The translations under genes were made by a program, and so were the position numbers. The notes below the pieces were generated by a model. That model saw only the letters and a list, made by a program, of their open reading frames with translations, did no database searches and was not told the DNA's origin. Below, piece by piece: positions 1 through 64,000 of a DNA stretch of 64,000 nt; the stretch's first letter is position 1, and each line of letters begins with the position of its first letter. The stretch covers positions 186,001 through 250,000 of the forward strand of contig NZ_NEXS01000003.1 in assembly GCF_002810445.1 (NCBI RefSeq), written 5' to 3'. Source of the stretch: Advenella sp. S44 (GTDB taxonomy: Bacteria > Pseudomonadota > Gammaproteobacteria > Burkholderiales > Burkholderiaceae_B).

Positions 1-256
1 CGCGCCGTTGTGTTGCTGACAGCCGCTGCCCGCAGGTCGTGGCAGCGCGCGAGCCACCGTGCCTGCTGCCGCGCGCATTGTTGCGTCGGCGCGATTGTAG
101 CTTGCGCTGCGCGCCCATCGCCAGCGTAAACGCGGTTGTATCGTGACCGGTCGCGCTATTCGGGAGGTCGGAGCTACTCGGATTATTCGAGCTATTTGGG
201 CCGCCAGTTGTCTGGTATGCAGCCGGGGCCGGTGCGACAGGTTTTTTTCGGGTCAT
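1..256 (-). CDS. yraN: YraN family (UPF0102) protein, 5' part, cut by window start
   Basis: The minus strand is open from an ATG at 256-254 to the window edge. The end of the visible part reads LSATQRR, which resembles the segment just before the nuclease-like core of betaproteobacterial YraN proteins. YraN is a predicted endonuclease-fold protein of unclear role. An inner ATG at 118-116 is an alternative start; the residues between the two starts are low complexity and rich in Ser, Asn and Pro. Divergence from rsmI is a common arrangement in this group and supports the call. Only the N-terminal leader is visible, so the family assignment rests on a short match and on context. Confidence 0.55.
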   Translation of the reverse strand, partial: MTRKKPVAPAPAAYQTTGGPNSSNNPSSSDLPNSATGHDTTAFTLAMGAQRKLQSRRRNNARGSRHGGSRAATTCGQRLSATQRR

Positions 257-323
257 GGCGCGGATCCATGGGGGCGAGAGGGCTATCGGGGATAATGTGC
301 GCATAGGATTTTTTCATACAGGG

Positions 324-1286
324 ATGTCCATGACTATCGAAAGCGGACAATTTGATGCCCGATGGCAGCGTGTGCTGCACGATCTGTCCAGCCAGGACTG
401 GCCGGCAGGGTGTTTGTATGTGGTTGCCACGCCCATCGGCAACCTGGCCGATCTGTCGCCCCGCGCGCTTTTTGCGCTGCAAAAGGCCGACTTGATCGCG
501 GCCGAAGACACGCGCTCCTCCCGGGTATTGCTCAATGCCTGGGGCATAGAGACGCCCATGATAGCGGCGCACCGGCATAATGAAGCCCAGGCTGCGGCGA
601 CCCTGTTGCGGCATTTGGCCCAGGGCGAGCGCGTGGCGCTGATTTCCGATGCTGGCGCGCCGGCAGTCAGTGATCCGGGCGGGCGCATTGTCAGCGAAGT
701 GCGTGCGGCTGGGCACGCCGTGCGCGTTATTCCGGGCCCGTCGGCGGTCATTGCGGCCCTGATGGGAAGCGGGGCCACCAGCGACCAGAACCCTGCCTTC
801 GTATTTGCCGGCTTTGCGCCACAAAAATCCGTGGCGCGGCAGACCTGGCTGAAGACCTGGTGCGCGGTGCCGGCTGCGATTCTGTTTTTTGAATCACCGC
901 ACAGGGTGCGCAGCACCGTGATCGACATTGCCGCGATCGCGGGGAACGAGCGTGCGGTAACCGTTGCCCGCGAACTCACTAAGCGGTTCGAGCAAATTGC
1001 CACGATGCCGGCCGGACAGCTTGCAGACTGGTTTGCCCAAGACAGTCAGCGGTCCATGGGCGAATTTGTCCTGATTGTGCACGAGGCCGCAGGCAAAGAA
1101 GCGGCGGCCCTGGGGCAGGAGGCAGAGCAAATTGTCGCCGCCATGCTGCGTTCCTACTCGGTCAAGGATACTGCCCGATTGCTTGCTGCTTTCAGCGGGC
1201 TGCCACGTGATGTGCTGTACGCCAAGGCATTGGTGCTGAAGCGGCAGGGGGAAGAAGCGCAGGAAGGCGAAGCTCGGGATGAATGA
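324..1286 (+). CDS. rsmI: 16S rRNA (cytidine(1402)-2'-O)-methyltransferase
   Basis: RsmI methylates the 2'-O of C1402 in the decoding centre of 16S rRNA, using SAM. The product is 320 residues. The tetrapyrrole-methylase-type core starts with LYVVATPIGNLADLSPRAL near residue 31, followed by AEDTRSSRVLL, the SAM-pocket motif LISDAGAPAVSDPG and the segment RVIPGPSAVIAALMGSG. The frame is open further upstream (ATG at 255), but the ATG at 324 (MSMTIES) lies close to the conserved core and avoids overlap with divergent yraN, so I use it. The gene stands alone; the repeat-rich stretch downstream separates it from convergent rlpA. Confidence 0.95.
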   Translation: MSMTIESGQFDARWQRVLHDLSSQDWPAGCLYVVATPIGNLADLSPRALFALQKADLIAAEDTRSSRVLLNAWGIETPMIAAHRHNEAQAAATLLRHLAQGERVALISDAGAPAVSDPGGRIVSEVRAAGHAVRVIPGPSAVIAALMGSGATSDQNPAFVFAGFAPQKSVARQTWLKTWCAVPAAILFFESPHRVRSTVIDIAAIAGNERAVTVARELTKRFEQIATMPAGQLADWFAQDSQRSMGEFVLIVHEAAGKEAAALGQEAEQIVAAMLRSYSVKDTARLLAAFSGLPRDVLYAKALVLKRQGEEAQEGEARDE

Positions 1287-1292
1287 AGTCTA

Positions 1293-1355
1293 GGACGGTG
1301 AAGTCCATGATGGATCAAGCCTGGGACGGGTGACGTCCAGAATGCGTCAAGCTCA
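1293..1355. repeat. two imperfect 31-nt intergenic repeats
   Basis: Two tandem copies start GGACGGTGAAGTCCATGATG and GGACGGGTGACGTCCAGAAT and both continue into a TCAAGC core. They lie directly behind the rsmI stop codon. They resemble dispersed REP-like intergenic sequences of proteobacteria; mobility or function cannot be judged from one window. Confidence 0.6.
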
Positions 1356-1380
1356 GGATGGTGCATTGTTGTCGGCAACG

Positions 1381-1416
1381 GAATCCGTGTCATGCCGAAA
1401 GCCCGCGCGGGAATCC
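1381..1416. repeat. REP-like palindromic element
   Basis: The 10-bp palindrome CCCGCGCGGG (1402-1411) sits in a segment that begins and ends with GAATCC (1381-1386 and 1411-1416). On the minus strand it reads GGATTCCCGCGCGGGC and then TTTCGGCATGACACGG, close to the widespread intergenic repeat containing GGATTCCCGC and ATGAC. A small direct repeat of 13 bp (GCAGGACTTCAAG twice, 1433-1458) follows. Confidence 0.55.
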
Positions 1417-1490
1417 TGGGCAGCGCTGGGGAGCAGGACTTCAAGGCAGGACTTCAAGGCAGCACACTCCGAGCCACGAACTTCGCAAAA

Positions 1491-1530
1491 ACCAAAAGGG
1501 CCGTTCTCCTGTATAGGAAAACGGCCCTCT
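1491..1530 (-). terminator. Rho-independent terminator of rlpA
   Basis: GGGCCGTT (1498-1505) pairs with AACGGCCC (1520-1527). Read on the minus strand the stem is followed by TTTTGGTTTTT, as expected for a terminator 40 nt after the rlpA stop. The opposite side (TCTCTTTG) may give weak termination for the plus strand. Confidence 0.8.
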
Positions 1531-1566
1531 CTTTGTTCCGGCCTGTCGGTTTTTTCCGCGTGTCGG

Positions 1567-2853
1567 TTACAGCATTTTCTTGGCTTTGGCCTGCGTTTCG
1601 GTACTGCGTTCGCCCGCAGCCGCTTCCTTGGATATGCGTTCGATTTTCACTTTGTCGCTGCCGCGATTGACAATGCCCAACCGTTTGGCGGCGCCATAGG
1701 AAAGGTCGATGACCCGGTTTCCGACAAAGGGTCCGCGATCATTGATACGCACTACGATGCTTTTGCCGGTGGACACGCGTGTCACCCGCACATAGGAAGA
1801 GATGGGCAGGCGCTTGTGCGCAGCTGTCATCGCGTTCTGGTTGAAGGTCTCGCCGTTGGCGGTTTTGCGGCCATGAAAGCCCGGACCGTACCAGGAGGCA
1901 ATGCCTTCTTGTGAAAAACCGGAGGTCTCGTCAATGCTCAGCGGCTTGTAACGAATGCCACTGACCGTGTAGGACTTGCTGGTCCCAGTCAGCGCCTTGC
2001 GCGCTTTTCTGGCAATGTCTTCGCCTGCCGGCTCGGGCTCATCACGCTCGGCCAGGCTGACATCTTCACTGGGCATCTGAATCTCATACTCGCTTTCAGG
2101 GATAATGCCGTCTTCCGTAATGCGCATGGTCAGGCCGTCGACCAATTCCGCCTTGCCGCTTTCGGCAGGGGCCGGGGCAGGCGGCGTAGCGGCAACAGGT
2201 GCAGTGGCCACAGCCGCTTGCTTAACCTGCGCTGTAGTGTCGTCTTCATCCGCTTCGGGGGTCAGCGTTGTTGCGTCAGTAGGCTCACTGTCTTTCTTTG
2301 CCACGTGCGCTTGTTCTTTCGCGTCTGGCTTGATGCTGTCGCTTGTCTTTGTCGTCGCCGTGGCAGCGGCTTTAGTCGTGGCCGTTGGCTCCGCCTTTAT
2401 CGTTGTCGGCTTTACCGGCGCAGCGGTATTGGCAGGCACGGAATTGCCGGCCAAGGTGCTGGCCGGTTTTGCCGCGCTGGCCGGCGCAACTGCGTTTTCA
2501 TCGCTACCTTTTGGGGCCTCCGAGGCAGGCTGCTCTGGCTTGGTAGAAGGCGTTGCGGCAGCCACGTCGGCCTTTGCCGGTTTGCCGTCTGCTGCCACAG
2601 GGCTGGCTGCTGCGGTTTCATCGGCCGCTTCGGGGACGATGCCGTTGGCGGTGATGCGCATTTTCTGCGGTGCAGCGACAGGCTTCTCGATTTTCGCGCC
2701 GGGCGCGACGGCCTCAGCCGGAGAAACCATATGTTCGGAGAAATCTTGATTTTCGCGGATTTCTATGCCAGCGGCATGGACCGATGGCGCTAGAAACAGG
2801 CTGGTAATAAGGGATGCTAATGTGCTGCGTATTAAAGTCGTTGGTTTCATCAT
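1567..2853 (-). CDS. rlpA: Septal ring lytic transglycosylase RlpA family protein
   Basis: This is a 428-residue exported protein with a signal peptide (residues 1-27, ending VHA). It has a very long Ala/Pro/Thr/Lys-rich linker (about 77-240) and a C-terminal double-psi beta-barrel (about 315-410) containing GIASWYGPGFHGRKTANGE and VRINDRGPFVGNRVIDLS. RlpA enzymes cut glycan strands lacking stem peptides at the septum, or act structurally there. No SPOR domain follows the barrel, unlike Escherichia coli RlpA. A short motif occurs twice, MRITANGIVPEA (65-76) and MRITEDGIIPES (243-254). The start sits one base after the rapZ stop, so it is probably the last gene of that operon. ATG codons at 2853 and 2850 are both possible starts. 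Confidence 0.9.
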   Translation of the reverse strand: MMKPTTLIRSTLASLITSLFLAPSVHAAGIEIRENQDFSEHMVSPAEAVAPGAKIEKPVAAPQKMRITANGIVPEAADETAAASPVAADGKPAKADVAAATPSTKPEQPASEAPKGSDENAVAPASAAKPASTLAGNSVPANTAAPVKPTTIKAEPTATTKAAATATTKTSDSIKPDAKEQAHVAKKDSEPTDATTLTPEADEDDTTAQVKQAAVATAPVAATPPAPAPAESGKAELVDGLTMRITEDGIIPESEYEIQMPSEDVSLAERDEPEPAGEDIARKARKALTGTSKSYTVSGIRYKPLSIDETSGFSQEGIASWYGPGFHGRKTANGETFNQNAMTAAHKRLPISSYVRVTRVSTGKSIVVRINDRGPFVGNRVIDLSYGAAKRLGIVNRGSDKVKIERISKEAAAGERSTETQAKAKKML

Positions 2854-2854
2854 G

Positions 2855-3721
2855 TCATAGTGTCAACTGGGCACGATGCCTAACGCGTAAGGGTTTGTAC
2901 GAACTGAAGCGCTTGGCTAGTTCTTCGGCTACATAGACCGATCGATGCTGACCACCGGTGCAGCCAATGGCAACGGTGAGATAACTACGCGTGTCCTGCA
3001 TATATAAGGGAAGCCATTTTTCAATATATGCGGCAATATCGTTGATTAAGGCGGGTACGCTGTCAAATTGAGCCAGCCATGTCGCCACGGGTTCATCACG
3101 GCCCGTAAGCGGGCGCAAGTTACTGTCGTAATGAGGATTAGGCAAGCATCTTACATCAAAAACGAGGTCGGCGTCATTAGGGACGCCCTTTTTGTAGGCG
3201 AAGGATTCGAAGGTCAAAAGGACCTCTGGTTCCTCATGATCGACCACATCTTTGACCCATGCGCGCAGTTGTCCCGGCGTCAGCCCCGAGGTGTCGATAA
3301 CGTGTTCCTGCTCGCGCAACGGCGCAAGAAGATTGCGTTCGTGAGTGATGCAATCCTCCAGGGATGGCGTAATTCCTGAGGTTTCGCGCATGCGGTTGCT
3401 TAGCGGGTGCTTGCGGCGCGACTCGGAATAGCGGTGAATCAGGGTCTCGTCATCGGAGTCTAGAAAGATAACCTGCATGGGCAGACCCATGCTGCGAAGG
3501 GCGGTAATGACCCCCGGCAGGCCGGCCAATTCGCCTGGTGTCCTGACATCGATTGCAACAGCTACCGACTTCAGGCGGTTTTCCCTGGCGTTGGCTACCA
3601 GGTCGTGGAGCAGGCTGACCGGCAGATTATCGATACAGGAGTAGCCGAGGTCTTCGAGCTGGCGCAGCGCAACGGACTTTCCTGATCCTGAGATGCCGGT
3701 AATAAGAACAACATGAAGCAT
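2855..3721 (-). CDS. rapZ: RNase adapter protein RapZ
   Basis: This 288-residue P-loop protein has Walker A GISGSGKS at residues 9-16 and the C-terminal signature GCTGGQHRSVYVAEEL. In enterobacteria RapZ binds glucosamine-6-phosphate and guides RNase E to the small RNA GlmZ; in other phyla YvcJ homologues bind nucleotide-sugar ligands. Whether a GlmZ system exists here cannot be told. The gene sits downstream of hprK with a 264-bp gap that holds no gene, and directly upstream of rlpA. Linkage with ptsN and hprK is typical for proteobacteria. Confidence 0.95.
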   Translation of the reverse strand: MLHVVLITGISGSGKSVALRQLEDLGYSCIDNLPVSLLHDLVANARENRLKSVAVAIDVRTPGELAGLPGVITALRSMGLPMQVIFLDSDDETLIHRYSESRRKHPLSNRMRETSGITPSLEDCITHERNLLAPLREQEHVIDTSGLTPGQLRAWVKDVVDHEEPEVLLTFESFAYKKGVPNDADLVFDVRCLPNPHYDSNLRPLTGRDEPVATWLAQFDSVPALINDIAAYIEKWLPLYMQDTRSYLTVAIGCTGGQHRSVYVAEELAKRFSSYKPLRVRHRAQLTL

Positions 3722-3985
3722 AATAGGTATTAATCCTGAACAAAACGGTATGGTGGTCGAAAAAATGGCCTGTTGTTTCGTTTGTGTGCAGTCGTAATGG
3801 CCGAAAGGGGGTATGTCTCTATTGTCTATTTAACCATAGCCACGTGACAAAATAGACAGGGACGCTCGCCGATGCGGATTTGGCGTGATAAAACTGGCGC
3901 GGCGCGGGTTTAGTATGGTCGACCGGCACCCTGCGGTCGGTGACCGGCGATGATGGTCAGCGTCAATGTGGAACCGGACGACGGA

Positions 3986-4918
3986 TTAAAGGTTGCTGTT
4001 TTCCATAATCGCAGCAGCCTGTCGCTCCATGAATTCTCCAAGGGTGTCAATGCCGCGCAATTTAAGAATCGTGTTGCGCACGGCCGCCTCGACCAGAACA
4101 GCAAGATTGCGTCCCGCTGCAACTTGCAGCATAACACGCCGAATAGGTATGCCCAGCAGATCCTGGGTCTGATCCTGTATCGGCAAACGCTCGAATTTTT
4201 CGCTGTTGGCGCGCACCAGATGCACAATCAGCTTGAGCCGCATTTTGCGGCGCACGGATGTCTCGCCAAAAATGGTGCGAATGTCCAGCAGGCCCAGGCC
4301 GCGCACTTCAAGCATATTACGCAGCAGATCCGGACACTGGCCTTCGATCAGCGTGGGGGACGTACGGGAAAAATCGACGGCATCGTCTGCCACCAGACCA
4401 TGCCCGCGAGAGATTAATTCCAGCGCAAGTTCGCTCTTGCCCAGTCCGGATTCGCCGGTGATAAGCACACCCAGACCCAGCACGTCCATGAAAACACCAT
4501 GCACCGTGGTTTTGGGGGCGAAACGCTTGTTCAGATAAATGCGTAGTACATCAATAAGATGTGCGGCATCCACTGGTGTGGAAAGCAATGGAATTCTGCT
4601 GCGGGCGCAGAATCCGACAAGATCGGGCGGGGAGTCGAGTCCTTCGGCCAGAATCATGGCCGGCACACCACCTTCTGCCAGTTCAATCAGGATTTTTTCG
4701 CGTTGAACCGTAGAGATGCGATTGTAGAAAATGAGTTCTTCCTTGCCGAACACCTGGATACGAGACGGATGAACGACGTTCAGGTGCCCGATCAGGTCAG
4801 CGGCGGAAGTATTGGCGGTCGAGTCCTGAATATGGCGGGTCCGGCCTTCCTTGCCCGCGATCCAGGTAAAACGCAGCGTCTCGTCATTGTCTGCGGCCAG
4901 GTCCTGAATACTGAGCAT
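3986..4918 (-). CDS. hprK: HPr kinase/phosphorylase
   Basis: This 310-residue bifunctional enzyme phosphorylates and dephosphorylates Ser46 of HPr. The N-terminal domain precedes a conserved His (H140), the P-loop GESGLGKS (155-162) and the HPrK signature [16 protein letters not shown] near residue 207. In betaproteobacteria it belongs to a regulatory PTS without sugar permeases. The ptsN stop lies 14 bases upstream, so the two are co-transcribed. HPr and Enzyme I genes are not in the window. Confidence 0.95.
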
Positions 4919-4932
4919 GAGCGCGCCCCTGA

Positions 4933-5391
4933 TTAATTGCCGGCAGGATGAGCCAGCAGGTGATAAATGCCTTCTGCATTGGGGCTGGCCAGTAAGTGCT
5001 TGCGTGTTTCAGCGCTGGAGAGCAACTGCGCCAGCTCGGCCAGAATTTCCAGATGTTGCTGGGTTGCGCTTTCGGGCACCAGCAGGATCACCAGCAATTG
5101 CACGTGCTGCCCGTCTGGGGCATCGAAAGGGATGGCTGTGCTCAGTCGCATAACCGCAGCTACCGCCTCTTTGAGGTTGGCAATGCGGCCGTGGGGCACG
5201 GCAACGCCGTGGCCCAGCGCGGTCGAGCCCAGACGTTCACGCGAGAACAGGCTGTCGAAAACGGTGGAACGGGCGATGCCCTGATTGTTCTCGAACAGCA
5301 GCGCAGCTTGTTCAAAGGCGCGCTTTTTGCTGGTGACATTGACATCCAGCAGGATGTTTTCCTGTGGAAGGATACGGGATAGTTGGTTCAT
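4933..5391 (-). CDS. ptsN: PTS IIA-like nitrogen regulatory protein PtsN (EIIA-Ntr)
   Basis: The 152-residue EIIA-fold protein carries the phosphorylated His67 in [10 protein letters not shown]. In the nitrogen PTS it takes phosphate from NPr/HPr and regulates potassium transport and stress sensors. The frame extends further upstream (to 5490), but the ATG at 5391 ([10 protein letters not shown]) matches the family N-terminus, and the extension would run through the terminator-like hairpin at 5441-5462. The gene lies between hpf and hprK. Confidence 0.92.
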
Positions 5392-5440
5392 GCCGCAATT
5401 ATAGGATGTTCTTACAGTAAGAAATAGAAGGGTAAGCGAA

Positions 5441-5462
5441 AACCCGGCCGCCGGGCCGGGTT
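5441..5462 (-). terminator. GC-rich hairpin between hpf and ptsN
   Basis: AACCCGGCC and GGCCGGGTT form a perfect 9-bp stem with a 4-nt loop, followed on the minus strand by TTTTCGCTT. It can terminate transcription after hpf, or attenuate it so that ptsN-hprK-rapZ are less expressed than hpf. Confidence 0.7.
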
Positions 5463-5495
5463 TATGCGGAAAACGGGAAAAAAAGTACAACGTAT

Positions 5496-5816
5496 CTAGC
5501 CGAAACTCATTCTTTTTGCCGATTCATTGGAGTGGTTTGACGCTTTCGTTTTGTATTTGATGACTTGTCTGTCGGTTTTGTCCGAAAGCAAATCAATGGC
5601 CGCATACAGGTTTTCGTCTGTCACCTCGCAATGGATGTCTTTGCCCGGTACGCGCAGCGTGACTTCTGCGCTGTGCTTGAGCGGCTCCCTGGACAGGATA
5701 ACCTGGGTATCTATCACATGATCGAAGTGCCTGAGGACTTTGGCAAACTTGGTCACTACGTATTCTTTAATGGCAGGGGTAATATCCACATGATGGCCAC
5801 TGATATTAAGATTCAT
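5496..5816 (-). CDS. hpf: Ribosome hibernation-promoting factor, short form
   Basis: This 106-residue protein starts MNLNISGHHVDITPAIKEYV and contains the RaiA/HPF fold with REPLKHSAEVTLRVPGK and a lysine-rich helix after residue 78. It lacks the C-terminal dimerisation domain of long HPF, so it is the short type that works with an RMF-like partner or alone in 100S ribosome formation. AAAGGAG stands 8 bases before the ATG. It normally follows rpoN, which is missing here. Confidence 0.93.
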   Translation of the reverse strand: MNLNISGHHVDITPAIKEYVVTKFAKVLRHFDHVIDTQVILSREPLKHSAEVTLRVPGKDIHCEVTDENLYAAIDLLSDKTDRQVIKYKTKASNHSNESAKRMSFG

Positions 5817-6040
5817 AGTGTGCTCCTTTTGAAAGTTGAATAGGCAGACGCCGGAACAAGGCGTGGCGTCGGTAAAAAAATGAGAGTGATATGGCTCCTT
5901 TTTATGACGGGTTGATGAAACTCTGTTTTCCAGGCTTTATGAATAGTTTAAACCTTATTCAGAGTTATACAAGCCCCTGCAAGGGATCGGCGCACCTGGC
6001 CTGCGCCCCTGCGCAGGGGCGAGATTGCAGGCAACGACAG
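5817..6040. other. lptB-hpf intergenic region without rpoN
   Basis: These 224 bases hold no reading frame resembling sigma-54. They contain an 18-bp perfect palindrome, CGCCCCTGCGCAGGGGCG (6004-6021), just after the lptB stop. It may act as a transcription barrier, although no T-run follows. AT-rich sequence before hpf may hold its own promoter. Confidence 0.6.
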
Positions 6041-6832
6041 TTACATTTTAAAGTGTTCGCCCAGGTATACTTTGCGCACTTCGGGATTCATGATAATGGA
6101 ATCGGGTTCGCCGTCGGTCAGCACTTTTCCTGCGCTGATGATGTAGGCGCGGTCGCAAATGCCCAGGGTTTCGCGCACGTTGTGATCGGTAATGAGCACG
6201 CCGATATTGCGACTTTTAAGAAAGCGGACAATTCGCTGGATTTCGATCACGGCGATCGGATCCACCCCGGCAAAGGGTTCATCGAGCAGAATGAAACGCG
6301 GATTGGTGGCCAGCGCTCTGGCGATTTCCACGCGACGGCGTTCGCCGCCCGACAGGGAAATGGCGGCATTCTTGCGGATATGCGTAATTTGCAACTCTTC
6401 GAGCAACAGCTCCAGTTGTTCCTGAACCCGCTTACGGGTCAGTGTTTTGCCGGTGTCCGGGTCAATCTGCAATTCCAGCACGGCCTGGATATTTTGTTCC
6501 ACGCTAAGACGCCGGAATACGGATGCGTCCTGGGGCAGGTAGGACAAACCCAGCCGAGCGCGTTTGTGGATGGGCAGGGCGGTAATGTCACGACCATCAA
6601 TTTCAATCCGGCCAAAGTCGGCAGGCACCAGTCCTACAATCATATAAAAGCTGGTGGTCTTGCCGGCGCCGTTGGGACCGAGCAGGCCCACGACTTCGCC
6701 ACTGGATACCGAAATGGACACGTCCTGGACAACACTGCGCCCGTTATAGATTTTTTGCAGGCCAATGGCCTTCAGTTGCCCCAGCGCGTCAATGGCGTTG
6801 GTCTGCAGGCTAGAGCTGGATGAGGTATTCAT
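6041..6832 (-). CDS. lptB: LPS export ABC transporter ATP-binding protein LptB
   Basis: This 263-residue ABC ATPase has Walker A GPNGAGKT (52-59), the signature LSGGERRRVEIARAL and Walker B FILLDEPFAGVD. It powers extraction of lipopolysaccharide from the inner membrane with LptFG-LptC. The N-terminal Ser-rich stretch (about residues 1-20) is longer than in E. coli LptB (about 241 residues). It starts 3 bases after the lptA stop, so it is translationally linked with lptA. Confidence 0.96.
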   Translation of the reverse strand: MNTSSSSSLQTNAIDALGQLKAIGLQKIYNGRSVVQDVSISVSSGEVVGLLGPNGAGKTTSFYMIVGLVPADFGRIEIDGRDITALPIHKRARLGLSYLPQDASVFRRLSVEQNIQAVLELQIDPDTGKTLTRKRVQEQLELLLEELQITHIRKNAAISLSGGERRRVEIARALATNPRFILLDEPFAGVDPIAVIEIQRIVRFLKSRNIGVLITDHNVRETLGICDRAYIISAGKVLTDGEPDSIIMNPEVRKVYLGEHFKM

Positions 6833-6835
6833 GCA

Positions 6836-7543
6836 TTAATTCTGGGTTGCTTTGCCGGGTGCGCCGGGCGCAGTTGAGCCCGCGTCCTGGGAGGGCGTCT
6901 GGTTGGTGCTGGGCATAGGTTTGTTGTCATACCGCTTGCGGCATTCGGCGACTGCCTGATCGGTTTTTGCCCGCGGCTGTGCAATGGAGCGCACTCGTCC
7001 CGGTTGCGCGGCCGAGGCAGGGCCGCCGGTTGCCGAGTAGGTGTTGTTCTCGTTGTTGAAAGTGACGACTTCGCCGTTGACCGTATCGAATGGTTTGCCA
7101 CAAATAAATCGAGTCACCGTGGCATGGCCGATCATTTTGACCGTGTTCAGTTTGCCGTCGTACTCGCCACGATCCCCGCGCGCCTCAACGACTTCGTAGT
7201 TTTCAGGCCGCTCCTGCCGGATAAAGACAAAACGTGAGTCGCTGACCGTGGCAATACCATGCTGAAAGCCCTGTGCATCTTCACGCAGGCTTAGCTTGTC
7301 TGCAGTCAGTTTCATCAGGCCACGTGTGAGGATGACATTGCCGGTAAATACGCTGGTTTTATTCGCATCGTCATAGCTCAGAGTATCAGACAGCACCTGG
7401 GTATCGGGCTCTTCTTTGTTTGCCGTGTTTGCCGAGCTTGCTGCGCCGGCTGGTGTCTGGGCAACCGTGGCGGTGCCGACCAGCAGGGCGCACAGGCCAA
7501 GGCACAGCGCACGTGTCGTGATTCTGAAAGAGGACGCATTCAT
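6836..7543 (-). CDS. lptA: Lipopolysaccharide transport periplasmic protein LptA
   Basis: The 235-residue secreted protein has a signal peptide ending near VAQT (residue 30) and an OstA-type beta-jellyroll core from about residue 47 (DTQVLSDTLSYDDANKTSVF). It forms the periplasmic bridge carrying LPS from LptC to LptD. The C-terminal tail after about residue 180 is Gln/Pro/Ala-rich and probably disordered. Its ATG overlaps the lptC stop by 4 bases. Confidence 0.92.
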   Translation of the reverse strand: MNASSFRITTRALCLGLCALLVGTATVAQTPAGAASSANTANKEEPDTQVLSDTLSYDDANKTSVFTGNVILTRGLMKLTADKLSLREDAQGFQHGIATVSDSRFVFIRQERPENYEVVEARGDRGEYDGKLNTVKMIGHATVTRFICGKPFDTVNGEVVTFNNENNTYSATGGPASAAQPGRVRSIAQPRAKTDQAVAECRKRYDNKPMPSTNQTPSQDAGSTAPGAPGKATQN

Positions 7544-8166
7544 TGCGGGGAGGTTCCTTGCTGGTTGGGGATGGTGGTGCGACGTCGCTGACTGTCCTGC
7601 CCGGAGATGGAAACATCGGAAGACGAATACACGTCGAGCTTTCTTGTTTTGTTGTTATACATCATTCCGTTGCCGTTCATACGGGAATTTCCGTTGATCA
7701 CGAGCGCCGGTTTATCAGTCGTTATGATATCTTCATTGGGGTAGATGATCAATTGCTCGCTGGTGACGTCCAGTGCCTTGTCTTCGCCATGCGGAAAGCG
7801 ATGCATATGGGCGTTGCCTTGCATGATAATCTTGTTGCCGTTGTCCAGCACGGTGGCCGTATCAGCCGTGCCGATTGTTCGCGGCGAGTCTGGACGCTGG
7901 CCGGTCGCTGTGGCCTTGGTAATCACATAGCTATCGTTGTACGGATAGTGCTGCATATGCGAGCCTTCCAGCCGATTGATAGGCACCCCGTTGGCATCGG
8001 AGCTGAGCATGACGAACTGTTCGGACCAGGAATCGGGTTCCTGCGTCTTGCGTGCCGGCGGATCAACGTCAATTGCCCGCTGCGCATAGTCGGCCGCCCA
8101 CCAGGTCGAGATCACCAGTGTAATCAGCATGAACAGGGCGATAAGCGCGGGGAAACGTTCTTTCAT
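7540..8166 (-). CDS. lptC: LPS export ABC transporter periplasmic protein LptC
   Basis: The 208-residue protein has one N-terminal membrane anchor (about residues 5-25, FPALIALFMLITLVISTWW) and a periplasmic LptC domain with SEQFVMLSSDANGVPINRL and the later MYNNKTRKLDVYSS. It passes LPS from LptB2FG to LptA. The frame opens further upstream, but the ATG at 8166 puts the anchor at the N-terminus and fits the 4-base gap after kdsC. Confidence 0.9.
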   Translation of the reverse strand: MKERFPALIALFMLITLVISTWWAADYAQRAIDVDPPARKTQEPDSWSEQFVMLSSDANGVPINRLEGSHMQHYPYNDSYVITKATATGQRPDSPRTIGTADTATVLDNGNKIIMQGNAHMHRFPHGEDKALDVTSEQLIIYPNEDIITTDKPALVINGNSRMNGNGMMYNNKTRKLDVYSSSDVSISGQDSQRRRTTIPNQQGTSPQ

Positions 8167-8170
8167 GACC

Positions 8171-8767
8171 TTATTGGATAACGTTGCCTGAAATGCGGCC
8201 CGGCGCAAAAAAACCGGAAAGTGTGCCCTGGGCCGCCAGGATCAGATCGGTGCATTCGCGTACGGCGCCGCTGCCGCCCGGTAACGTAGTGGTCCAATGC
8301 GCCGTCTGCTGTACATATAGCGGAGCGTTTGGCACGCTAATCGCAAAGCCGCATTTTTGCATGGCCGGCAGATCAATGACATCGTCGCCCATGAAAGCAA
8401 CGTTTTCTAAACCCAGGCCCATGTCCCCAGCTAATTTGCTGAGTACGGAAACCTTGTCGCGTACATTCTGAAAGACATTGGACAGTCCCAGATCCGCGGC
8501 GCGGCGCGTCAGGATCTCGCCTTCGCGGCCGGTAATCAGCACGACGCGCACGCCTGCCTGGTGCAGCATTTTCAGGCCATGGCCGTCCAGCGCGCAAAAG
8601 CGCTTCATGAGCTCGCCATGTTCGCCATACCACAGGCTGCCATCGGTCAGGATGCCGTCAACATCGAAGGCGATGAGCCTGACCTGGGCGGCAAGTTCGC
8701 GCACGGGCTGGCTGATTTTGGAGAGCACCAGCGCTTCGGCCGGATGGGGGGTGGTGATAGGTTTCAT
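8171..8767 (-). CDS. kdsC: 3-deoxy-D-manno-octulosonate 8-phosphate phosphatase
   Basis: This 198-residue HAD phosphatase has the nucleophile motif FDVDGILTDG (Asp35, Asp37), GREGEILTRRA and GDDVIDLPAM. It makes free Kdo from Kdo-8-phosphate in the cytoplasm. It sits between kdsD and lptC with gaps of a few bases, the normal Kdo/LPS-transport operon. Confidence 0.94.
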   Translation of the reverse strand: MKPITTPHPAEALVLSKISQPVRELAAQVRLIAFDVDGILTDGSLWYGEHGELMKRFCALDGHGLKMLHQAGVRVVLITGREGEILTRRAADLGLSNVFQNVRDKVSVLSKLAGDMGLGLENVAFMGDDVIDLPAMQKCGFAISVPNAPLYVQQTAHWTTTLPGGSGAVRECTDLILAAQGTLSGFFAPGRISGNVIQ

Positions 8768-8770
8768 ACG

Positions 8771-9760
8771 TCAGATTACTTTGGCATCCATCAGGTCGTG
8801 CATATGCAGGGCGCCGACCAGTGTTTGCTCCTGATTGACCACCAGCATGGTGGAAAGTTTATGTTGCTCCATGACGGCGGCCGCTTCTGCGGCCAGCGCC
8901 TCGGGCCCGATTGTGCGGGGATTGGGCGTCATGACCTGTCCGACCGTAATGGGTCGGATATCCCCTCTTTGCATAATAAGCCGCCGCAGGTCGCCATCGG
9001 TGAAAATGCCCAGTGGCTTGCGTGTCTGATCGGCGATCACGGTCATGCCCATGCGTTTGCCGGTCATCTCTTCCAGTACGTTCTGCATTGGCGTATCGGG
9101 GCCGACAATAGGCAGTTCCTGGCCCTGGCGCATGACATCGCGCACATGCGTCAGCAGGCGGCGACCGAGTGCGCCGCCAGGATGGGAGCGGGCAAAATCG
9201 GAAGTGCCAAAGCCCCGGGCTTCCAGGCATGCAATCGCCAGCGCATCGCCCAGCGCCAATGTTACCGTGGTGCTGGAGGTAGGCGCCAGATTGAGCGGAC
9301 AGGCCTCACGGGTGACGCCGACATCCAGGAAAACATCCGACAGGCTGGCCAGCTCGGAATAGCGATTGCCGCAAATGCCGATGATTTTTGAACCCAGGCG
9401 TCGGGCGATTGGCAAAATAGTCGCCAGTTCGGCGGAAGACCCTGAATAGGACACGGCGATAATAATATCGTCGCCGGTAATCATGCCCAGGTCGCCATGT
9501 GCAGCTTCGGCAGCGTGTACGAAATAGCTCGGCGAGCCGGTGGAGGCGAAGGTGGCCGATATTTTCCGGGCGATGTGTCCCGATTTGCCGATGCCCGTGA
9601 CAGCGACGCGCCCGGAGGTGGCCAGCAGCAGCGTAACCGCTTGCGCAAAGCGATCGTCCAGGCGTGCGTCAAGCTGCTGCAGCTCGGTAATCTCGGTCTG
9701 CAGCGTGCGATGCGCAGAGGCAAGGGCATCGTCAGAGGTAAATGCAATTTCAGTGACCAT
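8771..9760 (-). CDS. kdsD: D-arabinose 5-phosphate isomerase (KpsF/GutQ family)
   Basis: This 329-residue enzyme has an N-terminal SIS domain (VAVTGIGKSGHIARKISATF; HAAEAAHGDLGMI; SYSGSSAEL) and two C-terminal CBS domains from about residue 205. It converts ribulose-5-phosphate to arabinose-5-phosphate, the first step of Kdo synthesis. It heads the minus-strand Kdo/LPS block, with the nearly 500-bp gap to purT behind it. Confidence 0.94.
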   Translation of the reverse strand: MVTEIAFTSDDALASAHRTLQTEITELQQLDARLDDRFAQAVTLLLATSGRVAVTGIGKSGHIARKISATFASTGSPSYFVHAAEAAHGDLGMITGDDIIIAVSYSGSSAELATILPIARRLGSKIIGICGNRYSELASLSDVFLDVGVTREACPLNLAPTSSTTVTLALGDALAIACLEARGFGTSDFARSHPGGALGRRLLTHVRDVMRQGQELPIVGPDTPMQNVLEEMTGKRMGMTVIADQTRKPLGIFTDGDLRRLIMQRGDIRPITVGQVMTPNPRTIGPEALAAEAAAVMEQHKLSTMLVVNQEQTLVGALHMHDLMDAKVI

Positions 9761-10253
9761 CTGCCGATTTTAATCGTAACTGCACGGCAAGATGGATAAT
9801 TTACTGGCTTCTGTCAAAATGTGCGCCGGCTTGCAGGCCATTGCCCCGCGGGCCTGCCGTAAGGGAGCAGGTTATCGCAGGTTATCGTAAGGGGCAGGTC
9901 ATGCCGGTGCCACCGGCGTGGCCACTTGCGTGCCCCCGCAGATGCAGTTAATGTCCGGAAAGCTGGACACTGGCGGCACGCATATCTATGTCTTGGTCGA
10001 TGCGGCGCTTACACGAGTATATGTGCCCGCGCCAAAGACAGTAAATGCGCCTGGGGACGTGCCCCGCTGTTTTTGTGATGCCGCCGTTTTATAATCCCTG
10101 TATTTCCTGCTTTGTTTGCCGGTGCCGGCAAGCCGCCGTTGCCGTAAGCGTTTGCGGGCCACGCGTGCTTGTGCTTTTGGTTGCAATACGGTACTTTTTG
10201 CGGTTTTCTGCCGGCGGCAAACAGCACAACCCATTGATTTTACCCTTCTTATC
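9761..10253. other. kdsD-purT divergent intergenic region
   Basis: I see no supported gene in these 493 bases. A 10-bp direct repeat (GCAGGTTATC twice, 9867-9886) is flanked by GTAAGG copies. A GGGGACGTGCCCC near-palindrome (10053-10065) runs into GCTGTTTTT and may be a weak terminator. A TATAAT hexamer (10090-10095) has no good -35 partner. Promoters for kdsD and purT must lie here. Confidence 0.45.
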
Positions 10254-11480
10254 ATGACCACCCATTTTCCTTCTCCCGTTTTGAGTACTCCTTTTTCCAG
10301 CGCGGCCACCCGCGTGATGCTGCTCGGTTCGGGGGAGCTGGGCAAAGAGGTCGTAATCGCCCTGCAGCGCCTGGGCGTCGAAGTGATCGCCGTGGACCGT
10401 TATGAAAATGCGCCAGCGCACCAGGTGGCCCATCGCGCCCATGTCGTAAGCATGACAGACAAAGACGCCCTGCGCCGGATCATTGACGCCGAACAGCCGC
10501 ATGTGATTGTGCCCGAGATCGAGGCCATTGCCACCGATCTGCTGGTCGAGCTGGAGGCTGAAGGGCAGGTACGGGTGATACCCACGGCACTGGCCGCCAG
10601 ACTAACCATGGACCGGGAAGGCATTCGCAGGCTGGCTGCGGAAACGTTGGGCTTGCCCACCTCTGCCTTTCGCTTTGTCGATACACAGCAGGATCTGCAG
10701 CAGGCCATTGATCAGGATATTGGTTACCCTTGTGTGGTCAAACCGGTTATGTCTTCGTCAGGAAAGGGTCAGTCACTGATTCGCAATGCTGACGAGGTGC
10801 AGCAGGCCTGGCAGTATTCCCAGGAAGGCGGGCGCGTGGGCAAGGGTCGAATCATCGTGGAAGGGTTTGTCCGTTTCGATTATGAAATCACGCTGCTGAC
10901 CGTGCGGGCGCGCGACCCCAAAAGCGGTGAAATCGTCACGCATTTTTGCGAGCCTATCGGCCATCGCCAGGAAGCGGGCGATTATGTGGAAAGCTGGCAA
11001 CCGCAGTCGATGTCGCCCACTGCGCTGCAACGGGCCAAGGACATTTCCCTGGCGGTGACCGGCGCCTTACAGGGACTGGGCGTTTTCGGAGTGGAACTGT
11101 TTGTCGCAGGCGACGATGTCTGGTTTTCCGAGGTCAGCCCGAGACCCCATGATACCGGTATGGTGACCATGATCACGCAGGTCCAGAACGAATTCGAATT
11201 GCATGCGCGTGCGCTGCTCGGGCTGCCGGTCAATACCGCTTTGCGCGCCGCTGGGGCCAGTAGCGTGATATATGGGGGTGTAGATGCCGATGCCGTCAGT
11301 TTCAGTCATGTGGCCGAAGCGCTGGCAGAGCCCGATACTGACGTGCGCCTTTTCGGCAAACCCCAGTCATTCGTGCGTCGCCGCATGGGCGTGGCGCTGG
11401 CGGCGGCCGACACGTGCGAGCTGGCCCGGGGAAAAGCCTTGCGCGTGTCCTCGACCATTACGGTGGCGGCTGTCGATTAA
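10254..11480 (+). CDS. purT: Formate-dependent phosphoribosylglycinamide formyltransferase PurT
   Basis: This 408-residue ATP-grasp enzyme makes formyl-GAR from GAR, formate and ATP in purine synthesis. The core begins [22 protein letters not shown], followed by the family segments [16 protein letters not shown] and [11 protein letters not shown], and the metal-binding part [17 protein letters not shown]. The frame opens earlier (10116), but the ATG at 10254 fits the family length of about 390-400. It precedes apt, so it is part of a small purine group. Confidence 0.95.
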
Positions 11481-11570
11481 GACACGATGCGAATATAGCC
11501 GGTATTGCTATCGGTGAATCGGCTATAGTGTCGTTGTTTGATTTTCACCGTCACAGGAGTTTCCGACATC

Positions 11571-12110
11571 ATGACCATGATTGACCCGCATCAAATGGTG
11601 ACCAACGCCATCCGCAGCGTGCCTGACTGGCCGAAGCCGGGCATCACCTTTCGTGATATCACACCTGTGTTGCAAGATCCGCGTACGTTCCGGGTCTTGC
11701 TGGATATTTTTGTTTACCGGTATATGTGCGAGCGCCTGGACCTGATCGCCGGTATTGACGCGCGGGGCTTTATCGTGGGCAGCGTGCTGGCCTATGAACT
11801 CAAACTGGGCTTCGTGCCGGTGCGCAAGAAGGGCAAATTGCCCTTTCAGACGCTGGCTGAAGAATACTCGCTGGAATACGGCAATGCCAGTGTTGAAATG
11901 CACACCGACTCGGTGCGGCCCGGGCAACGGGTCTTGCTGGTGGATGATCTGATTGCGACCGGCGGCACGATGCTGGCGGCCGCCAAACTGTTGCAGCGGC
12001 TGGGAGCCAATGTCGTGGAAGCGGCAGCCATTATCGATTTACCTGAACTGGGCGGCTCCAAACTGTTGCGCGAAAATGGCGCGTCGGTCTTTACTGTCTG
12101 CGAATTCTAA
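11571..12110 (+). CDS. apt: Adenine phosphoribosyltransferase
   Basis: This 179-residue purine salvage enzyme makes AMP from adenine and PRPP. The PRPP loop is [17 protein letters not shown] (121-137), and the family segments [14 protein letters not shown] and [10 protein letters not shown] are present. The start at 11571 has AGGAG 12 bases upstream; an inner ATG two codons later is possible. It lies 90 bases after purT on the same strand. An AGTCCG/CGGACT hairpin (12122-12140) follows the stop but has no T-run. Confidence 0.95.
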
Positions 12111-12284
12111 GACTTGCGCCCAGTCCGGTTCAGACGGACTTCGCCGACCGATGTTGCGTCTTTTCTGGTGGCGTTTCAATTGCCAGCGCCAACTGCCAGT
12201 GCGCGACACTCAGTGCCAGGGTACCAGCATCCAACTGTCCCTGTCTGACTGCCTGTATCCAATTGCCTCAAAAGCCGGCCGCCT

Positions 12285-13793
12285 TTACAGAAACAGCTTG
12301 TATGCCGGGTTTTTGCTTTCGTTCTCGTAGGGATAGCCGATTTGCGACAGGAATTGCCTGAACGCCTTCTTGTCGGCAGGCGGAACCTGAATGCCGATCA
12401 GCACCCGGCCATAGTCAGAGCCCTGGTTGCGGTAATGGAACAGGCTGATATTCCACTCGGGGTTCATGGTGTTCAGAAAACGCATCAGGGCCCCGGGGCG
12501 TTCCGGGAACTCAAAACGGTACAATTCTTCATTATCTGCCAGCGGCGAATGGCCGCCCACCATGTATCGCAAATGTGATTTGGCCAAATCGTCATGGCTC
12601 AGGTCCAACGTCTCGAACTTCTTGCGGCGCAGGGTATTGGCCAGTTTCTCGGCTTCGGCCAGTGAACTGATCTGAATCCCCACAAAGACATGCGCTTTTT
12701 GCGCGTCCGAGATACGATAATTGAATTCGGTCACGCTGCGGTTGCCCAGCAGCATACATAACTGTCGGAAACTGCCGCGCTCTTCGGGCATGGTCACGGC
12801 AAAAATGGCTTCCTTGGCTTCGCCCACATCGGCCCGCTCTGCGACAAAGCGCAGTCGGTCAAAATTCATGTTGGCGCCCGAGGCAATGGCAATCACGGTC
12901 TTGTTTTTCCAGCCGTGTTCGGCAGCGTAGCGCTTGGCCCCGGCCAGACCGAGGGCGCCGGCCGGCTCGACCACATTGCGGGTATCCTGAAAGACATCCT
13001 TGATGGCGGCGCACAGCTCATCGGTATTGACGGTGATGATGTCGTCGGCATACTTGTGAATCAGGCGGAAGGTTTCGCTGCCCACCTGTTTGACGGCTGT
13101 TCCGTCGGAAAACAGACCGACATCATTCAGGTGGACGCGACGCCCGGCACGAAAGCTGCGCGCCATGGCGTCCGAATCCTCGGTCTGAACGCCAATAACG
13201 GCCACTTCCGGACGCAACTGTTTGATATAGGCAGCAATGCCGGCAAGCAGGCCGCCGCCGCCAATGGGGACAAAGACCGCATCAAGTTTGCCGGGGTGCT
13301 GATGCAGAATTTCCATGGCAACCGTGCCTTGTCCGGCGATCACGTCGGGATCGTCAAACGGATGCACGAACGTGAGCTTTTCCTTTTTTTCAAGGGTGCA
13401 TGCAAATTCAAAGGCGTCACTATACGAGTCGCCGTGCAACACTGCTTCGCCACCCAGGCGTTTTACGGCTTCTACCTTGACAGCGGGTGTAGAAGTGGGC
13501 ATCACGATCACGGCGCGGCAACCCAGTCGCTTGGCGGACATGGCGACCCCCTGGGCATGGTTGCCCGCAGAGGCGGCAATGACCCCGTGCTTGAGCGCTT
13601 CGGGGGGTAAATTGGCCATTTTGTTGTAGGCGCCGCGGATTTTGAAGCTGAACACCGGCTGGGTATCTTCACGTTTGAGCAGCACTGTATTCTGAATTCG
13701 CTGCGAGAGCAGGGTTGCCGGTTCAAGGGATGTTTCGATTGCGACATCGTATACACGGGATGTCAATATGCGTTTCAGGTAGTCGGTTGACAT
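12285..13793 (-). CDS. ilvA: Threonine ammonia-lyase, biosynthetic
   Basis: This 502-residue PLP enzyme deaminates threonine to 2-oxobutanoate for isoleucine synthesis. The PLP lysine is K51 in FSFKIRGAYNK, and the phosphate loop GGGGLLAG is present. The C-terminal third (from about 320) carries the two ACT-like regulatory segments of the biosynthetic form, so feedback control by isoleucine is expected. It is a single gene, and no leader or attenuator was recognised. Confidence 0.95.
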   Translation of the reverse strand: MSTDYLKRILTSRVYDVAIETSLEPATLLSQRIQNTVLLKREDTQPVFSFKIRGAYNKMANLPPEALKHGVIAASAGNHAQGVAMSAKRLGCRAVIVMPTSTPAVKVEAVKRLGGEAVLHGDSYSDAFEFACTLEKKEKLTFVHPFDDPDVIAGQGTVAMEILHQHPGKLDAVFVPIGGGGLLAGIAAYIKQLRPEVAVIGVQTEDSDAMARSFRAGRRVHLNDVGLFSDGTAVKQVGSETFRLIHKYADDIITVNTDELCAAIKDVFQDTRNVVEPAGALGLAGAKRYAAEHGWKNKTVIAIASGANMNFDRLRFVAERADVGEAKEAIFAVTMPEERGSFRQLCMLLGNRSVTEFNYRISDAQKAHVFVGIQISSLAEAEKLANTLRRKKFETLDLSHDDLAKSHLRYMVGGHSPLADNEELYRFEFPERPGALMRFLNTMNPEWNISLFHYRNQGSDYGRVLIGIQVPPADKKAFRQFLSQIGYPYENESKNPAYKLFL

Positions 13794-13909
13794 GTTATTT
13801 TTGAAAGAAAAGAGAATACAGGCGAGCGCTTAAGGTTAACATAGCGGATCTGATTTTAGGATTAAAGCCGGAACCATCGTTTTCAAAAAGTCGGTCCAAT
13901 AGGGAAGTT

Positions 13910-14503
13910 ATGGAACATGAAGTAATGTTGTGGGTCAGGGAAATGCTGGCTGTGTTGTCCCTTCCAGCTGTCGGCTTGCCCGGCATTTTCGTAGTGGCCC
14001 TGGTGTCGGCCACGTTGTTGCCGCTGGGTTCCGAGCCGGTGGTCATTGCTTATCTGAAGATCGCGCCCGACATGTTCTGGCCCGCGATCCTGGTCGCCAC
14101 TGTCGGCAACACCATTGGTGGTGTGATTACCTTTTATATGGGTACGGCGGCAAAGGTCGCCTACGAGAAATTTCAGCAAAAGCAGGCGATGGCTGCAGGC
14201 GAAATTACAGATGAAATCGGCCGGGCGGTGGCGGCCGAAGAAAAATATCTGTCTGAAGGCGACTTGCCGGTCCCTGCCGCCCAGCACAAAGAAGGCGGCA
14301 AGTGGCATGGGAGGATGACTTATTATTTCGAGCGCTTCGGTCCTGCCGCACTGCTGTTTTCCTGGTTGCCTGGAGTAGGCGACCCATTATGCGGTGTTGC
14401 GGGCTGGATGCGCCTGCCCGTGCTGCCGTGCATCGTTTTTATGACCATTGGCAAATTTCTGCGCTATGTGCTGATGACCGCTGCCGTTTTGTGGATCTGG
14501 TAG
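13910..14503 (+). CDS. YqaA family membrane protein (VTT/DedA-like)
   Basis: This 197-residue protein has hydrophobic segments near residues 12-40, 52-75, 140-160 and 172-195 and the motif SWLPGVGDPLCGVAGWMRL, typical of YqaA-type VTT-domain proteins. DedA/VTT proteins are linked to lipid translocation and membrane homeostasis; YqaA itself is poorly characterised. A charged soluble insert (about 85-130) separates the two membrane halves. It is divergent from ilvA and the last ordinary gene before the accessory block at 14.5 kb. Confidence 0.85.
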   Translation: MEHEVMLWVREMLAVLSLPAVGLPGIFVVALVSATLLPLGSEPVVIAYLKIAPDMFWPAILVATVGNTIGGVITFYMGTAAKVAYEKFQQKQAMAAGEITDEIGRAVAAEEKYLSEGDLPVPAAQHKEGGKWHGRMTYYFERFGPAALLFSWLPGVGDPLCGVAGWMRLPVLPCIVFMTIGKFLRYVLMTAAVLWIW

Positions 14504-14585
14504 GAGGCCAGGAAGACATAAGGGTGCCTTCATATGGGGAGCCGGATGAATGTTGCCCCAAGCGCTACAGGCCACCATTTGTCAG

Positions 14586-14790
14586 TCAGTTTATCCGGGA
14601 TGGCAGCCACGTAACTATGGCAGGGGAATACACGATTAAAAGCAACATTAGTAACATTGCGCCAAGCAACGGGACCGTCAGTGCGATTACTTTGGTAACA
14701 GACACGCGTGCGATACCAGAGCAAAGAAAAAGGCATGTACCAACAGGTGGAGTAATCAACCCGAAGGCCATGCCAAGCCAATCTAATGTG
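14586..14790 (-). pseudogene. remnant of TRAP transporter large permease (DctM), C-terminal end
   Basis: The minus-strand frame reads IYYTLDWLGMAFGLITPPVG and then CLFLCSGIARVSVTKVIALT, ending at TGA near 14586. GLITPPVG followed by a hydrophobic helix is the hallmark of the last segments of DctM-type TRAP permeases. Only about 68 residues remain of the usual 420 or so, and no upstream part, small permease or binding protein is present. It is a 3' remnant, probably left by the rearrangement that brought in the neighbouring catabolic cluster. Confidence 0.75.
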
Positions 14791-14803
14791 TAATATATTA
14801 GAT
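14781..14803. repeat. inverted repeat at the end of the TRAP remnant
   Basis: ATCTAAT (14781-14787) and ATTAGAT (14797-14803) form 7-bp arms around 9 nt. It marks the upstream limit of the recognisable TRAP fragment. No transposase lies nearby. Confidence 0.45.
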
Positions 14804-14945
14804 GTCAGAAGGAACGGTGGACAACAAGGGATTACACGGATAAAGTGGCAATACATGCGTTGGTTGATCGGCGCGGTAGAGCTATTACGACGTCCATCGA
14901 CATATATTGAGGGTAGTAGCCGCGACTAGGTTGATTGGTCTCAGA

Positions 14946-15641
14946 CTAGTCTGGCCGATTTACTTCTGTTCGCATCGCGTGTATGGCGTCGATGTAGTTT
15001 GACAAATCTTCCAAAGACCTTTCTGGATTTCGTAAGCGCATGCTGTTTACAAGACTTTGTCTCAGATCATTGAAACCTTCATTTTGTGCTACTTCCTTTT
15101 GTGGGAACATTAGCGTTTCGATAAGTAGGTTTACGCATATACAGAGTAATTGATTGTGGGCCGCGCGAGCGATGAGTTTGAGTAGGTCATTATCAGCAGA
15201 CGTTCGGGATTTAAGCGGCTGACTCTGATTGGCGCATTCGTCCAGCGCGTGAAAATCATTTTCCGTGGCACGCGCGCATGCCGTCCGTACCGTAATTTCT
15301 AAAACCATGGTACGAAAAGCATACAGCTCTTGAATCGTAAACCGGCCAAGAAGCAGCAGATCGCACACCGATTGACTTAAAGTTGCAGTATCACCATCGC
15401 ATATAAAGGCCCCTGCATTTTTACCCGCATCAAACTTAACAATGCCCGCTTGCTCCAGAGTTCGCAGCGCCTCACGAACAGCAGGGCGCCCAACATTGAA
15501 TTGTGCAGCCAGAACGCGCTCCGATGGCAATCTGTCGCCTGGCTTTAGCTGTTTGGCAGCGATATTCTTGCGGATTTCCTGGCAAATTTTGTCGAAGACT
15601 CTTGGCTTTTTCCGGTCTCCGTGCTGAGAGCTAATGAGCAT
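14946..15641 (-). CDS. GntR family regulator, FadR/FCD type
   Basis: This 231-residue regulator has an N-terminal winged helix-turn-helix (about 12-78; LKPGDRLPSERVLAAQFNVG followed by RPAVREALRTLEQAGIV) and an all-helical FCD ligand domain. FCD regulators usually sense carboxylic acids or related catabolites. It is divergent from a second FCD regulator at 15689, with only 47 bp between starts. Codons and base use are AT-richer than in the flanking housekeeping genes. The ligand is unknown. Confidence 0.88.
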   Translation of the reverse strand: MLISSQHGDRKKPRVFDKICQEIRKNIAAKQLKPGDRLPSERVLAAQFNVGRPAVREALRTLEQAGIVKFDAGKNAGAFICDGDTATLSQSVCDLLLLGRFTIQELYAFRTMVLEITVRTACARATENDFHALDECANQSQPLKSRTSADNDLLKLIARAAHNQLLCICVNLLIETLMFPQKEVAQNEGFNDLRQSLVNSMRLRNPERSLEDLSNYIDAIHAMRTEVNRPD

Positions 15642-15646
15642 GGTGT

Positions 15647-15661
15647 AATATCTCCGATATT
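15647..15661. promoter_or_regulatory. inverted repeat in the divergent GntR promoter region
   Basis: AATATC-TCC-GATATT is a perfect 6-bp inverted repeat with a 3-nt spacer, placed 6 bp upstream of the minus-strand regulator start. It could be an operator for one of the two regulators; this is inferred from position only. Confidence 0.4.
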
Positions 15662-15688
15662 GAATAACCTCGAGACCTCAAATCATTC

Positions 15689-16351
15689 ATGACGCATTTT
15701 CCATCTCCTCAATTTGTCACGCTTCCCAGCCAAATCGCGCGTTCGATAGCAGATGCAATCATGAAAAATGAAGTAAAACCAGGCGCCAGCCTCCGGGAGA
15801 TTCCCTTGGCTGAAAAGTTTGGCGTGAGCCGAAGCAGTGTCCGGGAAGCGCTTCGGATCTTGGAACGGGATGGGGTAGTTTCTATCCGTCCGCGACATGG
15901 CGCCAAAGTCACCGAGCTGACAGCTACTGAAATGGCTGAAATCTACCAAATCAGGGCTGCACTACTGGGCGTCGCTTTCGAGCTATATGCTGCTCGCGTA
16001 AATATCAATGATCTGAAATTCCTCGAAGAAAAACTAGTAAAAATGGGAGCTATTGTTGCTAGCAGCGATGACATTAAAGCCTTAGTTCATGCGGATCTTT
16101 CGGCGAGTATGGCCGACTTCGTATTCCAGAATTGCGGCAATAAGAAGCTCGCAGCTTTACTGAATCAAATGTCTTTGCAAGTGGCCCGGTACACGTTGTT
16201 AGGTTTATCGACCGAGATTCGTCGCCAACAATCAATTCACAATTGGGACAAAGTACTCGATGCGTTCAGGTTACACGATGCAGCGCAGGCCAACCGTGTT
16301 GGAAAAAAGATGGTTAACGACACTTTAGACCACGCGTTGTCATTATTGTAG
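15689..16351 (+). CDS. GntR family regulator, FadR/FCD type
   Basis: This 220-residue regulator has a winged helix-turn-helix (about 10-75; EIPLAEKFGVSRSSVREALR) and an FCD domain of about 130 residues. It lies directly upstream of the TauD-type dioxygenase operon, whose promoter carries FadR-like palindromes, so it is the best candidate for that operon's repressor. The inducer is probably the substrate or an acid intermediate. It shares only family-level similarity with its divergent neighbour, so it is not a recent duplicate. Confidence 0.88.
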   Translation: MTHFPSPQFVTLPSQIARSIADAIMKNEVKPGASLREIPLAEKFGVSRSSVREALRILERDGVVSIRPRHGAKVTELTATEMAEIYQIRAALLGVAFELYAARVNINDLKFLEEKLVKMGAIVASSDDIKALVHADLSASMADFVFQNCGNKKLAALLNQMSLQVARYTLLGLSTEIRRQQSIHNWDKVLDAFRLHDAAQANRVGKKMVNDTLDHALSLL

Positions 16352-16376
16352 ATAATACAAAACATATTGTCGACAA
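16346..16376. promoter_or_regulatory. upstream GntR-type operator candidates
   Basis: TTGTA-GATAA-TACAA (16346-16360) partly overlaps the end of the regulator gene. The perfect 10-bp palindrome TTGTCGACAA (16367-16376) follows. The latter is identical to the core of the site at 16452-16463, 86 bp further on, a pair that could allow looping by a dimeric FCD regulator. Confidence 0.65.
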
Positions 16377-16447
16377 AAAAATAATATTCCCTGAATCACT
16401 AAAATAATAGAAAAAATACTTGAATAATAGGGGGAATTAATTTATTC

Positions 16448-16463
16448 TATAATTGTCGACAAT
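16448..16463 (+). promoter_or_regulatory. -10 box and overlapping operator of the dioxygenase operon
   Basis: TATAAT (16448-16453) runs into the perfect 12-bp palindrome ATTGTCGACAAT (16452-16463). A repressor bound here would block the promoter. No strong -35 is visible at standard spacing (TTGAAT at 16420 is too far). AAGGAGGAGG precedes the next ATG at 16488. Confidence 0.65.
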
Positions 16464-16487
16464 GAGACATAAAAAGGAGGAGGCGTA

Positions 16488-17381
16488 ATGACATTCGGGA
16501 AAACTACTTGTCGGAATTTCGAAAACGATCTCAAGATCACGAAATTAACTGAGCACATAGGAGCAAATATCGAGGGTGTGGATTTATCCGATCCCCTGGA
16601 CGAAGCCACCGTACTCGCAATAAAAGAAGCGCTTGAGCAAAACGGGGTTGTTGTGTTTCGCAATCAGGCTCTGTCACCCGTTGCCCACAGAGACTTTAGC
16701 GCCAACTTCGGTCCCTTGGTTGGGCACGTACTCAACCGATTTAATATGGAAGAGTGTCCTGAAGTCACCATTCTTTCGAACGCGGTGAACGATAAAGGCG
16801 AGAAAATCGGGGCTGACCGTGCCGGGATGATCTGGCATTCGGATATGTCCTTTGTTAAGCGGCCGAGCCTAGGGTCATTGCTTTATTGTGTCGAATGTCC
16901 GCCGGTTGGTGCGGACACGCAATTTGCAAGTATGTTTGCCGCTTACGATGCGCTTTCAACGGAAGGTAAAGTTCGCCTCGCATCTTTAAAAGGTGTTCAC
17001 GATTATCCTTGGCATTATCGTACTTATCTGTCTCACCGGACTCCGCTGACGACAGAAGAAGAGGCGAAAACACCACCGGTCTTACATCCGGTTATCAGGA
17101 CTCATCCGAGTACAGAGCGTCAGGCTTTGTATGTCGGTGAGGGTCTCACCAGGACCATCGATGGTATGGACGAAGAAGAAGGCAGAAAGCTTGTCGTTGA
17201 ATTGAGTAATTTTGCAACCCAACCGCAATTTGTGTATTCCCATAAATGGCAGCCAGGCGATCTGGTTTTCTGGGACAACCGATCCACCATGCATCGCGCA
17301 ACAGAATTCGATGATAAGTACCTTCGGCTGATGCGCCGTACAACGATTCTAGGCGACGAGCCTTTTTACCATCCCAACTGA
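16488..17381 (+). CDS. TauD/TfdA family Fe(II)/2-oxoglutarate dioxygenase
   Basis: This 297-residue enzyme has the facial triad H117-x-D119 (IWHSDMSF) and a distal His269 (STMHRATEF), followed by the conserved arginine region YLRLMRRT. TauD/TfdA enzymes hydroxylate and split sulfonates, aryloxyalkanoates and related acids with 2-oxoglutarate, Fe(II) and oxygen. The substrate is not evident. A strong ribosome site precedes the start, and the gene begins an operon with a Bug binding protein and an FAH-family enzyme under probable GntR control. Confidence 0.9.
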   Translation: MTFGKTTCRNFENDLKITKLTEHIGANIEGVDLSDPLDEATVLAIKEALEQNGVVVFRNQALSPVAHRDFSANFGPLVGHVLNRFNMEECPEVTILSNAVNDKGEKIGADRAGMIWHSDMSFVKRPSLGSLLYCVECPPVGADTQFASMFAAYDALSTEGKVRLASLKGVHDYPWHYRTYLSHRTPLTTEEEAKTPPVLHPVIRTHPSTERQALYVGEGLTRTIDGMDEEEGRKLVVELSNFATQPQFVYSHKWQPGDLVFWDNRSTMHRATEFDDKYLRLMRRTTILGDEPFYHPN

Positions 17382-17438
17382 CTGCGACCGGATCAGAAAG
17401 AAAACACAACTCAGTGCAGTAGTATTAAGGAGATCCGC

Positions 17439-18428
17439 ATGAAACGCAGAGATTTTATGGCTTTGCTGGCTGCTACGGTGGGAACGGGTTTGGCCCCCGC
17501 AGTAGGTGCAAGCTTGCCCGAAAACTGGCCTGAGAAACCAGTACGGATGATCGTACCGTTTCCAGCCGGGGGCGCCACCGATATCATCGCACGTATTTTG
17601 GCAGCAAATCTGGAAAGGTTTCTTGGGCAGCCTTTCGTCGTGGACAATCGCGCTGGCGCCTCCGGCATAATAGGTGAGAGTGCTGCAGCGCGTGCGGCTG
17701 CAGACGGATACACTGTTTTGTTAACGGGGAACGGACCACATGCCGTAAACACTGGGCTGTTTGATCCAATGCCTTATGACCCGTTGAAAGACTTTGCGCA
17801 AATTTCCCTGACGTCCATCTTGCCGCTAGTTCTCAATGTGCATCCATCCGTACCGGCAACTAATCTGCCAGAGTTTGTGACTTGGGTGCAAGACAATCCT
17901 GGAAAGTTTAATTATGCATCACCGGGTGTGGGGTCGCCTCCGCATCTGACAATGGAATTATTCAAACATGAAAATAATTTGGATATTGTTCACGTCCCAT
18001 ATAAAGGCAGCAGTCTCGCAATTACAGACCTTATAGGCGGGCAGATTACCGTCATGTTTGATAACGCGCTGGCTTCATTTCAGCATATAAAAAACGGCAA
18101 CGTTCGCGCTCTCGGTGTTGGTTCAACCGAAAGACTTTCTTCTCTTGCTGATGTACCAACCTTTAAGGAAGCCGGCTTTCCCCAGTTCGAGGCTTATACA
18201 TGGACTGCACTGGCCGCTCCCGCAGGGGTTCCGGAATCAATTATGAATAAATTGGCAGACGCTACAGCTAAGACCCTCAAAGATGCCGGGGTCAAAGAGA
18301 GGTTGACAGCACAAGGAGCGATTGCTGTTAGCTCGACGCCTGCAGAACTTGAAGAAAGGGTTCGTAGCGAAATAATAAAATGGACGAATGTTATCAAGCT
18401 TGCCAAGATAGAAAAAATCCGACTTTGA
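17439..18428 (+). CDS. Bug family (TctC-like) periplasmic substrate-binding protein
   Basis: The 329-residue exported protein has a leader MKRRDFMALLAATVG that resembles a twin-arginine signal, then the Bug pattern WPEKPVRMIVPFPAGGATDI and ANLERFLGQPFVVDNRAGA. Bug proteins bind small carboxylic acids and amino acids. No TctA/TctB membrane partners are present, which is usual for orphan Bugs in Alcaligenaceae. AAGGAG precedes the start. It probably captures the substrate or product of the flanking enzymes. Confidence 0.92.
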   Translation: MKRRDFMALLAATVGTGLAPAVGASLPENWPEKPVRMIVPFPAGGATDIIARILAANLERFLGQPFVVDNRAGASGIIGESAAARAAADGYTVLLTGNGPHAVNTGLFDPMPYDPLKDFAQISLTSILPLVLNVHPSVPATNLPEFVTWVQDNPGKFNYASPGVGSPPHLTMELFKHENNLDIVHVPYKGSSLAITDLIGGQITVMFDNALASFQHIKNGNVRALGVGSTERLSSLADVPTFKEAGFPQFEAYTWTALAAPAGVPESIMNKLADATAKTLKDAGVKERLTAQGAIAVSSTPAELEERVRSEIIKWTNVIKLAKIEKIRL

Positions 18429-18467
18429 TCTTCCGCAGAAATGATCGGCGGTTTTTAGTATTTATTC

Positions 18468-19322
18468 ATGGATAAAGGAAAGAAATTGAAATTATTGCGT
18501 TATGGCCCGAAGGGGGCAGAAAGACCTGGTGTGCTGGATGCCAAAGGGATGATCCGCGATTTATCCGGTGTTATTTCCGACTTGACTGTCCAACAGTTGG
18601 TGCCCCAAGCGATGGACACTCTGCGCTCCATCGATATTGACGCTCTACCCGAAGTTCCGGATGGGGTCCGGTTGGGTGTTCCATACACAGGCATGCGCAA
18701 GTTCATTTGCATAGGGTTAAATTACCGCGATCATGCAGAAGAGTCCGGACAACCAGTGCCCAAAGAGCCCATCATCTTTACCAAGTGGACTAGCTGCGTG
18801 CAGGGCGCCAACGACCCTATCGAGCTTCCCCTGAACTCCAAGAAAACGGACTGGGAAGTAGAGCTTGGCGTAGTAATTGGGAAAAAAGCGAAGTGTATTG
18901 AACCTCAGGATGCTGCGCAATACATTGCAGGTTATTGTGTTGTCAATGATATTTCGGAACGCGAATATCAGCTGGAGAAAAGCGGTCAGTGGGATATTGG
19001 CAAGGGATGTGACACTTTTGGTCCGATTGGGCCTTGGCTCGTCAGTTCGGACGAGATTCCTGATGCGCAAGCGCTGAGTTTATGGCTTGAGGTAAATGGT
19101 AAACAGTTCCAGAATAGCAATACGGAACAAATGGTTTTTGATGTGAATCATCTGATCAGCTATGTCAGCCGTTTTACGACTTTAGAACCTGGTGATCTTA
19201 TTTCTACAGGCACTCCGCCAGGCGTCGGGCTCGGCCAAAAGCCGCCCGTTTATTTGAATAGGGGAGACATAATCACATTGGGTATTCAAGGTTTGGGCCA
19301 ACAACGTCAGGAAGTGAACTGA
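18468..19322 (+). CDS. Fumarylacetoacetate hydrolase family protein
   Basis: This 284-residue enzyme has the FAH core: FICIGLNYRDHAEESG, the metal-binding WEVELGVVIGK, GYCVVNDISEREYQ and ISTGTPPGVGLG. Family members hydrolyse C-C bonds of acylpyruvates or act as hydratases and decarboxylases on 2-oxo acids. As third gene of the dioxygenase operon it probably handles a keto-acid product. The exact reaction is open. Confidence 0.9.
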   Translation: MDKGKKLKLLRYGPKGAERPGVLDAKGMIRDLSGVISDLTVQQLVPQAMDTLRSIDIDALPEVPDGVRLGVPYTGMRKFICIGLNYRDHAEESGQPVPKEPIIFTKWTSCVQGANDPIELPLNSKKTDWEVELGVVIGKKAKCIEPQDAAQYIAGYCVVNDISEREYQLEKSGQWDIGKGCDTFGPIGPWLVSSDEIPDAQALSLWLEVNGKQFQNSNTEQMVFDVNHLISYVSRFTTLEPGDLISTGTPPGVGLGQKPPVYLNRGDIITLGIQGLGQQRQEVN

Positions 19323-19554
19323 TTTAGTTGCGCGGTGTCAGGCTACTCAACTACTTTTTTTGTAGCTGTTTTGTCCACTATAGAACGATAGTCGGACAGG
19401 CGGCTTCAGGGTCAATATATGTCCAGAGCCGGACGCGCGCTCGTTCTTTACGATCATCAGCGCGCTGACAGTAGCGTCGTCCGTTGATGGTTCGTTAGTA
19501 CTCGGCATGATTGACGAGTTCTTTATTACGCATGAAGGCGATTTCTTGTATCGC

Positions 19555-20421
19555 TCAAACCGACGCGTCCGTTTCCCGCAGGCTGACTACCGGCGGCAAT
19601 TGCAGGCGTTTAAAGGCGCTCTTGTTGGCCAGATCCGACACCCTGGCAAAAAGTGCGTCCTGCTCCGATTTGGGCACTTTATCGTCCAGGATTTCCTGGG
19701 CGAGTGCGCCTTCATTCACCGTTCCGAAAAGCACCTGCAATACCGGATCCAGGATGTCGTAATCGGGCAGGTTGTCAGAATCCTTCTGGCCCGGGGCAAG
19801 CTCTGCTGACGGCGCCTTGTCGATGATCGCCTGTGGAACCACTTGCCTGCCGGCGCTTGTGTTCATATGGCGGGCAAGCGCGTAGACCTCGGTTTTGTAC
19901 AGGTCGCCGATCAGGTTCAGGCCGCCGCAGGTGTCTCCATACAACGTGCAGTATCCTACCGACGCTTCGGACTTGTTACCTGTGGAAAGGACAAGATGTC
20001 CATTCATATTGGAGTAGGTCATTAGTACAATGCCTCGCGCCCGTGCCTGCAGATTCTCCAGGGCCACGCCGCTGGCAGGCGCTCCCAGGCTGGCTTGCAT
20101 CGTGTCCGAGACCTGGGTGACGATATCCATGATTGGACATGTGAGCAGTTCAACGCCCAGGCCTTCGCACAACTGAATGGAATCCTGCACGCTGCCCTTG
20201 CTGGAATAGGACGAGGGCATGGTGATCGCCGTGACATTGTCGCCACCGATCGCCTGTGCAGCCAGGGCGATCGTGATGGCGCTGTCAAGGCCCCCGGAAC
20301 TGCCGACCAGCACTTTGGTAAAACCGTTATCGGCCAGATAATTGCGCAGACTGGTGCTGATGCGCTCTTGGTAGCGTTGCAGAACAATGGGTTCAATGGA
20401 CGGGTTCTGATTCGTACTCAT
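19555..20421 (-). CDS. nadE: NAD(+) synthase, synthetase domain only (ammonia-dependent type)
   Basis: This 288-residue enzyme has the N-type ATP-pyrophosphatase motif SSGGLDS (41-47) and the NadE segments TGNKSEASVGYCTLYGDTCGG and KAPSAELAPGQKDSD. It adenylates nicotinate-adenine dinucleotide and amidates it to NAD. It lacks the N-terminal nitrilase (glutaminase) domain, so ammonia is the likely donor, although the sequence resembles the C-terminal half of glutamine-dependent NadE. It lies 145 bases behind pxpA on the same strand. Confidence 0.93.
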   Translation of the reverse strand: MSTNQNPSIEPIVLQRYQERISTSLRNYLADNGFTKVLVGSSGGLDSAITIALAAQAIGGDNVTAITMPSSYSSKGSVQDSIQLCEGLGVELLTCPIMDIVTQVSDTMQASLGAPASGVALENLQARARGIVLMTYSNMNGHLVLSTGNKSEASVGYCTLYGDTCGGLNLIGDLYKTEVYALARHMNTSAGRQVVPQAIIDKAPSAELAPGQKDSDNLPDYDILDPVLQVLFGTVNEGALAQEILDDKVPKSEQDALFARVSDLANKSAFKRLQLPPVVSLRETDASV

Positions 20422-20565
20422 GAAGGATTCCTTTTGGCAGCGAGTGACAGGCCGGGTGGCATGTCCAAGGCCTGGTGATTTTTTGTTTGCGAAAATCCGC
20501 CTGTTCGCTGTATCCGAGGCGGCATCGCGGGATCTGGAGTGCAGGGAAATCGTGCGCCCATTGTC

Positions 20566-21318
20566 TTAAAGGGCCATCAGCAGGCCTTCTTTTTCAAAGA
20601 CGGCATGGATTTGGCGCGCAAACTCCAGCGCATGAACGCCGTCGCCATGCAGGCATAGCGTATCGGCTTCGATTGTTACCTTTTTTCCCGACTGGGTAAT
20701 CACATATCCTTCTCTTACCATAGTGAGGGCTTGCGCGACCGACGTTTCAACGTCTTCGATCAGCGCGCCGGGCTGATTGCGCGGCATCAGCGTGCCGTCA
20801 TCCTGGTAGGAGCGGTCGGCAAAGACCTCCTGCATTACGTTAAGGCCCAGGCCGCGGGCAATCTCTGCCTGTTTGCTGCCGGCCAGGGCAAACAGTGTCA
20901 GTTGCGAGTCGACATCCAGCACCGCCTGCGCGATGGCTGCCGCCAGCTCTGCATGGTTGGCTGACATGTTATACAAGGCACCGTGTGCTTTCACGTGATA
21001 AAGCCTGCCGCCTTGGGAGCGGGCGACGGCGGCAAGGGCGCCGACCTGTACCACGATCAGGTCATAGGCCTGGGCGGGGGTGAGCGCAAAGGGGCGTCGC
21101 CCGAATCCCCGTATATCGTCCAGGCCGGGGTGTGCGCCTGGCTTGACGCCTTGCTGCAGCGCCAGCTGCATGGTGCGACGCATCGTATGCGCGTCGCCTG
21201 CGTGAAAACCACAGGCGATGTTGGCCGAAGTCACATAGGGCATGATGGCAGCGTCATCGCCCATGGTCCAGGCGCCGAAACTTTCGCCCATATCACAATT
21301 GAGATCGATTTTTTTCAT
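20566..21318 (-). CDS. pxpA: 5-oxoprolinase subunit PxpA (LamB/YcsF family)
   Basis: The 250-residue protein starts MKKIDLNCDMGESFG and has the LamB/YcsF pattern ANIACGFHAGD, GAHPGLDDIRGFGRR and VKAHGALYN. With PxpB and PxpC it opens 5-oxoproline (pyroglutamate) to glutamate using ATP. The frame extends upstream to 21363, but the ATG at 21318 is the family start. It follows pxpC on the same strand. Confidence 0.94.
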   Translation of the reverse strand: MKKIDLNCDMGESFGAWTMGDDAAIMPYVTSANIACGFHAGDAHTMRRTMQLALQQGVKPGAHPGLDDIRGFGRRPFALTPAQAYDLIVVQVGALAAVARSQGGRLYHVKAHGALYNMSANHAELAAAIAQAVLDVDSQLTLFALAGSKQAEIARGLGLNVMQEVFADRSYQDDGTLMPRNQPGALIEDVETSVAQALTMVREGYVITQSGKKVTIEADTLCLHGDGVHALEFARQIHAVFEKEGLLMAL

Positions 21319-21432
21319 ACGTCTATTCCATGAGCCAGAGGCAGGTGAAAACACAGAAATCATACTGGCATTCTATACCTAACGGTCTGGCAAATAGCGC
21401 CAGTGGCCTGACGCCGTGTGTATGGGATCAAC

Positions 21433-22461
21433 TTATGTCTGCTGCGAAAAAGCGGCAGCAATTTGTGTGGCCAGCGGATCAAGGGCCTGGTGTAATTGCT
21501 CGAACAAGGCTTCGCGGTCCTGGAAGATCCGTTGCGCCTGACCCAGGCTGATCAGTGACAGATGCAGCGTCTCACCAGGCAAACAGCGCGCCAGAACAGG
21601 CAGGTCGACGCTGGCGACATTGGCGATTTTGGGATAGCCGCCGGTGGTCTGGCGATCGGCCATCAGGATGATAGGAAGCCCGTCTGGCGGGATCTGAATG
21701 GTGCCAAAAGCGGTAGGTTCGGAAAGAATCTGCAGGTCGGGTTCCGGTTGCAGCGAGGGGCCTTGCAGGCGATAGCCCATGCGATCGGAGTTCGCGGTGA
21801 TGGTATAGGAGCCGTTAAGAAATCGGTTTTGTTGTCTGGTGTTAAACAGCATCCAGTGTGCGCCACGCGTCACCCGGATACGACTTCTGGCGGCCAGCCC
21901 GAGCCCCGCGGGCAGATAAATCCGAAAATCGTCCAGAAACTGGGCCAGCGCGCCCACGGCCGGTGTCTGAATGCTCCGGTTAAGGACAAGCGTATCGTCT
22001 TTGAGCAGTGCGCGTCCGTGCACGCCGCCCATGCGGCTTTTGAGATCGGTGCTGGCGCTTTCCATGCTGGTGGTCAGCTGTACGCCGCCGGCAATCGCCA
22101 TGCTTGCCCGGGCGTGTCCCGAGAGCCGGTCCGTCGTGGCAGGGGGTGCATCAATTTGCAGAATCTGGCCGGCGCGGATCAGGTGAGGACGATTGATGGC
22201 AAGCGGTTTTTGGTCGCACCGAATCGAAAATGGCGCGCCGCAAACGGCGATGCAGGCGTCCTGGGTGAATTTGATTTGCGGCCCTGAAAGCGTCATTTCC
22301 AGTACAGGCAAGGGCTCCCGGTTGCCCACCAGGGCATTGGCCAGCCTGTAGGCGACCTGATCCATGACGCCGCACACCGGCGCGCCATAGGCTTGATAAC
22401 CGTGGCGGCCGGCATCCTGATACAGCGACAGCGGACCAGGCCTGAGCACCTGCAACGTCAT
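21433..22461 (-). CDS. pxpC: 5-oxoprolinase subunit PxpC (biotin-dependent carboxylase-like, KipA)
   Basis: This 342-residue protein has the KipA/AHS2 pattern: VLRPGPLSLYQDAGRHGYQA, the segment YGAPVCGVMDQVAYRLAN and, near the C-terminus, PIILMADRQTTGGYPKIA. It forms the 5-oxoprolinase complex with PxpB and PxpA. Its start is 10 bases beyond the pxpB stop. In Gram-positives the homologous pair controls sporulation kinase A; here the enzymatic role is far more likely. Confidence 0.93.
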   Translation of the reverse strand: MTLQVLRPGPLSLYQDAGRHGYQAYGAPVCGVMDQVAYRLANALVGNREPLPVLEMTLSGPQIKFTQDACIAVCGAPFSIRCDQKPLAINRPHLIRAGQILQIDAPPATTDRLSGHARASMAIAGGVQLTTSMESASTDLKSRMGGVHGRALLKDDTLVLNRSIQTPAVGALAQFLDDFRIYLPAGLGLAARSRIRVTRGAHWMLFNTRQQNRFLNGSYTITANSDRMGYRLQGPSLQPEPDLQILSEPTAFGTIQIPPDGLPIILMADRQTTGGYPKIANVASVDLPVLARCLPGETLHLSLISLGQAQRIFQDREALFEQLHQALDPLATQIAAAFSQQT

Positions 22462-22470
22462 GTTGTTTCC

Positions 22471-23229
22471 TTATTGCGTATCATGACTTTCCGATTTGAT
22501 TCGGTCATACTCGTGACGATCAATGGCTTCGAACTGAACCTCGTCGCCCGGCGCATAAAGCGCATAGGGAGCGGTGTCCGGGTCGAACAGGCGCAGCGGT
22601 GTCGCGCCGACAATATGCCAGCCCCCCGGCGAATCGTTCGGATAAATAACAGTCTGGCAGTTGGCGATGGCAACCGATCCGGCAGGCAGGCGGTTGCGTG
22701 GCGTACTGCGTCGGGCAATGGCAAGACGGCTGTCGGACAGGCCCATGTAGCCCATGCCTGGCGCAAAACCCAGCATGAAAACGCGAACCGGGGCGGCGGT
22801 GTGCAACCGGATTACCTCATCGACGGATATTTTGCAATGCTGGGCGATATCAATCAAATCGATGCCCAGTTGCAGGTCATAGCAGACCGGGATACGAATC
22901 AGCCGGGTGGCCTGGGCAAGGGCGCCCGCGGTATTGTCAGTGCCCGACTGCCCGGACAGCGGCGCCAGCAGGCCTGTCAGGGTGTTGATCAGGTCTTTGT
23001 GTGCAGGCGGATCCGGATAAAAGGGGTGCAGATATACCCCCAATGTGGTGAAGGTGGGCACCAGATCGCTGATGTAGGGCAGACCGGCATGATGAATCAG
23101 CTCGGCCGCCTGACGCGCTCGCGCGTTGATGCCCGGATCAATCCGATCGCCGAAGCGGATGATCAGGCAATGATCCCCTTCTGAAGTAAAGGCCCAGGGA
23201 GCGGTGGAGTTGACCGTGTGTGAACTCAT
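22471..23229 (-). CDS. pxpB: 5-oxoprolinase subunit PxpB (KipI/AHS1)
   Basis: This 252-residue protein has the AHS1 features GDHCLIIRFGDRIDP, VRVFMLGFAPGMGYMG and a C-terminal PGGWHIVGATPLRLFDP. The ATG at 23229 (MSSHTVNST) fits the family start; an upstream extension to 23313 is unlikely. It is the first gene of pxpB-pxpC-pxpA-nadE, so 5-oxoproline recycling and NAD synthesis may be co-transcribed. Confidence 0.93.
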   Translation of the reverse strand: MSSHTVNSTAPWAFTSEGDHCLIIRFGDRIDPGINARARQAAELIHHAGLPYISDLVPTFTTLGVYLHPFYPDPPAHKDLINTLTGLLAPLSGQSGTDNTAGALAQATRLIRIPVCYDLQLGIDLIDIAQHCKISVDEVIRLHTAAPVRVFMLGFAPGMGYMGLSDSRLAIARRSTPRNRLPAGSVAIANCQTVIYPNDSPGGWHIVGATPLRLFDPDTAPYALYAPGDEVQFEAIDRHEYDRIKSESHDTQ

Positions 23230-23371
23230 GCTTTGTGCAAATGCGGTTCGAAAGCGGAACCTGTTAATGTGTGTTCGACACAGTTTATCAGCAATACCGT
23301 GGGCGCTGCGCACGGTACGGGTAAAACCTGATGGACCGCAGTGCGGCCTGTCGCGGACTACCGGTCAGCAC

Positions 23372-24712
23372 TCAGGCATCGGCAATCCCGGCCTTTTTGG
23401 CGCTACTGTCTTGCGGGTCGTATACCACGGCTTCTGTCGGAAAAACGATCTTGAATGTACTGCCCTTGTTGATCTCGCTATCGATGACCAGCTTGGCGTT
23501 ATGCCTGATCACAATGTGCTTGGTAATGGCCAGCCCCAGTCCGGTTCCGCCGGAGGCGCGCGAACGGCTTTTGTCCACGCGGTAAAAGCGTTCGGTAATG
23601 CGTGGGATATCTTTCTTTTCAATCCCCAGTCCCGTGTCGGTCACGCTAAAGACAGCTTCGCCATGATCGTTGCGGCCCCAGCCGATGGAGACCTTGCCGC
23701 CTTCCGGGGTATAGCGTACGGCGTTGGTCAGCAGATTGGTCACGGCAGACGCCAGCTCATTCATCTGTCCGACGACAGCCAGTACCGGATCAACGTCAAA
23801 CTCAAAGGCGTGCGATTCGCGCGAGATTGACTGGGCCTGTACGGCGGCCTCGTTAATAATGGGCGCCAATTGCACGGTAGTGCCGTCGATAATCTCGGTT
23901 GACTCCAGCGTAGACAGGGTAAGCAGGTCGGCTACGATGGCCAGCATGCGTTGCGCCTGCTCGTGCATGAGTACTTCATATTGATTGCGCTGTTCTTTTG
24001 TCAATGCGTCGTTCGGAAGATCGCGCATGGTTTCCAGAAAACCGATCAGTACGGTCAGCGGCGTGCGGATTTCATGCGAGACATTGGCGACGAAGTCCCG
24101 TTGGGTCGTTTGCAGTTTTTCCAGTTGCGTAATGTCCTGGCACAGCAGCAGATATCCTTCATTGGCGTGCTGGGTAAGCTGAAACTGCAAGGAGCAGACC
24201 TGACCGCCGATTTCCTTGCGGCTGCGCAAAGGCCGGCTCCATTGGCGACTTTGCGCGTAATCGAAAAACTCGGGCAGACGAATGATATTGAAGATGTTAT
24301 AGCCCTTGTCTTTCTCATACACCAGATCCAGAAGTCGCTGGGACTGGGCGTTGCACCATTCGATCTGAAAGGATTTGTCAAGGGTGACGGCTGCGGCGGG
24401 TAGGGCCTGGGCTGCCGACAGGACGTTGTTGGTCAGTTCGCGCAGCGCGGTATATTCGTTCTGCCGGCTGCGCACATATTTGTAGATGGGCGTGACAATT
24501 TCGTCATAAACGCCCAAGTCGGGCGGCGGCGCGCTGGCAGGCTGGCTGGCCCACTTGCGCGTCAGCTTCTGATGACGCAACTGCCTGGCCTGGTAGGCCA
24601 AGCCACAAAGTGCCAGAAACACAACGCCACTGACGCCGCCCGCGAACCACTGGATGCCCAGCGCCAGCGCGACAACAACAAGATAGGCGAGCAAAAGAGT
24701 GGAGCGGGGCAT
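23372..24712 (-). CDS. phoR: Phosphate regulon sensor histidine kinase PhoR
   Basis: This 446-residue kinase has two N-terminal membrane segments (about 5-20 and 25-41), a PAS-type region (95-195), the phospho-acceptor H213 in VSHEIRTPLTVLIGFLE, and an ATPase domain with NLLTNAVRYTPEGG and GTGLGLAITKHI. It senses phosphate status through the Pst-PhoU complex and phosphorylates PhoB. It follows phoB by 129 bases that contain a palindrome. No pst or phoU gene is in the window. Confidence 0.93.
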   Translation of the reverse strand: MPRSTLLLAYLVVVALALGIQWFAGGVSGVVFLALCGLAYQARQLRHQKLTRKWASQPASAPPPDLGVYDEIVTPIYKYVRSRQNEYTALRELTNNVLSAAQALPAAAVTLDKSFQIEWCNAQSQRLLDLVYEKDKGYNIFNIIRLPEFFDYAQSRQWSRPLRSRKEIGGQVCSLQFQLTQHANEGYLLLCQDITQLEKLQTTQRDFVANVSHEIRTPLTVLIGFLETMRDLPNDALTKEQRNQYEVLMHEQAQRMLAIVADLLTLSTLESTEIIDGTTVQLAPIINEAAVQAQSISRESHAFEFDVDPVLAVVGQMNELASAVTNLLTNAVRYTPEGGKVSIGWGRNDHGEAVFSVTDTGLGIEKKDIPRITERFYRVDKSRSRASGGTGLGLAITKHIVIRHNAKLVIDSEINKGSTFKIVFPTEAVVYDPQDSSAKKAGIADA

Positions 24713-24813
24713 GGTTGATTATTTCCTGAACAGCGGGCTATGTGCCAGCCGCCCAACATTGACGAAAAGCCTGGCGCGCCGGCAGTTAACCAGCTTCAAT
24801 AGCAAACAAACCG

Positions 24814-24831
24814 GGCCCGGTATACCGGGCC
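24814..24831. promoter_or_regulatory. 18-bp palindrome between phoB and phoR
   Basis: GGCCCGGTATACCGGGCC is perfectly self-complementary and lies 10 bases after the phoB stop. On the minus strand it is followed by CGGTTTGTTTG, so it may be an attenuating terminator that keeps phoR expression below that of phoB. Confidence 0.6.
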
Positions 24832-24841
24832 TGTTAGGGAA

Positions 24842-25537
24842 TCAGGCCGGCAGTTTAGAGGTGAAACGATACCCGCTCCCGCGAACAGTTTCAACCAGAT
24901 TATGATGATTGCTTGGCTCCAGGGCCTTGCGCAGGCGGCGGATGTGCACGTCAACGGTGCGTTCCTCTAGGAACACATGGTCGCCCCAGACCTGGTCGAG
25001 CAATTGACCCCGGGTAAATACGCGTTCCGGGTGTGTCATGAAAAAATGCAGCAGGCGAAATTCGGTCGGACCCAGCGGCAGGTTTGCTCCATTGCCCGTG
25101 ATGCGGTGCGAGACCGGATCTAGCTTGAGACCCGCGATTTCGATTTCGTCGTCAGTCAGTTGAGGCGCACGGCGGCGCAGGACGGCCTTGATGCGCGCCA
25201 TCAGCTCTTTAGGAGAAAACGGCTTGGTAATGTAATCATCGGCGCCGCTTTCCAGCCCTTCGACCTTGTCGGCTTCCGAACTTTTGGCGGTCAGCATGAT
25301 GATGGGGATATCGCGCGTACGCTCGCTGCCGCGCAGGTTGCGCGCCAGATTCAGGCCGGAGGAGCCGGGCAGCATCCAGTCCAGCAGAATCAGATCGGGC
25401 AGTTCTGCGTTGATCAGTACCTTTGCTTGTTCGGCATCCAGCGCACGCAGCACTTTATGGCCGGCAAAGGACAGGTTGACAGAAATGAGCTCTTGAATTG
25501 CGGGTTCGTCTTCAACGACAAGAATTGTGCTGGCCAT
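24842..25537 (-). CDS. phoB: Phosphate regulon response regulator PhoB
   Basis: The 231-residue OmpR-type regulator has a receiver domain with phospho-acceptor D53 (LILLDWMLPG) and a winged-helix DNA-binding domain (about 130-228; TRGQLLDQVWGDHVFLEERT). It activates phosphate-starvation genes. The phn operon at 57-64 kb is a plausible target, but no convincing Pho box was found there. Confidence 0.95.
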   Translation of the reverse strand: MASTILVVEDEPAIQELISVNLSFAGHKVLRALDAEQAKVLINAELPDLILLDWMLPGSSGLNLARNLRGSERTRDIPIIMLTAKSSEADKVEGLESGADDYITKPFSPKELMARIKAVLRRRAPQLTDDEIEIAGLKLDPVSHRITGNGANLPLGPTEFRLLHFFMTHPERVFTRGQLLDQVWGDHVFLEERTVDVHIRRLRKALEPSNHHNLVETVRGSGYRFTSKLPA

Positions 25538-25655
25538 AATGAAGTAAAATTAAAAAGTCATCCAATTGACATTAACCGGAAATACCAGCCTCAATAGTAT
25601 TGCCTGATTGTGTCATGTTTGTGACAACCCTGCCTACTTTCAATAAAGATTGCAT

Positions 25656-26423
25656 ATGAATTCAGAACGCCCTACGCCGGCCGGGCAATCCGGTACCACG
25701 CATTTCGGTTTCCGTACTGTTGATGAACAGGAGAAGGCCGAAAAGGTGGCGCAAGTGTTTCATTCGGTGGCGCAACGCTACGATGTCATGAATGATCTGA
25801 TGTCCGGCGGCATGCACCGCATTTGGAAGCGCTTTACGATCGGGCGTGCCGCAGTGCGGCCGGGCATGCGAGTGCTGGACATCGCCGGCGGTACTGGCGA
25901 CTTGGCTCTGGCATTTGCCGCTAAGGTCGGGCCCACCGGTCAGGTGTGGCATACCGATATCAATTCTTCTATGTTACAGGTAGGCCGGGATCGCCTGATT
26001 GACCAGGGGGTATTGCTGCCTACCGTGGTTTGCGATGCGGAGCACTTGCCGTTTCCTGATGCGTTCTTTGATGTGGTCACCGTGGCTTTCGGTTTGCGTA
26101 ACATGACGCACAAGGAGCAGGCCCTGCAACAGATGCAGCGAGTGCTCAAGCCCGGCGGGAAATTGCTGGTGCTGGAGTTTTCCCGGGTGGCGCCGCCACT
26201 GGCGCCGGCTTATGACTGGTATTCTTTCAATATTCTTCCATGGCTTGGTAAAAAAGTGGCCGATGATGAAGACAGCTACCGCTATTTGGCAGAATCCATA
26301 CGCATGCATCCGGATCAGGAAACGTTGGCGCAAATGATGCGTGACGCCGGCCTGCCTCGCGTTAATTATTTCAATCTGACCGCAGGGGTGGTGGCGCTGC
26401 ACGAAGGGGTCAAGCTGTTCTGA
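25656..26423 (+). CDS. ubiE: Ubiquinone/menaquinone biosynthesis C-methyltransferase UbiE
   Basis: This 255-residue SAM methyltransferase has the motif [13 protein letters not shown], the UbiE block [14 protein letters not shown] and [13 protein letters not shown]. It C-methylates the demethyl quinone ring in ubiquinone synthesis. The ATG at 25656 is preceded by AAAGA; a TTG two codons upstream is less likely. It is divergent from phoB and starts the ubi locus that resumes at ubiJ-ubiB about 5 kb downstream. Confidence 0.95.
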
Positions 26424-26591
26424 CGCCTACAGACGTGGCCGGTCTCTGACCAGGTTGCCTCACGTCCCCACAGAAGGGAACCGCATTTGCGTACCGAAAC
26501 AATCTTGCTTGCATAATTATTCAGGTTTTTGTAAGATTGGCTTGTTTGCTAATTTATTCATTGTGGGTCAATCCCACCGGAGCAATAATCA

Positions 26592-27590
26592 ATGTTCAAA
26601 AAGTGGTCTAAATTTCTTTCAGCTGCGCTGATCGTCGTCTCGTCGGTCAGTCTGCTGACCGTGACCTTTGATGCTGAAGCCCGCCGTATGGGCGGTGGCG
26701 GCAGCTTCGGTCGCCAGTCTTCCAACATTATGAAGAATAGGGCTCCGGCCGCACAGGCCCCCAATGCGGTTAATCGCAGTTCAGCAGCGCCAGCCCGCAA
26801 TTCTGCCAATGCGGGTGCAGCGACTCAGCGCAGTGGATTCTCGCGATTTCTGGGTCCGATAGCCGGCATAGCCGCCGGCCTGGGTATTGCCGCATTGCTG
26901 TCCAGCCTTGGGCTGGGCGGCGCGATGCTTGAATTCCTGTCCAGTGCGCTTCTTATTGCCATTGTCATTTTTGGTGTGATGTTTATCGTGCGTCGTTTGC
27001 GTGGTGGCCAGGCCCGTCCGGCCTTTCAGGGCCCATCGTCCATGCAGCGTCAAGCCGGCACGCCTGCACCAGGTTCGCGTCATGAGTACACTGCGCCGGC
27101 AAGCGCGGGTAATAACAATGGTGGCATGCAACAGCAAGCTGGCCTGTCAGCCACAGACTTTGCCGGCCAAACGCAGGCAGCGACCGACCCCGCAGACAAA
27201 AGCTGGTTTATTCCGGGCGATTTTGATACGGCTGCCTTCCTGCAAACAGCCAAGAAGCAGTTCGTTACCATCCAGGGCTTATGGGACACGGGCGATATTG
27301 AAGACCTGAAAAACTATCTGACCGAAGACCTGGTTGCAGAGCTGACACCACAAATTACCAGCCGCGCGGGCCAAAGCCAGACAGAGGTGGTGCTGTTGAA
27401 CGCGGAGTTGCTTGGTATTGAACAGGTCCAGGATGGCCACCTTGCCTCTGTGCGGTTCTCGGGCATGTTGCGCGAAGATGCGCAGGAAGCGGCCTTCCGC
27501 TTCGAGGAAGTCTGGAACCTTTACAAGGAAAACAACTCGGGCTGGTTGCTGGCCGGTATTCAGCAGATCCCGGTGGAAAACGCTTCCTGA
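26592..27590 (+). CDS. Tim44-like domain protein
   Basis: The 332-residue protein has an N-terminal signal or anchor (about 8-28), a Gly/Ala/Asn-rich segment beginning RRMGGGGSFGRQSSN, two close hydrophobic stretches (about 80-140) and a C-terminal Tim44/NTF2-like domain (about 210-330; WFIPGDFDTAAFLQTAKKQF). This family often sits next to ubiE in Burkholderiales. Its role is not established; membrane association is likely. Confidence 0.88.
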   Translation: MFKKWSKFLSAALIVVSSVSLLTVTFDAEARRMGGGGSFGRQSSNIMKNRAPAAQAPNAVNRSSAAPARNSANAGAATQRSGFSRFLGPIAGIAAGLGIAALLSSLGLGGAMLEFLSSALLIAIVIFGVMFIVRRLRGGQARPAFQGPSSMQRQAGTPAPGSRHEYTAPASAGNNNGGMQQQAGLSATDFAGQTQAATDPADKSWFIPGDFDTAAFLQTAKKQFVTIQGLWDTGDIEDLKNYLTEDLVAELTPQITSRAGQSQTEVVLLNAELLGIEQVQDGHLASVRFSGMLREDAQEAAFRFEEVWNLYKENNSGWLLAGIQQIPVENAS

Positions 27591-27732
27591 CCGCACCTTT
27601 AACGCGATAGTCGGCTACCTGGCCGGCACGGCGGGCGTGATCATGTATCCATGGTCGCGCCCTTTTTGTGTCCGGCGCCTTACCGGTTGATGACTGCCGG
27701 CTGCCGATTCTTATTATAACTAATAGCTATAT

Positions 27733-27755
27733 AAAAATAATTACTAATTATTTTT
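27733..27755. promoter_or_regulatory. AT-rich palindrome upstream of the ABC transporter operon
   Basis: AAAAATAATTA-C-TAATTATTTTT has perfect 11-bp arms around a single base. It lies 49 bases before the GTG start at 27805 in a markedly AT-rich stretch. It can be an operator, or an AT-only terminator left from the Tim44 gene. TATAGT (27775-27780) is a possible -10 box. Confidence 0.5.
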
Positions 27756-27804
27756 TCTCTTAAGAAGATTTGGTTATAGTGTCCAGTCGTAAAGGGAAAA
27801 AATC

Positions 27805-28593
27805 GTGAATCTTAGCTTCAACAATGTTTATAAGCAGTTCGGTTCGCTTTCGGTTGTTGAAAACTTCAGCGCCGAATTTCGCTCCGGCGAGATCGTTGCG
27901 CTGGTGGGACCGTCCGGGTCGGGCAAGTCCACGCTTTTGCATATGGCTGCAGGGCTGGAGGACACGACATCGGGTAATATCAAGACCGATACGCAGCCGG
28001 TCATCAAACCGGATCCAAGCCGCACCCTCGTATTTCAGGAGCACGCGCTCTATCCGTGGCTGACAATCAAGCAAAATGTGGCCATGGCGCTGGAGTTTCA
28101 GCAAGTGGCCCGCAAGCAGGCCTATGACCGCGCTGCGGCATGGCTGCAAAAAGTGGGGCTGGGCGGCTTCGAAAATTATTATCCCCATCAGGTTTCTGGC
28201 GGTATGCGCCAGCGTGCAGCCCTGGCCCGCGCTTTTATAGCCGAGCCGGAAGTGCTTTTGCTGGATGAACCATTTGGCGCGCTGGATGCGCTCACTCGCC
28301 TGAGTCTTCAGGATGTGCTGCTTGATCTGGTCGAACAGGCCAGGCCAACCGTCTTGCTGGTCACGCATGATGTCGATGAGGCGCTGTTCCTGGCTGATCG
28401 GGTCATGGTGTTCAGTGCAAGGCCCGCTAGCGTGCTGAAGGAGTTTAACTTGACCCATCGGGAACGCTCGCACGATCTATCGGATCTGGCGGCTGAAAAA
28501 CGCGAGATTCTCAGTCTGCTGGGAATCTCGGTCAAGCATGAAAGCAAGCCCGATGCTCAGCCCGATACCAAGCCTGTCGAAATGACTAGCTGA
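27805..28593 (+). CDS. NitT/TauT family ABC transporter ATP-binding protein
   Basis: This 262-residue ATPase has Walker A GPSGSGKS (35-42), signature VSGGMRQRAALARAF and Walker B VLLLDEPFGALDALTR. It starts with GTG. SsuB/TauB-like ATPases energise import of sulfonates, nitrate, pyrimidine precursors and similar small solutes. The C-terminal tail after residue 240 is Lys/Asp/Pro-rich and probably unstructured. It is the first gene of an operon with a binding protein and a permease. Confidence 0.92.
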   Translation: MNLSFNNVYKQFGSLSVVENFSAEFRSGEIVALVGPSGSGKSTLLHMAAGLEDTTSGNIKTDTQPVIKPDPSRTLVFQEHALYPWLTIKQNVAMALEFQQVARKQAYDRAAAWLQKVGLGGFENYYPHQVSGGMRQRAALARAFIAEPEVLLLDEPFGALDALTRLSLQDVLLDLVEQARPTVLLVTHDVDEALFLADRVMVFSARPASVLKEFNLTHRERSHDLSDLAAEKREILSLLGISVKHESKPDAQPDTKPVEMTS

Positions 28594-28600
28594 TTGGCCG

Positions 28601-28637
28601 CAAGGCGATTGCTGCCGCTTTACTGGCGATCGCCTTG
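28601..28637 (+). promoter_or_regulatory. hairpin between ATPase and binding-protein genes
   Basis: CAAGGCGAT (28601-28609) pairs with ATCGCCTTG (28629-28637) around a 19-nt loop, directly after the ATPase stop. Such hairpins often stabilise or partly terminate transcripts so that the binding protein is made in excess. Confidence 0.5.
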
Positions 28638-28789
28638 GGTTTCGTAATCCCGTAATTCTGTTCCTGTCGTCTTTGGCGGTATCAAGAGGCGCTTGGACTT
28701 TCGGATGAAAGGCGATCGAATCGACCTGCGGCTTACGGACCAGAGATGTGCCAATAACAAAAAACATTCAATTTTAGAGAGAATCAGAC

Positions 28790-29788
28790 ATGAATATTCG
28801 CAAATGGAGTGCATTGCCACTGGTGGCTTCACTATTGCTATCTGGCGCCGCCATGGCGGCCGACAAGCTCAAGGTGGGCTATCTGCGTGTGATGGATGAC
28901 GCCCAGGCGATGGTCGCGCACGAAGGCGATTTCTACAAAAAGCAGGGACTGGACACAGAGCTGATGGAATTTAAGTCCGGCACTGACCTGATCAAGGCGA
29001 TTGTCGGCGGCCAGGTCGATGTGGGCGTACTGGGTTTTACCAACGCCATTGCGTGGGCCTCTCGCGGCGCAGACCTGAAGGTTGTGGGCGGCGCTCAGCG
29101 CGGCTACCACTCGCTGGTGGTGCGTGATGATGCCGGGATTGACGCTGTGGCCGATCTGAAAGGAAAAACGCTGGCATCCCAGAGCCAGGGCAGTACTGCA
29201 GACACCGTGCTGCGCGGCGTGGTGTTCAAGGAAGCCGGACTCAACGAGGGCGATGTCAGCGTGATGGGTGTCAGCCCCGCAGTCGCCGTGCAGTCTTTGG
29301 TGGGCAATCGGGTGAACGCGGCGTTCCTGTTCGAACCGTATGACCGTATCGCACAACTGGTTGCACCGGTCAAACAAATCTATGAGGTTGGACAAAGCTG
29401 GCCATTCCCGTGCATGGTGGTTATCACTTCCGGCAAAGTGCTGGACAGCCGTAAGGACGATATCTGGAAGGTGCTGGATGCCCAGCAGCAAGCGATCGAG
29501 TTGCTGGATAAGCAACCGGGTGAGGCCTCCAAGCTGATTGCCAGTTATTTCATTGCCGAGCCGACGCTCAAGACCCTCAAGCAGGGCGAATTGACGCGTG
29601 AGACCGTGATCGAAGAGGCGATCAAGACCCAGGAGTTTACGCCGACTGTCACCGACAAGGACATAGAGCGTATGACCGAACTGGCTCGTATCATGGAGCG
29701 CGATGGTTCCCTGAAAACCAAGGATGGCAAGCCATTTGACGTTAGCAGTGTCCTGGATCTTGAATGGCAGAAGGCACGTAAACTGTGA
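28790..29788 (+). CDS. NitT/TauT family ABC transporter substrate-binding protein
   Basis: The 332-residue exported protein has a signal peptide ending AMAA (residue 24) and an NMT1/SsuA-like fold: LKVGYLRVMDDAQAMVAHEG, followed by DLIKAIVGGQVDVGVLGFTN. The ligand is unknown; members bind aromatic or sulfonate compounds, thiamine precursors or nitrate. Its stop overlaps the permease GTG start by 4 bases. Confidence 0.9.
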   Translation: MNIRKWSALPLVASLLLSGAAMAADKLKVGYLRVMDDAQAMVAHEGDFYKKQGLDTELMEFKSGTDLIKAIVGGQVDVGVLGFTNAIAWASRGADLKVVGGAQRGYHSLVVRDDAGIDAVADLKGKTLASQSQGSTADTVLRGVVFKEAGLNEGDVSVMGVSPAVAVQSLVGNRVNAAFLFEPYDRIAQLVAPVKQIYEVGQSWPFPCMVVITSGKVLDSRKDDIWKVLDAQQQAIELLDKQPGEASKLIASYFIAEPTLKTLKQGELTRETVIEEAIKTQEFTPTVTDKDIERMTELARIMERDGSLKTKDGKPFDVSSVLDLEWQKARKL

Positions 29789-30558
29789 GTAATAACACCC
29801 GGATCGGCGGCTTGAAAAAGCCGCTGGCGGTGGTGCTGGCCATCGCTTTCATTCTTCTGGTCTGGCAACTTGTCGCGCTGACACTGCCGGACTTTCTGAT
29901 GCCTGGCATTTTGCCGGTGCTCGAGCGCCTGTCCGAGAGCATTCGCAGCGGAGAGTTCTATAGTGGTCTGGCTGGATCACTGGCGCGTCTTGGCACCGGC
30001 TATGGCATTGCCCTGATTTGCGGCATTGCCTTTGGCCTGCTGGCGGCCAGTCTGAATTTCTTTCGCGAAGTGCTGCGTAATGTGATTGTGATTCTGCAGT
30101 CGCTGCCCAGTATTGCCTGGGTTCCGCTGTTTCTGATTATCTGGGGTTTTGGCAACAAACCCATGATTGTCGTAGTGGCGCTGGCGGCTTTTTTTCCGGC
30201 GGCACTCAGTGTCATGAACGCCACCGAGTCGGTGCACAAGGTTCATATTTCCGCTGCGCGCGTCATGGGCGCCAGCCGCTGGGGTCTGGTTCGCCGAGTG
30301 TACTTGCCTGCGGTTATGCCTGAATTGATCACTGGTGCGCAACTGGCTTTCGGCAACGCGTGGCGCGCCCTGATTTCCGTGGAAATGCTGGTGGACTTTG
30401 GCAAGGGCCTGGGCCGCTCGCTGAGCTTTTCGGGCGATACCGGCGATATGACGGGTGTGATGGCCAATATTCTGGTCATCGCCATCCTGGCGGCGCTTAT
30501 CGATCAGCTGATTCTGGAGCGCATCAAGCATCGCCTGCTGCGTTACCAATACGTCTGA
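29785..30558 (+). CDS. NitT/TauT family ABC transporter permease
   Basis: This 257-residue inner-membrane protein has about six hydrophobic segments and the EAA loop AARVMGASRWGLVRRVYLPAV that contacts the ATPase. It starts with GTG inside the binding-protein stop (GTGA). With the two preceding genes it makes a complete importer. Confidence 0.93.
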   Translation: MSNNTRIGGLKKPLAVVLAIAFILLVWQLVALTLPDFLMPGILPVLERLSESIRSGEFYSGLAGSLARLGTGYGIALICGIAFGLLAASLNFFREVLRNVIVILQSLPSIAWVPLFLIIWGFGNKPMIVVVALAAFFPAALSVMNATESVHKVHISAARVMGASRWGLVRRVYLPAVMPELITGAQLAFGNAWRALISVEMLVDFGKGLGRSLSFSGDTGDMTGVMANILVIAILAALIDQLILERIKHRLLRYQYV

Positions 30559-30611
30559 GTCTCAATCATGTCCTGCAAGTGCTGCCTGGGGCAGCGCAGG
30601 AAGGTGTGTCC

Positions 30612-31451
30612 ATGACCATTGCGTACGTCCGATTTGTTCTTTTCGGCATGCTGCTGCTTTCAGCCTGCGCCGCGGCGCTCGCGCCCCAATGGGCCCATGC
30701 AGCGGCAGCGGACTTGTTCGCTCAGGCTGCGGCCCGGGGCGACTTGCGCGTGGCGGTCACCCACGTAACGCCGCCCGCTGTGCCCGGCGCCAAAGTCAGA
30801 ACCGCAGACCGGCTTGATGCGCCTGCAATCGCGGCGCTGGCCAAAATCCTGAATCTGCCGGTTAAGCTGATGCAGCTTGCGCCGGCCGAGGCGGCGGCTG
30901 CCCTGGCAGAAGGGTCCATTGACCTTGCCCTGTACAGCCTGCCTGCGACGGCGCCCGAGCCGCCCGGGGTGACCCGGGTGCCCACGTCCTATCGCACCTA
31001 TCCCAAGGCCGTCATTCGCACCGATACCGACATTGACTCCCGGGCCGACCTCAAAGGGCGCACCGTTTGTTTGGCCGGTACTGCCGAGCATGCTGCCTTA
31101 GAAGCCACCGCAGCGGGAGCGGTCTTGTTGCCCTTTGCTGTGCCTTCAGATGCGCTGGTGGCGGTGCGCGAGGGCCGGTGTGACCTGGGCCTGATTGACC
31201 AGACGGTCTGGCAGCCCTTGATGGATTATCCGGAATGGAAAAAGTTTTCCGCCACCATTGAGCTGTCCGACCACCCGCGTACACTCACCTGGCTGGTGTC
31301 GTCTGAACATACGCAGGAAGCGGACTGGCTGCGAGCCAGGATGCAGCAGTGGGACAGTGCCGGACAGTGGGCGTCATTCAGTAAACAGTGGGCCACCGAC
31401 GTGGCGTTTGACGTCTATCTGGACCAGGAAGTGCCGGACTGCCACGGCTAA
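30612..31451 (+). CDS. Periplasmic solute-binding protein, SBP_bac_3-like
   Basis: The 279-residue exported protein has a signal peptide with LLLSACAAALAPQWAHAAA; the cysteine in LSAC could be a lipidation site, but AHA is a good signal peptidase I site. The body follows the amino-acid-binding-protein pattern (GDLRVAVTHVTPPAVPGAKV; later DLKGRTVCLAGTAEH and LVAVREGRCDLGLIDQ). AGGAAGG lies 7 bases before ATG 30612; GTG 30606 is an alternative. It is unusual to find a polar amino-acid-type binding protein behind a NitT/TauT importer with no permease of its own. Confidence 0.75.
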   Translation: MTIAYVRFVLFGMLLLSACAAALAPQWAHAAAADLFAQAAARGDLRVAVTHVTPPAVPGAKVRTADRLDAPAIAALAKILNLPVKLMQLAPAEAAAALAEGSIDLALYSLPATAPEPPGVTRVPTSYRTYPKAVIRTDTDIDSRADLKGRTVCLAGTAEHAALEATAAGAVLLPFAVPSDALVAVREGRCDLGLIDQTVWQPLMDYPEWKKFSATIELSDHPRTLTWLVSSEHTQEADWLRARMQQWDSAGQWASFSKQWATDVAFDVYLDQEVPDCHG

Positions 31452-31480
31452 GTGGTCGTTGCCTGTGCCAGAACCGTTCG

Positions 31481-31628
31481 CAGACCCTATTTCAGATCCT
31501 GTCTCTGACCTTGTTTAAGATCTTCGCTCAGACTCTGTCTCCTCTCAGACCCTGTCTTAAACCTTATTTGAGATCCGCGCTCAGATCCCCTTCCAGACTT
31601 TTTTAAGATCCTCTCTCAGATCGTCGCG
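31481..31628. repeat. degenerate 12-bp minisatellite, about 12 units
   Basis: The stretch splits into consecutive units related to CAGATCCTGTCT: CAGACCCTATTT, CAGATCCTGTCT, CTGACCTTGTTT, AAGATCTTCGCT, CAGACTCTGTCT, a 5-nt break, then CAGACCCTGTCT, TAAACCTTATTT, GAGATCCGCGCT, CAGATCCCCTTC, an 11-nt unit, AAGATCCTCTCT and CAGATCGTCGCG. A weaker unit may precede at 31469. It fills most of the gap between the binding-protein gene and ubiJ and contains no supported gene. Confidence 0.85.
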
Positions 31629-31742
31629 CCACTGTTGCCGACATGGCTGCGTCACAATGCAGCGGGCATAAATTTCGGCTGGTCCAGGCACGAAAAGGGT
31701 ACACTATCGGATTCAGAATCTTGCGTGGTCTACCGGATTTTT

Positions 31743-32372
31743 ATGTTGCTTTCCGCCTTACCTGATCCTAACGTTCCCATCGTGCGCGCCCTGAACCTGC
31801 TTCTGGATCGTGAGCCCTGGGCCAAGAAGCGTATCGCCGCGCACGCCGGCAAAACCGTACGCATTCGCATCAGCCGGCTTGACCTGCGATTTACCCTTGG
31901 GCATGATGGCGGCCTCGCGCGTGCCGATCCGGCGGTGATTTCCGATGTCGCCCTGACTATCCCTGATAGCCGACTGTCCGAAGTGCCGGCGGCGTTGCGC
32001 AATCGGCAAGATCCAGCACAGCTGGCCTCGCTGCTGCATCTGGAAGGAGACGCCAGCCTGGCGCAACTGGTTTCCGAGCTGGCGCGCGATTTGCGCTGGG
32101 ATTCCGAGCACGAGCTGGCGCGGTTCACCGGCGGCATGCTGTCAAAACAAATTCATTTGCTGCTGCAGCGGGCAATAGTCGGCACCACCGCAATCGCCGG
32201 TCGTCTATCGGAGAATGTCAGTGAATACGTCTCTGAAGAAGCCGGCATGGTGCTGGGCAAGCCTGCGCTGCATGCCTGGGAAAATACGCTGCGGACTGCG
32301 ACCGTGCAACTGGACCAGCTTGACGCAAGGTTGCGGGCGCTTGAAGCGCGACAGCGCAGGAGTGGACGATGA
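31743..32372 (+). CDS. ubiJ: Ubiquinone biosynthesis accessory factor UbiJ (SCP2 domain)
   Basis: The 209-residue protein has an SCP2-type lipid-binding domain (about 12-110; the segment [19 protein letters not shown]) and a C-terminal helical region ending in charged residues. UbiJ helps assemble the soluble ubiquinone-synthesis complex with UbiK. The ATG at 31743 (MLLSALPDP) is chosen from conservation; the frame stays open upstream. Its stop overlaps the ubiB ATG by 4 bases. Usually ubiJ lies close to ubiE; here about 5 kb intervene. Confidence 0.85.
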
Positions 32373-33940
32373 TCATGTCCGGCTTGCGCCTATTGCGTAT
32401 TTTATTCGTGTGCCTGCGCTATGGCCTTGATGAACTGGTGCTCAGCGGGCTCAAGCATCCCATAGCCAGTTTCCTGCTCAAAGTAGTACGGCTGGGTCGT
32501 CGCTTTCCACAGCCGCGCGGCGAACGCTTGCGACTTGCGCTCGAGTCGCTGGGGCCGATTTTTATCAAATTCGGGCAAGTGCTCTCTACCCGGCGTGATC
32601 TGATTCCGCTGGATATTGCCGATGAGCTGTCGGCCTTGCAGGACCGGGTCCCCCCCTTTCCTTCTGAACAGGCGATGCAAAGCATTCAAAAGGCATTCGG
32701 CATGCATCCATCGGAGCTGTTTGCGCTGTTTGAAACCGAACCGGTGGCCTCGGCCTCTGTTGCCCAAGTGCATTTTGCTGTATTGCACGACGGTCGCGAG
32801 GTTGCTGTCAAGGTATTGCGACCGGGCATGCTGGCGGTGATCGAGCGCGATCTGTCGCTCATGAGCCTGTTTGCTGGTTTTGTGCAGCGCCTGTTGCCTG
32901 ACGGTCGTCGCCTGCGGCCCCGGGAAGTGGTCAGCGAATTTGACAAATATCTGCATGACGAACTCGATTTACAGGTAGAGGCGGCCAACTGCAGCCAGCT
33001 GCGCCGCAACTTTGAGTCCAACCCGAAACGTGCCGATCTGCTGATGGTGCCCGAAGTGGTCTGGGAATATACCAGCAAGACCGTCATGACCATGGAGCGC
33101 ATGCACGGTGTGCCAGTCAGCCAGATTGACAAGCTGCAGGCGGCGGGTGTTGATATTAAAAAACTGGCTCGTAACGGCGTGGAGATTTTCTTTACTCAGG
33201 TGTTCGAAGACGGTTTTTTTCATGCGGATATGCACCCCGGCAATATTTTTGTCTCGCTGCAGCCGCAAACGCTGGGGCGTTATATCGCGCTCGATTTTGG
33301 AATCGTCGGATCCCTGTCTGAGTTTGATAAGAACTACCTGTCTCAAAATTTCCTGGCATTTTTCCGCCGCGATTATCGTCGCGTGGCCCAGTTGCATATT
33401 GAATCGGGTTGGGTGCCGGCCAACACCCGCGAGGAAGAACTTGAAGCTGCCGTGCGTTCAGTGTGCGAACCGTATTTTGATCGGAAACTGTCGGAAATCT
33501 CACTGGGCCAGGTGTTGCTCAGACTGTTCCAGACTTCGCGTCGCTTCAATGTGGAAATCCAGCCGCAACTGGTGTTGTTGCAGAAAACCCTGTTGAATGT
33601 GGAAGGCATGGGTCGTCAACTCGATCCTGATCTTGACCTGTGGCAAACGGCCAAGCCGTTTTTGGAGCGCTGGATGTGGGATCGCATCGGTCCGCGCGCG
33701 TTTGTGGCCCAGGTGCGCAAAGAAGCCTCGCAATGGTCGCATTTGCTGCCCGAGATCCCAAGGCTGGTGCATACGCAACTGGCGCGCGAGGACAGCCTGC
33801 CTGCCATACGCAAGGAACTGACTCAACTGGGCAAAAGCCATCGCCGCAGCGAACGCATTTTCGTTGTGATGACGCTCATTCTTACGCTGCAGGCCGGACT
33901 CATTCTGTGGCTCGTGGCCACTTTGCTGGATTGGCAATAA
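32369..33940 (+). CDS. ubiB: Ubiquinone biosynthesis atypical kinase/ATPase UbiB
   Basis: The 523-residue ABC1/ADCK-family protein has the KxGQ motif ([16 protein letters not shown]), an Ala-rich loop (ASVAQVH) and DMHPGNIFV with IALDFG as catalytic and metal loops. Two C-terminal membrane helices (about 495-520) anchor it. It supports early ubiquinone synthesis steps, probably by releasing hydrophobic intermediates from the membrane. It overlaps ubiJ and rfaE2 at both ends. Confidence 0.96.
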
Positions 33941-34434
33941 TGAGTATACGTTTCGAAACCCGTATTCTCACCCGACAGCAATGCATTGATGCGGTCCGCA
34001 ATGGTACATTGCCCAGGCCGCTGGTATTTACCAACGGGGTCTTTGATATTCTGCATCGCGGGCATGTCAGTTATCTGGATGAAGCCGCGCAGCTGGGTGC
34101 CAGCCTGGTCGTGGCCGTCAATACCGATGAGTCGGTGCGTCGGCTGGGCAAGGCCCCCGATCGTCCGCTTAACGGCGAGCAGGATCGGCAAGCCATGCTG
34201 GCTGCGCTGGCCTGCGTTTCTGCTGCGACGGTATTTGAAGAAGATACCCCTTATGAGCTGATTGAACAGCTGCGTCCCGACATTATCGTCAAGGGGGGAG
34301 ATTATGACATGGCCAAGCTGCCGGAAACCAAACTGGTGCAAAGCTGGGGCGGCCGCGCTGTGGCCATTCCGTTTCGCTTTCAGCGCTCGACAACGGCACT
34401 GGTCAACGCCATCCGGGGCAAAGATACCCGGTAA
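33940..34434 (+). CDS. rfaE2: D-glycero-beta-D-manno-heptose 1-phosphate adenylyltransferase
   Basis: This 164-residue nucleotidyltransferase has the HxGH site H39-R-G-H42 in GVFDILHRGHVSYLDEA. The KGGDYDMAKLPE segment and the C-terminal STTALVNAIRG match the adenylyltransferase half of HldE. It makes ADP-heptose for the LPS core. It is encoded separately from the kinase domain, as in many betaproteobacteria. Its ATG shares one base with the ubiB stop. A strong terminator follows. Confidence 0.94.
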   Translation: MSIRFETRILTRQQCIDAVRNGTLPRPLVFTNGVFDILHRGHVSYLDEAAQLGASLVVAVNTDESVRRLGKAPDRPLNGEQDRQAMLAALACVSAATVFEEDTPYELIEQLRPDIIVKGGDYDMAKLPETKLVQSWGGRAVAIPFRFQRSTTALVNAIRGKDTR

Positions 34435-34440
34435 TCATCG

Positions 34441-34506
34441 GACAGAAAGGCCGTTGCCGCATTCTGCCCTGTGCAGATGCCGCAACGGCCTTTCTGTCTC
34501 TTTTGC
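34441..34506 (+). terminator. strong Rho-independent terminator after rfaE2
   Basis: GACAGAAAGGCCGTTG (34441-34456) pairs perfectly with CAACGGCCTTTCTGTC (34483-34498); an inner TCTGC/GCAGA stem extends it, and TCTTTTG follows. It ends the ubi-rfaE2 operon and probably also blocks the convergent pcm-like transcript. Confidence 0.88.
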
Positions 34507-34541
34507 TGCCTTCGCCGGGCAAAGGTGGCGATACAAAGGGA

Positions 34542-35258
34542 TCAGAACTTGAAATGGGAAACGGTGGTCCCGCGCAATGGCTTGGCGTACGTGTCAAACA
34601 GCGATTCGGTTTCGAATGCCGCTGCGCTGACACGGGTAATGCGCAATGCTGTCATGACCGGCGCCTGACCTACGATGGCCACCAGGCGACCGCCGATGGT
34701 CAATTGGTATTTCAGTGAATCAGGAATGTTCGGAATGGATCCGGTCAGCAGGATGGCGCTGTATTCGCCGGTTCCCCAGCCGGCGCGTCCGTCGCCGATT
34801 TCAACTTTAACATTGGCGATTTGCTCGCGCTCCAGGTTGGCCTTGCCAAAAGCTGCAATATGGCGATCAATTTCCACACTGACGACGGTGCTGCACAAGC
34901 GACTGACAATGGCGGCCTGGTAACCCGAGCCGGTGCCGATTTCCAGTACACCGTCTGTCGGCGTCAGTCGCAGCTCCTGAGCCAGCCGTGCCTCGATTTT
35001 TGGCGCCAGCATGGCTTCACAGCTATTGATGCCCTCGACTTCCAGCGGAATTTCGATATCGGAATAAGCCATATTCTGATAGCGGATGGGCACAAATCGT
35101 TCACGAGGGATAGCAGACAAAGCGTCCAGTACGTCCTGGTCCAGCACGTGCCAGGGACGGATCTGCTGTTCGATCATGTTGAAACGGCTTTGTTCGGCAA
35201 GAGAAGTCAGAGCATTCATAGGAAGAGTATCAAACGTGGTCCTGAGATTGGAGTTCAT
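34542..35258 (-). CDS. Protein-L-isoaspartate O-methyltransferase family protein
   Basis: This 238-residue SAM methyltransferase has the Pcm pattern NMIEQQIRPW, IPRERFVPIRYQNMAYSD and VLEIGTGSGYQAAIVSRLC. It resembles the divergent Pcm-like group common in Burkholderiales, which carries LLTGSIPNIP where typical Pcm has a more conserved motif, so repair activity is not certain. Inner ATG codons at 35219 and 35177 are possible starts; none has a clear ribosome site. It may be linked in function with the isoaspartyl peptidase at 41 kb. Confidence 0.82.
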   Translation of the reverse strand: MNSNLRTTFDTLPMNALTSLAEQSRFNMIEQQIRPWHVLDQDVLDALSAIPRERFVPIRYQNMAYSDIEIPLEVEGINSCEAMLAPKIEARLAQELRLTPTDGVLEIGTGSGYQAAIVSRLCSTVVSVEIDRHIAAFGKANLEREQIANVKVEIGDGRAGWGTGEYSAILLTGSIPNIPDSLKYQLTIGGRLVAIVGQAPVMTALRITRVSAAAFETESLFDTYAKPLRGTTVSHFKF

Positions 35259-35295
35259 CGCTCATTTTACCCGCAACTGGCGCGTAGCTCAGGAT

Positions 35296-36108
35296 TCATG
35301 ACCATAAGGCATGAAAATGATGGACCGGACCATGCCCGTGGCCAACGTTCAGTTCGCCTGATCGGGCAATCGCAGTCTCCAGGTACGTCTTGGCCAGTTT
35401 TGCCGCCTGCGGCACATCGCCGGTGCCGGGAATCAGCGCGCAAAGCGCGGCAGACAGGGTGCAGCCGGTGCCATGCGTGTTGGGCGTCTCTGTGCGCCTG
35501 CCAGGCAGCTCGATCATGCGATCGCCATCGGTCAGCAGATCGATGGTGTCACTGCCCGGCAGATGGCCCCCCTTGAGCAGAACCCACACGGTACGGTGAT
35601 GATCCATCAGCTTGCGCAGGCGCTCGGCCACACGATACATTTGTTTGATGGAATCGGCTTCGGTCTGCCCAAGCAGTACGCCCGCCTCAGGCAGGTTGGG
35701 GGTGATGACGGTTGCCAGCGGAATGAGCGCTTCGCGCAGGACCGAAATGGCCGGCTTGTCCAGGAGCGTATCACCGCTTTTGGCAACCATTACCGGATCC
35801 AGTACAATGTGGTCGGGCATCCAGTAAGCGAGCCGCTCTGCCACCATGCGCGTGACAGGGGCCTGGCCCAGCATGCCGATTTTCACAGAGTCAATATGAA
35901 CGTCGGCAAACAAGGTGTCGATCTGCTGGCCAACGAAGTCGGGAGTCACCGCCTGTACGCCAGTGACTCCCTTGGTGCTTTGGGCGGTCAGCGCGGCCAC
36001 CACGGCGCAGGCGTACGTGCCTAGTGCACTCATGGTTTTTACGTCGGCAACAATGCCGGCGCCGCCGGACGGATCAACGCCGGCAATGGTCAAAGTATTA
36101 AAAATCAT
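35296..36108 (-). CDS. thiD: Hydroxymethylpyrimidine/phosphomethylpyrimidine kinase
   Basis: The 270-residue ribokinase-fold enzyme starts MIFNTLTIAGVDPSGGAGI and ends its active site with NTHGTGCTLSAALCA. It phosphorylates HMP and HMP-phosphate in thiamine synthesis. It is divergent from ppk2. No TPP riboswitch was recognised upstream. Confidence 0.94.
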   Translation of the reverse strand: MIFNTLTIAGVDPSGGAGIVADVKTMSALGTYACAVVAALTAQSTKGVTGVQAVTPDFVGQQIDTLFADVHIDSVKIGMLGQAPVTRMVAERLAYWMPDHIVLDPVMVAKSGDTLLDKPAISVLREALIPLATVITPNLPEAGVLLGQTEADSIKQMYRVAERLRKLMDHHRTVWVLLKGGHLPGSDTIDLLTDGDRMIELPGRRTETPNTHGTGCTLSAALCALIPGTGDVPQAAKLAKTYLETAIARSGELNVGHGHGPVHHFHALWS

Positions 36109-36232
36109 ACGGCCTCTCTGTCGCGCAGTATTGTTGTCATACGCATATGATAATGTCTTCGCCTGAATTAATGTTAATGAATGGATGAAGGCGCGATCTT
36201 ACAATGCGCTTTTATTCATATGAGGACGTCAA

Positions 36233-37426
36233 ATGGCTACCCGAAAATCTACCGATAAATCGAGCCGTCAGGGCAGCAAACCCAAAGACCATGCTACGGG
36301 ACCTCTCACGCGCGAGGCCGCACAAGGCGATATCCAGTCAGGGGCAACGCCAAAGCAGACTCGCGACAATACCGTCACTGACAAGCAGCGCTCGCGCGTC
36401 GATGCAAAAGCGGCTGCGTTTGCATCCGATCTGGTCGGTACCGACAAGGCCGCCCGCAATGAACGCGCCCGCCTGTTGCTCGAGAGTGTATCGGCAGATG
36501 ATCGTCGTGAACTGTTGCGCGTGCTGCGAGAAGAAAAAATTCGCGCCGACAACAACAGGCCACCGTCCGATGACCCGGACCATTTGCTTCAGGATAACTG
36601 GAAGGAGGATGGTCGCTATCCCTACAAATACCTGATGTCACGTCGCAATTACGAGTTCCAGAAATATGACCTGCAGGTCGAATTACTTAAACTGCAATCC
36701 TGGATTAAAGAGACCGGGCAGCGCGTTGTCATTGTGTTCGAAGGTCGCGACGCAGCCGGCAAGGGCGGCACCATCAAGCGCTTCATGGAACATTTGAATC
36801 CGCGAACAGCCCGTGTGGTGGCCCTGCAGAAGCCGACGGAACGCGAACTGGGTCAGTGGTATTTCCAGCGTTATGTCGAGCATCTGCCTACCAGCGGCGA
36901 AATAGTGCTGTTTGATCGCTCCTGGTATAACCGGGCTGGGGTAGAGCGGGTCATGGGCTTTTGTACCGATGCCCAATACATGGAGTTCATGCGCCAGGCG
37001 CCGGAATTCGAACGCAATCTGGTCCGCAGCGGCATTATCCTGATCAAGTTCTGGTTCTCTGTCAGCCAGGAGGAACAGAAACGCCGCTTCAAGGAGCGTC
37101 GCCACCATCCCCTGAAACAGTGGAAGCTGTCGCCCGTGGACATGGCCTCGCTGGACAAATGGGATGATTACACGCGCGCCAAGGAAGCCATGTTTTTCCA
37201 TACAGACACAAGCGATGCACCATGGATCGTGGTCAAATCCAACTGCAAAAAGCGCGCCAGGCTCAATGCCATGCGTTATGTCCTGCAACAGTTTGACTAC
37301 ACCAATAAAGACAAGGCGCAAATTGGCAAAATTGACCCGCTGATCGTGGGCCGATCCAACGTGGTCTATGAGCAGGGAGAGCACGTACTGGGAAGCCAAA
37401 CGGGGCCCAGGCAGGAAAGTCGCTAG
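36233..37426 (+). CDS. ppk2: Polyphosphate kinase 2 family protein
   Basis: This 397-residue kinase has Walker A GRDAAGKGG (171-179), a Walker B-type stretch EIVLFDRSWYNRAGVE and the lid RRHHPLKQWKLSPVD. PPK2 enzymes transfer phosphate between polyphosphate and nucleoside phosphates. The first 100 or so residues are charged and probably disordered up to about 65, longer than in minimal class I PPK2. Its promoter region is shared with thiD. Confidence 0.93.
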   Translation: MATRKSTDKSSRQGSKPKDHATGPLTREAAQGDIQSGATPKQTRDNTVTDKQRSRVDAKAAAFASDLVGTDKAARNERARLLLESVSADDRRELLRVLREEKIRADNNRPPSDDPDHLLQDNWKEDGRYPYKYLMSRRNYEFQKYDLQVELLKLQSWIKETGQRVVIVFEGRDAAGKGGTIKRFMEHLNPRTARVVALQKPTERELGQWYFQRYVEHLPTSGEIVLFDRSWYNRAGVERVMGFCTDAQYMEFMRQAPEFERNLVRSGIILIKFWFSVSQEEQKRRFKERRHHPLKQWKLSPVDMASLDKWDDYTRAKEAMFFHTDTSDAPWIVVKSNCKKRARLNAMRYVLQQFDYTNKDKAQIGKIDPLIVGRSNVVYEQGEHVLGSQTGPRQESR

Positions 37427-37594
37427 CAGTAGCATTCTCTGCTTGTTCTGATGAGAACGCCTAGCGGTTCTGAGCTGTCCATTTGCCGACAGCCCACGGA
37501 TTCAGACTTGGTCTAATTCTGGCGAAGGGCTAAGGGCTCCGCCTTACTGAATATCGCTTCGCCTAGTGTTGCGGTCTGTTGGACAGGGTTCCCT

Positions 37595-38038
37595 CTAGCC
37601 GCGTGCCACCAATTGCTGGCTGCGGCTTAGGATGAGATCCAGATAGCGTTGTAGCGCCTCGCGTTCCGTGGATGTCAAATCCTGCAACAGATAATCGTTG
37701 CGCGCCAGCATAAGCGGAGATACTTCCTTGTAGGCAGCCTGGCCGGCTGGCGTCACCACGAGAATCTGCTGCCGCTTGTCTCCCATGTCGGCCTTGCGGG
37801 AAAGAAACCCTTTTTTTTCCAGTCGCGCAATGGCCCGGCTGACCTGCATTTTATCCAGCGTCGTGTGCTGCGCGATATCGGTGGCACGCATATGCCTGTC
37901 CTGATTGACAGCAACCAGTACGCGCCAGTCGTCGCGCGATATGCCAAGACGAGTTTCATAGACAGTGGCAACCGAATGACTGACCACGTCGGCCAACTGC
38001 GAAAATTGGTACGGTAAAAAGGCATGCAAATCGATCAT
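37595..38038 (-). CDS. MarR family transcriptional regulator
   Basis: The 147-residue winged-helix regulator has the recognition part ATDIAQHTTLDKMQVSRAIA and the wing RKADMGDKRQQILVVTPAG. MarR proteins bind palindromes and respond to aromatic or phenolic ligands. A matching inverted repeat lies in the 321-bp region towards the divergent VOC gene, which may be its target. Confidence 0.88.
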   Translation of the reverse strand: MIDLHAFLPYQFSQLADVVSHSVATVYETRLGISRDDWRVLVAVNQDRHMRATDIAQHTTLDKMQVSRAIARLEKKGFLSRKADMGDKRQQILVVTPAGQAAYKEVSPLMLARNDYLLQDLTSTEREALQRYLDLILSRSQQLVARG

Positions 38039-38192
38039 GAAAAACTCATATCACTCTTAATTAATAACACAGGATACTATTTTCCTGGGTATGGTGCCAT
38101 TATTCGTCTTGCAAATTATCCTAATAGATCGGGCATATAACAGCACGACTTATGAACACGCGTATTGACGGGCACAAGAAATTACGATTTAA

Positions 38193-38210
38193 TAGTAACG
38201 TTTGTTACTA
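38193..38210. promoter_or_regulatory. inverted repeat, possible MarR operator
   Basis: TAGTAAC-GTTT-GTTACTA has perfect 7-bp arms and lies between the divergent MarR and VOC genes, a typical place and size for a MarR site. The surrounding 38039-38359 is AT-rich and holds no gene. Confidence 0.55.
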
Positions 38211-38266
38211 ATTAGCACGTGCGTGGCTTTCGTGTTTCCGATCTGCCGCGAAATGAGAACCGTAAG

Positions 38267-38292
38267 ACAAAAAGCCCCGCGCTGCGCCGGGG
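38267..38292 (-). terminator. terminator-like hairpin on the minus strand without an upstream gene
   Basis: On the minus strand, CCCCGGCGCAGCGCGGGG followed by CTTTTTGT looks like an intrinsic terminator (arms 38275-38279 and 38288-38292). Its only upstream sequence is the plus-strand VOC gene, so it terminates nothing obvious unless antisense transcription enters the intergenic region. Confidence 0.5.
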
Positions 38293-38359
38293 AGGCCTTG
38301 TTGCCTGAGCACGCGCAGGTAAAACATTTGAATCAGCATATCAGACAAAGAGGGTAGAC

Positions 38360-38896
38360 ATGGACATTCAAAAAATTCATCACGTAGCCTATCGTTGCAA
38401 AGACGCCAAAGAGACTGTGCTCTGGTACAAGGAAAATCTGGGCATGGATTTCGTGCTGGCCATTGCCGAGGATCGCGTGCCCTCCACCAAAGCCAATGAT
38501 CCCTACATGCATGTGTTTATCGACGCCGGTCATGGCAACATTCTGGCATTTTTTGAGTTGCCTAATTCACCCGAAATGGGCGTTGATCCCAATACGCCCG
38601 ACTGGGTCCAGCATATCGCTTTCGAAGTGCCCAGCGTACAGGTGCTGGAGCAGACCAAGCAGGCCCTGCAGACCAAAGGCATTGATGTGGTGGGAATCAC
38701 CAATCATGTGTTATTCAAATCTATTTATTTCCGGGATCCGAACGGACATCGGGTTGAATTGGCCGCGCCAACGGCAACGCCGGAGATGAATCAGAAGCTG
38801 GATGCGGTCAAGTGGGAAATGCTGGAAGAGTGGAGCAAGACCAAGCGGGCACCCAACCACGCCGCGTGGCTGCACGAAGCAGAGTTTCAAGCGTGA
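38360..38896 (+). CDS. VOC family (glyoxalase/extradiol dioxygenase-fold) protein
   Basis: The 178-residue protein has two VOC repeats: IQKIHHVAYRCKDAKETVLWY with a possible metal His at residue 7 or 8, and WVQHIAFEVPSVQVLEQTKQ with FRDPNGHRVELAAPT ending in a glutamate ligand. The reaction (dioxygenase, lyase or resistance binding) cannot be fixed. Its position opposite a MarR regulator suggests a role in handling an aromatic or electrophilic compound. Confidence 0.85.
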   Translation: MDIQKIHHVAYRCKDAKETVLWYKENLGMDFVLAIAEDRVPSTKANDPYMHVFIDAGHGNILAFFELPNSPEMGVDPNTPDWVQHIAFEVPSVQVLEQTKQALQTKGIDVVGITNHVLFKSIYFRDPNGHRVELAAPTATPEMNQKLDAVKWEMLEEWSKTKRAPNHAAWLHEAEFQA

Positions 38897-39010
38897 TAGC
38901 ACCATAGGCGCGCGGCGGGGCAGAACGTTGATGCATGCCATTGCGGTTTATGGCGCGTTATTTCTAAGACGCACAATTTATATGGCATGGCGCGTTAAAT
39001 ATTGACGCGG

Positions 39011-39136
39011 GTTATTGAAACACCATGCGCGCTCGCCGGCAGGGCCTGGGTAGCCGGGCGTAACGTTGCGGTCAATGACGCGTTAATTATATGGTGGGCT
39101 ATTCATTGGCCTGCGTTATTGAAATGCCGTGCGCGC
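39011..39136. repeat. imperfect direct repeat between VOC and NlpC genes
   Basis: The 22-mer starting GTTATTGAAACACCATGCGC (39011-39032) recurs at 39115-39136 as GTTATTGAAATGCCGTGCGC, and related GCGCGTTA segments occur near 38950, 38990 and 39080. The second copy covers the 3' end of the NlpC/P60 gene. Confidence 0.6.
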
Positions 39137-39613
39137 GTCAAGAAAGCGTTCTGCAAAGTAGCGGCTGTCCAGCGAGTCAACGCGTACCTGGCCATTGTTA
39201 CGGCTGGACGGCGCATGGACAAATTCGTTATTGCCAATGTAGATCCCCATATGGGAATAGGGTTTGGACGTATCGAAAAAGACGAAATCGCCTTCTTTCA
39301 GATCGGACCGGGAAATAGGCTTGGACAGCTTGGCAATCATGGCCGTGTTATGCGGAAAACGAAAGCCTGTCGATTCCTGGAAGACATAGCGCACGAACCC
39401 GCTGCAATCCATGCCATCCGGGGTGGTGCCGCCGTAGCGGTAGGGGGTACCGGTCAGTGTCAGGGCGCGTTCAAGCACCGGATCGCGATAGGCTGTCTCA
39501 AGTGCAGGTCTGGAATAGGAAGCGGGAACGTCTGCCACTGGCTCGCGACTGGCGCAGCCGGCAAGCAGGCCGGCAACGATAACGGTAGCGATGGGAAGCG
39601 GAAAACGGAACAT
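39116..39613 (-). CDS. NlpC/P60 family lipoprotein (peptidoglycan endopeptidase)
   Basis: The 165-residue lipoprotein has a lipobox LLAGC with C20. The NlpC/P60 catalytic Cys70 lies in GMDCSGFVRYVF, His121 in YSHMGIYIGN and the third polar residue at His133 in FVHAPSS. Such enzymes cut D-Glu-mDAP bonds in peptidoglycan stem peptides. The ATG at 39613 places the signal correctly; the frame runs further upstream. The last codons overlap a repeated sequence, so the C-terminus may have been altered by duplication. Confidence 0.92.
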   Translation of the reverse strand: MFRFPLPIATVIVAGLLAGCASREPVADVPASYSRPALETAYRDPVLERALTLTGTPYRYGGTTPDGMDCSGFVRYVFQESTGFRFPHNTAMIAKLSKPISRSDLKEGDFVFFDTSKPYSHMGIYIGNNEFVHAPSSRNNGQVRVDSLDSRYFAERFLDARTAFQ

Positions 39614-39739
39614 GACCAATCCTGATGCGTAATCTTGGAAATTCCAGTATCGCAACTTCCTGGCTGCGGCAAAAGGGGGCAAGCGTGAATTTCTCAAAAA
39701 TTATCGAATAATTCACTTAAAAACAACAACTTAATCGCA

Positions 39740-39976
39740 TTAATTCAGGTTGTTTGTGAAGAGCGTTTTCAGCCGAGACGGCTGGCTGCGCCAGAACTGA
39801 GGCGAAATCTCAATGCGCGCGCCCAGCCCGGGTGCGGCGTGCCAAGGCCAGCGGGCATCATAAAGCATGCCGCGCGCCACGCCCACCAGATCCGCCTGCC
39901 CGGTTGCCACCACAGACTCGGGCCAGTTGCGTTTCGGTGATCAGGGCCGACACCAATCGCCCGTCCTGCGCTAGGG
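39740..39976 (-). pseudogene. broken Old Yellow Enzyme family (NADH:flavin oxidoreductase) gene, 3' end
   Basis: Read on the minus strand, the sequence gives SALITETQLA in one frame and then SVVATGQADLVGVARGMLYD plus ARWPWHAAPGLGARIEISPQ in the next frame, ending at TAA (39742-39740). These are the last segments of XenA/YqjM-type enzymes (VGLITE, GQADLV, RxMLYDxRWPWHAA). One extra base causes the frameshift, and everything upstream of about 39976 is missing. The stretch 39977-40140 is AT-rich and carries only the promoter region of the next gene. Confidence 0.8.
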
Positions 39977-40140
39977 CTTACGATGGCAGGGGCTGCAAGA
40001 GCAGTAAAAAGTCAAAAAAAATGGTATAAAGCAACATCTTTGTAATTTTATTTTCAGAAAAGCGGTGAATAGTAAATTTATTTACATCGCTGGAGAGCGC
40101 CTTCGGCCATTCTCCGAAACCGTATCACACTTCATTGCCC

Positions 40141-41010
40141 ATGATTGAAACCGAATTTACGCGGGCGCTGGCCAAACGACTGCCAGAGTTGACTAAGCCC
40201 CAGCGGCGGCTTGGCGCCTATGTGCTCGAACATCCGTTCAAAGTCGCCATCATGTCGATTGACGAATTTGCACAGGCAGCGGGTGTTTCCAGCGCCAGTG
40301 CCAATCGCTTTGCGCGGGCGCTGGGTTACCCGGGTTATGCGCAGTTTCGGCAAAACATTATCAAAGGCTTCGAAGGCGTACTGGAATCGGTCAATCGACT
40401 GAAAAAAGAACAATCGTATCCGGCCAGCAATCAGGAAATCATGTCTAACGTACTTGTGGAGGGTCAGCGTAATCTGGAGAAAACCCGCCTTAACCTGAAC
40501 GCCGAGACCTGTGACAAGGCGGTCGATATGATTCTGGCCGCCCGGCGCATTTTTATACTGGGCCTTGGGACCAGTGGCTATTTGGCCGGATTGCTGGAAC
40601 GACGCCTGTTTGCGCACAATGACATGGTGGTCAGCCTTGCCGGTCCCGGCGGCTCAACCTACGCCGCCCGTCGATTGGCGCTGGTTGATGAGCAGGACTT
40701 GGTGATTGCGTTAACGTTCCCCCGGTATCTGGCCGATACGGTCAGGATCGTGCAAAAAGCCCATTCGCGTGGCGCCAGCGTGCTCGGTCTGACGGATAAG
40801 GCGACCTCTCCTGTTGTGCCGCACTGCGATTGCATTTTGTATATTTCCAGTGACAGCATTTACGATACCAATAGCGACCCAGTGGCACTGGCCCTGATTG
40901 ATGCGTTGATGGCCGCGCTGGACTATCGATCACCCTTTTCAGTTGAAATTGCCACTGAAGTGGCAGAAACCATTACCCCCTGGCTCATTCACGGAGAAAC
41001 ATCGGCATGA
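40141..41010 (+). CDS. MurR/RpiR family transcriptional regulator
   Basis: The 289-residue regulator has an N-terminal HTH_6 domain (about 1-77; MSIDEFAQAAGVSSASANRFARALG) and a C-terminal SIS domain (about 125-260; IFILGLGTSGYLAGLLERRL; ALTFPRYLADTVRIV). RpiR proteins sense phosphosugars or, as with MurR, cell-wall sugars. The start is set at ATG 40141. The next gene starts within its stop region (4-base overlap), so it is the first gene and probable regulator of the peptide-utilisation operon. Confidence 0.9.
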   Translation: MIETEFTRALAKRLPELTKPQRRLGAYVLEHPFKVAIMSIDEFAQAAGVSSASANRFARALGYPGYAQFRQNIIKGFEGVLESVNRLKKEQSYPASNQEIMSNVLVEGQRNLEKTRLNLNAETCDKAVDMILAARRIFILGLGTSGYLAGLLERRLFAHNDMVVSLAGPGGSTYAARRLALVDEQDLVIALTFPRYLADTVRIVQKAHSRGASVLGLTDKATSPVVPHCDCILYISSDSIYDTNSDPVALALIDALMAALDYRSPFSVEIATEVAETITPWLIHGETSA

Positions 41011-41978
41011 CAACTGCCATTATCGCCATTCACGGCGGGGCCGGCGCCCTGTCTCGCGAAACCATCACGCCGCAACAGCAGGCCGCCTACGAAGGCGCCT
41101 TGAACGATATCCTGGTCCAGAGCAGTGCCGTACTCGCGCAGGGTGGCTCGGCACTGGATGCCGTGACGCTGGCGGTGCGCATGCTGGAGGACTGTCCCCT
41201 GTTTAATGCCGGACATGGCTCGGTATTTACCAGTGCGGCCACGCATGAAATGGACGCTGCCATCATGGATGGCGCCACGCTGGGCTGCGGCTCGGTGGCA
41301 TCGGTCTCTACGGTGCGCAATCCGGTGCTGGCAGCAAGAGCGGTAATGGAAACCAGCGATCACGTTTTCTTTTGCGGCAAACCGGCAGAAGCGCTTGCCG
41401 AGGCGGCGGGTCTGGAAATGGTCGAACCGGACTACTTCAGCACGCCCCTGCGCCGCGAACAGCTTGATCGTGTTCGCGCCACCGGCACCGGTGGCTTTGT
41501 CCTGGATCACGACGCGGTGGAAAAAGTGCAGCGCGACAATGCCGCACCGCTGGATGAAGACAAAAAAATGGGCACGGTTGGAGCAGTCGCGCTGGACCAG
41601 GCTGGCAACCTGGCTGCAGCGACATCGACCGGCGGTATGACCAACAAACAGCCTGGCCGGGTTGGCGATTCGCCCATCATCGGCGCCGGCTGCTACGCCA
41701 GCAATCACAGTTGCGCAGTGTCCAGCACCGGTACCGGCGAAATGTTTATTCGCAGTGTCGCGGCGTATGACGTGGCTGCACAAATGCAATACGCCGGTCG
41801 CACGCTGGTGCAGGCGGCCGACAATGTCGTGTTCGACAAACTGCCGGCTATCGGCGGCGTGGGCGGCCTGATTGCTGTTGACGCCACGGGTAATGTGGCG
41901 TTGCCATTTAACTCAGAAGGCATGTATCGGGGCTACTTGCGGATCGGGCAAGATCCGGTAGTGGAAATTTATCGCTGA
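41007..41978 (+). CDS. iaaA: Isoaspartyl peptidase/L-asparaginase (Ntn hydrolase)
   Basis: The 323-residue precursor of a plant-type asparaginase has the autocleavage site Gly189-Thr190 ([11 protein letters not shown]), giving the Thr nucleophile, plus NAGHGSVFT and [22 protein letters not shown]. The mature enzyme splits beta-aspartyl dipeptides and asparagine. In E. coli iaaA precedes gsiABCD, as here. It overlaps the regulator gene by 4 bases. Confidence 0.95.
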
Positions 41979-42022
41979 CTCGATACCTGAGCGGCGCTGT
42001 AGGCGGTACGGAGAAACAGCAA

Positions 42023-43939
42023 GTGAATACAAATGTGATTAATACAAACACCGACAAGCCAGCGGCAAACAATACTGAAGCGCTCGCGCCGGACCACGTT
42101 CTGGACGTACGCAATCTGAGTGTCAGTTTTGTTGGTTCTGAAAGAACGGTGCAGGCGGTTCAGGATTTGTCCTTTACCGTTGGACGCGGCGAAACGCTAG
42201 CCATCGTCGGCGAATCCGGCTCCGGTAAATCGGTGACCTCGCTCTCGCTTATGCGCCTGGTCGAGCATGGTGGCGGTCGCATCACCAGTGGTCAAATGCT
42301 GTTCCGTCGGCGCCAGGGGCAGGTTGTGGACCTGACCGGCCTGTCCGGTGCGCAATTGCGCGCCATTCGCGGGGCCGATATGGCCATGATTTTTCAGGAA
42401 CCGATGACGTCGCTCAATCCGGTATTCTCGGTCGGCGACCAGATCGCTGAATCGATTCGCCTGCACCAGGGACTGAGCAATCAGCAGGCCATGGCGCAAG
42501 CCTTGCGCATGCTCGATCAGGTGCGCATTCCCGAAGCCCGTGCCGTGCTGTCACGGTTCCCTCATCAACTGTCCGGCGGCATGCGTCAGCGTGTCATGAT
42601 TGCCATGGCACTGGCCTGTAAGCCGGCTCTACTGATTGCCGACGAACCCACGACTGCGCTGGATGTGACCATTCAGGCGCAGATCCTGCAATTGATCCGG
42701 GAACTGCAGAAAGAAATGAACATGGGCGTGATCTTTATCACGCACGATATGGGCGTGGTGGCCGAAGTGGCCGATCGCGTTCTTGTCATGTTCAAGGGAA
42801 ACAAGGTCGAACAGAACAGCGCCCAGGCCATTTTCCATAATCCGCAACATGCCTATACGAAGGCGTTGCTGTCGGCCGTGCCGCGGCTGGGGTCAATGAA
42901 TGGCACGTCATTACCGGCCCATTTTGACTTGCTGTCCCTCCAACAGGCGGGTGCTGATGAAACGGTGACCCCGCACGAGCCGGTGGTGCTGGAGCCCGAT
43001 CGCCAGGCCGGTCCGATCCTGCAAGTCAAGGACCTGGTCACGCGGTTCGATGTGACCAGCGGCATTTTCAATCGCGTTGCCAAGCGCGTGCATGCCGTTG
43101 AAAAAGTCAGTTTCGATCTATATCCGGCTGAAACCCTGGCCCTTGTCGGAGAGTCCGGTTGCGGCAAATCCACGACGGGCCGCTCGCTGCTGCGCCTGAT
43201 CCAGGCGCACTCGGGACAGATTCTGTTCCAGGGACGCGATATCAGCAAGCTCAGTACGCAAGATATGCAGGCAGTGCGGCGCGATATTCAGTTTATTTTC
43301 CAGGACCCGTACGCCTCGCTGGATCCGCGCCAGACCGTCGGCTACTCCATCATGGAACCTTTGCTGATCCATCGCGTGGCCAGTGGCCGCGACGCGTTGG
43401 CGCGCGTCGAATGGCTGCTGGAAAAAGTCGGCCTGCCGCCAGCCATGGCACAGCGCTACCCGCATGAGTTTTCCGGTGGTCAGCGTCAGCGGATTTGCAT
43501 TGCCCGGGCACTGGCGCTCAACCCCAAGGTGGTCATCGCAGATGAGTCTGTCTCGGCGCTCGATGTATCGATTCAGGCGCAAATTGTGAATCTGTTGATG
43601 GATCTGCAAAAAGAATTTGGTATTTCATTTCTGTTTATTTCACATGACATGGCAGTGGTTGAGCGGATCAGCCATCGAGTGGCAGTCATGTATTTGGGGC
43701 AGATTGTCGAGCTGGGATCGCGTCGTGAAATATTCGAAAACCCCCAGCATCCTTACACACAAAAACTCATGGCAGCGGTTCCCATTGCCGATCCGCAGCG
43801 CCGGCACAGGCTTGCTACGTTAATGGCAGGCGATATTCCCAGTCCGGTGCGCGCAATTGGCGATGAGCCGCAGGTATTGCCGCTGGAGCAGGTGGGTACG
43901 GACCATTTTGTTGCGCGTCACTCGGTCGGTATCTACTGA
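42023..43939 (+). CDS. gsiA: Dipeptide/glutathione-type ABC transporter, fused ATP-binding protein (GsiA-like)
   Basis: The 638-residue protein holds two complete ABC ATPase halves. The first has [23 protein letters not shown] and [11 protein letters not shown]; the second has [23 protein letters not shown] and [11 protein letters not shown]. Each half ends with an oligopeptide-type C-terminal domain. It starts with GTG, 45 bases after iaaA. Fusion and order (iaaA-A-B-C-D) match the E. coli glutathione importer, but specificity for glutathione is inferred from order only. Confidence 0.9.
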
Positions 43940-43946
43940 TTTTTAT

Positions 43947-43980
43947 GCCGTTCTGTCTGAACGGCGTTTAACCTCTTTTT
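43947..43980 (+). terminator. hairpin between gsiA-like and gsiB-like genes
   Basis: GCCGTT (43947-43952) and AACGGC (43960-43965) form a 6-bp stem, and GTTTAACCTCTTTTT follows after it. It looks like a weak terminator or attenuator inside the operon. Confidence 0.55.
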
Positions 43981-44002
43981 ATCCTTAGCAGGGAGATTTT
44001 TC

Positions 44003-45553
44003 ATGAAGTCTTTTTATCTTCGCAAAGCAGTGCTGGTCCCGGCCATGATGGCGTGCCTGGCCTTTTCCCACACCGCGCTGGCAGCCAAAGATGTCACGGT
44101 AGCGGTCCCTTATGGTTTTGATTCCCTTGATCCCTATAACACCAATTCGACACAGTCGCAGGCGGTGGGCAAGGGCTGGTACGAAGGGCTGTTCATGTTC
44201 GATCTTGATTTCAAGATCCACCCGCTGCTGGCTACCGGTTATGAGGTCAGTGAAGATGGCCTGACCTATACATTCAAGCTGCGTGAGGGCGTTAAATTTC
44301 ATGATGGCACCGACTTTAATGCCGAAGCGGTCAAAGTCAATTTCGAGCGAGTCATGGATCGCAGTAATGCGCTGGGACGCTACAACCAGTTCAAGGACAT
44401 TGCGAAGGTCGATGTGATCGATCCGACCACCGTTAAAGTTATCCTCAAAGCACCGTTCTCCGCCTTCATTAACAATCTGGCTCACCCCTCAGCCATGATG
44501 ATTTCGCCTGCGGCCCTGGAGAAATACGGCAAAGATATCAATCTGCACCCGACGGGTACGGGACAATATACGTTCGTTGAATGGAATCCGGGTCAGAATG
44601 TGAAGATGAAAAAATTCGACGGTTACTGGAACAAGGAACAGCTGGCCAAGGTCGATACTATCAATTTCCGTGTGGTGACCGATAACAATACGCGCGCTGC
44701 GGTCATGCAGACTGGCGAGGCGCAGTTTACCTATCCGATTCCGTATGAACAGACATCGATCCTGAAGAAAAATGACAAGCTTGATTTGCTTGCCGAGCCG
44801 TCCATTATTGCGCGCTATATCGCCATGAATAATCAGGTCAAGCCTTTCGACAATCCGAAAGTGCGCGAAGCCATGAACTATGCGATCAATAAAGAAGCCC
44901 TGAACAAGGTTGTATTTAACGGATACGCACGTGTTGCCGAAGGTGTGGTTCCAGACAAGGTCGAATTTGCGCAAAAAATGAAACCCTGGCCCTATGACCC
45001 GAAAAAGGCCCGCGAACTGTTGGCTGAAGCCGGTTACCCACAAGGATTTGAGACCACGCTGTGGAGCGCTTACAACGATGGAACTTCTGTCAAGGCGATC
45101 CAGTTTATTCAGCAACAATTGCGCCAGGTCGGTGTAAAAGTATCGGTCGAGGCTCTGGAAGCCGGCCAGCGCGTACAACGGGTTGAATCGGTGCAAAAAC
45201 CGGAAGACGCCAAGGTGCGTATGTATTACATTGGCTGGTCAGCCTCTACCGGCGAGGCCAACTGGGCATTGAGCCCGTTGCTGGCAGGCGATTCATGGCC
45301 GCCTACCTTCGCCAACTTCTCTTATTATAAAAACGAGCAAGTTGACAAGGATCTGTCCGACGCCTTGAAAACGACCGACAAAGCCCAGAAAGCCGAGTTC
45401 TATAAAGATGCGCAGGAACAGATTTACAAGGATGCGCCCTGGGTATTCCTGAATACGGCCGATACCGTAGCGGCACGCAGCAAAAAGCTTGACGGTTTTC
45501 ATGTCATGCCCGATGCTTCTTACTACTTCAGGGATGTCAGTCTGAAGGACTGA
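44003..45553 (+). CDS. gsiB: Peptide-type ABC transporter substrate-binding protein (family 5, GsiB-like)
   Basis: The 516-residue exported protein has a signal peptide ending ALAA (residue 28) and the SBP_bac_5 pattern GLTYTFKLREGVKFHDGTDF. Later segments ARYIAMNNQVKPFDNPKVRE and YNDGTSVKAIQFIQQQLRQV continue the fold. It delivers peptides to the GsiC/GsiD-like permease. It is bracketed by two hairpins, which could let it be made in excess over the membrane parts. Confidence 0.93.
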   Translation: MKSFYLRKAVLVPAMMACLAFSHTALAAKDVTVAVPYGFDSLDPYNTNSTQSQAVGKGWYEGLFMFDLDFKIHPLLATGYEVSEDGLTYTFKLREGVKFHDGTDFNAEAVKVNFERVMDRSNALGRYNQFKDIAKVDVIDPTTVKVILKAPFSAFINNLAHPSAMMISPAALEKYGKDINLHPTGTGQYTFVEWNPGQNVKMKKFDGYWNKEQLAKVDTINFRVVTDNNTRAAVMQTGEAQFTYPIPYEQTSILKKNDKLDLLAEPSIIARYIAMNNQVKPFDNPKVREAMNYAINKEALNKVVFNGYARVAEGVVPDKVEFAQKMKPWPYDPKKARELLAEAGYPQGFETTLWSAYNDGTSVKAIQFIQQQLRQVGVKVSVEALEAGQRVQRVESVQKPEDAKVRMYYIGWSASTGEANWALSPLLAGDSWPPTFANFSYYKNEQVDKDLSDALKTTDKAQKAEFYKDAQEQIYKDAPWVFLNTADTVAARSKKLDGFHVMPDASYYFRDVSLKD

Positions 45554-45590
45554 TCCGGCCTGCTTCGCAGTTTAATTGCAATTGAAATAG

Positions 45591-45614
45591 CCGCGACACT
45601 TCAGGGTGTCGCGG
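45591..45614 (+). promoter_or_regulatory. hairpin in front of the gsiC-like start
   Basis: CCGCGACAC and GTGTCGCGG form a perfect 9-bp stem with a 6-nt loop, ending 4 bases before the ATG at 45619. It would occupy the ribosome site of that ATG. Translation may instead start at ATG 45631, or the hairpin may limit permease expression. Confidence 0.6.
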
Positions 45615-45618
45615 CCCA

Positions 45619-46551
45619 ATGGATTCAAAAATGCTTTCCTATCTGGTTAAACGGATTTTCGGAATGATACCGACGCTGATGCTGGTCTGCGTGGTGGTGT
45701 TCCTGTTCGTACATATGCTGCCCGGCGATCCGGCCAGGCTTGCTGCAGGGCCCGAGGCAGATGCCGAGACGGTGCAGAACATCCGCGAGCAACTGGGGCT
45801 GGATTTGCCTCTGCCGCAACAGTTCGGTCATTATCTTCTTAACCTGAGCCAGGGTGACCTGGGAACATCATTACGCACCAAGCGGCCGGTTTTGACGGAA
45901 ATTGCCGCGCGCTTTTCGCCCACGCTGCTGCTGACCATCGCCAGCATGGTCTGGTCTGTGATTTTCGGTCTGGTGATCGGCGTGGTGTCTGCCGTGTGGC
46001 GCAACCGCTGGCCCGATCGGCTGTTTATGACATTGGCGGTTTCAGGCATTTCCTTCCCGCCATTTGCTTTGGGAATGATCCTGATCCAGATTTTTGCTGT
46101 CCAGTTGGGTTGGCTGCCTTCGGTGGGCGCGACCAGCTGGCAGCATTATATTTTGCCGTCCTTTACCCTGGGGGCGGCCGTAGCAGCCATTATGGCGCGC
46201 TTTACCCGAGCCTCGTTCGTCGAGGTGATTCAGGAAGACTTCGTGCGTACGGCGCGAGCTAAAGGTTTGTCTGAAAAAATCGTCATCGTCAAACATACGC
46301 TGCGCAACGCATTGATTCCCGTGATTACGATGATGGGCCTGCAGTTCGGCTTTCTGCTGGGGGGCTCAATCGTGGTGGAAACCGTCTTTGGCTGGCCCGG
46401 GATGGGCACGCTGCTGGTTGATGCCGTCTCGGCACGGGACTATCCGATTATTCAGGGTCTGGTTCTGCTGTTCTCCTTTGAATTCATTTTGATTAATCTG
46501 ATTGTTGACGTGCTGTATGGCGTGATCAATCCGACTATCCGTTACAAATAA
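45619..46551 (+). CDS. gsiC: Peptide-type ABC transporter permease (GsiC/DppB-like)
   Basis: The 310-residue inner-membrane protein has six predicted helices. Its N-terminus is [20 protein letters not shown], continuing with HMLPGDPA, and the EAA loop is [20 protein letters not shown]. It pairs with the following permease. Starts at 45619 and 45631 are both possible; the hairpin upstream favours the second. Confidence 0.92.
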
Positions 46552-46561
46552 CGGGACAGAC

Positions 46562-47464
46562 ATGACGCAAGTAACTTCTTCTCCGATAGAATCGCTGCCG
46601 CCACAAAGGGAACGCATCCGCACCCCGATGACGGAATTTATCCGCAAGTTTCGCAAGCAGCACCTGGCTGTGGTCGCGGCATGCTTCATTATTGCGCTTG
46701 TCATTGTTGCCTGCCTGGCGCCATGGCTCGTGCCTTTTGATCCAGAGAACTATTTTGACTACGATCGTATTAACCAGCCGCCGTCATTTCTGCACTGGCT
46801 GGGTGTCGATTCGCTGGGTCGCGATATTTTCAGCCGGATTGTGATGGGCACACGTATCTCGCTTGCTGCGGGCTTTATTTCAGTGGCACTGGGCGCCATT
46901 ATCGGCACGGTGCTGGGCCTGCTTGCCGGCTACTACGAGGGCTGGTGGGAACGGTTCGTCATGCGGATTTCAGATGTATTGCTGGCTTTCCCTGGCATTT
47001 TGCTTGCCATCGGCGTGATCGCAGTGCTCGGTCCCAGTATGGTCAATGTCGTTATTGCCGTTGCGGTATTCAGTATTCCGGCATTTGCACGGCTGGTACG
47101 GGGCAATACCTTGTCGCTGAAAAACATGACATACATCGAGGCGGTGCGAAGCATCGGCGCCTCTGATTTTACGATTATTTTCAAACATATTCTGCCGGGT
47201 ACGATATCGCCTATCCTGGTATACGGCACTATGCGTATCGGGACATCCATTATTACGGCGGCATCGTTGTCGTTTATCGGGCTGGGCGCACAACCGCCGA
47301 CGCCGGAATGGGGCGCAATGCTTAACGAGGCGCGCTCAGATATGGTGCTGGCCCCGCATGTGGCCATTTTCCCGTCATTGGCCATCTTCCTGACCGTGCT
47401 GGCATTCAATCTGCTTGGCGATGGCTTGCGGGACGCACTGGATCCGAAGATCGACCGGCAATAA
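46562..47464 (+). CDS. gsiD: Peptide-type ABC transporter permease (GsiD/DppC-like)
   Basis: The 300-residue membrane protein has the DppC pattern [36 protein letters not shown] and the EAA loop [20 protein letters not shown]. It completes the importer with gsiA, gsiB and gsiC. It starts 10 bases after the preceding stop and is followed by the DmpA-type peptidase. Confidence 0.93.
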
Positions 47465-47512
47465 CTTCGTGGTGTCCGCAGCCAGGCTGCCGACACTGCC
47501 AAACGAGTGTAT

Positions 47513-48616
47513 ATGACTGATTTTGATAATCAATTGGCGACCGTGACAGCGCCAGTGGTGGGCATCTTGCCTGCCGGGCCGCACAATCGCATCACCGATG
47601 TGCCCGGTGTAAAAGTGGGACACGTCACATTGGCTCGTGGTGCGATCCAGACTGGCGTCACCGTTATCTATCCGCACGCGGATGATTTGTTCCTCAACAA
47701 GGTGGCGGCCGGCGCGTCGGTCATCAACGGCTTTGGCAAAAGCACGGGATTGCTGCAGTTGCAGGAACTGGGTGTCATTGAAACGCCGTTGGCGCTAACC
47801 AATACTTTTTCCGTACCGATAGTGGCGCAGGCCCAGATACGCCAGGCGATTGCGGCCAACCCGAAAATCGGACGCGAATGGCCGACGGTCAATCCGCTCG
47901 TGCTGGAGTGCAATGACGGGTATCTAAATGACATTCAGGCCATGGCCGTGGCGGAAACGGACTACTTGAACGCTTGCGCTAACGCCGCTGTGTCATTGGA
48001 GCAAGGCGCCGTGGGCGCAGGGCGGGGCATGAGCAGCTTTGGACTGAAGGGCGGCATCGGCACGGCTTCGAGGATTGCACAACAGGAAGGATCGCTGGCA
48101 GCCAGTGCGCCGGACTATATCGTGGGCGCGCTTGTGCTGTCCAATTTTGGCAAGCTGCGCCAGTTGCGCGTCAATGGCAGCATGCTGGGCCTGGATATCA
48201 AGAGGCGCATGGCGCTGCGCGCGGCAACGCGTCAGCCAACGCCAGGCATACCCGAAGATTCGCCTGATAAGGGGTCGATCATCATTGTGCTGGCTACCGA
48301 TGCCCCACTTGACGCCCGGCAATTGCGGCGCTTAAGCCTGCGTGCGGCGGCCGGCCTGGCACGTACGGGTTCTAGCTTCGGACATGGCAGTGGTGATATT
48401 GCAATTGCATTTGCACCCGTCATGCGAACCGGCGAGCAATTGCATGCCGTTGGGGCACAGCCTGCGCCCCTGCATGAAGTACAACTGGATCCATTATTTG
48501 ATGCTGCTGCCGAAGCCACCGAGCAGGCAATCATCAATTCGCTGTGGTCTGCCTCGGCGGTAACAGGACGTGATGGAAACACACGATTGTCAATCACGGA
48601 CTGGCTGCACGACTGA
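47513..48616 (+). CDS. P1 family peptidase (DmpA/BapA type, Ntn-like)
   Basis: The 367-residue precursor has the family N-terminus NRITDVPGVKVGHVTL and the probable self-cleavage site Gly254-Ser255 in DKGSIIIVLATDAPLDARQL, placing the Ser nucleophile at the start of the beta chain. NGFGKSTGLLQL and GAVGAGRGMSSFGLKGGIGT are conserved. DmpA-type enzymes release N-terminal D- or L-Ala/Gly residues; BapA relatives cut beta-peptides. It directly follows the importer. GTG 47507 is an alternative start. Confidence 0.88.
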   Translation: MTDFDNQLATVTAPVVGILPAGPHNRITDVPGVKVGHVTLARGAIQTGVTVIYPHADDLFLNKVAAGASVINGFGKSTGLLQLQELGVIETPLALTNTFSVPIVAQAQIRQAIAANPKIGREWPTVNPLVLECNDGYLNDIQAMAVAETDYLNACANAAVSLEQGAVGAGRGMSSFGLKGGIGTASRIAQQEGSLAASAPDYIVGALVLSNFGKLRQLRVNGSMLGLDIKRRMALRAATRQPTPGIPEDSPDKGSIIIVLATDAPLDARQLRRLSLRAAAGLARTGSSFGHGSGDIAIAFAPVMRTGEQLHAVGAQPAPLHEVQLDPLFDAAAEATEQAIINSLWSASAVTGRDGNTRLSITDWLHD

Positions 48617-48716
48617 AGCGCGATAATGGCCGCCAAGATGGGCGTTGCACTCTGCATTGTGCGGCGCCCGTACGATGATATAAGCAGGAAAGTCGGTAAA
48701 GCCAATAATGGGCAGC

Positions 48717-48788
48717 AGAATCACAAACTTGCAGGACTACAGGATCACAAGATCTAAAGATCACAGAATCACAGAATCACAGAATCAC
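48717..48788. repeat. 8-bp tandem repeat array, nine units
   Basis: Nine octamers stand in unbroken register: AGAATCAC, AAACTTGC, AGGACTAC, AGGATCAC, AAGATCTA, AAGATCAC and then three identical AGAATCAC. The array ends 11 bases before the ATG at 48800. It occupies the place where a ribosome binding site would be expected. Confidence 0.85.
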
Positions 48789-48799
48789 GGGATAAATCA

Positions 48800-49624
48800 A
48801 TGAAGGTACTGGTATCAACAGACATAGAAGGCGTTGCGGGCGTCGTGGACGCGCAGCAGGTTCGCGCCGGTAATGTGGAGTATGAACGTGCACGACAGTG
48901 GATGACGGCAGAGGCCAACGCGGCCATTGCCGGCGCCTTCGATGGCGGCGCCACGGCGGTGTATGTCAATGATTCGCATGGTGCCTTCCGTAATATGGTC
49001 GCTTCTGATATTGACGAGCGCGCCATCTTAATCAGCGGCAAGCCGCGCGTATACAGCATGATGACCGGTCTGGAATTCGGCGTGGGCGGTGTGGCACTCA
49101 TCGGGCATCATTCACGGGCTCAGGGCCGTGGTGTACTGGCCCACACCATTAACAGCTTCGCTTTTGCCCGGGTCATGATCAACGATATGGAGTTGGGCGA
49201 ACCCGGGCTTTATGGTGCGCTTGCCGGCGAGCTCGGCGTGCCCGTCATTTTCGGCAGTGGCGACCAATTTCTCATCCAGGAGAACCGGGATCTTTTTGAT
49301 ACTGCCGGATGGGTCGAAACCAAACAGGCCATGGGACACGGCAGCGCGGCAACGCTGACGCCGCAAGCCGCTTGTGCGCGCATACGTGAGGGTATGTGCA
49401 AGGCTGTCCAGGCGAGCCTGAACCAGCCAATGAAACCTTTTGTGATTAGCGCGCCTTATGAATGCCGGCTGCAAACCAACTCTGCGGCGCTGGCCGATGC
49501 ATTCTGTCTGCTGCCCGGTACGGTCCGTATTGATGGCGTCACGCTCTCGTTTACGGCAGATAGTATTGAGCATGTTATTCGCACTTTGAACGTGTTTTCC
49601 ACCATGTCGGTTGCGCTGCGCTAG
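48800..49624 (+). CDS. M55 family D-aminopeptidase (DppA-like)
   Basis: The 274-residue enzyme starts MKVLVSTDIEGVAGVV with metal ligands D8 and E10. Further zinc ligands are H60 (NDSHGAFRN) and H104 (GHHS), and H115 is the likely catalytic residue. Bacillus DppA removes N-terminal D-Ala from peptides and is linked to a dipeptide importer, as here. No clear ribosome site is seen; the 8-bp repeat lies in its leader. Confidence 0.9.
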   Translation: MKVLVSTDIEGVAGVVDAQQVRAGNVEYERARQWMTAEANAAIAGAFDGGATAVYVNDSHGAFRNMVASDIDERAILISGKPRVYSMMTGLEFGVGGVALIGHHSRAQGRGVLAHTINSFAFARVMINDMELGEPGLYGALAGELGVPVIFGSGDQFLIQENRDLFDTAGWVETKQAMGHGSAATLTPQAACARIREGMCKAVQASLNQPMKPFVISAPYECRLQTNSAALADAFCLLPGTVRIDGVTLSFTADSIEHVIRTLNVFSTMSVALR

Positions 49625-49659
49625 TTCCATTGTCCATCGCGTGCGAGCGCCGCAGCGGT

Positions 49660-50304
49660 TCAACCCAGCGCGCGGATACCCGCAGCAGTCCGGATGATCG
49701 CGCGCAGGGCGGGCTTGCTGTCCGAGCTTGATGGAAAGACCGATACCGGCGCCTTCAGTTGCAGGCTAGCCAGCAGTGCTTGCACTGTCTTTGGCTCGGG
49801 GTGATAGATATGAAGCGCTTCCAGCGACAAGCCGTGATCGGGCATGGATAATACGGGCAACCGGGGCGTCTGCCACTCAATAAGCGCCGGCGCCATACCA
49901 TCCAGGGGCGATATGCCGGTTTCAGGAATCGTAATCAGCCAGTCCAGGTTTGCGCGCTGCATGGGCGTGACGGGGCCCAACGGCTGGGTGCTGGCGGCTG
50001 CATGGGTTCGGATATTGGTAGTGCGCACGACCCAGGCCGACAGCGAGGCCGTGCTGTCCGGCGTCATGGTATCCAGTCCAAACCAGCGTGGCCGCTGCGG
50101 CGCGGGCGCGTTCGGGTCAATGGCGATCACTTCCAGATAACAGTCGGGGCCGCAGCGCAACAGACGATTATGTGTGCCCATTTTTGCGTGTTCTCCGCCA
50201 GGCAGGGGTTCGACGCCCAGACAGGAGCGCACATAAGCGGCGCCTGCATCCAGGTCGGCAGCGGTCACGACAATGTGATCGATCGTGGTCTGTGGCGCCG
50301 TCAT
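49660..50304 (-). CDS. VOC family glyoxalase-like protein
   Basis: The 214-residue protein begins with IDHIVVTAADLDAGAAYVRS (a VOC beta strand with a likely metal His10) and continues HNRLLRCGPDCYLEVIAID, giving a second ligand Glu. This glyoxalase-like group is common next to catabolic genes, and its activity is mostly unknown. Its ATG overlaps the stop of the racemase-like gene by 4 bases, so the two are co-translated. It converges on the M55 peptidase gene. Confidence 0.8.
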   Translation of the reverse strand: MTAPQTTIDHIVVTAADLDAGAAYVRSCLGVEPLPGGEHAKMGTHNRLLRCGPDCYLEVIAIDPNAPAPQRPRWFGLDTMTPDSTASLSAWVVRTTNIRTHAAASTQPLGPVTPMQRANLDWLITIPETGISPLDGMAPALIEWQTPRLPVLSMPDHGLSLEALHIYHPEPKTVQALLASLQLKAPVSVFPSSSDSKPALRAIIRTAAGIRALG

Positions 50305-51125
50305 GATACCTCCGGTTTTTTGGCTCCGGCTTGCAGGCCGGTTGTGTCGTCGCTTGTGCCGCTACGGTGCGAAAACGTATCGAGTACCGCGAGCGCCAGC
50401 GCATCGATCGAGTCCGAAATTACGACTGGAAATGCGTCCCGGCGCGACGGCGGGATGGCCAGCGGCAATTCGGTGCAGCCCAGGATCACCGCCCGCGCGC
50501 CCATATCGACAAGGCGCGTGACGGCCCTGGCCGCCGGTGCAAAGGCCTGTTCATTTTGGTTGCATTTGACCGCGGCAATGGCCTGCACGGACCAATCACG
50601 AATGCTATTGTCGTTACCCGTCATGGGTTCATATCCCGCAGCGATCAGGGCATCCTGGTAAAGCCGCAGCTGCATGGTAGCGGGTGTGCCCATGATGCCC
50701 ACCGGTCCATCACAAATGCCATTGCGCCGCAGGTCCTGGATCACCGACTCGACAATATGCAGGACCGGTACCTGTACACTGTCGCGCAGCTGTTCAAACC
50801 ACAGATGCGCGGTATTGCAGGGAATGGCAATGCATTGGGCGCCCCAGCGCTGCAGGTCCTGCATGCCCTGGCGCATGGCAGGCAACGGACTTGGCCCACC
50901 TTCCAGTTGCGCCGCCGTGCGATCAGGAACGCGCGGATCATTGCGCAGCAATACCGGAATATGGGCCTGATCAGCCGTAACCGGGGTCAATTGCACCAGC
51001 CTGGCGGCAAAGGTGGCCCCGGCAAGCGGTCCCATGCCGCCGAGTACGCCAAGTACGGGCCAGACAGGGGGTGCTGCGGACAGCGCTGAAGAAAAGGAGG
51101 TCGTGTGAGGCAGTGACATGAACAT
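50301..51125 (-). CDS. Aspartate/glutamate racemase family protein
   Basis: The 274-residue enzyme has LGVLGGMGPLAGATF, the first catalytic Cys in AIPCNTAHLWFE and the second in ILGCTELPLAI. This two-cysteine pattern is that of YgeA-type amino acid racemases, which interconvert L and D forms of aspartate, glutamate or other amino acids without cofactor. An N-terminal stretch of about 20 residues precedes the domain. Together with the peptidases next door it suggests D-residue metabolism. Confidence 0.88.
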   Translation of the reverse strand: MFMSLPHTTSFSSALSAAPPVWPVLGVLGGMGPLAGATFAARLVQLTPVTADQAHIPVLLRNDPRVPDRTAAQLEGGPSPLPAMRQGMQDLQRWGAQCIAIPCNTAHLWFEQLRDSVQVPVLHIVESVIQDLRRNGICDGPVGIMGTPATMQLRLYQDALIAAGYEPMTGNDNSIRDWSVQAIAAVKCNQNEQAFAPAARAVTRLVDMGARAVILGCTELPLAIPPSRRDAFPVVISDSIDALALAVLDTFSHRSGTSDDTTGLQAGAKKPEVS

Positions 51126-51363
51126 GGTTCTCCGTAAGGCATGATTATACTGCCTGCCGCGGTCGGCAATACATTACCTCCAGGGTTTTGCGCGTCTTGC
51201 CGCAGCGCTGGGGTTACAATCAGTCGGGGCTGAAGCGATGTTGCTGCCGGCGGTGATTACGTATGGGCATTGCAGCATCGCCCGATAGCATGCGCGTAAT
51301 CCGCTACGGGTTGCGGTCGCAGAATCGCCCGACAATATTGCGCATTTTGAACTTGGAGTCAGT

Positions 51364-52713
51364 ATGGACAGTTTCGACTATGATTTTTTTGTAATCGGCG
51401 GCGGCAGCGGCGGCGTACGCGCTTCGCGCATGGCCGCACAAACCGGCGCCCGGGTGGCGGTGGCAGAAGGCTCGGATCTGGGCGGCACTTGCGTCAATGT
51501 CGGTTGTATTCCAAAAAAACTCTACAGTTATGCTGCCCATTACCATGAGGCGTTTGAAGAGGCGCGCGGATTCGGCTGGCGCGTCGGCGAGACCTCGCTG
51601 GACTGGTCAGTGCTGAAAACCAACCGGGCAAAGGAAATTTCCCGCCTTAACGGCATCTATCAGTCGCTGATTACCAACGCAGGGGCCACGCTGCTGTCTG
51701 GCTGGGCGTCCCTGGCGGGACCCAATACAGTTCGCATGGACGACGGCAAGACGTACACGGCCAGGCATATTCTGATTGCAACCGGTGGCTGGCCCGTCGT
51801 GCCCGATTTTCCGGGCCGCGAACATGTGATTACTTCAAATGAAATTTTCGATGTCCCGCAATTTCCGCAGCGGCTGGTCGTGGTTGGAGCCGGGTATATT
51901 GCATGTGAATTTGCGTCTATTTTCAATGGGCTGGGTGCCCAGGTACATATCGTGATTCGCCGCGACCGCATCCTGCGCGGCTTTGATGAAGAAATATGCG
52001 CATTCACTGCCCAAGAGATGGAAAAGGCTGGCGTCAATTTTCACTTTGAAACCAAGGTGGATGCCATAGAGAAAAATGACGACGGTACCTTGTCGGTGCG
52101 GTTGAATGATGGCACGACCATGCAGGCCGACCAGGTGCTTTATGCGACTGGGCGCGCGCCCAATGTGCAGAGACTGAACCTGGAGGCTGCTGGTGTGCAG
52201 GTGAACCATAATGGCGCCATTCAGATCGATGAAAATTATCGTACTTCAGCGTCATCCATTTATGCGCTGGGGGATGTGACTGACAGAATCCAGCTGACGC
52301 CGGTTGCGCTGGGAGAGGCAATGGTGCTGGTGGATCATTTGTTCGGGAAGGGTCAGCGCCGAATGAGTTATGAATTTATTCCAACTGCAATTTTTACCCA
52401 TCCCAATGTGGGTACGGTCGGATATAGCGAAGATGAGGCGCGCCAGATGTATGGCGAGGTCACGATTTATCGGTCGGAATTTCGCCCGCTCAAGCACACG
52501 CTCAGTGGCAGTACCGCCAGGATGATGATGAAGCTCATTGTTGATAATAAATCCGATCGCGTCGTGGGCCTGCATATGGCAGGCGACGATGCCGGAGAAA
52601 TCGTGCAGGGATTTGCCGTTGCGGTCCGTATGGGCGCGACCAAGGCAGATTTTGATGCCACCATCGGCATTCACCCGACTGCGGCCGAGGAATTTGTCAC
52701 CATGCGTGGCTAA
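51364..52713 (+). CDS. gor: Glutathione-disulfide reductase
   Basis: The 449-residue FAD/NADPH enzyme has the FAD motif VIGGGSGGVRASRMAA, redox pair C43/C48 in GGTCVNVGCIPKK, an NADPH motif GAGYIACEFASIFNGLG and the C-terminal GIHPTAAEEF with the active-site His. It keeps glutathione reduced. It follows the peptide cluster, where a glutathione-type importer is encoded, but on its own promoter. Confidence 0.95.
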   Translation: MDSFDYDFFVIGGGSGGVRASRMAAQTGARVAVAEGSDLGGTCVNVGCIPKKLYSYAAHYHEAFEEARGFGWRVGETSLDWSVLKTNRAKEISRLNGIYQSLITNAGATLLSGWASLAGPNTVRMDDGKTYTARHILIATGGWPVVPDFPGREHVITSNEIFDVPQFPQRLVVVGAGYIACEFASIFNGLGAQVHIVIRRDRILRGFDEEICAFTAQEMEKAGVNFHFETKVDAIEKNDDGTLSVRLNDGTTMQADQVLYATGRAPNVQRLNLEAAGVQVNHNGAIQIDENYRTSASSIYALGDVTDRIQLTPVALGEAMVLVDHLFGKGQRRMSYEFIPTAIFTHPNVGTVGYSEDEARQMYGEVTIYRSEFRPLKHTLSGSTARMMMKLIVDNKSDRVVGLHMAGDDAGEIVQGFAVAVRMGATKADFDATIGIHPTAAEEFVTMRG

Positions 52714-52755
52714 TAACGCAAACGTCAGGCGCATAGCGAAGGCGAGTTCCGCCGG

Positions 52756-52785
52756 GGCGGCTGGTCGCGCCGCCGCTTCTATTTT
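52756..52785 (+). terminator. hairpin downstream of gor
   Basis: GGCGGC (52756-52761) and GCCGCC (52769-52774) form a short GC stem followed by GCTTCTATTTTG. It is a plausible but weak terminator between gor and the convergent D-amino acid dehydrogenase gene. Confidence 0.4.
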
Positions 52786-52880
52786 GAACGTTCACCTTGT
52801 CGTTGCCCGGCGCCCGCCGCGGCCCGAGAGCGACGGGCTTTTGTGCCTGCGTTGCGACATCGGGCGACGTGCCTGCTGGT

Positions 52881-54128
52881 TTAACCGAAACGACTCAGCG
52901 CAAATGGCGCCAGTTCTGTTGCACTTGTCTGGCCTGCCATCGCGCGGGCTAGCAGCGTGCCCGTGTTGACAGAGCCGGTCAGTCCCAGATGCCCGTGTCC
53001 AAAACCGGTCCATAATCCCGGCATACCGGCGACGGGACCGATGACGGGTAACGAGTCGGGCATGCAAGGCCGATGCCCCATCCACGTGGTAAAGCCGCTG
53101 GTATCCAGATTGTCCAGGCCGGCCAGTGCATGTGTTTTGAGCAGCAGGGCCCGTTGCGTATTCATGGGCTTGCGCGTGCCGCCAAATTCGACGGTGCCGG
53201 CTACCCGCAACTGACCCTGCATCGGATTCATGAAAACTTTCCGGTCTGCCAGTACCACAACGCGCGACAGATTAACGCCCGGGTTGGGCGCCTGCAGGTG
53301 ATAGCCACGCTGGCTTTCCAGCGGAACTCGCAGGTTCAGTGTTGCCAGCAGGTCGCCAGAGCCCATGCCCGCGCATACCACCACATGATCGGCCTGCCAG
53401 GATTGTTCATGGCCGTGTACATGCCAATTGTCATTGTCACGACGCAGTCCGCTGATTCCTGCAGTGACGAATGTCACGCCAAGTTCGGTATTGGCTGTGA
53501 CCAGTGCTTGTGAATACTGAAACGGGTCGCTGACCCAGCCGTCATTGGGCAGAAACCAGCCGCTGCAATAGCGGCCACTGATTGCCGGCTCTAATTCGGC
53601 AATTGCCGAGCGGCCCATCGAGTGCATCTCCAGACCGAACTCGGCCCGAAGCTGCCACGATGCCTTGTCCTTGTCACGCTCATTGTCATTCGGATATAAA
53701 TGCAATTGCCCGGTGCTCTTGATCAGGTGGGCGCAGCCGATCTGCCGGGCCAGCTCCTGATGGTTGCGTACTGAACCGGTGAGCAACTGGTGCAGCGCGA
53801 CGGCGATCTGCTGAACGCGTTGCGGCCTGGATGCAGCAATGAAGCGCAGAAACCACGGCATGGCCGACAACAGATAGCCTGGTGGAACATGCAGCGCACT
53901 CGTGCTGTCAAGTAACATGGACGCCGCCTGCCGCAAGACGCCAGGCATGGCCAGTGGCGCTATCGAGCCTTCAGACAGTGCGCCGGCATTGCCGAAAGAG
54001 CATTGCGATCCCGGGTTCTGTGCGTCAAAAATCGTGACCTGCCAGCCCGCCTTGGCAAGGGAATGTGCTGTACACAAGCCGACAATACCGGCGCCGATAA
54101 TTGCAACTGAGTTATTTTTCCTGGACAT
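52881..54128 (-). CDS. FAD-dependent D-amino acid dehydrogenase (DadA-like)
   Basis: The 415-residue DAO-family flavoprotein has an FAD motif at its N-terminus (VAIIGAGIVGLCTAHSLAKAG), then SQCSFGNAGALSEGSIAPLA and, near the end, WMGHRPCMPDSLPVIGP and FGHGHLGLTGSVNTG. The pattern is that of D-amino acid dehydrogenases, which oxidise D-amino acids to 2-oxo acids and feed electrons to the respiratory chain. The ATG at 54128 is chosen because the FAD motif follows directly; 54164 is possible. Confidence 0.85.
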   Translation of the reverse strand: MSRKNNSVAIIGAGIVGLCTAHSLAKAGWQVTIFDAQNPGSQCSFGNAGALSEGSIAPLAMPGVLRQAASMLLDSTSALHVPPGYLLSAMPWFLRFIAASRPQRVQQIAVALHQLLTGSVRNHQELARQIGCAHLIKSTGQLHLYPNDNERDKDKASWQLRAEFGLEMHSMGRSAIAELEPAISGRYCSGWFLPNDGWVSDPFQYSQALVTANTELGVTFVTAGISGLRRDNDNWHVHGHEQSWQADHVVVCAGMGSGDLLATLNLRVPLESQRGYHLQAPNPGVNLSRVVVLADRKVFMNPMQGQLRVAGTVEFGGTRKPMNTQRALLLKTHALAGLDNLDTSGFTTWMGHRPCMPDSLPVIGPVAGMPGLWTGFGHGHLGLTGSVNTGTLLARAMAGQTSATELAPFALSRFG

Positions 54129-54260
54129 GGATGATTCTCGATATGGCTTGTTGATAGGCTGCATTGTACTGGCTCAAACCCGGGTAGAATATGCTGATTG
54201 ATATAAACCGATAGGAACACCACCCATTGCCCGGCAGACCCATGATGAAACAGGAGTAAT

Positions 54261-55232
54261 ATGCAGACTTTGCCCACTTATGACGACGTAGTTGCCGCAG
54301 CAGAAAGAATCAAGGGCTACGCGCATCGTACGCCGGTGCTGCGTTCCAGGACCATAGATGCGCAGCTGGGCGCCAGCCTGTATTTCAAGTGTGAAAACCT
54401 TCAGCGCATAGGCGCATTCAAGTTCCGTGGCGCCTTCAACGCGATCGCGGCACTGGACAGTGCACACCGGCGCGCTGGTGTGATCGCGTTTTCTTCGGGC
54501 AACCACGCACAAGGGGTGGCGCTGGCCGCCTCACTGCTCAAGGTCAAGGCCACGATCGTGATGCCGCTGGATGCGCCGGCCGCCAAGCTGGCAGCCACGC
54601 GCAGCTATGGCGCACAGATCGTGCAATATGATCGCTACACGGAAGATCGCGCCGCCATCACTAAGGCATTGGCCCAGGAACACGGCTATACTCTTATCCC
54701 GCCCTACGATCACCCCGATGTCATCGCCGGGCAGGGTACGGCCACCATGGAGTTGATGCAAGAGACGGGCCCACTGGACCTGCTCTTTGTCTGTCTGGGC
54801 GGTGGCGGATTACTGTCGGGCTCGGCCCTCGCAGCACGAGCCCTTGCTCCGCAATGCCGGATCTATGGTGTAGAGCCCGAGGCCGGCAACGACGGACAGC
54901 TGTCCCTGCGCGCCGGGCATATCGTACATATCGATATGCCCAAGACAATAGCCGATGGTGCGCAGACACAGTTTTTGGGTAACTACACTTTTCCTATCAT
55001 TGCCCGCGAGGTTGCCGATATTTTGACTGTCACCGACCAGCAATTGGTCCAGGCCATGCGCTTTTATGCCGAGCGCATGAAAATACTGGTGGAGCCTACG
55101 GGGTGCCTGTCGCTGGCCGGCGCCAGCAGTGTCAAAGACCTGTTGCAAGGTAAGCGTGTCGGCATCATTATCAGCGGCGGTAATGTTGATCTGGCCAATT
55201 TTTGCGCTTTGCTGGGTGCCGATACTCAGTGA
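54261..55232 (+). CDS. Threonine/serine dehydratase or racemase family PLP enzyme
   Basis: The 323-residue fold-type II PLP enzyme has K54 in GAFKFRGAFNAI, SSGNHAQGVALAA and the phosphate loop GGGGLLSGS. There is no ACT domain, unlike ilvA at 12.3 kb. Enzymes of this size include catabolic threonine dehydratase, serine racemase and threo-3-hydroxyaspartate ammonia-lyase. Divergence from a D-amino acid dehydrogenase favours a catabolic or hydroxyaspartate-type role. Its stop overlaps the MFS gene start. Confidence 0.85.
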   Translation: MQTLPTYDDVVAAAERIKGYAHRTPVLRSRTIDAQLGASLYFKCENLQRIGAFKFRGAFNAIAALDSAHRRAGVIAFSSGNHAQGVALAASLLKVKATIVMPLDAPAAKLAATRSYGAQIVQYDRYTEDRAAITKALAQEHGYTLIPPYDHPDVIAGQGTATMELMQETGPLDLLFVCLGGGGLLSGSALAARALAPQCRIYGVEPEAGNDGQLSLRAGHIVHIDMPKTIADGAQTQFLGNYTFPIIAREVADILTVTDQQLVQAMRFYAERMKILVEPTGCLSLAGASSVKDLLQGKRVGIIISGGNVDLANFCALLGADTQ

Positions 55233-56548
55233 CCAAATCAGCAAACTGGCCGATGTTGATGGCAGGACTTTGCGCCAGCCTGGTAGGCATCGGGCTGGCG
55301 CGCTTTGCGTACACGCCGCTGTTGCCGGCCATTATCAATGCACAGTGGTTTGCGGCTTCCACAGCCGCTTACCTGGGCGCGGCCAATCTTGCCGGGTATC
55401 TTGTAGGTGCGTTGCTGGGCGCCGGCATTGCGCGGTACATTGGAACCCGCGCTGCCTTGCGCCTCATGATGCTGCTGGCGACGCTGGCGTTTTTTGCCTG
55501 CGCCATGCCGATATCATTTGTTTGGTTTTTCCTTTGGCGTTTTTTGTCGGGCGTCTCTGGTGGCGCACTGATGGTGCTTGCTGCCACTGCAATCCTGCCC
55601 TATATCCAGCCGTCGCGTCGCGGACTGGCCAGCGGCGTGATCTTTACGGGCGTGGGATTGGGTGTCGCGGCATCGGGTACGCTGATGCCAATGCTGTTGC
55701 AACTGGGATTGACCCAAACCTGGCTCGGACTGGGGCTGCTGTCTTTTCTTTTGACTGTGCTGGCCTGGCCCGGTTGGCCCCAAGACCTGCCGACATCACA
55801 GTTTGCTTCCGAGAATCCATTCATGTCTGAGGCGGCCACAACGCACAATCTTATTGCCGCTGCTGCCGCGCAACGAACCGCAGTTCAGGCTACCGTAAAG
55901 GCAGAAGACAAGGCCAACGGCGCAGATCCTCGAATGACGATGCAAACCCCGCCATTGCGCGCGCCGTCTACGGGTACCGGTAGTCGAGCCCTGCCCGTGC
56001 TCTATCTTGTCTACGGCCTGAATGCGGTGGGATTAGTGGCGCATATGGTGTTTCTGGTCGATTATGTCGCACGCGGATTGGGCTGGGGCGTCAATACAGG
56101 ATCCTTGTTTTGGGTTATTTATGGTCTGGGTGCGATGGCTGGCCCCCTGTGCAGCGGCGCCGCGGCCGATCGCATTGGCTACGCGCCGGTCCTGCGTTGG
56201 GCACTGCTGCTGCAGTTGCTCATGGTGTGTCTTCCCGTTGTCAGCACATCGCCCATCCTGCTCGGTATCTCCAGCTTTGTAGTGGGTGCGTTCACGCCAG
56301 GTATCGTACCGCTTGTTTTGGGGCGCTTGCGCGAGATGCTGCCACATTCGCCAGCTGATCAGAGAGTGGCCTGGAGCAGGGCCACAACCGCTTTTGCGCT
56401 AATGCAGGCGGCCGCCGCCTATGCAATGTCATTCGTGTTTGCCCGTTCCAACGGACAGTATCCGCTGCTTTTTATGCTGGCGGCGCTGGCGCTTGCTATT
56501 GCATTTATCCTGCTCCTGCTGGTTCCTGGCAACAAGCCCCGCGCCTGA
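55229..56548 (+). CDS. YbfB/YjiJ family MFS transporter
   Basis: The 439-residue membrane protein begins near GTG 55229 (MTKSANWPMLMAGL), with the family motif GIGLARFAYTPLLPAI. It has 12 predicted helices in two halves, joined by a long Ala/Thr-rich cytoplasmic loop (about 195-260). Substrates in this family are unknown. The GTGA overlap with the dehydratase gene implies co-translation, so it probably moves the substrate or product of that enzyme. Confidence 0.85.
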   Translation: MTKSANWPMLMAGLCASLVGIGLARFAYTPLLPAIINAQWFAASTAAYLGAANLAGYLVGALLGAGIARYIGTRAALRLMMLLATLAFFACAMPISFVWFFLWRFLSGVSGGALMVLAATAILPYIQPSRRGLASGVIFTGVGLGVAASGTLMPMLLQLGLTQTWLGLGLLSFLLTVLAWPGWPQDLPTSQFASENPFMSEAATTHNLIAAAAAQRTAVQATVKAEDKANGADPRMTMQTPPLRAPSTGTGSRALPVLYLVYGLNAVGLVAHMVFLVDYVARGLGWGVNTGSLFWVIYGLGAMAGPLCSGAAADRIGYAPVLRWALLLQLLMVCLPVVSTSPILLGISSFVVGAFTPGIVPLVLGRLREMLPHSPADQRVAWSRATTAFALMQAAAAYAMSFVFARSNGQYPLLFMLAALALAIAFILLLLVPGNKPRA

Positions 56549-56758
56549 AAGCGGGTCTTTTGACCATGCGCTAGCCTACGCCGCCTCGAGCACAAAACCT
56601 GCACCGAGCGAATAGGCATGCATTGGCACGGATGGTGTCAGCGCCCAGCGTGGTCCCGCTCCCATTTTCATCCGCAACGGGTGCGACGGGCGCCCGTTCT
56701 AACGCGCATGCACTTTCGTTTTGCCGACGCGCCTGTTACATCTTTTTGGTGGCATCAA

Positions 56759-56772
56759 CTTGTCTAGCAAAT
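56759..56772. promoter_or_regulatory. possible PhnF site 1
   Basis: CTTGTCTAGCAAAT shares its first nine bases with the perfect palindrome CTTGTCTAGACAAG found in phnF. Its right arm is degenerate. Confidence 0.45.
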
Positions 56773-56845
56773 GCCAGCAGTCTTTTTGGCAAACATGCCA
56801 AATCCTTGATTAATTATAAAAATAATCTTGTGCCGGGGACTTGCG

Positions 56846-56859
56846 CATGTCTAGTAAAT
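56846..56859. promoter_or_regulatory. possible PhnF site 2
   Basis: CATGTCTAGTAAAT shares TGTCTAG and the trailing AAAT with site 1, 87 bases upstream of it. It lies about 200 bases before the phnC start. Confidence 0.45.
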
Positions 56860-57059
56860 CAGCATGCAAATAGCACAACTGTAATATCTTTGTAAGATGA
56901 CATTAACTTGGGTGTCACACAGTTTCCTTAACATGGCGGCACTTGAACAATAGCGGCGATGCATAGCAGGCAGGCTGCGACCTGCTCATAACTGCTACTT
57001 GCACTCGCGCTTTTTATTACGGTGCGGATCAGGTAACCGCAAATATAGAAAGGAATACC

Positions 57060-57905
57060 ATGACACATGCAATCCGGGTTCAGAATCTGAACAAGACATT
57101 CGGCACAAGGCAAGTTTTGCACAACCTGGAACTGGATGTGCCGCCGGGCGCCATGGTGGCATTGATTGGCGCCTCCGGTTCTGGCAAGTCCACTTTATTG
57201 CGCCATCTGGCTGGCCTGGCCATCGGTGATCGCCAGGCGGGAGGTGACATACAAATGCTGGGCCGGCAGATGCAGAAGGATGGAATGCTCAACAGCAACG
57301 TTCGCCGCCTGCGCTCGGACATTGGTTATATTTTCCAGCAGTTCAACCTGGTAGGGCGGCTGTCGGTGGTAAAAAATGTGCTGCTGGGCAGCCTGGGACG
57401 CATGTCGCGCGTACGCGGGGCCCTGGGCCTGTTCAACAAGGAAGAAATCAATAATGCGTTGCAGGCACTGGAGCGGGTGGGCCTGTTGGAGTATGCCTAT
57501 CGCCGCGCATCGACGCTATCGGGCGGCCAGCAGCAACGCGTTGCCATCGCCCGTGCCTTGTGTCAGAAGGCAGAAATTATCCTGGCCGATGAGCCCATTG
57601 CCTCGCTGGATCCGGAATCGGCGCGCAAGGTCATGGAAACTCTGGCCGATATCAATAAGCGTGACGGCAAAACGATCATTGTCACGCTGCATCAGGTTGA
57701 CTACGCAGTGAAATACTGTCGTCACGCAGTCGCGCTCAAAAGCGGCAAAAAGTTTTTCGACGGCCCGATCGCCGGCCTGAGCAATGGTTTTCTGAGCGAG
57801 CTGTATGGCTCGGAAATCGGTACGGCACTTCTGTTCGGCGAACAGGAGGCACCCCAGCCAACACCCGCCAGAGACCCGGCACGCCTGGTTCTGGCAGCAG
57901 CTTAA
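57060..57905 (+). CDS. phnC: Phosphonate ABC transporter ATP-binding protein PhnC
   Basis: The 281-residue ATPase has Walker [10 protein letters not shown] (near residue 38), signature [15 protein letters not shown] and Walker [16 protein letters not shown]. The PhnC-specific insert [14 protein letters not shown] lies between them. It energises phosphonate uptake with PhnD and PhnE. AAAGGAA precedes the ATG. It is the first gene of the phn operon. Confidence 0.95.
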
Positions 57906-57928
57906 ACCTTATTTCATTAGGAATTTTC

Positions 57929-58924
57929 ATGTTCAATTCGATCATTCGCCGTGTCGGCGTTTCCCTGTTTGCACTGGGTATGGGGGCGGCTGCAGTTCAG
58001 GCCCAGGAATCCAGGGAACTTAATTTCGGCATTATCTCTACGGAATCTTCCCAGAACCTGAAAACCGTATGGGAACCGTTTCTGGCCGATCTTTCCAATA
58101 AAACCGGCTACAAAATCAAGGCTTTCTTTGCGCCTGACTATGCCGGCATCATCCAAGGCATGCGCTTTGATAAAGTCGATATTGCGTGGTACGGCAACAA
58201 ATCGGCCATCGAAGCCGTGGATCGGGCCAATGGTGAGGTGATATATCAAACCGTTGATAAAGACGGCAAACCTGGCTACTGGAGTCTGCTGGTTGCCCAC
58301 AAAGACAGCAAAATCAATTCGGTCCAGGACATGCTGGACAATGCCAAGACGCTCAATTTCAGCAATGGCGATCCGAACTCCACATCCGGTTACCTGGTGC
58401 CAGGCTACTATGTGTTCGCAGAAAATAATGTGGACGCCAACAAGATTTTCAAGCGCGCGGTCAATGGCAGTCATGAAGTGAATGCTTTGTCTGTTGCCAA
58501 CAAACAGGTCGATGTGGCTACCTTCAATACCGAAGGGCTGGAGCGTTTGAACCAGACCAGTCCCGATAAAGCCGCGTTGCTCAAGGTGATCTGGAAGTCT
58601 CCGCTGATTCCGGCCGATCCTATCGTATGGCGTAAAAATCTGCCGGATGATGTCAAGGCCAAGCTCAAGGCGTTTTTTGATAGCTATGGCGACAAGCCCG
58701 AAGAGCTCAAAGTGCTCAATGCACTGGCGTGGGGCAAGTTCAAGCCTTCGAGCAACGACCAGTTGCTGCCTATCCGCCAATTGGAACTGTTCAAAAAACG
58801 TTCGCAAATTGCCGGTGACAGCAAACTGGGTGAGCAGGATCGCAAAAAACAGATCGCCAGCCTGGATGAAGAACTGAGCAAGATCTCGGCCCGCCTCAAA
58901 GAGATCGAAGGCAAAAACTCGTAA
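57929..58924 (+). CDS. phnD: Phosphonate ABC transporter substrate-binding protein PhnD
   Basis: The 331-residue exported protein has a signal peptide ending VQAQ (residue 27) and the PhnD pattern LNFGIISTESSQNLKTVWEP, with KVDIAWYGNKSAIEAVDRA lining the phosphonate pocket. It binds 2-aminoethylphosphonate and similar compounds in the periplasm. The C-terminal 40 residues are Lys/Glu-rich and may form a coiled coil. Confidence 0.95.
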   Translation: MFNSIIRRVGVSLFALGMGAAAVQAQESRELNFGIISTESSQNLKTVWEPFLADLSNKTGYKIKAFFAPDYAGIIQGMRFDKVDIAWYGNKSAIEAVDRANGEVIYQTVDKDGKPGYWSLLVAHKDSKINSVQDMLDNAKTLNFSNGDPNSTSGYLVPGYYVFAENNVDANKIFKRAVNGSHEVNALSVANKQVDVATFNTEGLERLNQTSPDKAALLKVIWKSPLIPADPIVWRKNLPDDVKAKLKAFFDSYGDKPEELKVLNALAWGKFKPSSNDQLLPIRQLELFKKRSQIAGDSKLGEQDRKKQIASLDEELSKISARLKEIEGKNS

Positions 58925-58978
58925 TTGGCTTGATCACGATGGTGGCCTGCGCCTGTCGCGGGCTGCCATAAACCGGAA

Positions 58979-59791
58979 ATGAATATGTCAGTACTTACGA
59001 CTCGCCCGATACCTGCCGCCGCGCCCGCGCAGCCGCCGCGCATGACATGGGCGAAAATGCTCGGATGGGGGTTCTGTCTGCTGTTTCTGGCCTGGGCCTG
59101 GAAAGGCGCTGAAATGAACCCCGTGCTGTTGTGGACAGACGCGGGCAACATGGCCACGTTTGCCGCCGACTTTGTTCCGCCGGATTTCTCTGAATGGCGT
59201 ATGTACCTGAAGGAAATGCTGGTCACCATCCAGATCGCCGTCTGGGGCACCGTACTGGCCATTATTGTTGGTATTCCACTTGGCATACTGTCATCGTCCA
59301 ATCTGGTGCCATGGTGGATCTGCCAGCCGGTGCGACGCCTGATGGATGCCTTGCGATCCATCAATGAAATGGTGTTTGCCATGTTGTTTGTGGTGGCGGT
59401 TGGGCTTGGACCCTTTGCTGGCACCCTGGCGCTATTTCTTGGCACGACAGGCGTGCTGGCCAAGCTGTTTGCTGAGGCAGTGGAAGCGATCGATCCCGGC
59501 CCGGTGGAAGGGGTCAGGGCCACTGGCGCCAGCGCTTTGCAGGAAGTGATTTTTGGAGTGATCCCCCAGGTTATGCCGCTGTGGGTGTCATACGCGCTGT
59601 ACCGGTTTGAGTCGAACGTACGCTCGGCTACCGTGGTTGGCATGGTTGGCGCCGGCGGCATTGGTGTGTTATTGTGGGAAGCAATCCGGGGCTTCGCCTT
59701 CGGACAGACTGCAGCCATTTTGCTCATCATTATCGTGTGTGTGAGTGTGATCGACGTGGTGTCGCAGCGACTCAGAAAATTCTTCGTATGA
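58979..59791 (+). CDS. phnE: Phosphonate ABC transporter permease PhnE
   Basis: The 270-residue membrane protein has an N-terminal proline-rich leader, about six helices and the family segment [20 protein letters not shown]. Its EAA-like loop is [20 protein letters not shown]. It completes the phosphonate importer. A second start lies two codons downstream. Confidence 0.94.
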
Positions 59792-59821
59792 TGGAACCAG
59801 GCAGGCAACTGCCTTTTTAAA

Positions 59822-60544
59822 ATGATGAACTTGTCTAGACAAGATGAACCGCTCTACCAGACACTGGCTTCGACGATTCGTGCCGAGTTGTCTATGTATA
59901 AGCCGGGTGACCTGTTGCCAGGAGAGTTGCGATTGGCCGAACGCTTTGCCGTTAATCGCCATACCGTGCGGCGGGCGCTGGATCTGCTGGTGCAAGAGGG
60001 AAATATTATCCGCATCAAAGGCAAGGGGACCAAAGTGCTGACCCGCCCGCTGCTGTATCCGGTACAGGCAAAAACGGCATATACCGACCAGTTTTCAGCC
60101 ATGGGGCTTACGGCAAGAGCGCAACTGCTTAAGGTTTATCAACGACCGGCAAACCAGGACGAGCTCACGCAGTTGGCGCTGGCCCCGGGTAGCACAGTAC
60201 TGGAATATCGCACGCTGCGATTCATCGATGACGAGCCCATCAGTGTCATGACGCACTTTTTTTCTGCCGATTACGAAACCCTGCTGCGGGATTACAAGCG
60301 TGATTCCATGCGCCAGTATCTTAAGGATCGCGGCTGTCATTTGCAGCGTGCTTCCAGCGTGATCGGCGCCAGGCTGCCCACCATTGACGAGGCCTCGCGC
60401 CTGTTGATTCCACAATCGGCGCCGGTGCTGACTGTGACCACCCTCTCGAAGAACCAGCACGGTCATCCCGTGGAGTTGACGTTTTCAGTCAGCCGCGCAG
60501 ACCGTTTCCAATATCAGGTAGTTTTAAACGGAGAACACATATGA
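59822..60544 (+). CDS. phnF: Phosphonate metabolism transcriptional regulator PhnF (GntR/HutC type)
   Basis: The 240-residue regulator has a winged HTH (about 10-75; KPGDLLPGELRLAERFAVNR) and a UTRA ligand domain (about 95-235). PhnF represses C-P lyase genes in the absence of phosphonate or phosphate limitation. Its first codons contain a perfect palindrome, so autoregulation is likely. Its stop overlaps phnG by 4 bases. Confidence 0.93.
   Translation: MMNLSRQDEPLYQTLASTIRAELSMYKPGDLLPGELRLAERFAVNRHTVRRALDLLVQEGNIIRIKGKGTKVLTRPLLYPVQAKTAYTDQFSAMGLTARAQLLKVYQRPANQDELTQLALAPGSTVLEYRTLRFIDDEPISVMTHFFSADYETLLRDYKRDSMRQYLKDRGCHLQRASSVIGARLPTIDEASRLLIPQSAPVLTVTTLSKNQHGHPVELTFSVSRADRFQYQVVLNGEHI
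59830..59843. promoter_or_regulatory. perfect palindrome inside the 5' end of phnF
   Basis: CTTGTCTAGACAAG is a perfect 14-bp palindrome covering codons 3-8 of phnF. Form and place fit a GntR/HutC-type operator for PhnF itself. Confidence 0.65.
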
Positions 60545-60990
60545 ATGCGGACTTTGCTCCAACAGAGCGACAACGCTGGATGCAGGTGCTCGCGCGTGCT
60601 GAAGACGCGCTGGCCGGATACGAGTCGCTGCTTGGCGGCGTGCCTTATCAATGTATACGCAAGCCGGAAACCGGCATGGCTATGGTTCGGGGCCGCACTG
60701 GCGGCACCGGACAGGCATTCAACCTGGGCGAGATGACGGTAACGCGTTGCGTGGTGCAATTGCAGGATGGCCGCGCGGGCTACAGCTATATTGCGGGGCG
60801 CAACAAGCGTCATGCGGAACTGGCGGCCCTGGCCGATGCGCTGCTGCTGGGCCAGGAAAAAGCGCAGCTTATGCCATCGCTGATTGAACCCCTGGCGCGC
60901 AGTCAGCAACAGGCGCGTCAGGCCAGGCAGGCACAAGTTGCCGCTTCCAAAGTGGAATTCTTCACCCTTCTCAGAGGAGAAAACGAATGA
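60541..60990 (+). CDS. phnG: C-P lyase complex subunit PhnG
   Basis: The 149-residue protein has the PhnG pattern RQRWMQVLARAEDAL, KPETGMAMVRGRTGGTGQAF and NLGEMTVTRCVVQL. With PhnH and PhnI it attaches phosphonate to ribose-triphosphate by displacing adenine from ATP. It overlaps phnF and phnH by 4 bases each. Confidence 0.94.
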   Translation: MNADFAPTERQRWMQVLARAEDALAGYESLLGGVPYQCIRKPETGMAMVRGRTGGTGQAFNLGEMTVTRCVVQLQDGRAGYSYIAGRNKRHAELAALADALLLGQEKAQLMPSLIEPLARSQQQARQARQAQVAASKVEFFTLLRGENE

Positions 60991-61571
60991 CTGCTCCTGT
61001 TCTGGTTACCGCCTTTGCAGACCCGGTGCTTAACGCGCAGACGAGCTTTCGCGCCGCTCTCAAGACGATGTCCGAGCCTGGCACGATTGCCCGGGCCGAC
61101 TTTGCCGATGCATTGGATGTGATGCATCCGGCCACCTTCTCCCTTGCCTTGACACTGTTTGACGACGACACAAAAGTCTGGCTAAGCCCAAGCGTGGACA
61201 CCCCCATGATCCGCGCCAACCTGGCATTTCATTGCGCCTGCCCGGTGACCGACGACCCGCAACAGGCCGACCTGGCCATCATGGTCGCGAGCGAAGTTGA
61301 TGATCTGGCGCGTTTTCGAACCGGCAGCGATCGCGATCCAGAGCAGTCCTGCACGGTGATTGTTCAGCTCGATAGCCTTGAAGGCGGGCGGCAAGTCGTG
61401 CTCGAGGGGCCAGGCATCGAATCGCAACGGGCCATCAGCCCGTCGTTGTGCGAGCGCTTCTGGTCGGCACGCAATCAGGTGACCGATTTTCCCCGGGGGC
61501 TGGACTTTTTCATGACCAGCCAGCATCAATTGATGGCTTTGCCACGCAGTACCGTGGTCAGCTTCGCATAG
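60987..61571 (+). CDS. phnH: C-P lyase complex subunit PhnH
   Basis: The 194-residue protein has FRAALKTMSEPGTIARAD, ALTLFDDDTKVWLSP and PGIESQRAISPSLCERFWSA, all typical of PhnH. It belongs to the PhnGHIJ core complex. It overlaps phnG and precedes phnI by 9 bases with AGGAG at the start. Confidence 0.94.
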   Translation: MTAPVLVTAFADPVLNAQTSFRAALKTMSEPGTIARADFADALDVMHPATFSLALTLFDDDTKVWLSPSVDTPMIRANLAFHCACPVTDDPQQADLAIMVASEVDDLARFRTGSDRDPEQSCTVIVQLDSLEGGRQVVLEGPGIESQRAISPSLCERFWSARNQVTDFPRGLDFFMTSQHQLMALPRSTVVSFA

Positions 61572-61580
61572 GAGAATACG

Positions 61581-62888
61581 ATGTATGTTGCTGTAAAGGG
61601 CGGCCAAGCCGCTATAGAAAATGCGCATCGGCTGCTTGACCAGAAGCGTCGCGGTCATCCTGACGTGCCACCATTGTCACTGGCCCAGATTGCGCAGCAA
61701 ATGCCCCTGGCGGTTGCCCGGGTGATGAGCGAAGGTTCGCTGTATGACCGTGAGCTGGCGGCACTTGCCATTAAACAGTCTGCAGGCGATTTGATGGAAG
61801 CCATCTTTTTGTTGCGGGCCTATCGCACCACGCTAAGCCGTTACTGTGTCAGCCGACCGCTGCAGACTGAGAGCATGCAGGTTGAGCGACGGATTTCAGC
61901 CACTTACAAGGACTTGCCCGGTGGTCAGTTACTGGGGCCGACCTTCGACTATACGCATCGTCTGCTGGACTTTACCTTGCAGGCAGAAGGCGACTTGCCC
62001 CTGGACATGGCGCGCGGGCAGATGCCGACGACGGTCGACAAGGGCCAAGCGGCAGGGCACGACGTTCTTGACGTGGCTAAAGGTATAGACGGTACAGACG
62101 CTGATGAGAGCGCCCAGTCTGCGTCGCAAGCGCATTTGGCTGACACCGCGCAAGTGGACGCTGAGCAGGCCGGTTGCGTCGCGGACACTGACGAGCCAGT
62201 TTTTCCGCGGGTATTGGGCTTGTTGGCTCAGGAAGGATTGATACGCGAAGAGACCGACAGCGATGCGCCCATTCCCGACATCACGCGCGAGCCGCTGGAC
62301 TTTCCAAGCAACCGGATGCAGCGCCTGCAGGCACTGGCCCGTGGTGATGAGGGATTTCTGCTTGCGCTGGGTTATTCCACGCAGCGCGGTTACGGACGCA
62401 ATCACCCGTTTGCCGGCGAAATCCGTATTGGCCTGACTGAAATCTGGCTGGAGCCCGAAGAGCTGGATTTCGCCGTCCCGGCAGGGGATATCGAAATCAC
62501 CGAATGCGAGATGGTGAATCAGTTTGTCGGATCAAAAGATGAGCTAGCGCAATTTACACGGGGTTATGGATTGGCGTTTGGCTATAACGAGCGCAAGGTC
62601 ATGGGCATGGCATTGGTTGATCGTGCATTGCGCGCGGCCGAGTATGACGAGGAGATTACCTCTCCCGCACAGCAGGAAGAGTTTGTACTGATGCATTGCG
62701 ATAACGTCGAAGCTGCCGGTTTCGTATCACATTTGAAATTGCCTCATTACGTTGATTTCCAGGCCGAGCTTGAATTGATCCGCAAGATGAGAAAACAGCA
62801 AGCGCAGGGCAAGCGTCATGCAGAGCAGCAGGCTACACAGGCTACACCGGCGGAACAGGCGTTGACGCAAAAGGAGAAACGCGCATGA
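61581..62888 (+). CDS. phnI: C-P lyase core subunit PhnI, with internal acidic insertion
   Basis: The 435-residue protein matches PhnI at both ends: MYVAVKGGQAAIENAH and DRELAALAIKQSAG at the N-terminus, and GYSTQRGYGRNHPFAGEIR plus VDRALRAAEYDEEITSPAQQ at the C-terminus. PhnI is the nucleosidase-type subunit that swaps adenine of ATP for phosphonate. E. coli PhnI has 354 residues. The extra length lies mostly in residues 141-206, an Asp/Ala/Gln-rich acidic segment, and in a C-terminal Gln/Thr-rich tail. Confidence 0.93.
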   Translation: MYVAVKGGQAAIENAHRLLDQKRRGHPDVPPLSLAQIAQQMPLAVARVMSEGSLYDRELAALAIKQSAGDLMEAIFLLRAYRTTLSRYCVSRPLQTESMQVERRISATYKDLPGGQLLGPTFDYTHRLLDFTLQAEGDLPLDMARGQMPTTVDKGQAAGHDVLDVAKGIDGTDADESAQSASQAHLADTAQVDAEQAGCVADTDEPVFPRVLGLLAQEGLIREETDSDAPIPDITREPLDFPSNRMQRLQALARGDEGFLLALGYSTQRGYGRNHPFAGEIRIGLTEIWLEPEELDFAVPAGDIEITECEMVNQFVGSKDELAQFTRGYGLAFGYNERKVMGMALVDRALRAAEYDEEITSPAQQEEFVLMHCDNVEAAGFVSHLKLPHYVDFQAELELIRKMRKQQAQGKRHAEQQATQATPAEQALTQKEKRA

Positions 62889-63739
62889 ATACGATGGCAG
62901 AACCCTATAACTTTGCCTATCTTGATGAGCAAAGCAAGCGCATGATTCGTCGCGCGCTCCTTAAGGCTGTAGCCATTCCCGGCTACCAGGTTCCTTTCGG
63001 CGGGCGCGAAATGCCACTGCCTTACGGCTGGGGCACTGGTGGCATGCAACTGACCGCTGCCATCCTGGGACGTGACGACGTGCTCAAGGTGATTGACCAG
63101 GGCGCGGACGACACGACCAACGCGGTTTCCATCCGGCGCTTTTTCTCGCGTACGGCGGGTGTGCGCACCACGGTCGACACAACAGAAGCGACGGTGATAC
63201 AGACGCGACACCGCATTCCTGAAACGGCCTTGAACAATGATCAGATCATGGTTTTTCAGGTGCCGATTCCCGAGCCGCTGCGCTTTATCGAGCCCTCGGA
63301 AACCGAAACCAAGACGATGCATGCCCTGAACGACTATGGTGTGATGCACGTGAAGCTGTATGAAGACATTGCCCGCTATGGCCATATTGCGACAGCTTAT
63401 GCCTATCCGGTACTGGTGGACGGGCGCTATGTGATGGACCCGTCTCCCATTCCCAAGTTCGATAACCCGAAACTGCATTGCAGCGCGGCGCTCATGCTAT
63501 TTGGCGCCGGCCGTGAAAAGCGTTTGTATGCCGTGCCACCATACACCGATGTCGCCAGCCTGGATTTTGAAGACCATCCGTTCGACGTACAGAAGTGGGA
63601 CCACAGTTGTGCGATTTGTGGCTCAACGGAATCGTTCCTGGATGAGATTATTACCGATGACAAGGGCAGTCGCCAGTTTGTCTGCTCCGATACCGATTAC
63701 TGCGCACAGCGCGTGGCACAAGCAGGAGAAGAAAAATGA
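62885..63739 (+). CDS. phnJ: Alpha-D-ribose 1-methylphosphonate 5-phosphate C-P lyase PhnJ
   Basis: The 284-residue radical SAM enzyme cleaves the C-P bond. It has the cluster motif C242-x2-C245-x21-C267 and the following C273 (the catalytic thiyl candidate) in SDTDYC, plus GYQVPFGGREMPLPYGWGTG near residue 33. All four cysteines are present, so it should be active. It overlaps phnI and phnK by 4 bases each. Confidence 0.96.
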   Translation: MNTMAEPYNFAYLDEQSKRMIRRALLKAVAIPGYQVPFGGREMPLPYGWGTGGMQLTAAILGRDDVLKVIDQGADDTTNAVSIRRFFSRTAGVRTTVDTTEATVIQTRHRIPETALNNDQIMVFQVPIPEPLRFIEPSETETKTMHALNDYGVMHVKLYEDIARYGHIATAYAYPVLVDGRYVMDPSPIPKFDNPKLHCSAALMLFGAGREKRLYAVPPYTDVASLDFEDHPFDVQKWDHSCAICGSTESFLDEIITDDKGSRQFVCSDTDYCAQRVAQAGEEK

Positions 63740-64000
63740 GTGCATTGCAGGCAATTAACAATGAAGCAAGGCTTGCTGTGACTGATGAGCAGGACGGCGA
63801 GCCGCTCTTTCAAGTTTCGGATATTGGCCTTCTGTTCGGCCCGGACAAGGGATGCCAGGCGGTCAGCTTCGACTTGTATCCTGGCGAAGTGCTGGGTATT
63901 GTCGGGGAGTCGGGATCTGGTAAGTCTACGCTACTCAATGTGCTCTCGGGCCGTTGCCAGCCCGATGCCGGAACCATCCACTACCGGCACGCCGATGCGG
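63736..64000 (+). CDS. phnK: Phosphonate C-P lyase system protein PhnK, 5' part, cut by window end
   Basis: The first 88 codons give an ABC ATPase N-terminus: LFQVSDIGLLFGPDKGCQAV, then Walker [10 protein letters not shown] near residue 63. PhnK binds the C-P lyase core rather than a membrane permease. An N-terminal extension of about 20 residues (MSALQAINNEARLAVTDEQD) precedes the usual start. It overlaps phnJ by 4 bases. Confidence 0.9.
   Translation, partial: MSALQAINNEARLAVTDEQDGEPLFQVSDIGLLFGPDKGCQAVSFDLYPGEVLGIVGESGSGKSTLLNVLSGRCQPDAGTIHYRHADA

Follow-up and report, generated by a model that had tools for sequence, protein, structure and literature searches.

The question raised by this locus of Advenella sp. 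S44 is which peptides would be taken up and degraded where a Gsi-type importer is encoded together with an isoaspartyl peptidase, an S58 aminopeptidase and an M55 D-aminopeptidase. In the window (the whole stretch of DNA that was analysed, 64,000 nucleotides), eight same-strand genes at 40141-49624 form one unit (rpiR, iaaA, gsiA-D, S58 peptidase, M55 D-aminopeptidase), with intergenic gaps of -4, 44, 63, 65, 10, 42 and 183 bases. The genes named in a sequence-only reading of this DNA (RpiR, isoaspartyl peptidase, importer, S58, M55 and a convergent racemase) were all found in the places it gave them. The features are as follows.

40041-40056, upstream of rpiR: operator-like palindrome 1, TGTAATTTTATTTTCA, 1 mismatch to GWAAATNNATTTWC
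40071-40086, 30 bp after palindrome 1: operator-like palindrome 2, AGTAAATTTATTTACA, exact match to GWAAATNNATTTWC
40141-41010, + strand: RpiR-family regulator (HTH_6 and SIS, family profile matches), probable operon regulator
41007-41978, + strand: IaaA, beta-aspartyl (isoaspartyl) peptidase, Asparaginase_2, Ntn hydrolase (profile match, alignment)
42023-43939, + strand: GsiA, double ATPase of peptide importer (1035.4 bits, GsiA cut-off 1077)
44003-45553, + strand: GsiB, substrate-binding protein with hydrophobic N-terminal segment (737.8 bits, cut-off 594)
45619-46551, + strand: GsiC permease (563.6 bits, cut-off 463)
46562-47464, + strand: GsiD permease (561.3 bits, cut-off 484)
47507-48616, + strand: Peptidase_S58 (DmpA/BapA family) aminopeptidase (365.3 bits, cut-off 23.9)
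48800-49624, + strand: Peptidase_M55 D-aminopeptidase (family profile match, alignment)
49660-50304, - strand: Glyoxalase_3 gene, overlapping the racemase gene by 4 bases
50301-51125, - strand: Asp_Glu_race racemase gene, convergent to the operon
52881-54164: D-amino-acid dehydrogenase gene (dadA), starting about 1.8 kb past the racemase gene
54261-55232: PLP dehydratase gene (best NCBIfam match threo-3-hydroxyaspartate ammonia-lyase), starting about 3.1 kb past the racemase gene

The start of rpiR was placed at the ATG at 40141, with a TTG at 40135 opening the reading frame. The glyoxalase gene was absent from the earlier reading, and DadA and the PLP dehydratase, said there to follow within 2 kb, both exist, although only dadA starts inside that distance. 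Also in the window, 1.7 kb downstream, is a glutathione reductase gene (gor).

The conserved eight-gene operon appears, from its gene content, to import and dismantle D-amino-acid and side-chain-linked peptides, for example cell-wall fragments. It is probably a catabolic operon dedicated to peptides that resist proteases, in which D-residue or iso-linked peptides are imported and degraded, with peptidoglycan stem peptides as the likeliest source. GsiB would bind short peptides with D-residues and/or side-chain (iso) linkages, and GsiCD with the double ATPase GsiA would import them, as orthology with the E. coli importer suggests. In the cytoplasm, M55 would take off N-terminal D-residues, S58 would take off D-, beta- or small N-terminal residues and IaaA would take off beta-linked aspartate, going by family and intact active sites; no obvious signal peptide was seen in the S58 and M55 proteins.

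The gene set proved to be conserved well outside close strains, where a failure to find this was to count against the earlier proposal: 102 distinct related loci carried gsi with S58 and M55, 78 had all eight genes, and the set recurred in order across many genera, far beyond chance. Among Burkholderiales-type loci, 66/73 had all eight genes in the same order, and IaaA was present in 94/102 loci overall (regulator and IaaA counts rest on similarity to the window's proteins, E <= 1e-10 over half length). The alphaproteobacterial placing of L056 and L061 and the Enterobacteriaceae placing of group f169 were inferred from named tree neighbours. S58 served as the bait for finding most relatives, so its presence in them is by construction. 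With GsiB as bait, in a control that took in 200 genomes from one order and 119 from one further family, a close GsiB was found in 11/200 of the order's genomes (counting that of the window), with S58 alongside in 11/11 and M55 in 10/11. S58 relatives also occur apart from the set, which was lacking in 17/32 neighbourhoods from a phylum-wide draw. The scan of named genomes used the best 80 of 109, and genome draws were spread over groups, so no natural frequencies are to be taken from them.

The active-site residues of all three peptidases were intact in alignments, which supports the earlier reading of an isoaspartyl peptidase, an S58 peptidase and a D-aminopeptidase. For IaaA (427.1 bits, under the E. 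coli equivalog cut-off of 567), Thr190, Arg218, Asp221 and Gly244 were invariant in 125/125 aligned homologues and Thr243 was found in 93/125; we take the Thr to be the nucleophile and the Arg/Asp pair the substrate clamp, as in plant-type asparaginase and EcAIII, and the residues of an isoaspartyl peptidase are present. A reshaping of IaaA for gamma-D-Glu found no support, the Arg/Asp clamp being the same as in E. coli IaaA. The S58 Gly256-Ser257 pair (autoprocessing) and Asn213 were present in 105/105 aligned rows. The protein belongs to the S58 family and lacks the active-site tyrosine of DmpA: the position matching DmpA Tyr146 is Asn136 in the window and Asn in 103/105 rows. Its nearest solved structure was 2drh, named a hypothetical D-aminopeptidase (272.5 bits, against 148.1 for DmpA 1b65). 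M55 D8, E10, H60, H104, H115 and E134, corresponding to the catalytic His and metal-binding residues of DppA, were invariant in 102/102 rows aligned to 1hi9. Because its score of 169.2 bits falls below the 430 cut-off of the DppA equivalog NF058634, it was assigned to the M55 family and not to DppA proper.

Genes for D-amino-acid-converting enzymes adjoin the operon in two groups of relatives. A D-amino-acid transaminase (D-AAT) gene was co-directional and <=144 bp from the block, or within it, in 12/16 alphaproteobacterial loci, and dgcA (N-acetyl-D-Glu racemase gene) lay <=76 bp upstream in 8/8 loci of the enterobacterial branch, with dgcN in 6/8; neither D-AAT nor dgc genes were found in the covered flanks of 73 Burkholderiales-type loci (0/73). 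In NCBIfam scans, 4/5 DgcA proteins scored above 400 bits (L063, 390.2), the single DgcN scanned passed, and 2/3 transaminases scored above 320 bits (L080, 260.9). D-AAT and S58 were also linked without gsi in the four plasmid loci read, with M55 in Ochrobactrum sp., Rhizobium daejeonense and Shinella sp. and without it in S. meliloti. Of these accessory enzymes, DgcA uses up D-Glu and the transaminase other D-residues, which makes peptidoglycan stem peptides the likeliest source. Disposal of released D-amino acids would be lineage-specific, by D-AAT in alphaproteobacteria and DgcN/DgcA in the enterobacterial branch, and in the window organism the enzymes would be encoded elsewhere or next door; in its genome, nothing scored above the DgcA cut-off, and the top PRK06680-type transaminase reached 279 against 320. 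Together with the conservation and the intact peptidase residues, these genes support the proposal of one import-and-degrade unit.

By the neighbourhood counts, the racemase, glyoxalase, gor and dadA genes do not belong to the operon. Homologues of the window glyoxalase and gor were each found in the covered flanks of 3/102 loci and of dadA in 2/102, all Advenella, and racemase-family genes lay near the operon in 6/102 loci in three layouts, 3 of them Advenella (81-90% identity) and 3 others (30-32%). The convergent racemase and dadA, which the earlier reading took as parts of the system, thus have close homologues beside the operon only in Advenella. The PLP dehydratase is not supported as a part either, a homologue being absent from layouts of 20, 36 and 80 neighbourhoods in which the Advenella loci may end before its position. 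Flanks of Burkholderiales-type loci (86 of 97 listed flank proteins used, 11 dropped) held scattered families only, an Xaa-Pro aminopeptidase-like M24 (in 5) being among the commonest. The census of the other loci used 70 proteins from 27/29 loci, leaving out L079 and L157, and took some boundaries from annotation; as the D-AAT and dgc genes annotated in L077, L078, L080 and L166 were added on purpose, that tally is not blind.

Some findings weigh against the catabolic reading with peptidoglycan as the source, among them the lack of D-AAT and dgc genes in the covered Burkholderiales-type flanks, the DgcA and transaminase scores of the window genome and the S58 neighbourhoods without the set. 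Profile scans found none of the classic muropeptide enzymes (LD-carboxypeptidase, L-Ala-D/L-Glu epimerase, gamma-D-Glu-DAP peptidase) in the operon, the one S66 gene found in the genome being on a different contig, and IaaA retains its L-beta-aspartyl clamp, for which standard Gram-negative stem peptides would have no need. A murein-peptide operon of the dpp-ykf kind is recognised by an LD-carboxypeptidase, an Ala-Glu epimerase or a gamma-D-Glu-DAP peptidase, and the window operon carries none of the three. In Bacillus subtilis dppABCDE, the M55 D-aminopeptidase DppA is encoded with a peptide ABC importer; the window operon likewise joins M55, with the 1hi9-aligned residues kept, to an Opp/Dpp-type importer, but adds S58, IaaA and RpiR, and its M55 is well short of the DppA cut-off (169 against 430). 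With Ochrobactrum anthropi DmpA and BapA it shares the S58 family, the Gly-Ser pair and the Asn, although its S58 is nearer 2drh and has Asn for Tyr146. Genes of the DgcN-DgcA D-glutamate pathway (PMC10845958) lie upstream of gsiABCD-S58-M55 in the enterobacterial branch, whereas neither the window operon nor any of the 73 Burkholderiales-type loci has them alongside. The Agrobacterium YejBEF-YepA muropeptide importer (PMC9790009) is likewise an ABC importer, used there for peptidoglycan fragments, a likeness by description.

GsiB, GsiC and GsiD score above the NCBIfam cut-offs for the glutathione importer and GsiA falls just under; the nearest solved relative of GsiB was 1uqw. The gene order iaaA-gsiA-gsiB-gsiC-gsiD is that of E. 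coli. Unlike the window operon, the E. coli locus and 39/40 further mapped loci of its family (40 of 58 Enterobacteriaceae GsiB loci taken) were without S58 and M55, and E. coli gsi has no adjoining rpiR. In trees, the E. coli transporter branch nested within the larger operon transporter family, in which one row (L212) is labelled with both peptidases yet is without M55. Both trees carry a long-branch warning (L061/L164 meeting the dgc branch), and in the tree with L212 the outgroup lies far away (branch 4.5); where the root falls, and with it loss over gain of the peptidases, is therefore a parsimony reading. Beside the eight-gene operon, the glutathione importer genes of E. coli look like a pared-down relative. 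A further-reaching version, which we regard as doubtful, is that GsiB importers are specialised for side-chain-linked N-terminal acidic residues (gamma-D-Glu, beta-Asp and, as a by-product, the gamma-L-Glu of glutathione), the eight-gene operon being ancestral and the E. coli importer a remnant in which the pump and IaaA survive and both D-peptidases have been lost. If the catabolic reading is true, E. coli GsiABCD-IaaA would be a stripped D-/isopeptide scavenging operon, recasting a textbook transporter, and IaaA, which PMC10355420 describes as an ORF of unknown function next to gsiABCD, would gain a reason for its place. Proteobacteria would have a widespread, regulated route to protease-spared peptides, including bacterial cell-wall nitrogen. 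The finding bears on annotation, since the gene tables consulted label these transporters glutathione importers.

Scavenging of peptides from age-damaged proteins, in which IaaA, S58 and M55 would clear L-isoAsp, D-isoAsp and D-Asp from succinimide chemistry and an Asp/Glu racemase or D-AAT would finish D-Asp, is unlikely. It draws on IaaA, the most direct isoaspartyl enzyme and widespread among the loci, and on the racemase-family genes near six of them. Against it, a whole branch has DgcN/DgcA, named for D-Glu, as its accessory genes, and 6/8 loci of this branch have no IaaA beside the operon. To our knowledge, damage to Asp does not yield D-Glu.

A glutathione acquisition operon, as homology annotation to E. 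coli Gsi would have it, is quite unlikely, despite the importer scores, the gor gene downstream in the window and the finding that E. coli GsiB is essential for Gsi-mediated glutathione import (PMC6236770). Profile scans found no gamma-glutamyl hydrolase in the operon, so glutathione alone is an unlikely substrate. We know of no S58 or M55 enzyme that cuts gamma-L-Glu-Cys. In covered flanks gor was confined to Advenella, and the two relative groups carry D-amino-acid genes instead. Of the substrates proposed earlier, D-residue (peptidoglycan-type) peptides thus gained comparative support and glutathione-like compounds lost it; the importer may carry glutathione among other substrates. Degradation of other D-, beta- or iso-linked peptides (non-ribosomal peptides, cyanophycin dipeptides, beta-peptides) is highly improbable: beta-Asp, beta-amino and D-residues all fall within reach of the enzyme set and S58 includes beta-peptidyl aminopeptidases, but no cyanophycinase or other polymer hydrolase was among the 25 commonest of 46 and of 84 flank families, and the nearest solved S58 is not BapA.

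The catabolic operon would be controlled by its RpiR protein through the palindromes preceding rpiR. The regulator can be assigned to the RpiR family only, by its HTH_6 and SIS matches, and identity with the MurNAc-6-P sensor MurR was ruled out (30.4 bits against an equivalog cut-off of 408). A sigma-70 promoter scan was uninformative (6 found, 7.2 expected). Elsewhere in the genome, 6 places had 1 mismatch to TGWAAATNNATTTWCA; 9 open frames at 4/6 of them were scanned, 3 frames being without any family match, and DHDPS-family, acyl-CoA dehydrogenase, gyrB, TnsA-like, aldehyde dehydrogenase and LysR families were found, a mixture from which no wider regulon is claimed. In the 64-kb window, palindrome 2 was the sole exact match to GWAAATNNATTTWC. 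The same palindrome type was present in 66/79 rpiR upstream regions against 0/100 control stretches, a count made on the regions from which the palindrome was picked and with single-letter shuffles; 10 of the 13 regions without it were alphaproteobacterial. The spacing of 30-32 bp between palindromes likewise recurred in L083, L088, L026, L046, L116 and L140.

The following features were placed in the window:

40041-40056, palindrome 1, upstream of rpiR
40071-40086, palindrome 2, upstream of rpiR, spaced 30 bp from palindrome 1
40141-49624, eight co-directional genes encoding an RpiR regulator, IaaA isoaspartyl peptidase, GsiA, GsiB, GsiC, GsiD, an S58 peptidase and an M55 D-aminopeptidase
49660-51125, a Glyoxalase_3 gene and an Asp/Glu-racemase gene, with a 4-base overlap between them

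Intergenic gaps within the eight-gene operon were -4 to 65 bases, except for 183 ahead of M55. The nearest named relatives of this 4.3 Mb genome are Advenella (S58 identity 78-79%), and joined GsiBCD columns were 95% identical between the window and L081, an Advenella operon locus. Inspected by eye, GsiB has a hydrophobic N-terminal segment and none was seen at the N-termini of IaaA, S58 or M55, so that uptake first and peptide cleavage in the cytoplasm second would be the natural order. Among rows long enough for alignment, M55 residues D8, E10, H60, H104, H115 and E134 were kept in 102/102 and S58 residues G256-S257 and N213 in 105/105; IaaA T190, R218, D221 and G244 were kept in 125/125 aligned rows, and T243 in only 93. 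The roles of these residues follow the DppA (M55), DmpA (S58) and EcAIII (IaaA) literature.

The window's family was searched with S58 at E <= 1e-20, which gave matches in 20 of 61 genomes; without the window genome itself and a distant match of 41% identity, 18 remained, and iaaA, gsiABCD, S58 and M55 occurred together in 18/18, with rpiR too in 14. Conservation past close strains, which the sequence-only reading had named among its tests, is thus borne out in the family, and the set recurs across a phylum-wide draw. That reading had also listed the racemase, D-amino-acid dehydrogenase (dadA) and PLP dehydratase with the peptide locus; they do not hold as parts, since the fetched stretches of the 18 genomes contained no homologues of them, nor of the window glyoxalase or glutathione reductase (gor). 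In the phylum-wide draw, S58 matched in 32 of 397 genomes at E <= 1e-60, the window's own counted. Among 32 neighbourhoods fetched (31 from this draw, one from another search), 15 had gsiABCD, S58 and M55 and 17 had S58 without the full set, including L062, where the gsi-like transporter beside S58 is more distant, and L065, where S58 adjoins an M55 gene.

Pooling gave 143 loci with S58, including the best 80 of 109 from a named-genome scan. At least three gsi genes and M55 were present in 106, and removal of 4 duplicates left 102 distinct loci, 78 of them with all eight genes; 16 lacked rpiR, 6 lacked rpiR and iaaA, and 2 had three gsi genes only and lacked rpiR and iaaA. The set was complete, in the window's order, in 66/73 Burkholderiales-type loci and complete, in varied order, in 12/16 alphaproteobacterial loci; Budvicia-like loci had everything except rpiR (5/5), and enterobacterial-branch loci lacked rpiR (8/8) and mostly iaaA (6/8). 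Because S58 had been the bait, a control with GsiB as bait was run over 200 genomes of the order; at E <= 1e-140 it matched 11 (the window, eight loci already mapped and two new), with S58 beside gsi in all 11 and M55 in 10, the exception being L212, one of the new loci. No title or abstract among the open-access full-text matches listed described the eight-gene set, which is weak evidence of absence.

In E. coli, iaaA-gsiABCD is followed by pdeI and, unlike the window operon, lacks S58 and M55. A close GsiB was found in 58/119 genomes of the family of genome G509 (inferred as Enterobacteriaceae), and 40 of these plus E. coli were mapped. S58 and M55 were absent from 40 of the 41 gsi loci, the exception being L180, whose gsiBCD is identical to that of Budvicia diplopodorum; iaaA was kept in 31. 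In a 141-row tree all 40 rows without S58 and M55 fell on one side of one branch, adjoining Budvicia, Leminorella and Schmidhempelia, which carry both, and a careful 51-row tree grouped its 8 such rows likewise (support 100/100; 100% of 200 bootstrap trees). Judged from these sequences, a single loss of the D-peptidases would be the simplest history for E. coli-type loci. A passage of PMC10355420 terms iaaA an ORF of unknown function.

D-amino-acid genes adjoin the block in two groups of relatives. D-amino-acid transaminase (D-AAT) lay inside it or within 144 bp on the same strand in 12/102 loci, all alphaproteobacterial; the D-glutamate pathway genes dgcA (<= 76 bp upstream, 8/102) and dgcN (~1 kb upstream, 6/102) were confined to the enterobacterial branch, whose dgc loci include one Klebsiella and one Pantoea plasmid. 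DgcN-DgcA conversion of D-Glu to L-Glu is mentioned in part of PMC10845958. An NCBIfam scan of ten proteins placed 4/5 DgcA candidates above the cut-off of 400 (L063 under, 390.2), the single DgcN candidate above its cut-off and 2/3 transaminases above 320 (L080 under, 260.9); the insert in L159 is a nickel transporter. Among 70 flank proteins of the non-Burkholderiales loci, Pfam families counted were LysR in 11, Aminotran_4 in 9, MR_MLE in 7 and DUF1611 (DgcN) in 4. Nramp-type metal transporters made up 4 of these 70, a set drawn from L114, L125, L128, L130 and other loci. On plasmids of Ochrobactrum sp., R. daejeonense and Shinella sp., D-AAT, S58 and M55 are linked in the absence of gsi, as are D-AAT and S58 in S. 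meliloti. In these four loci (L161, L163, L165 and L167), D-AAT and S58 (with M55 in three) adjoin amino-acid or other ABC transporters in place of gsi.

The recurring hydrolases belong to families whose members cut D-, beta- and iso-linked N-termini, and in both groups the accessory enzymes consume D-Glu and other D-amino acids; peptidoglycan-derived peptides therefore fit best as substrate, with IaaA lacking an explained place in a murein scheme. The D-amino-acid link is weakened by a Sulfitobacter plasmid S58 gene without D-AAT or M55 neighbours, and by the flanks examined of the 73 Burkholderiales-type loci, none with D-AAT or dgc genes. Damaged-protein peptides fit partly. For glutathione, PMC6236770 reports GsiB as essential for Gsi-mediated import; no enzyme known to cleave it is among the recurring hydrolases and accessory enzymes.

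The DgcN-DgcA-gsiABCD-S58-M55 form is plasmid-borne in L077 and L079 (a Klebsiella and a Pantoea plasmid), and S58 matches in 20 Klebsiella plasmid records suggest further copies. Xaa-Pro aminopeptidase-like M24 genes, 5 of 86 Burkholderiales-type flank proteins, are perhaps an additional peptidase in some lineages.

Upstream of rpiR, one to three sites differing from GWAAATNNATTTWC at no more than one position were found in 66/79 regions, a count that is partly circular because the motif was picked from the same regions. After single-letter shuffling, an average of 0.05 of the 79 regions carried a site, and never more than 1; control stretches within gsiA gave 0/100. The only exact match in the window is at 40072.

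The Glyoxalase_3 and racemase genes both adjoin the operon in the three Advenella loci L081-L083, and the window racemase scored 232.5 with the NCBIfam model for cysteate racemase (CuyB), above its cut-off of 190. Racemase-family genes with 30-32% identity to it lie 175-252 bp off the operon in L049, L096 and L112 (one downstream on the same strand, two divergent upstream), possibly a recurrent link with D-Glu/D-Asp. At 54261-56548, a threo-3-hydroxyaspartate ammonia-lyase-like gene (547.9 bits vs 452) and an MFS_4 transporter frame overlap; the lyase-like gene does not belong to the operon. The window genome has another, distant S58 gene at C8:811584-812642 (46% identity), with no adjoining gsi or M55 matches. 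In L098 (Advenella incenata), a second locus at 9120-16127 with RpiR (44%), S58 (59%), distant gsiB-like (24%) and further S58 (44%) genes is likely a paralogous peptide system.
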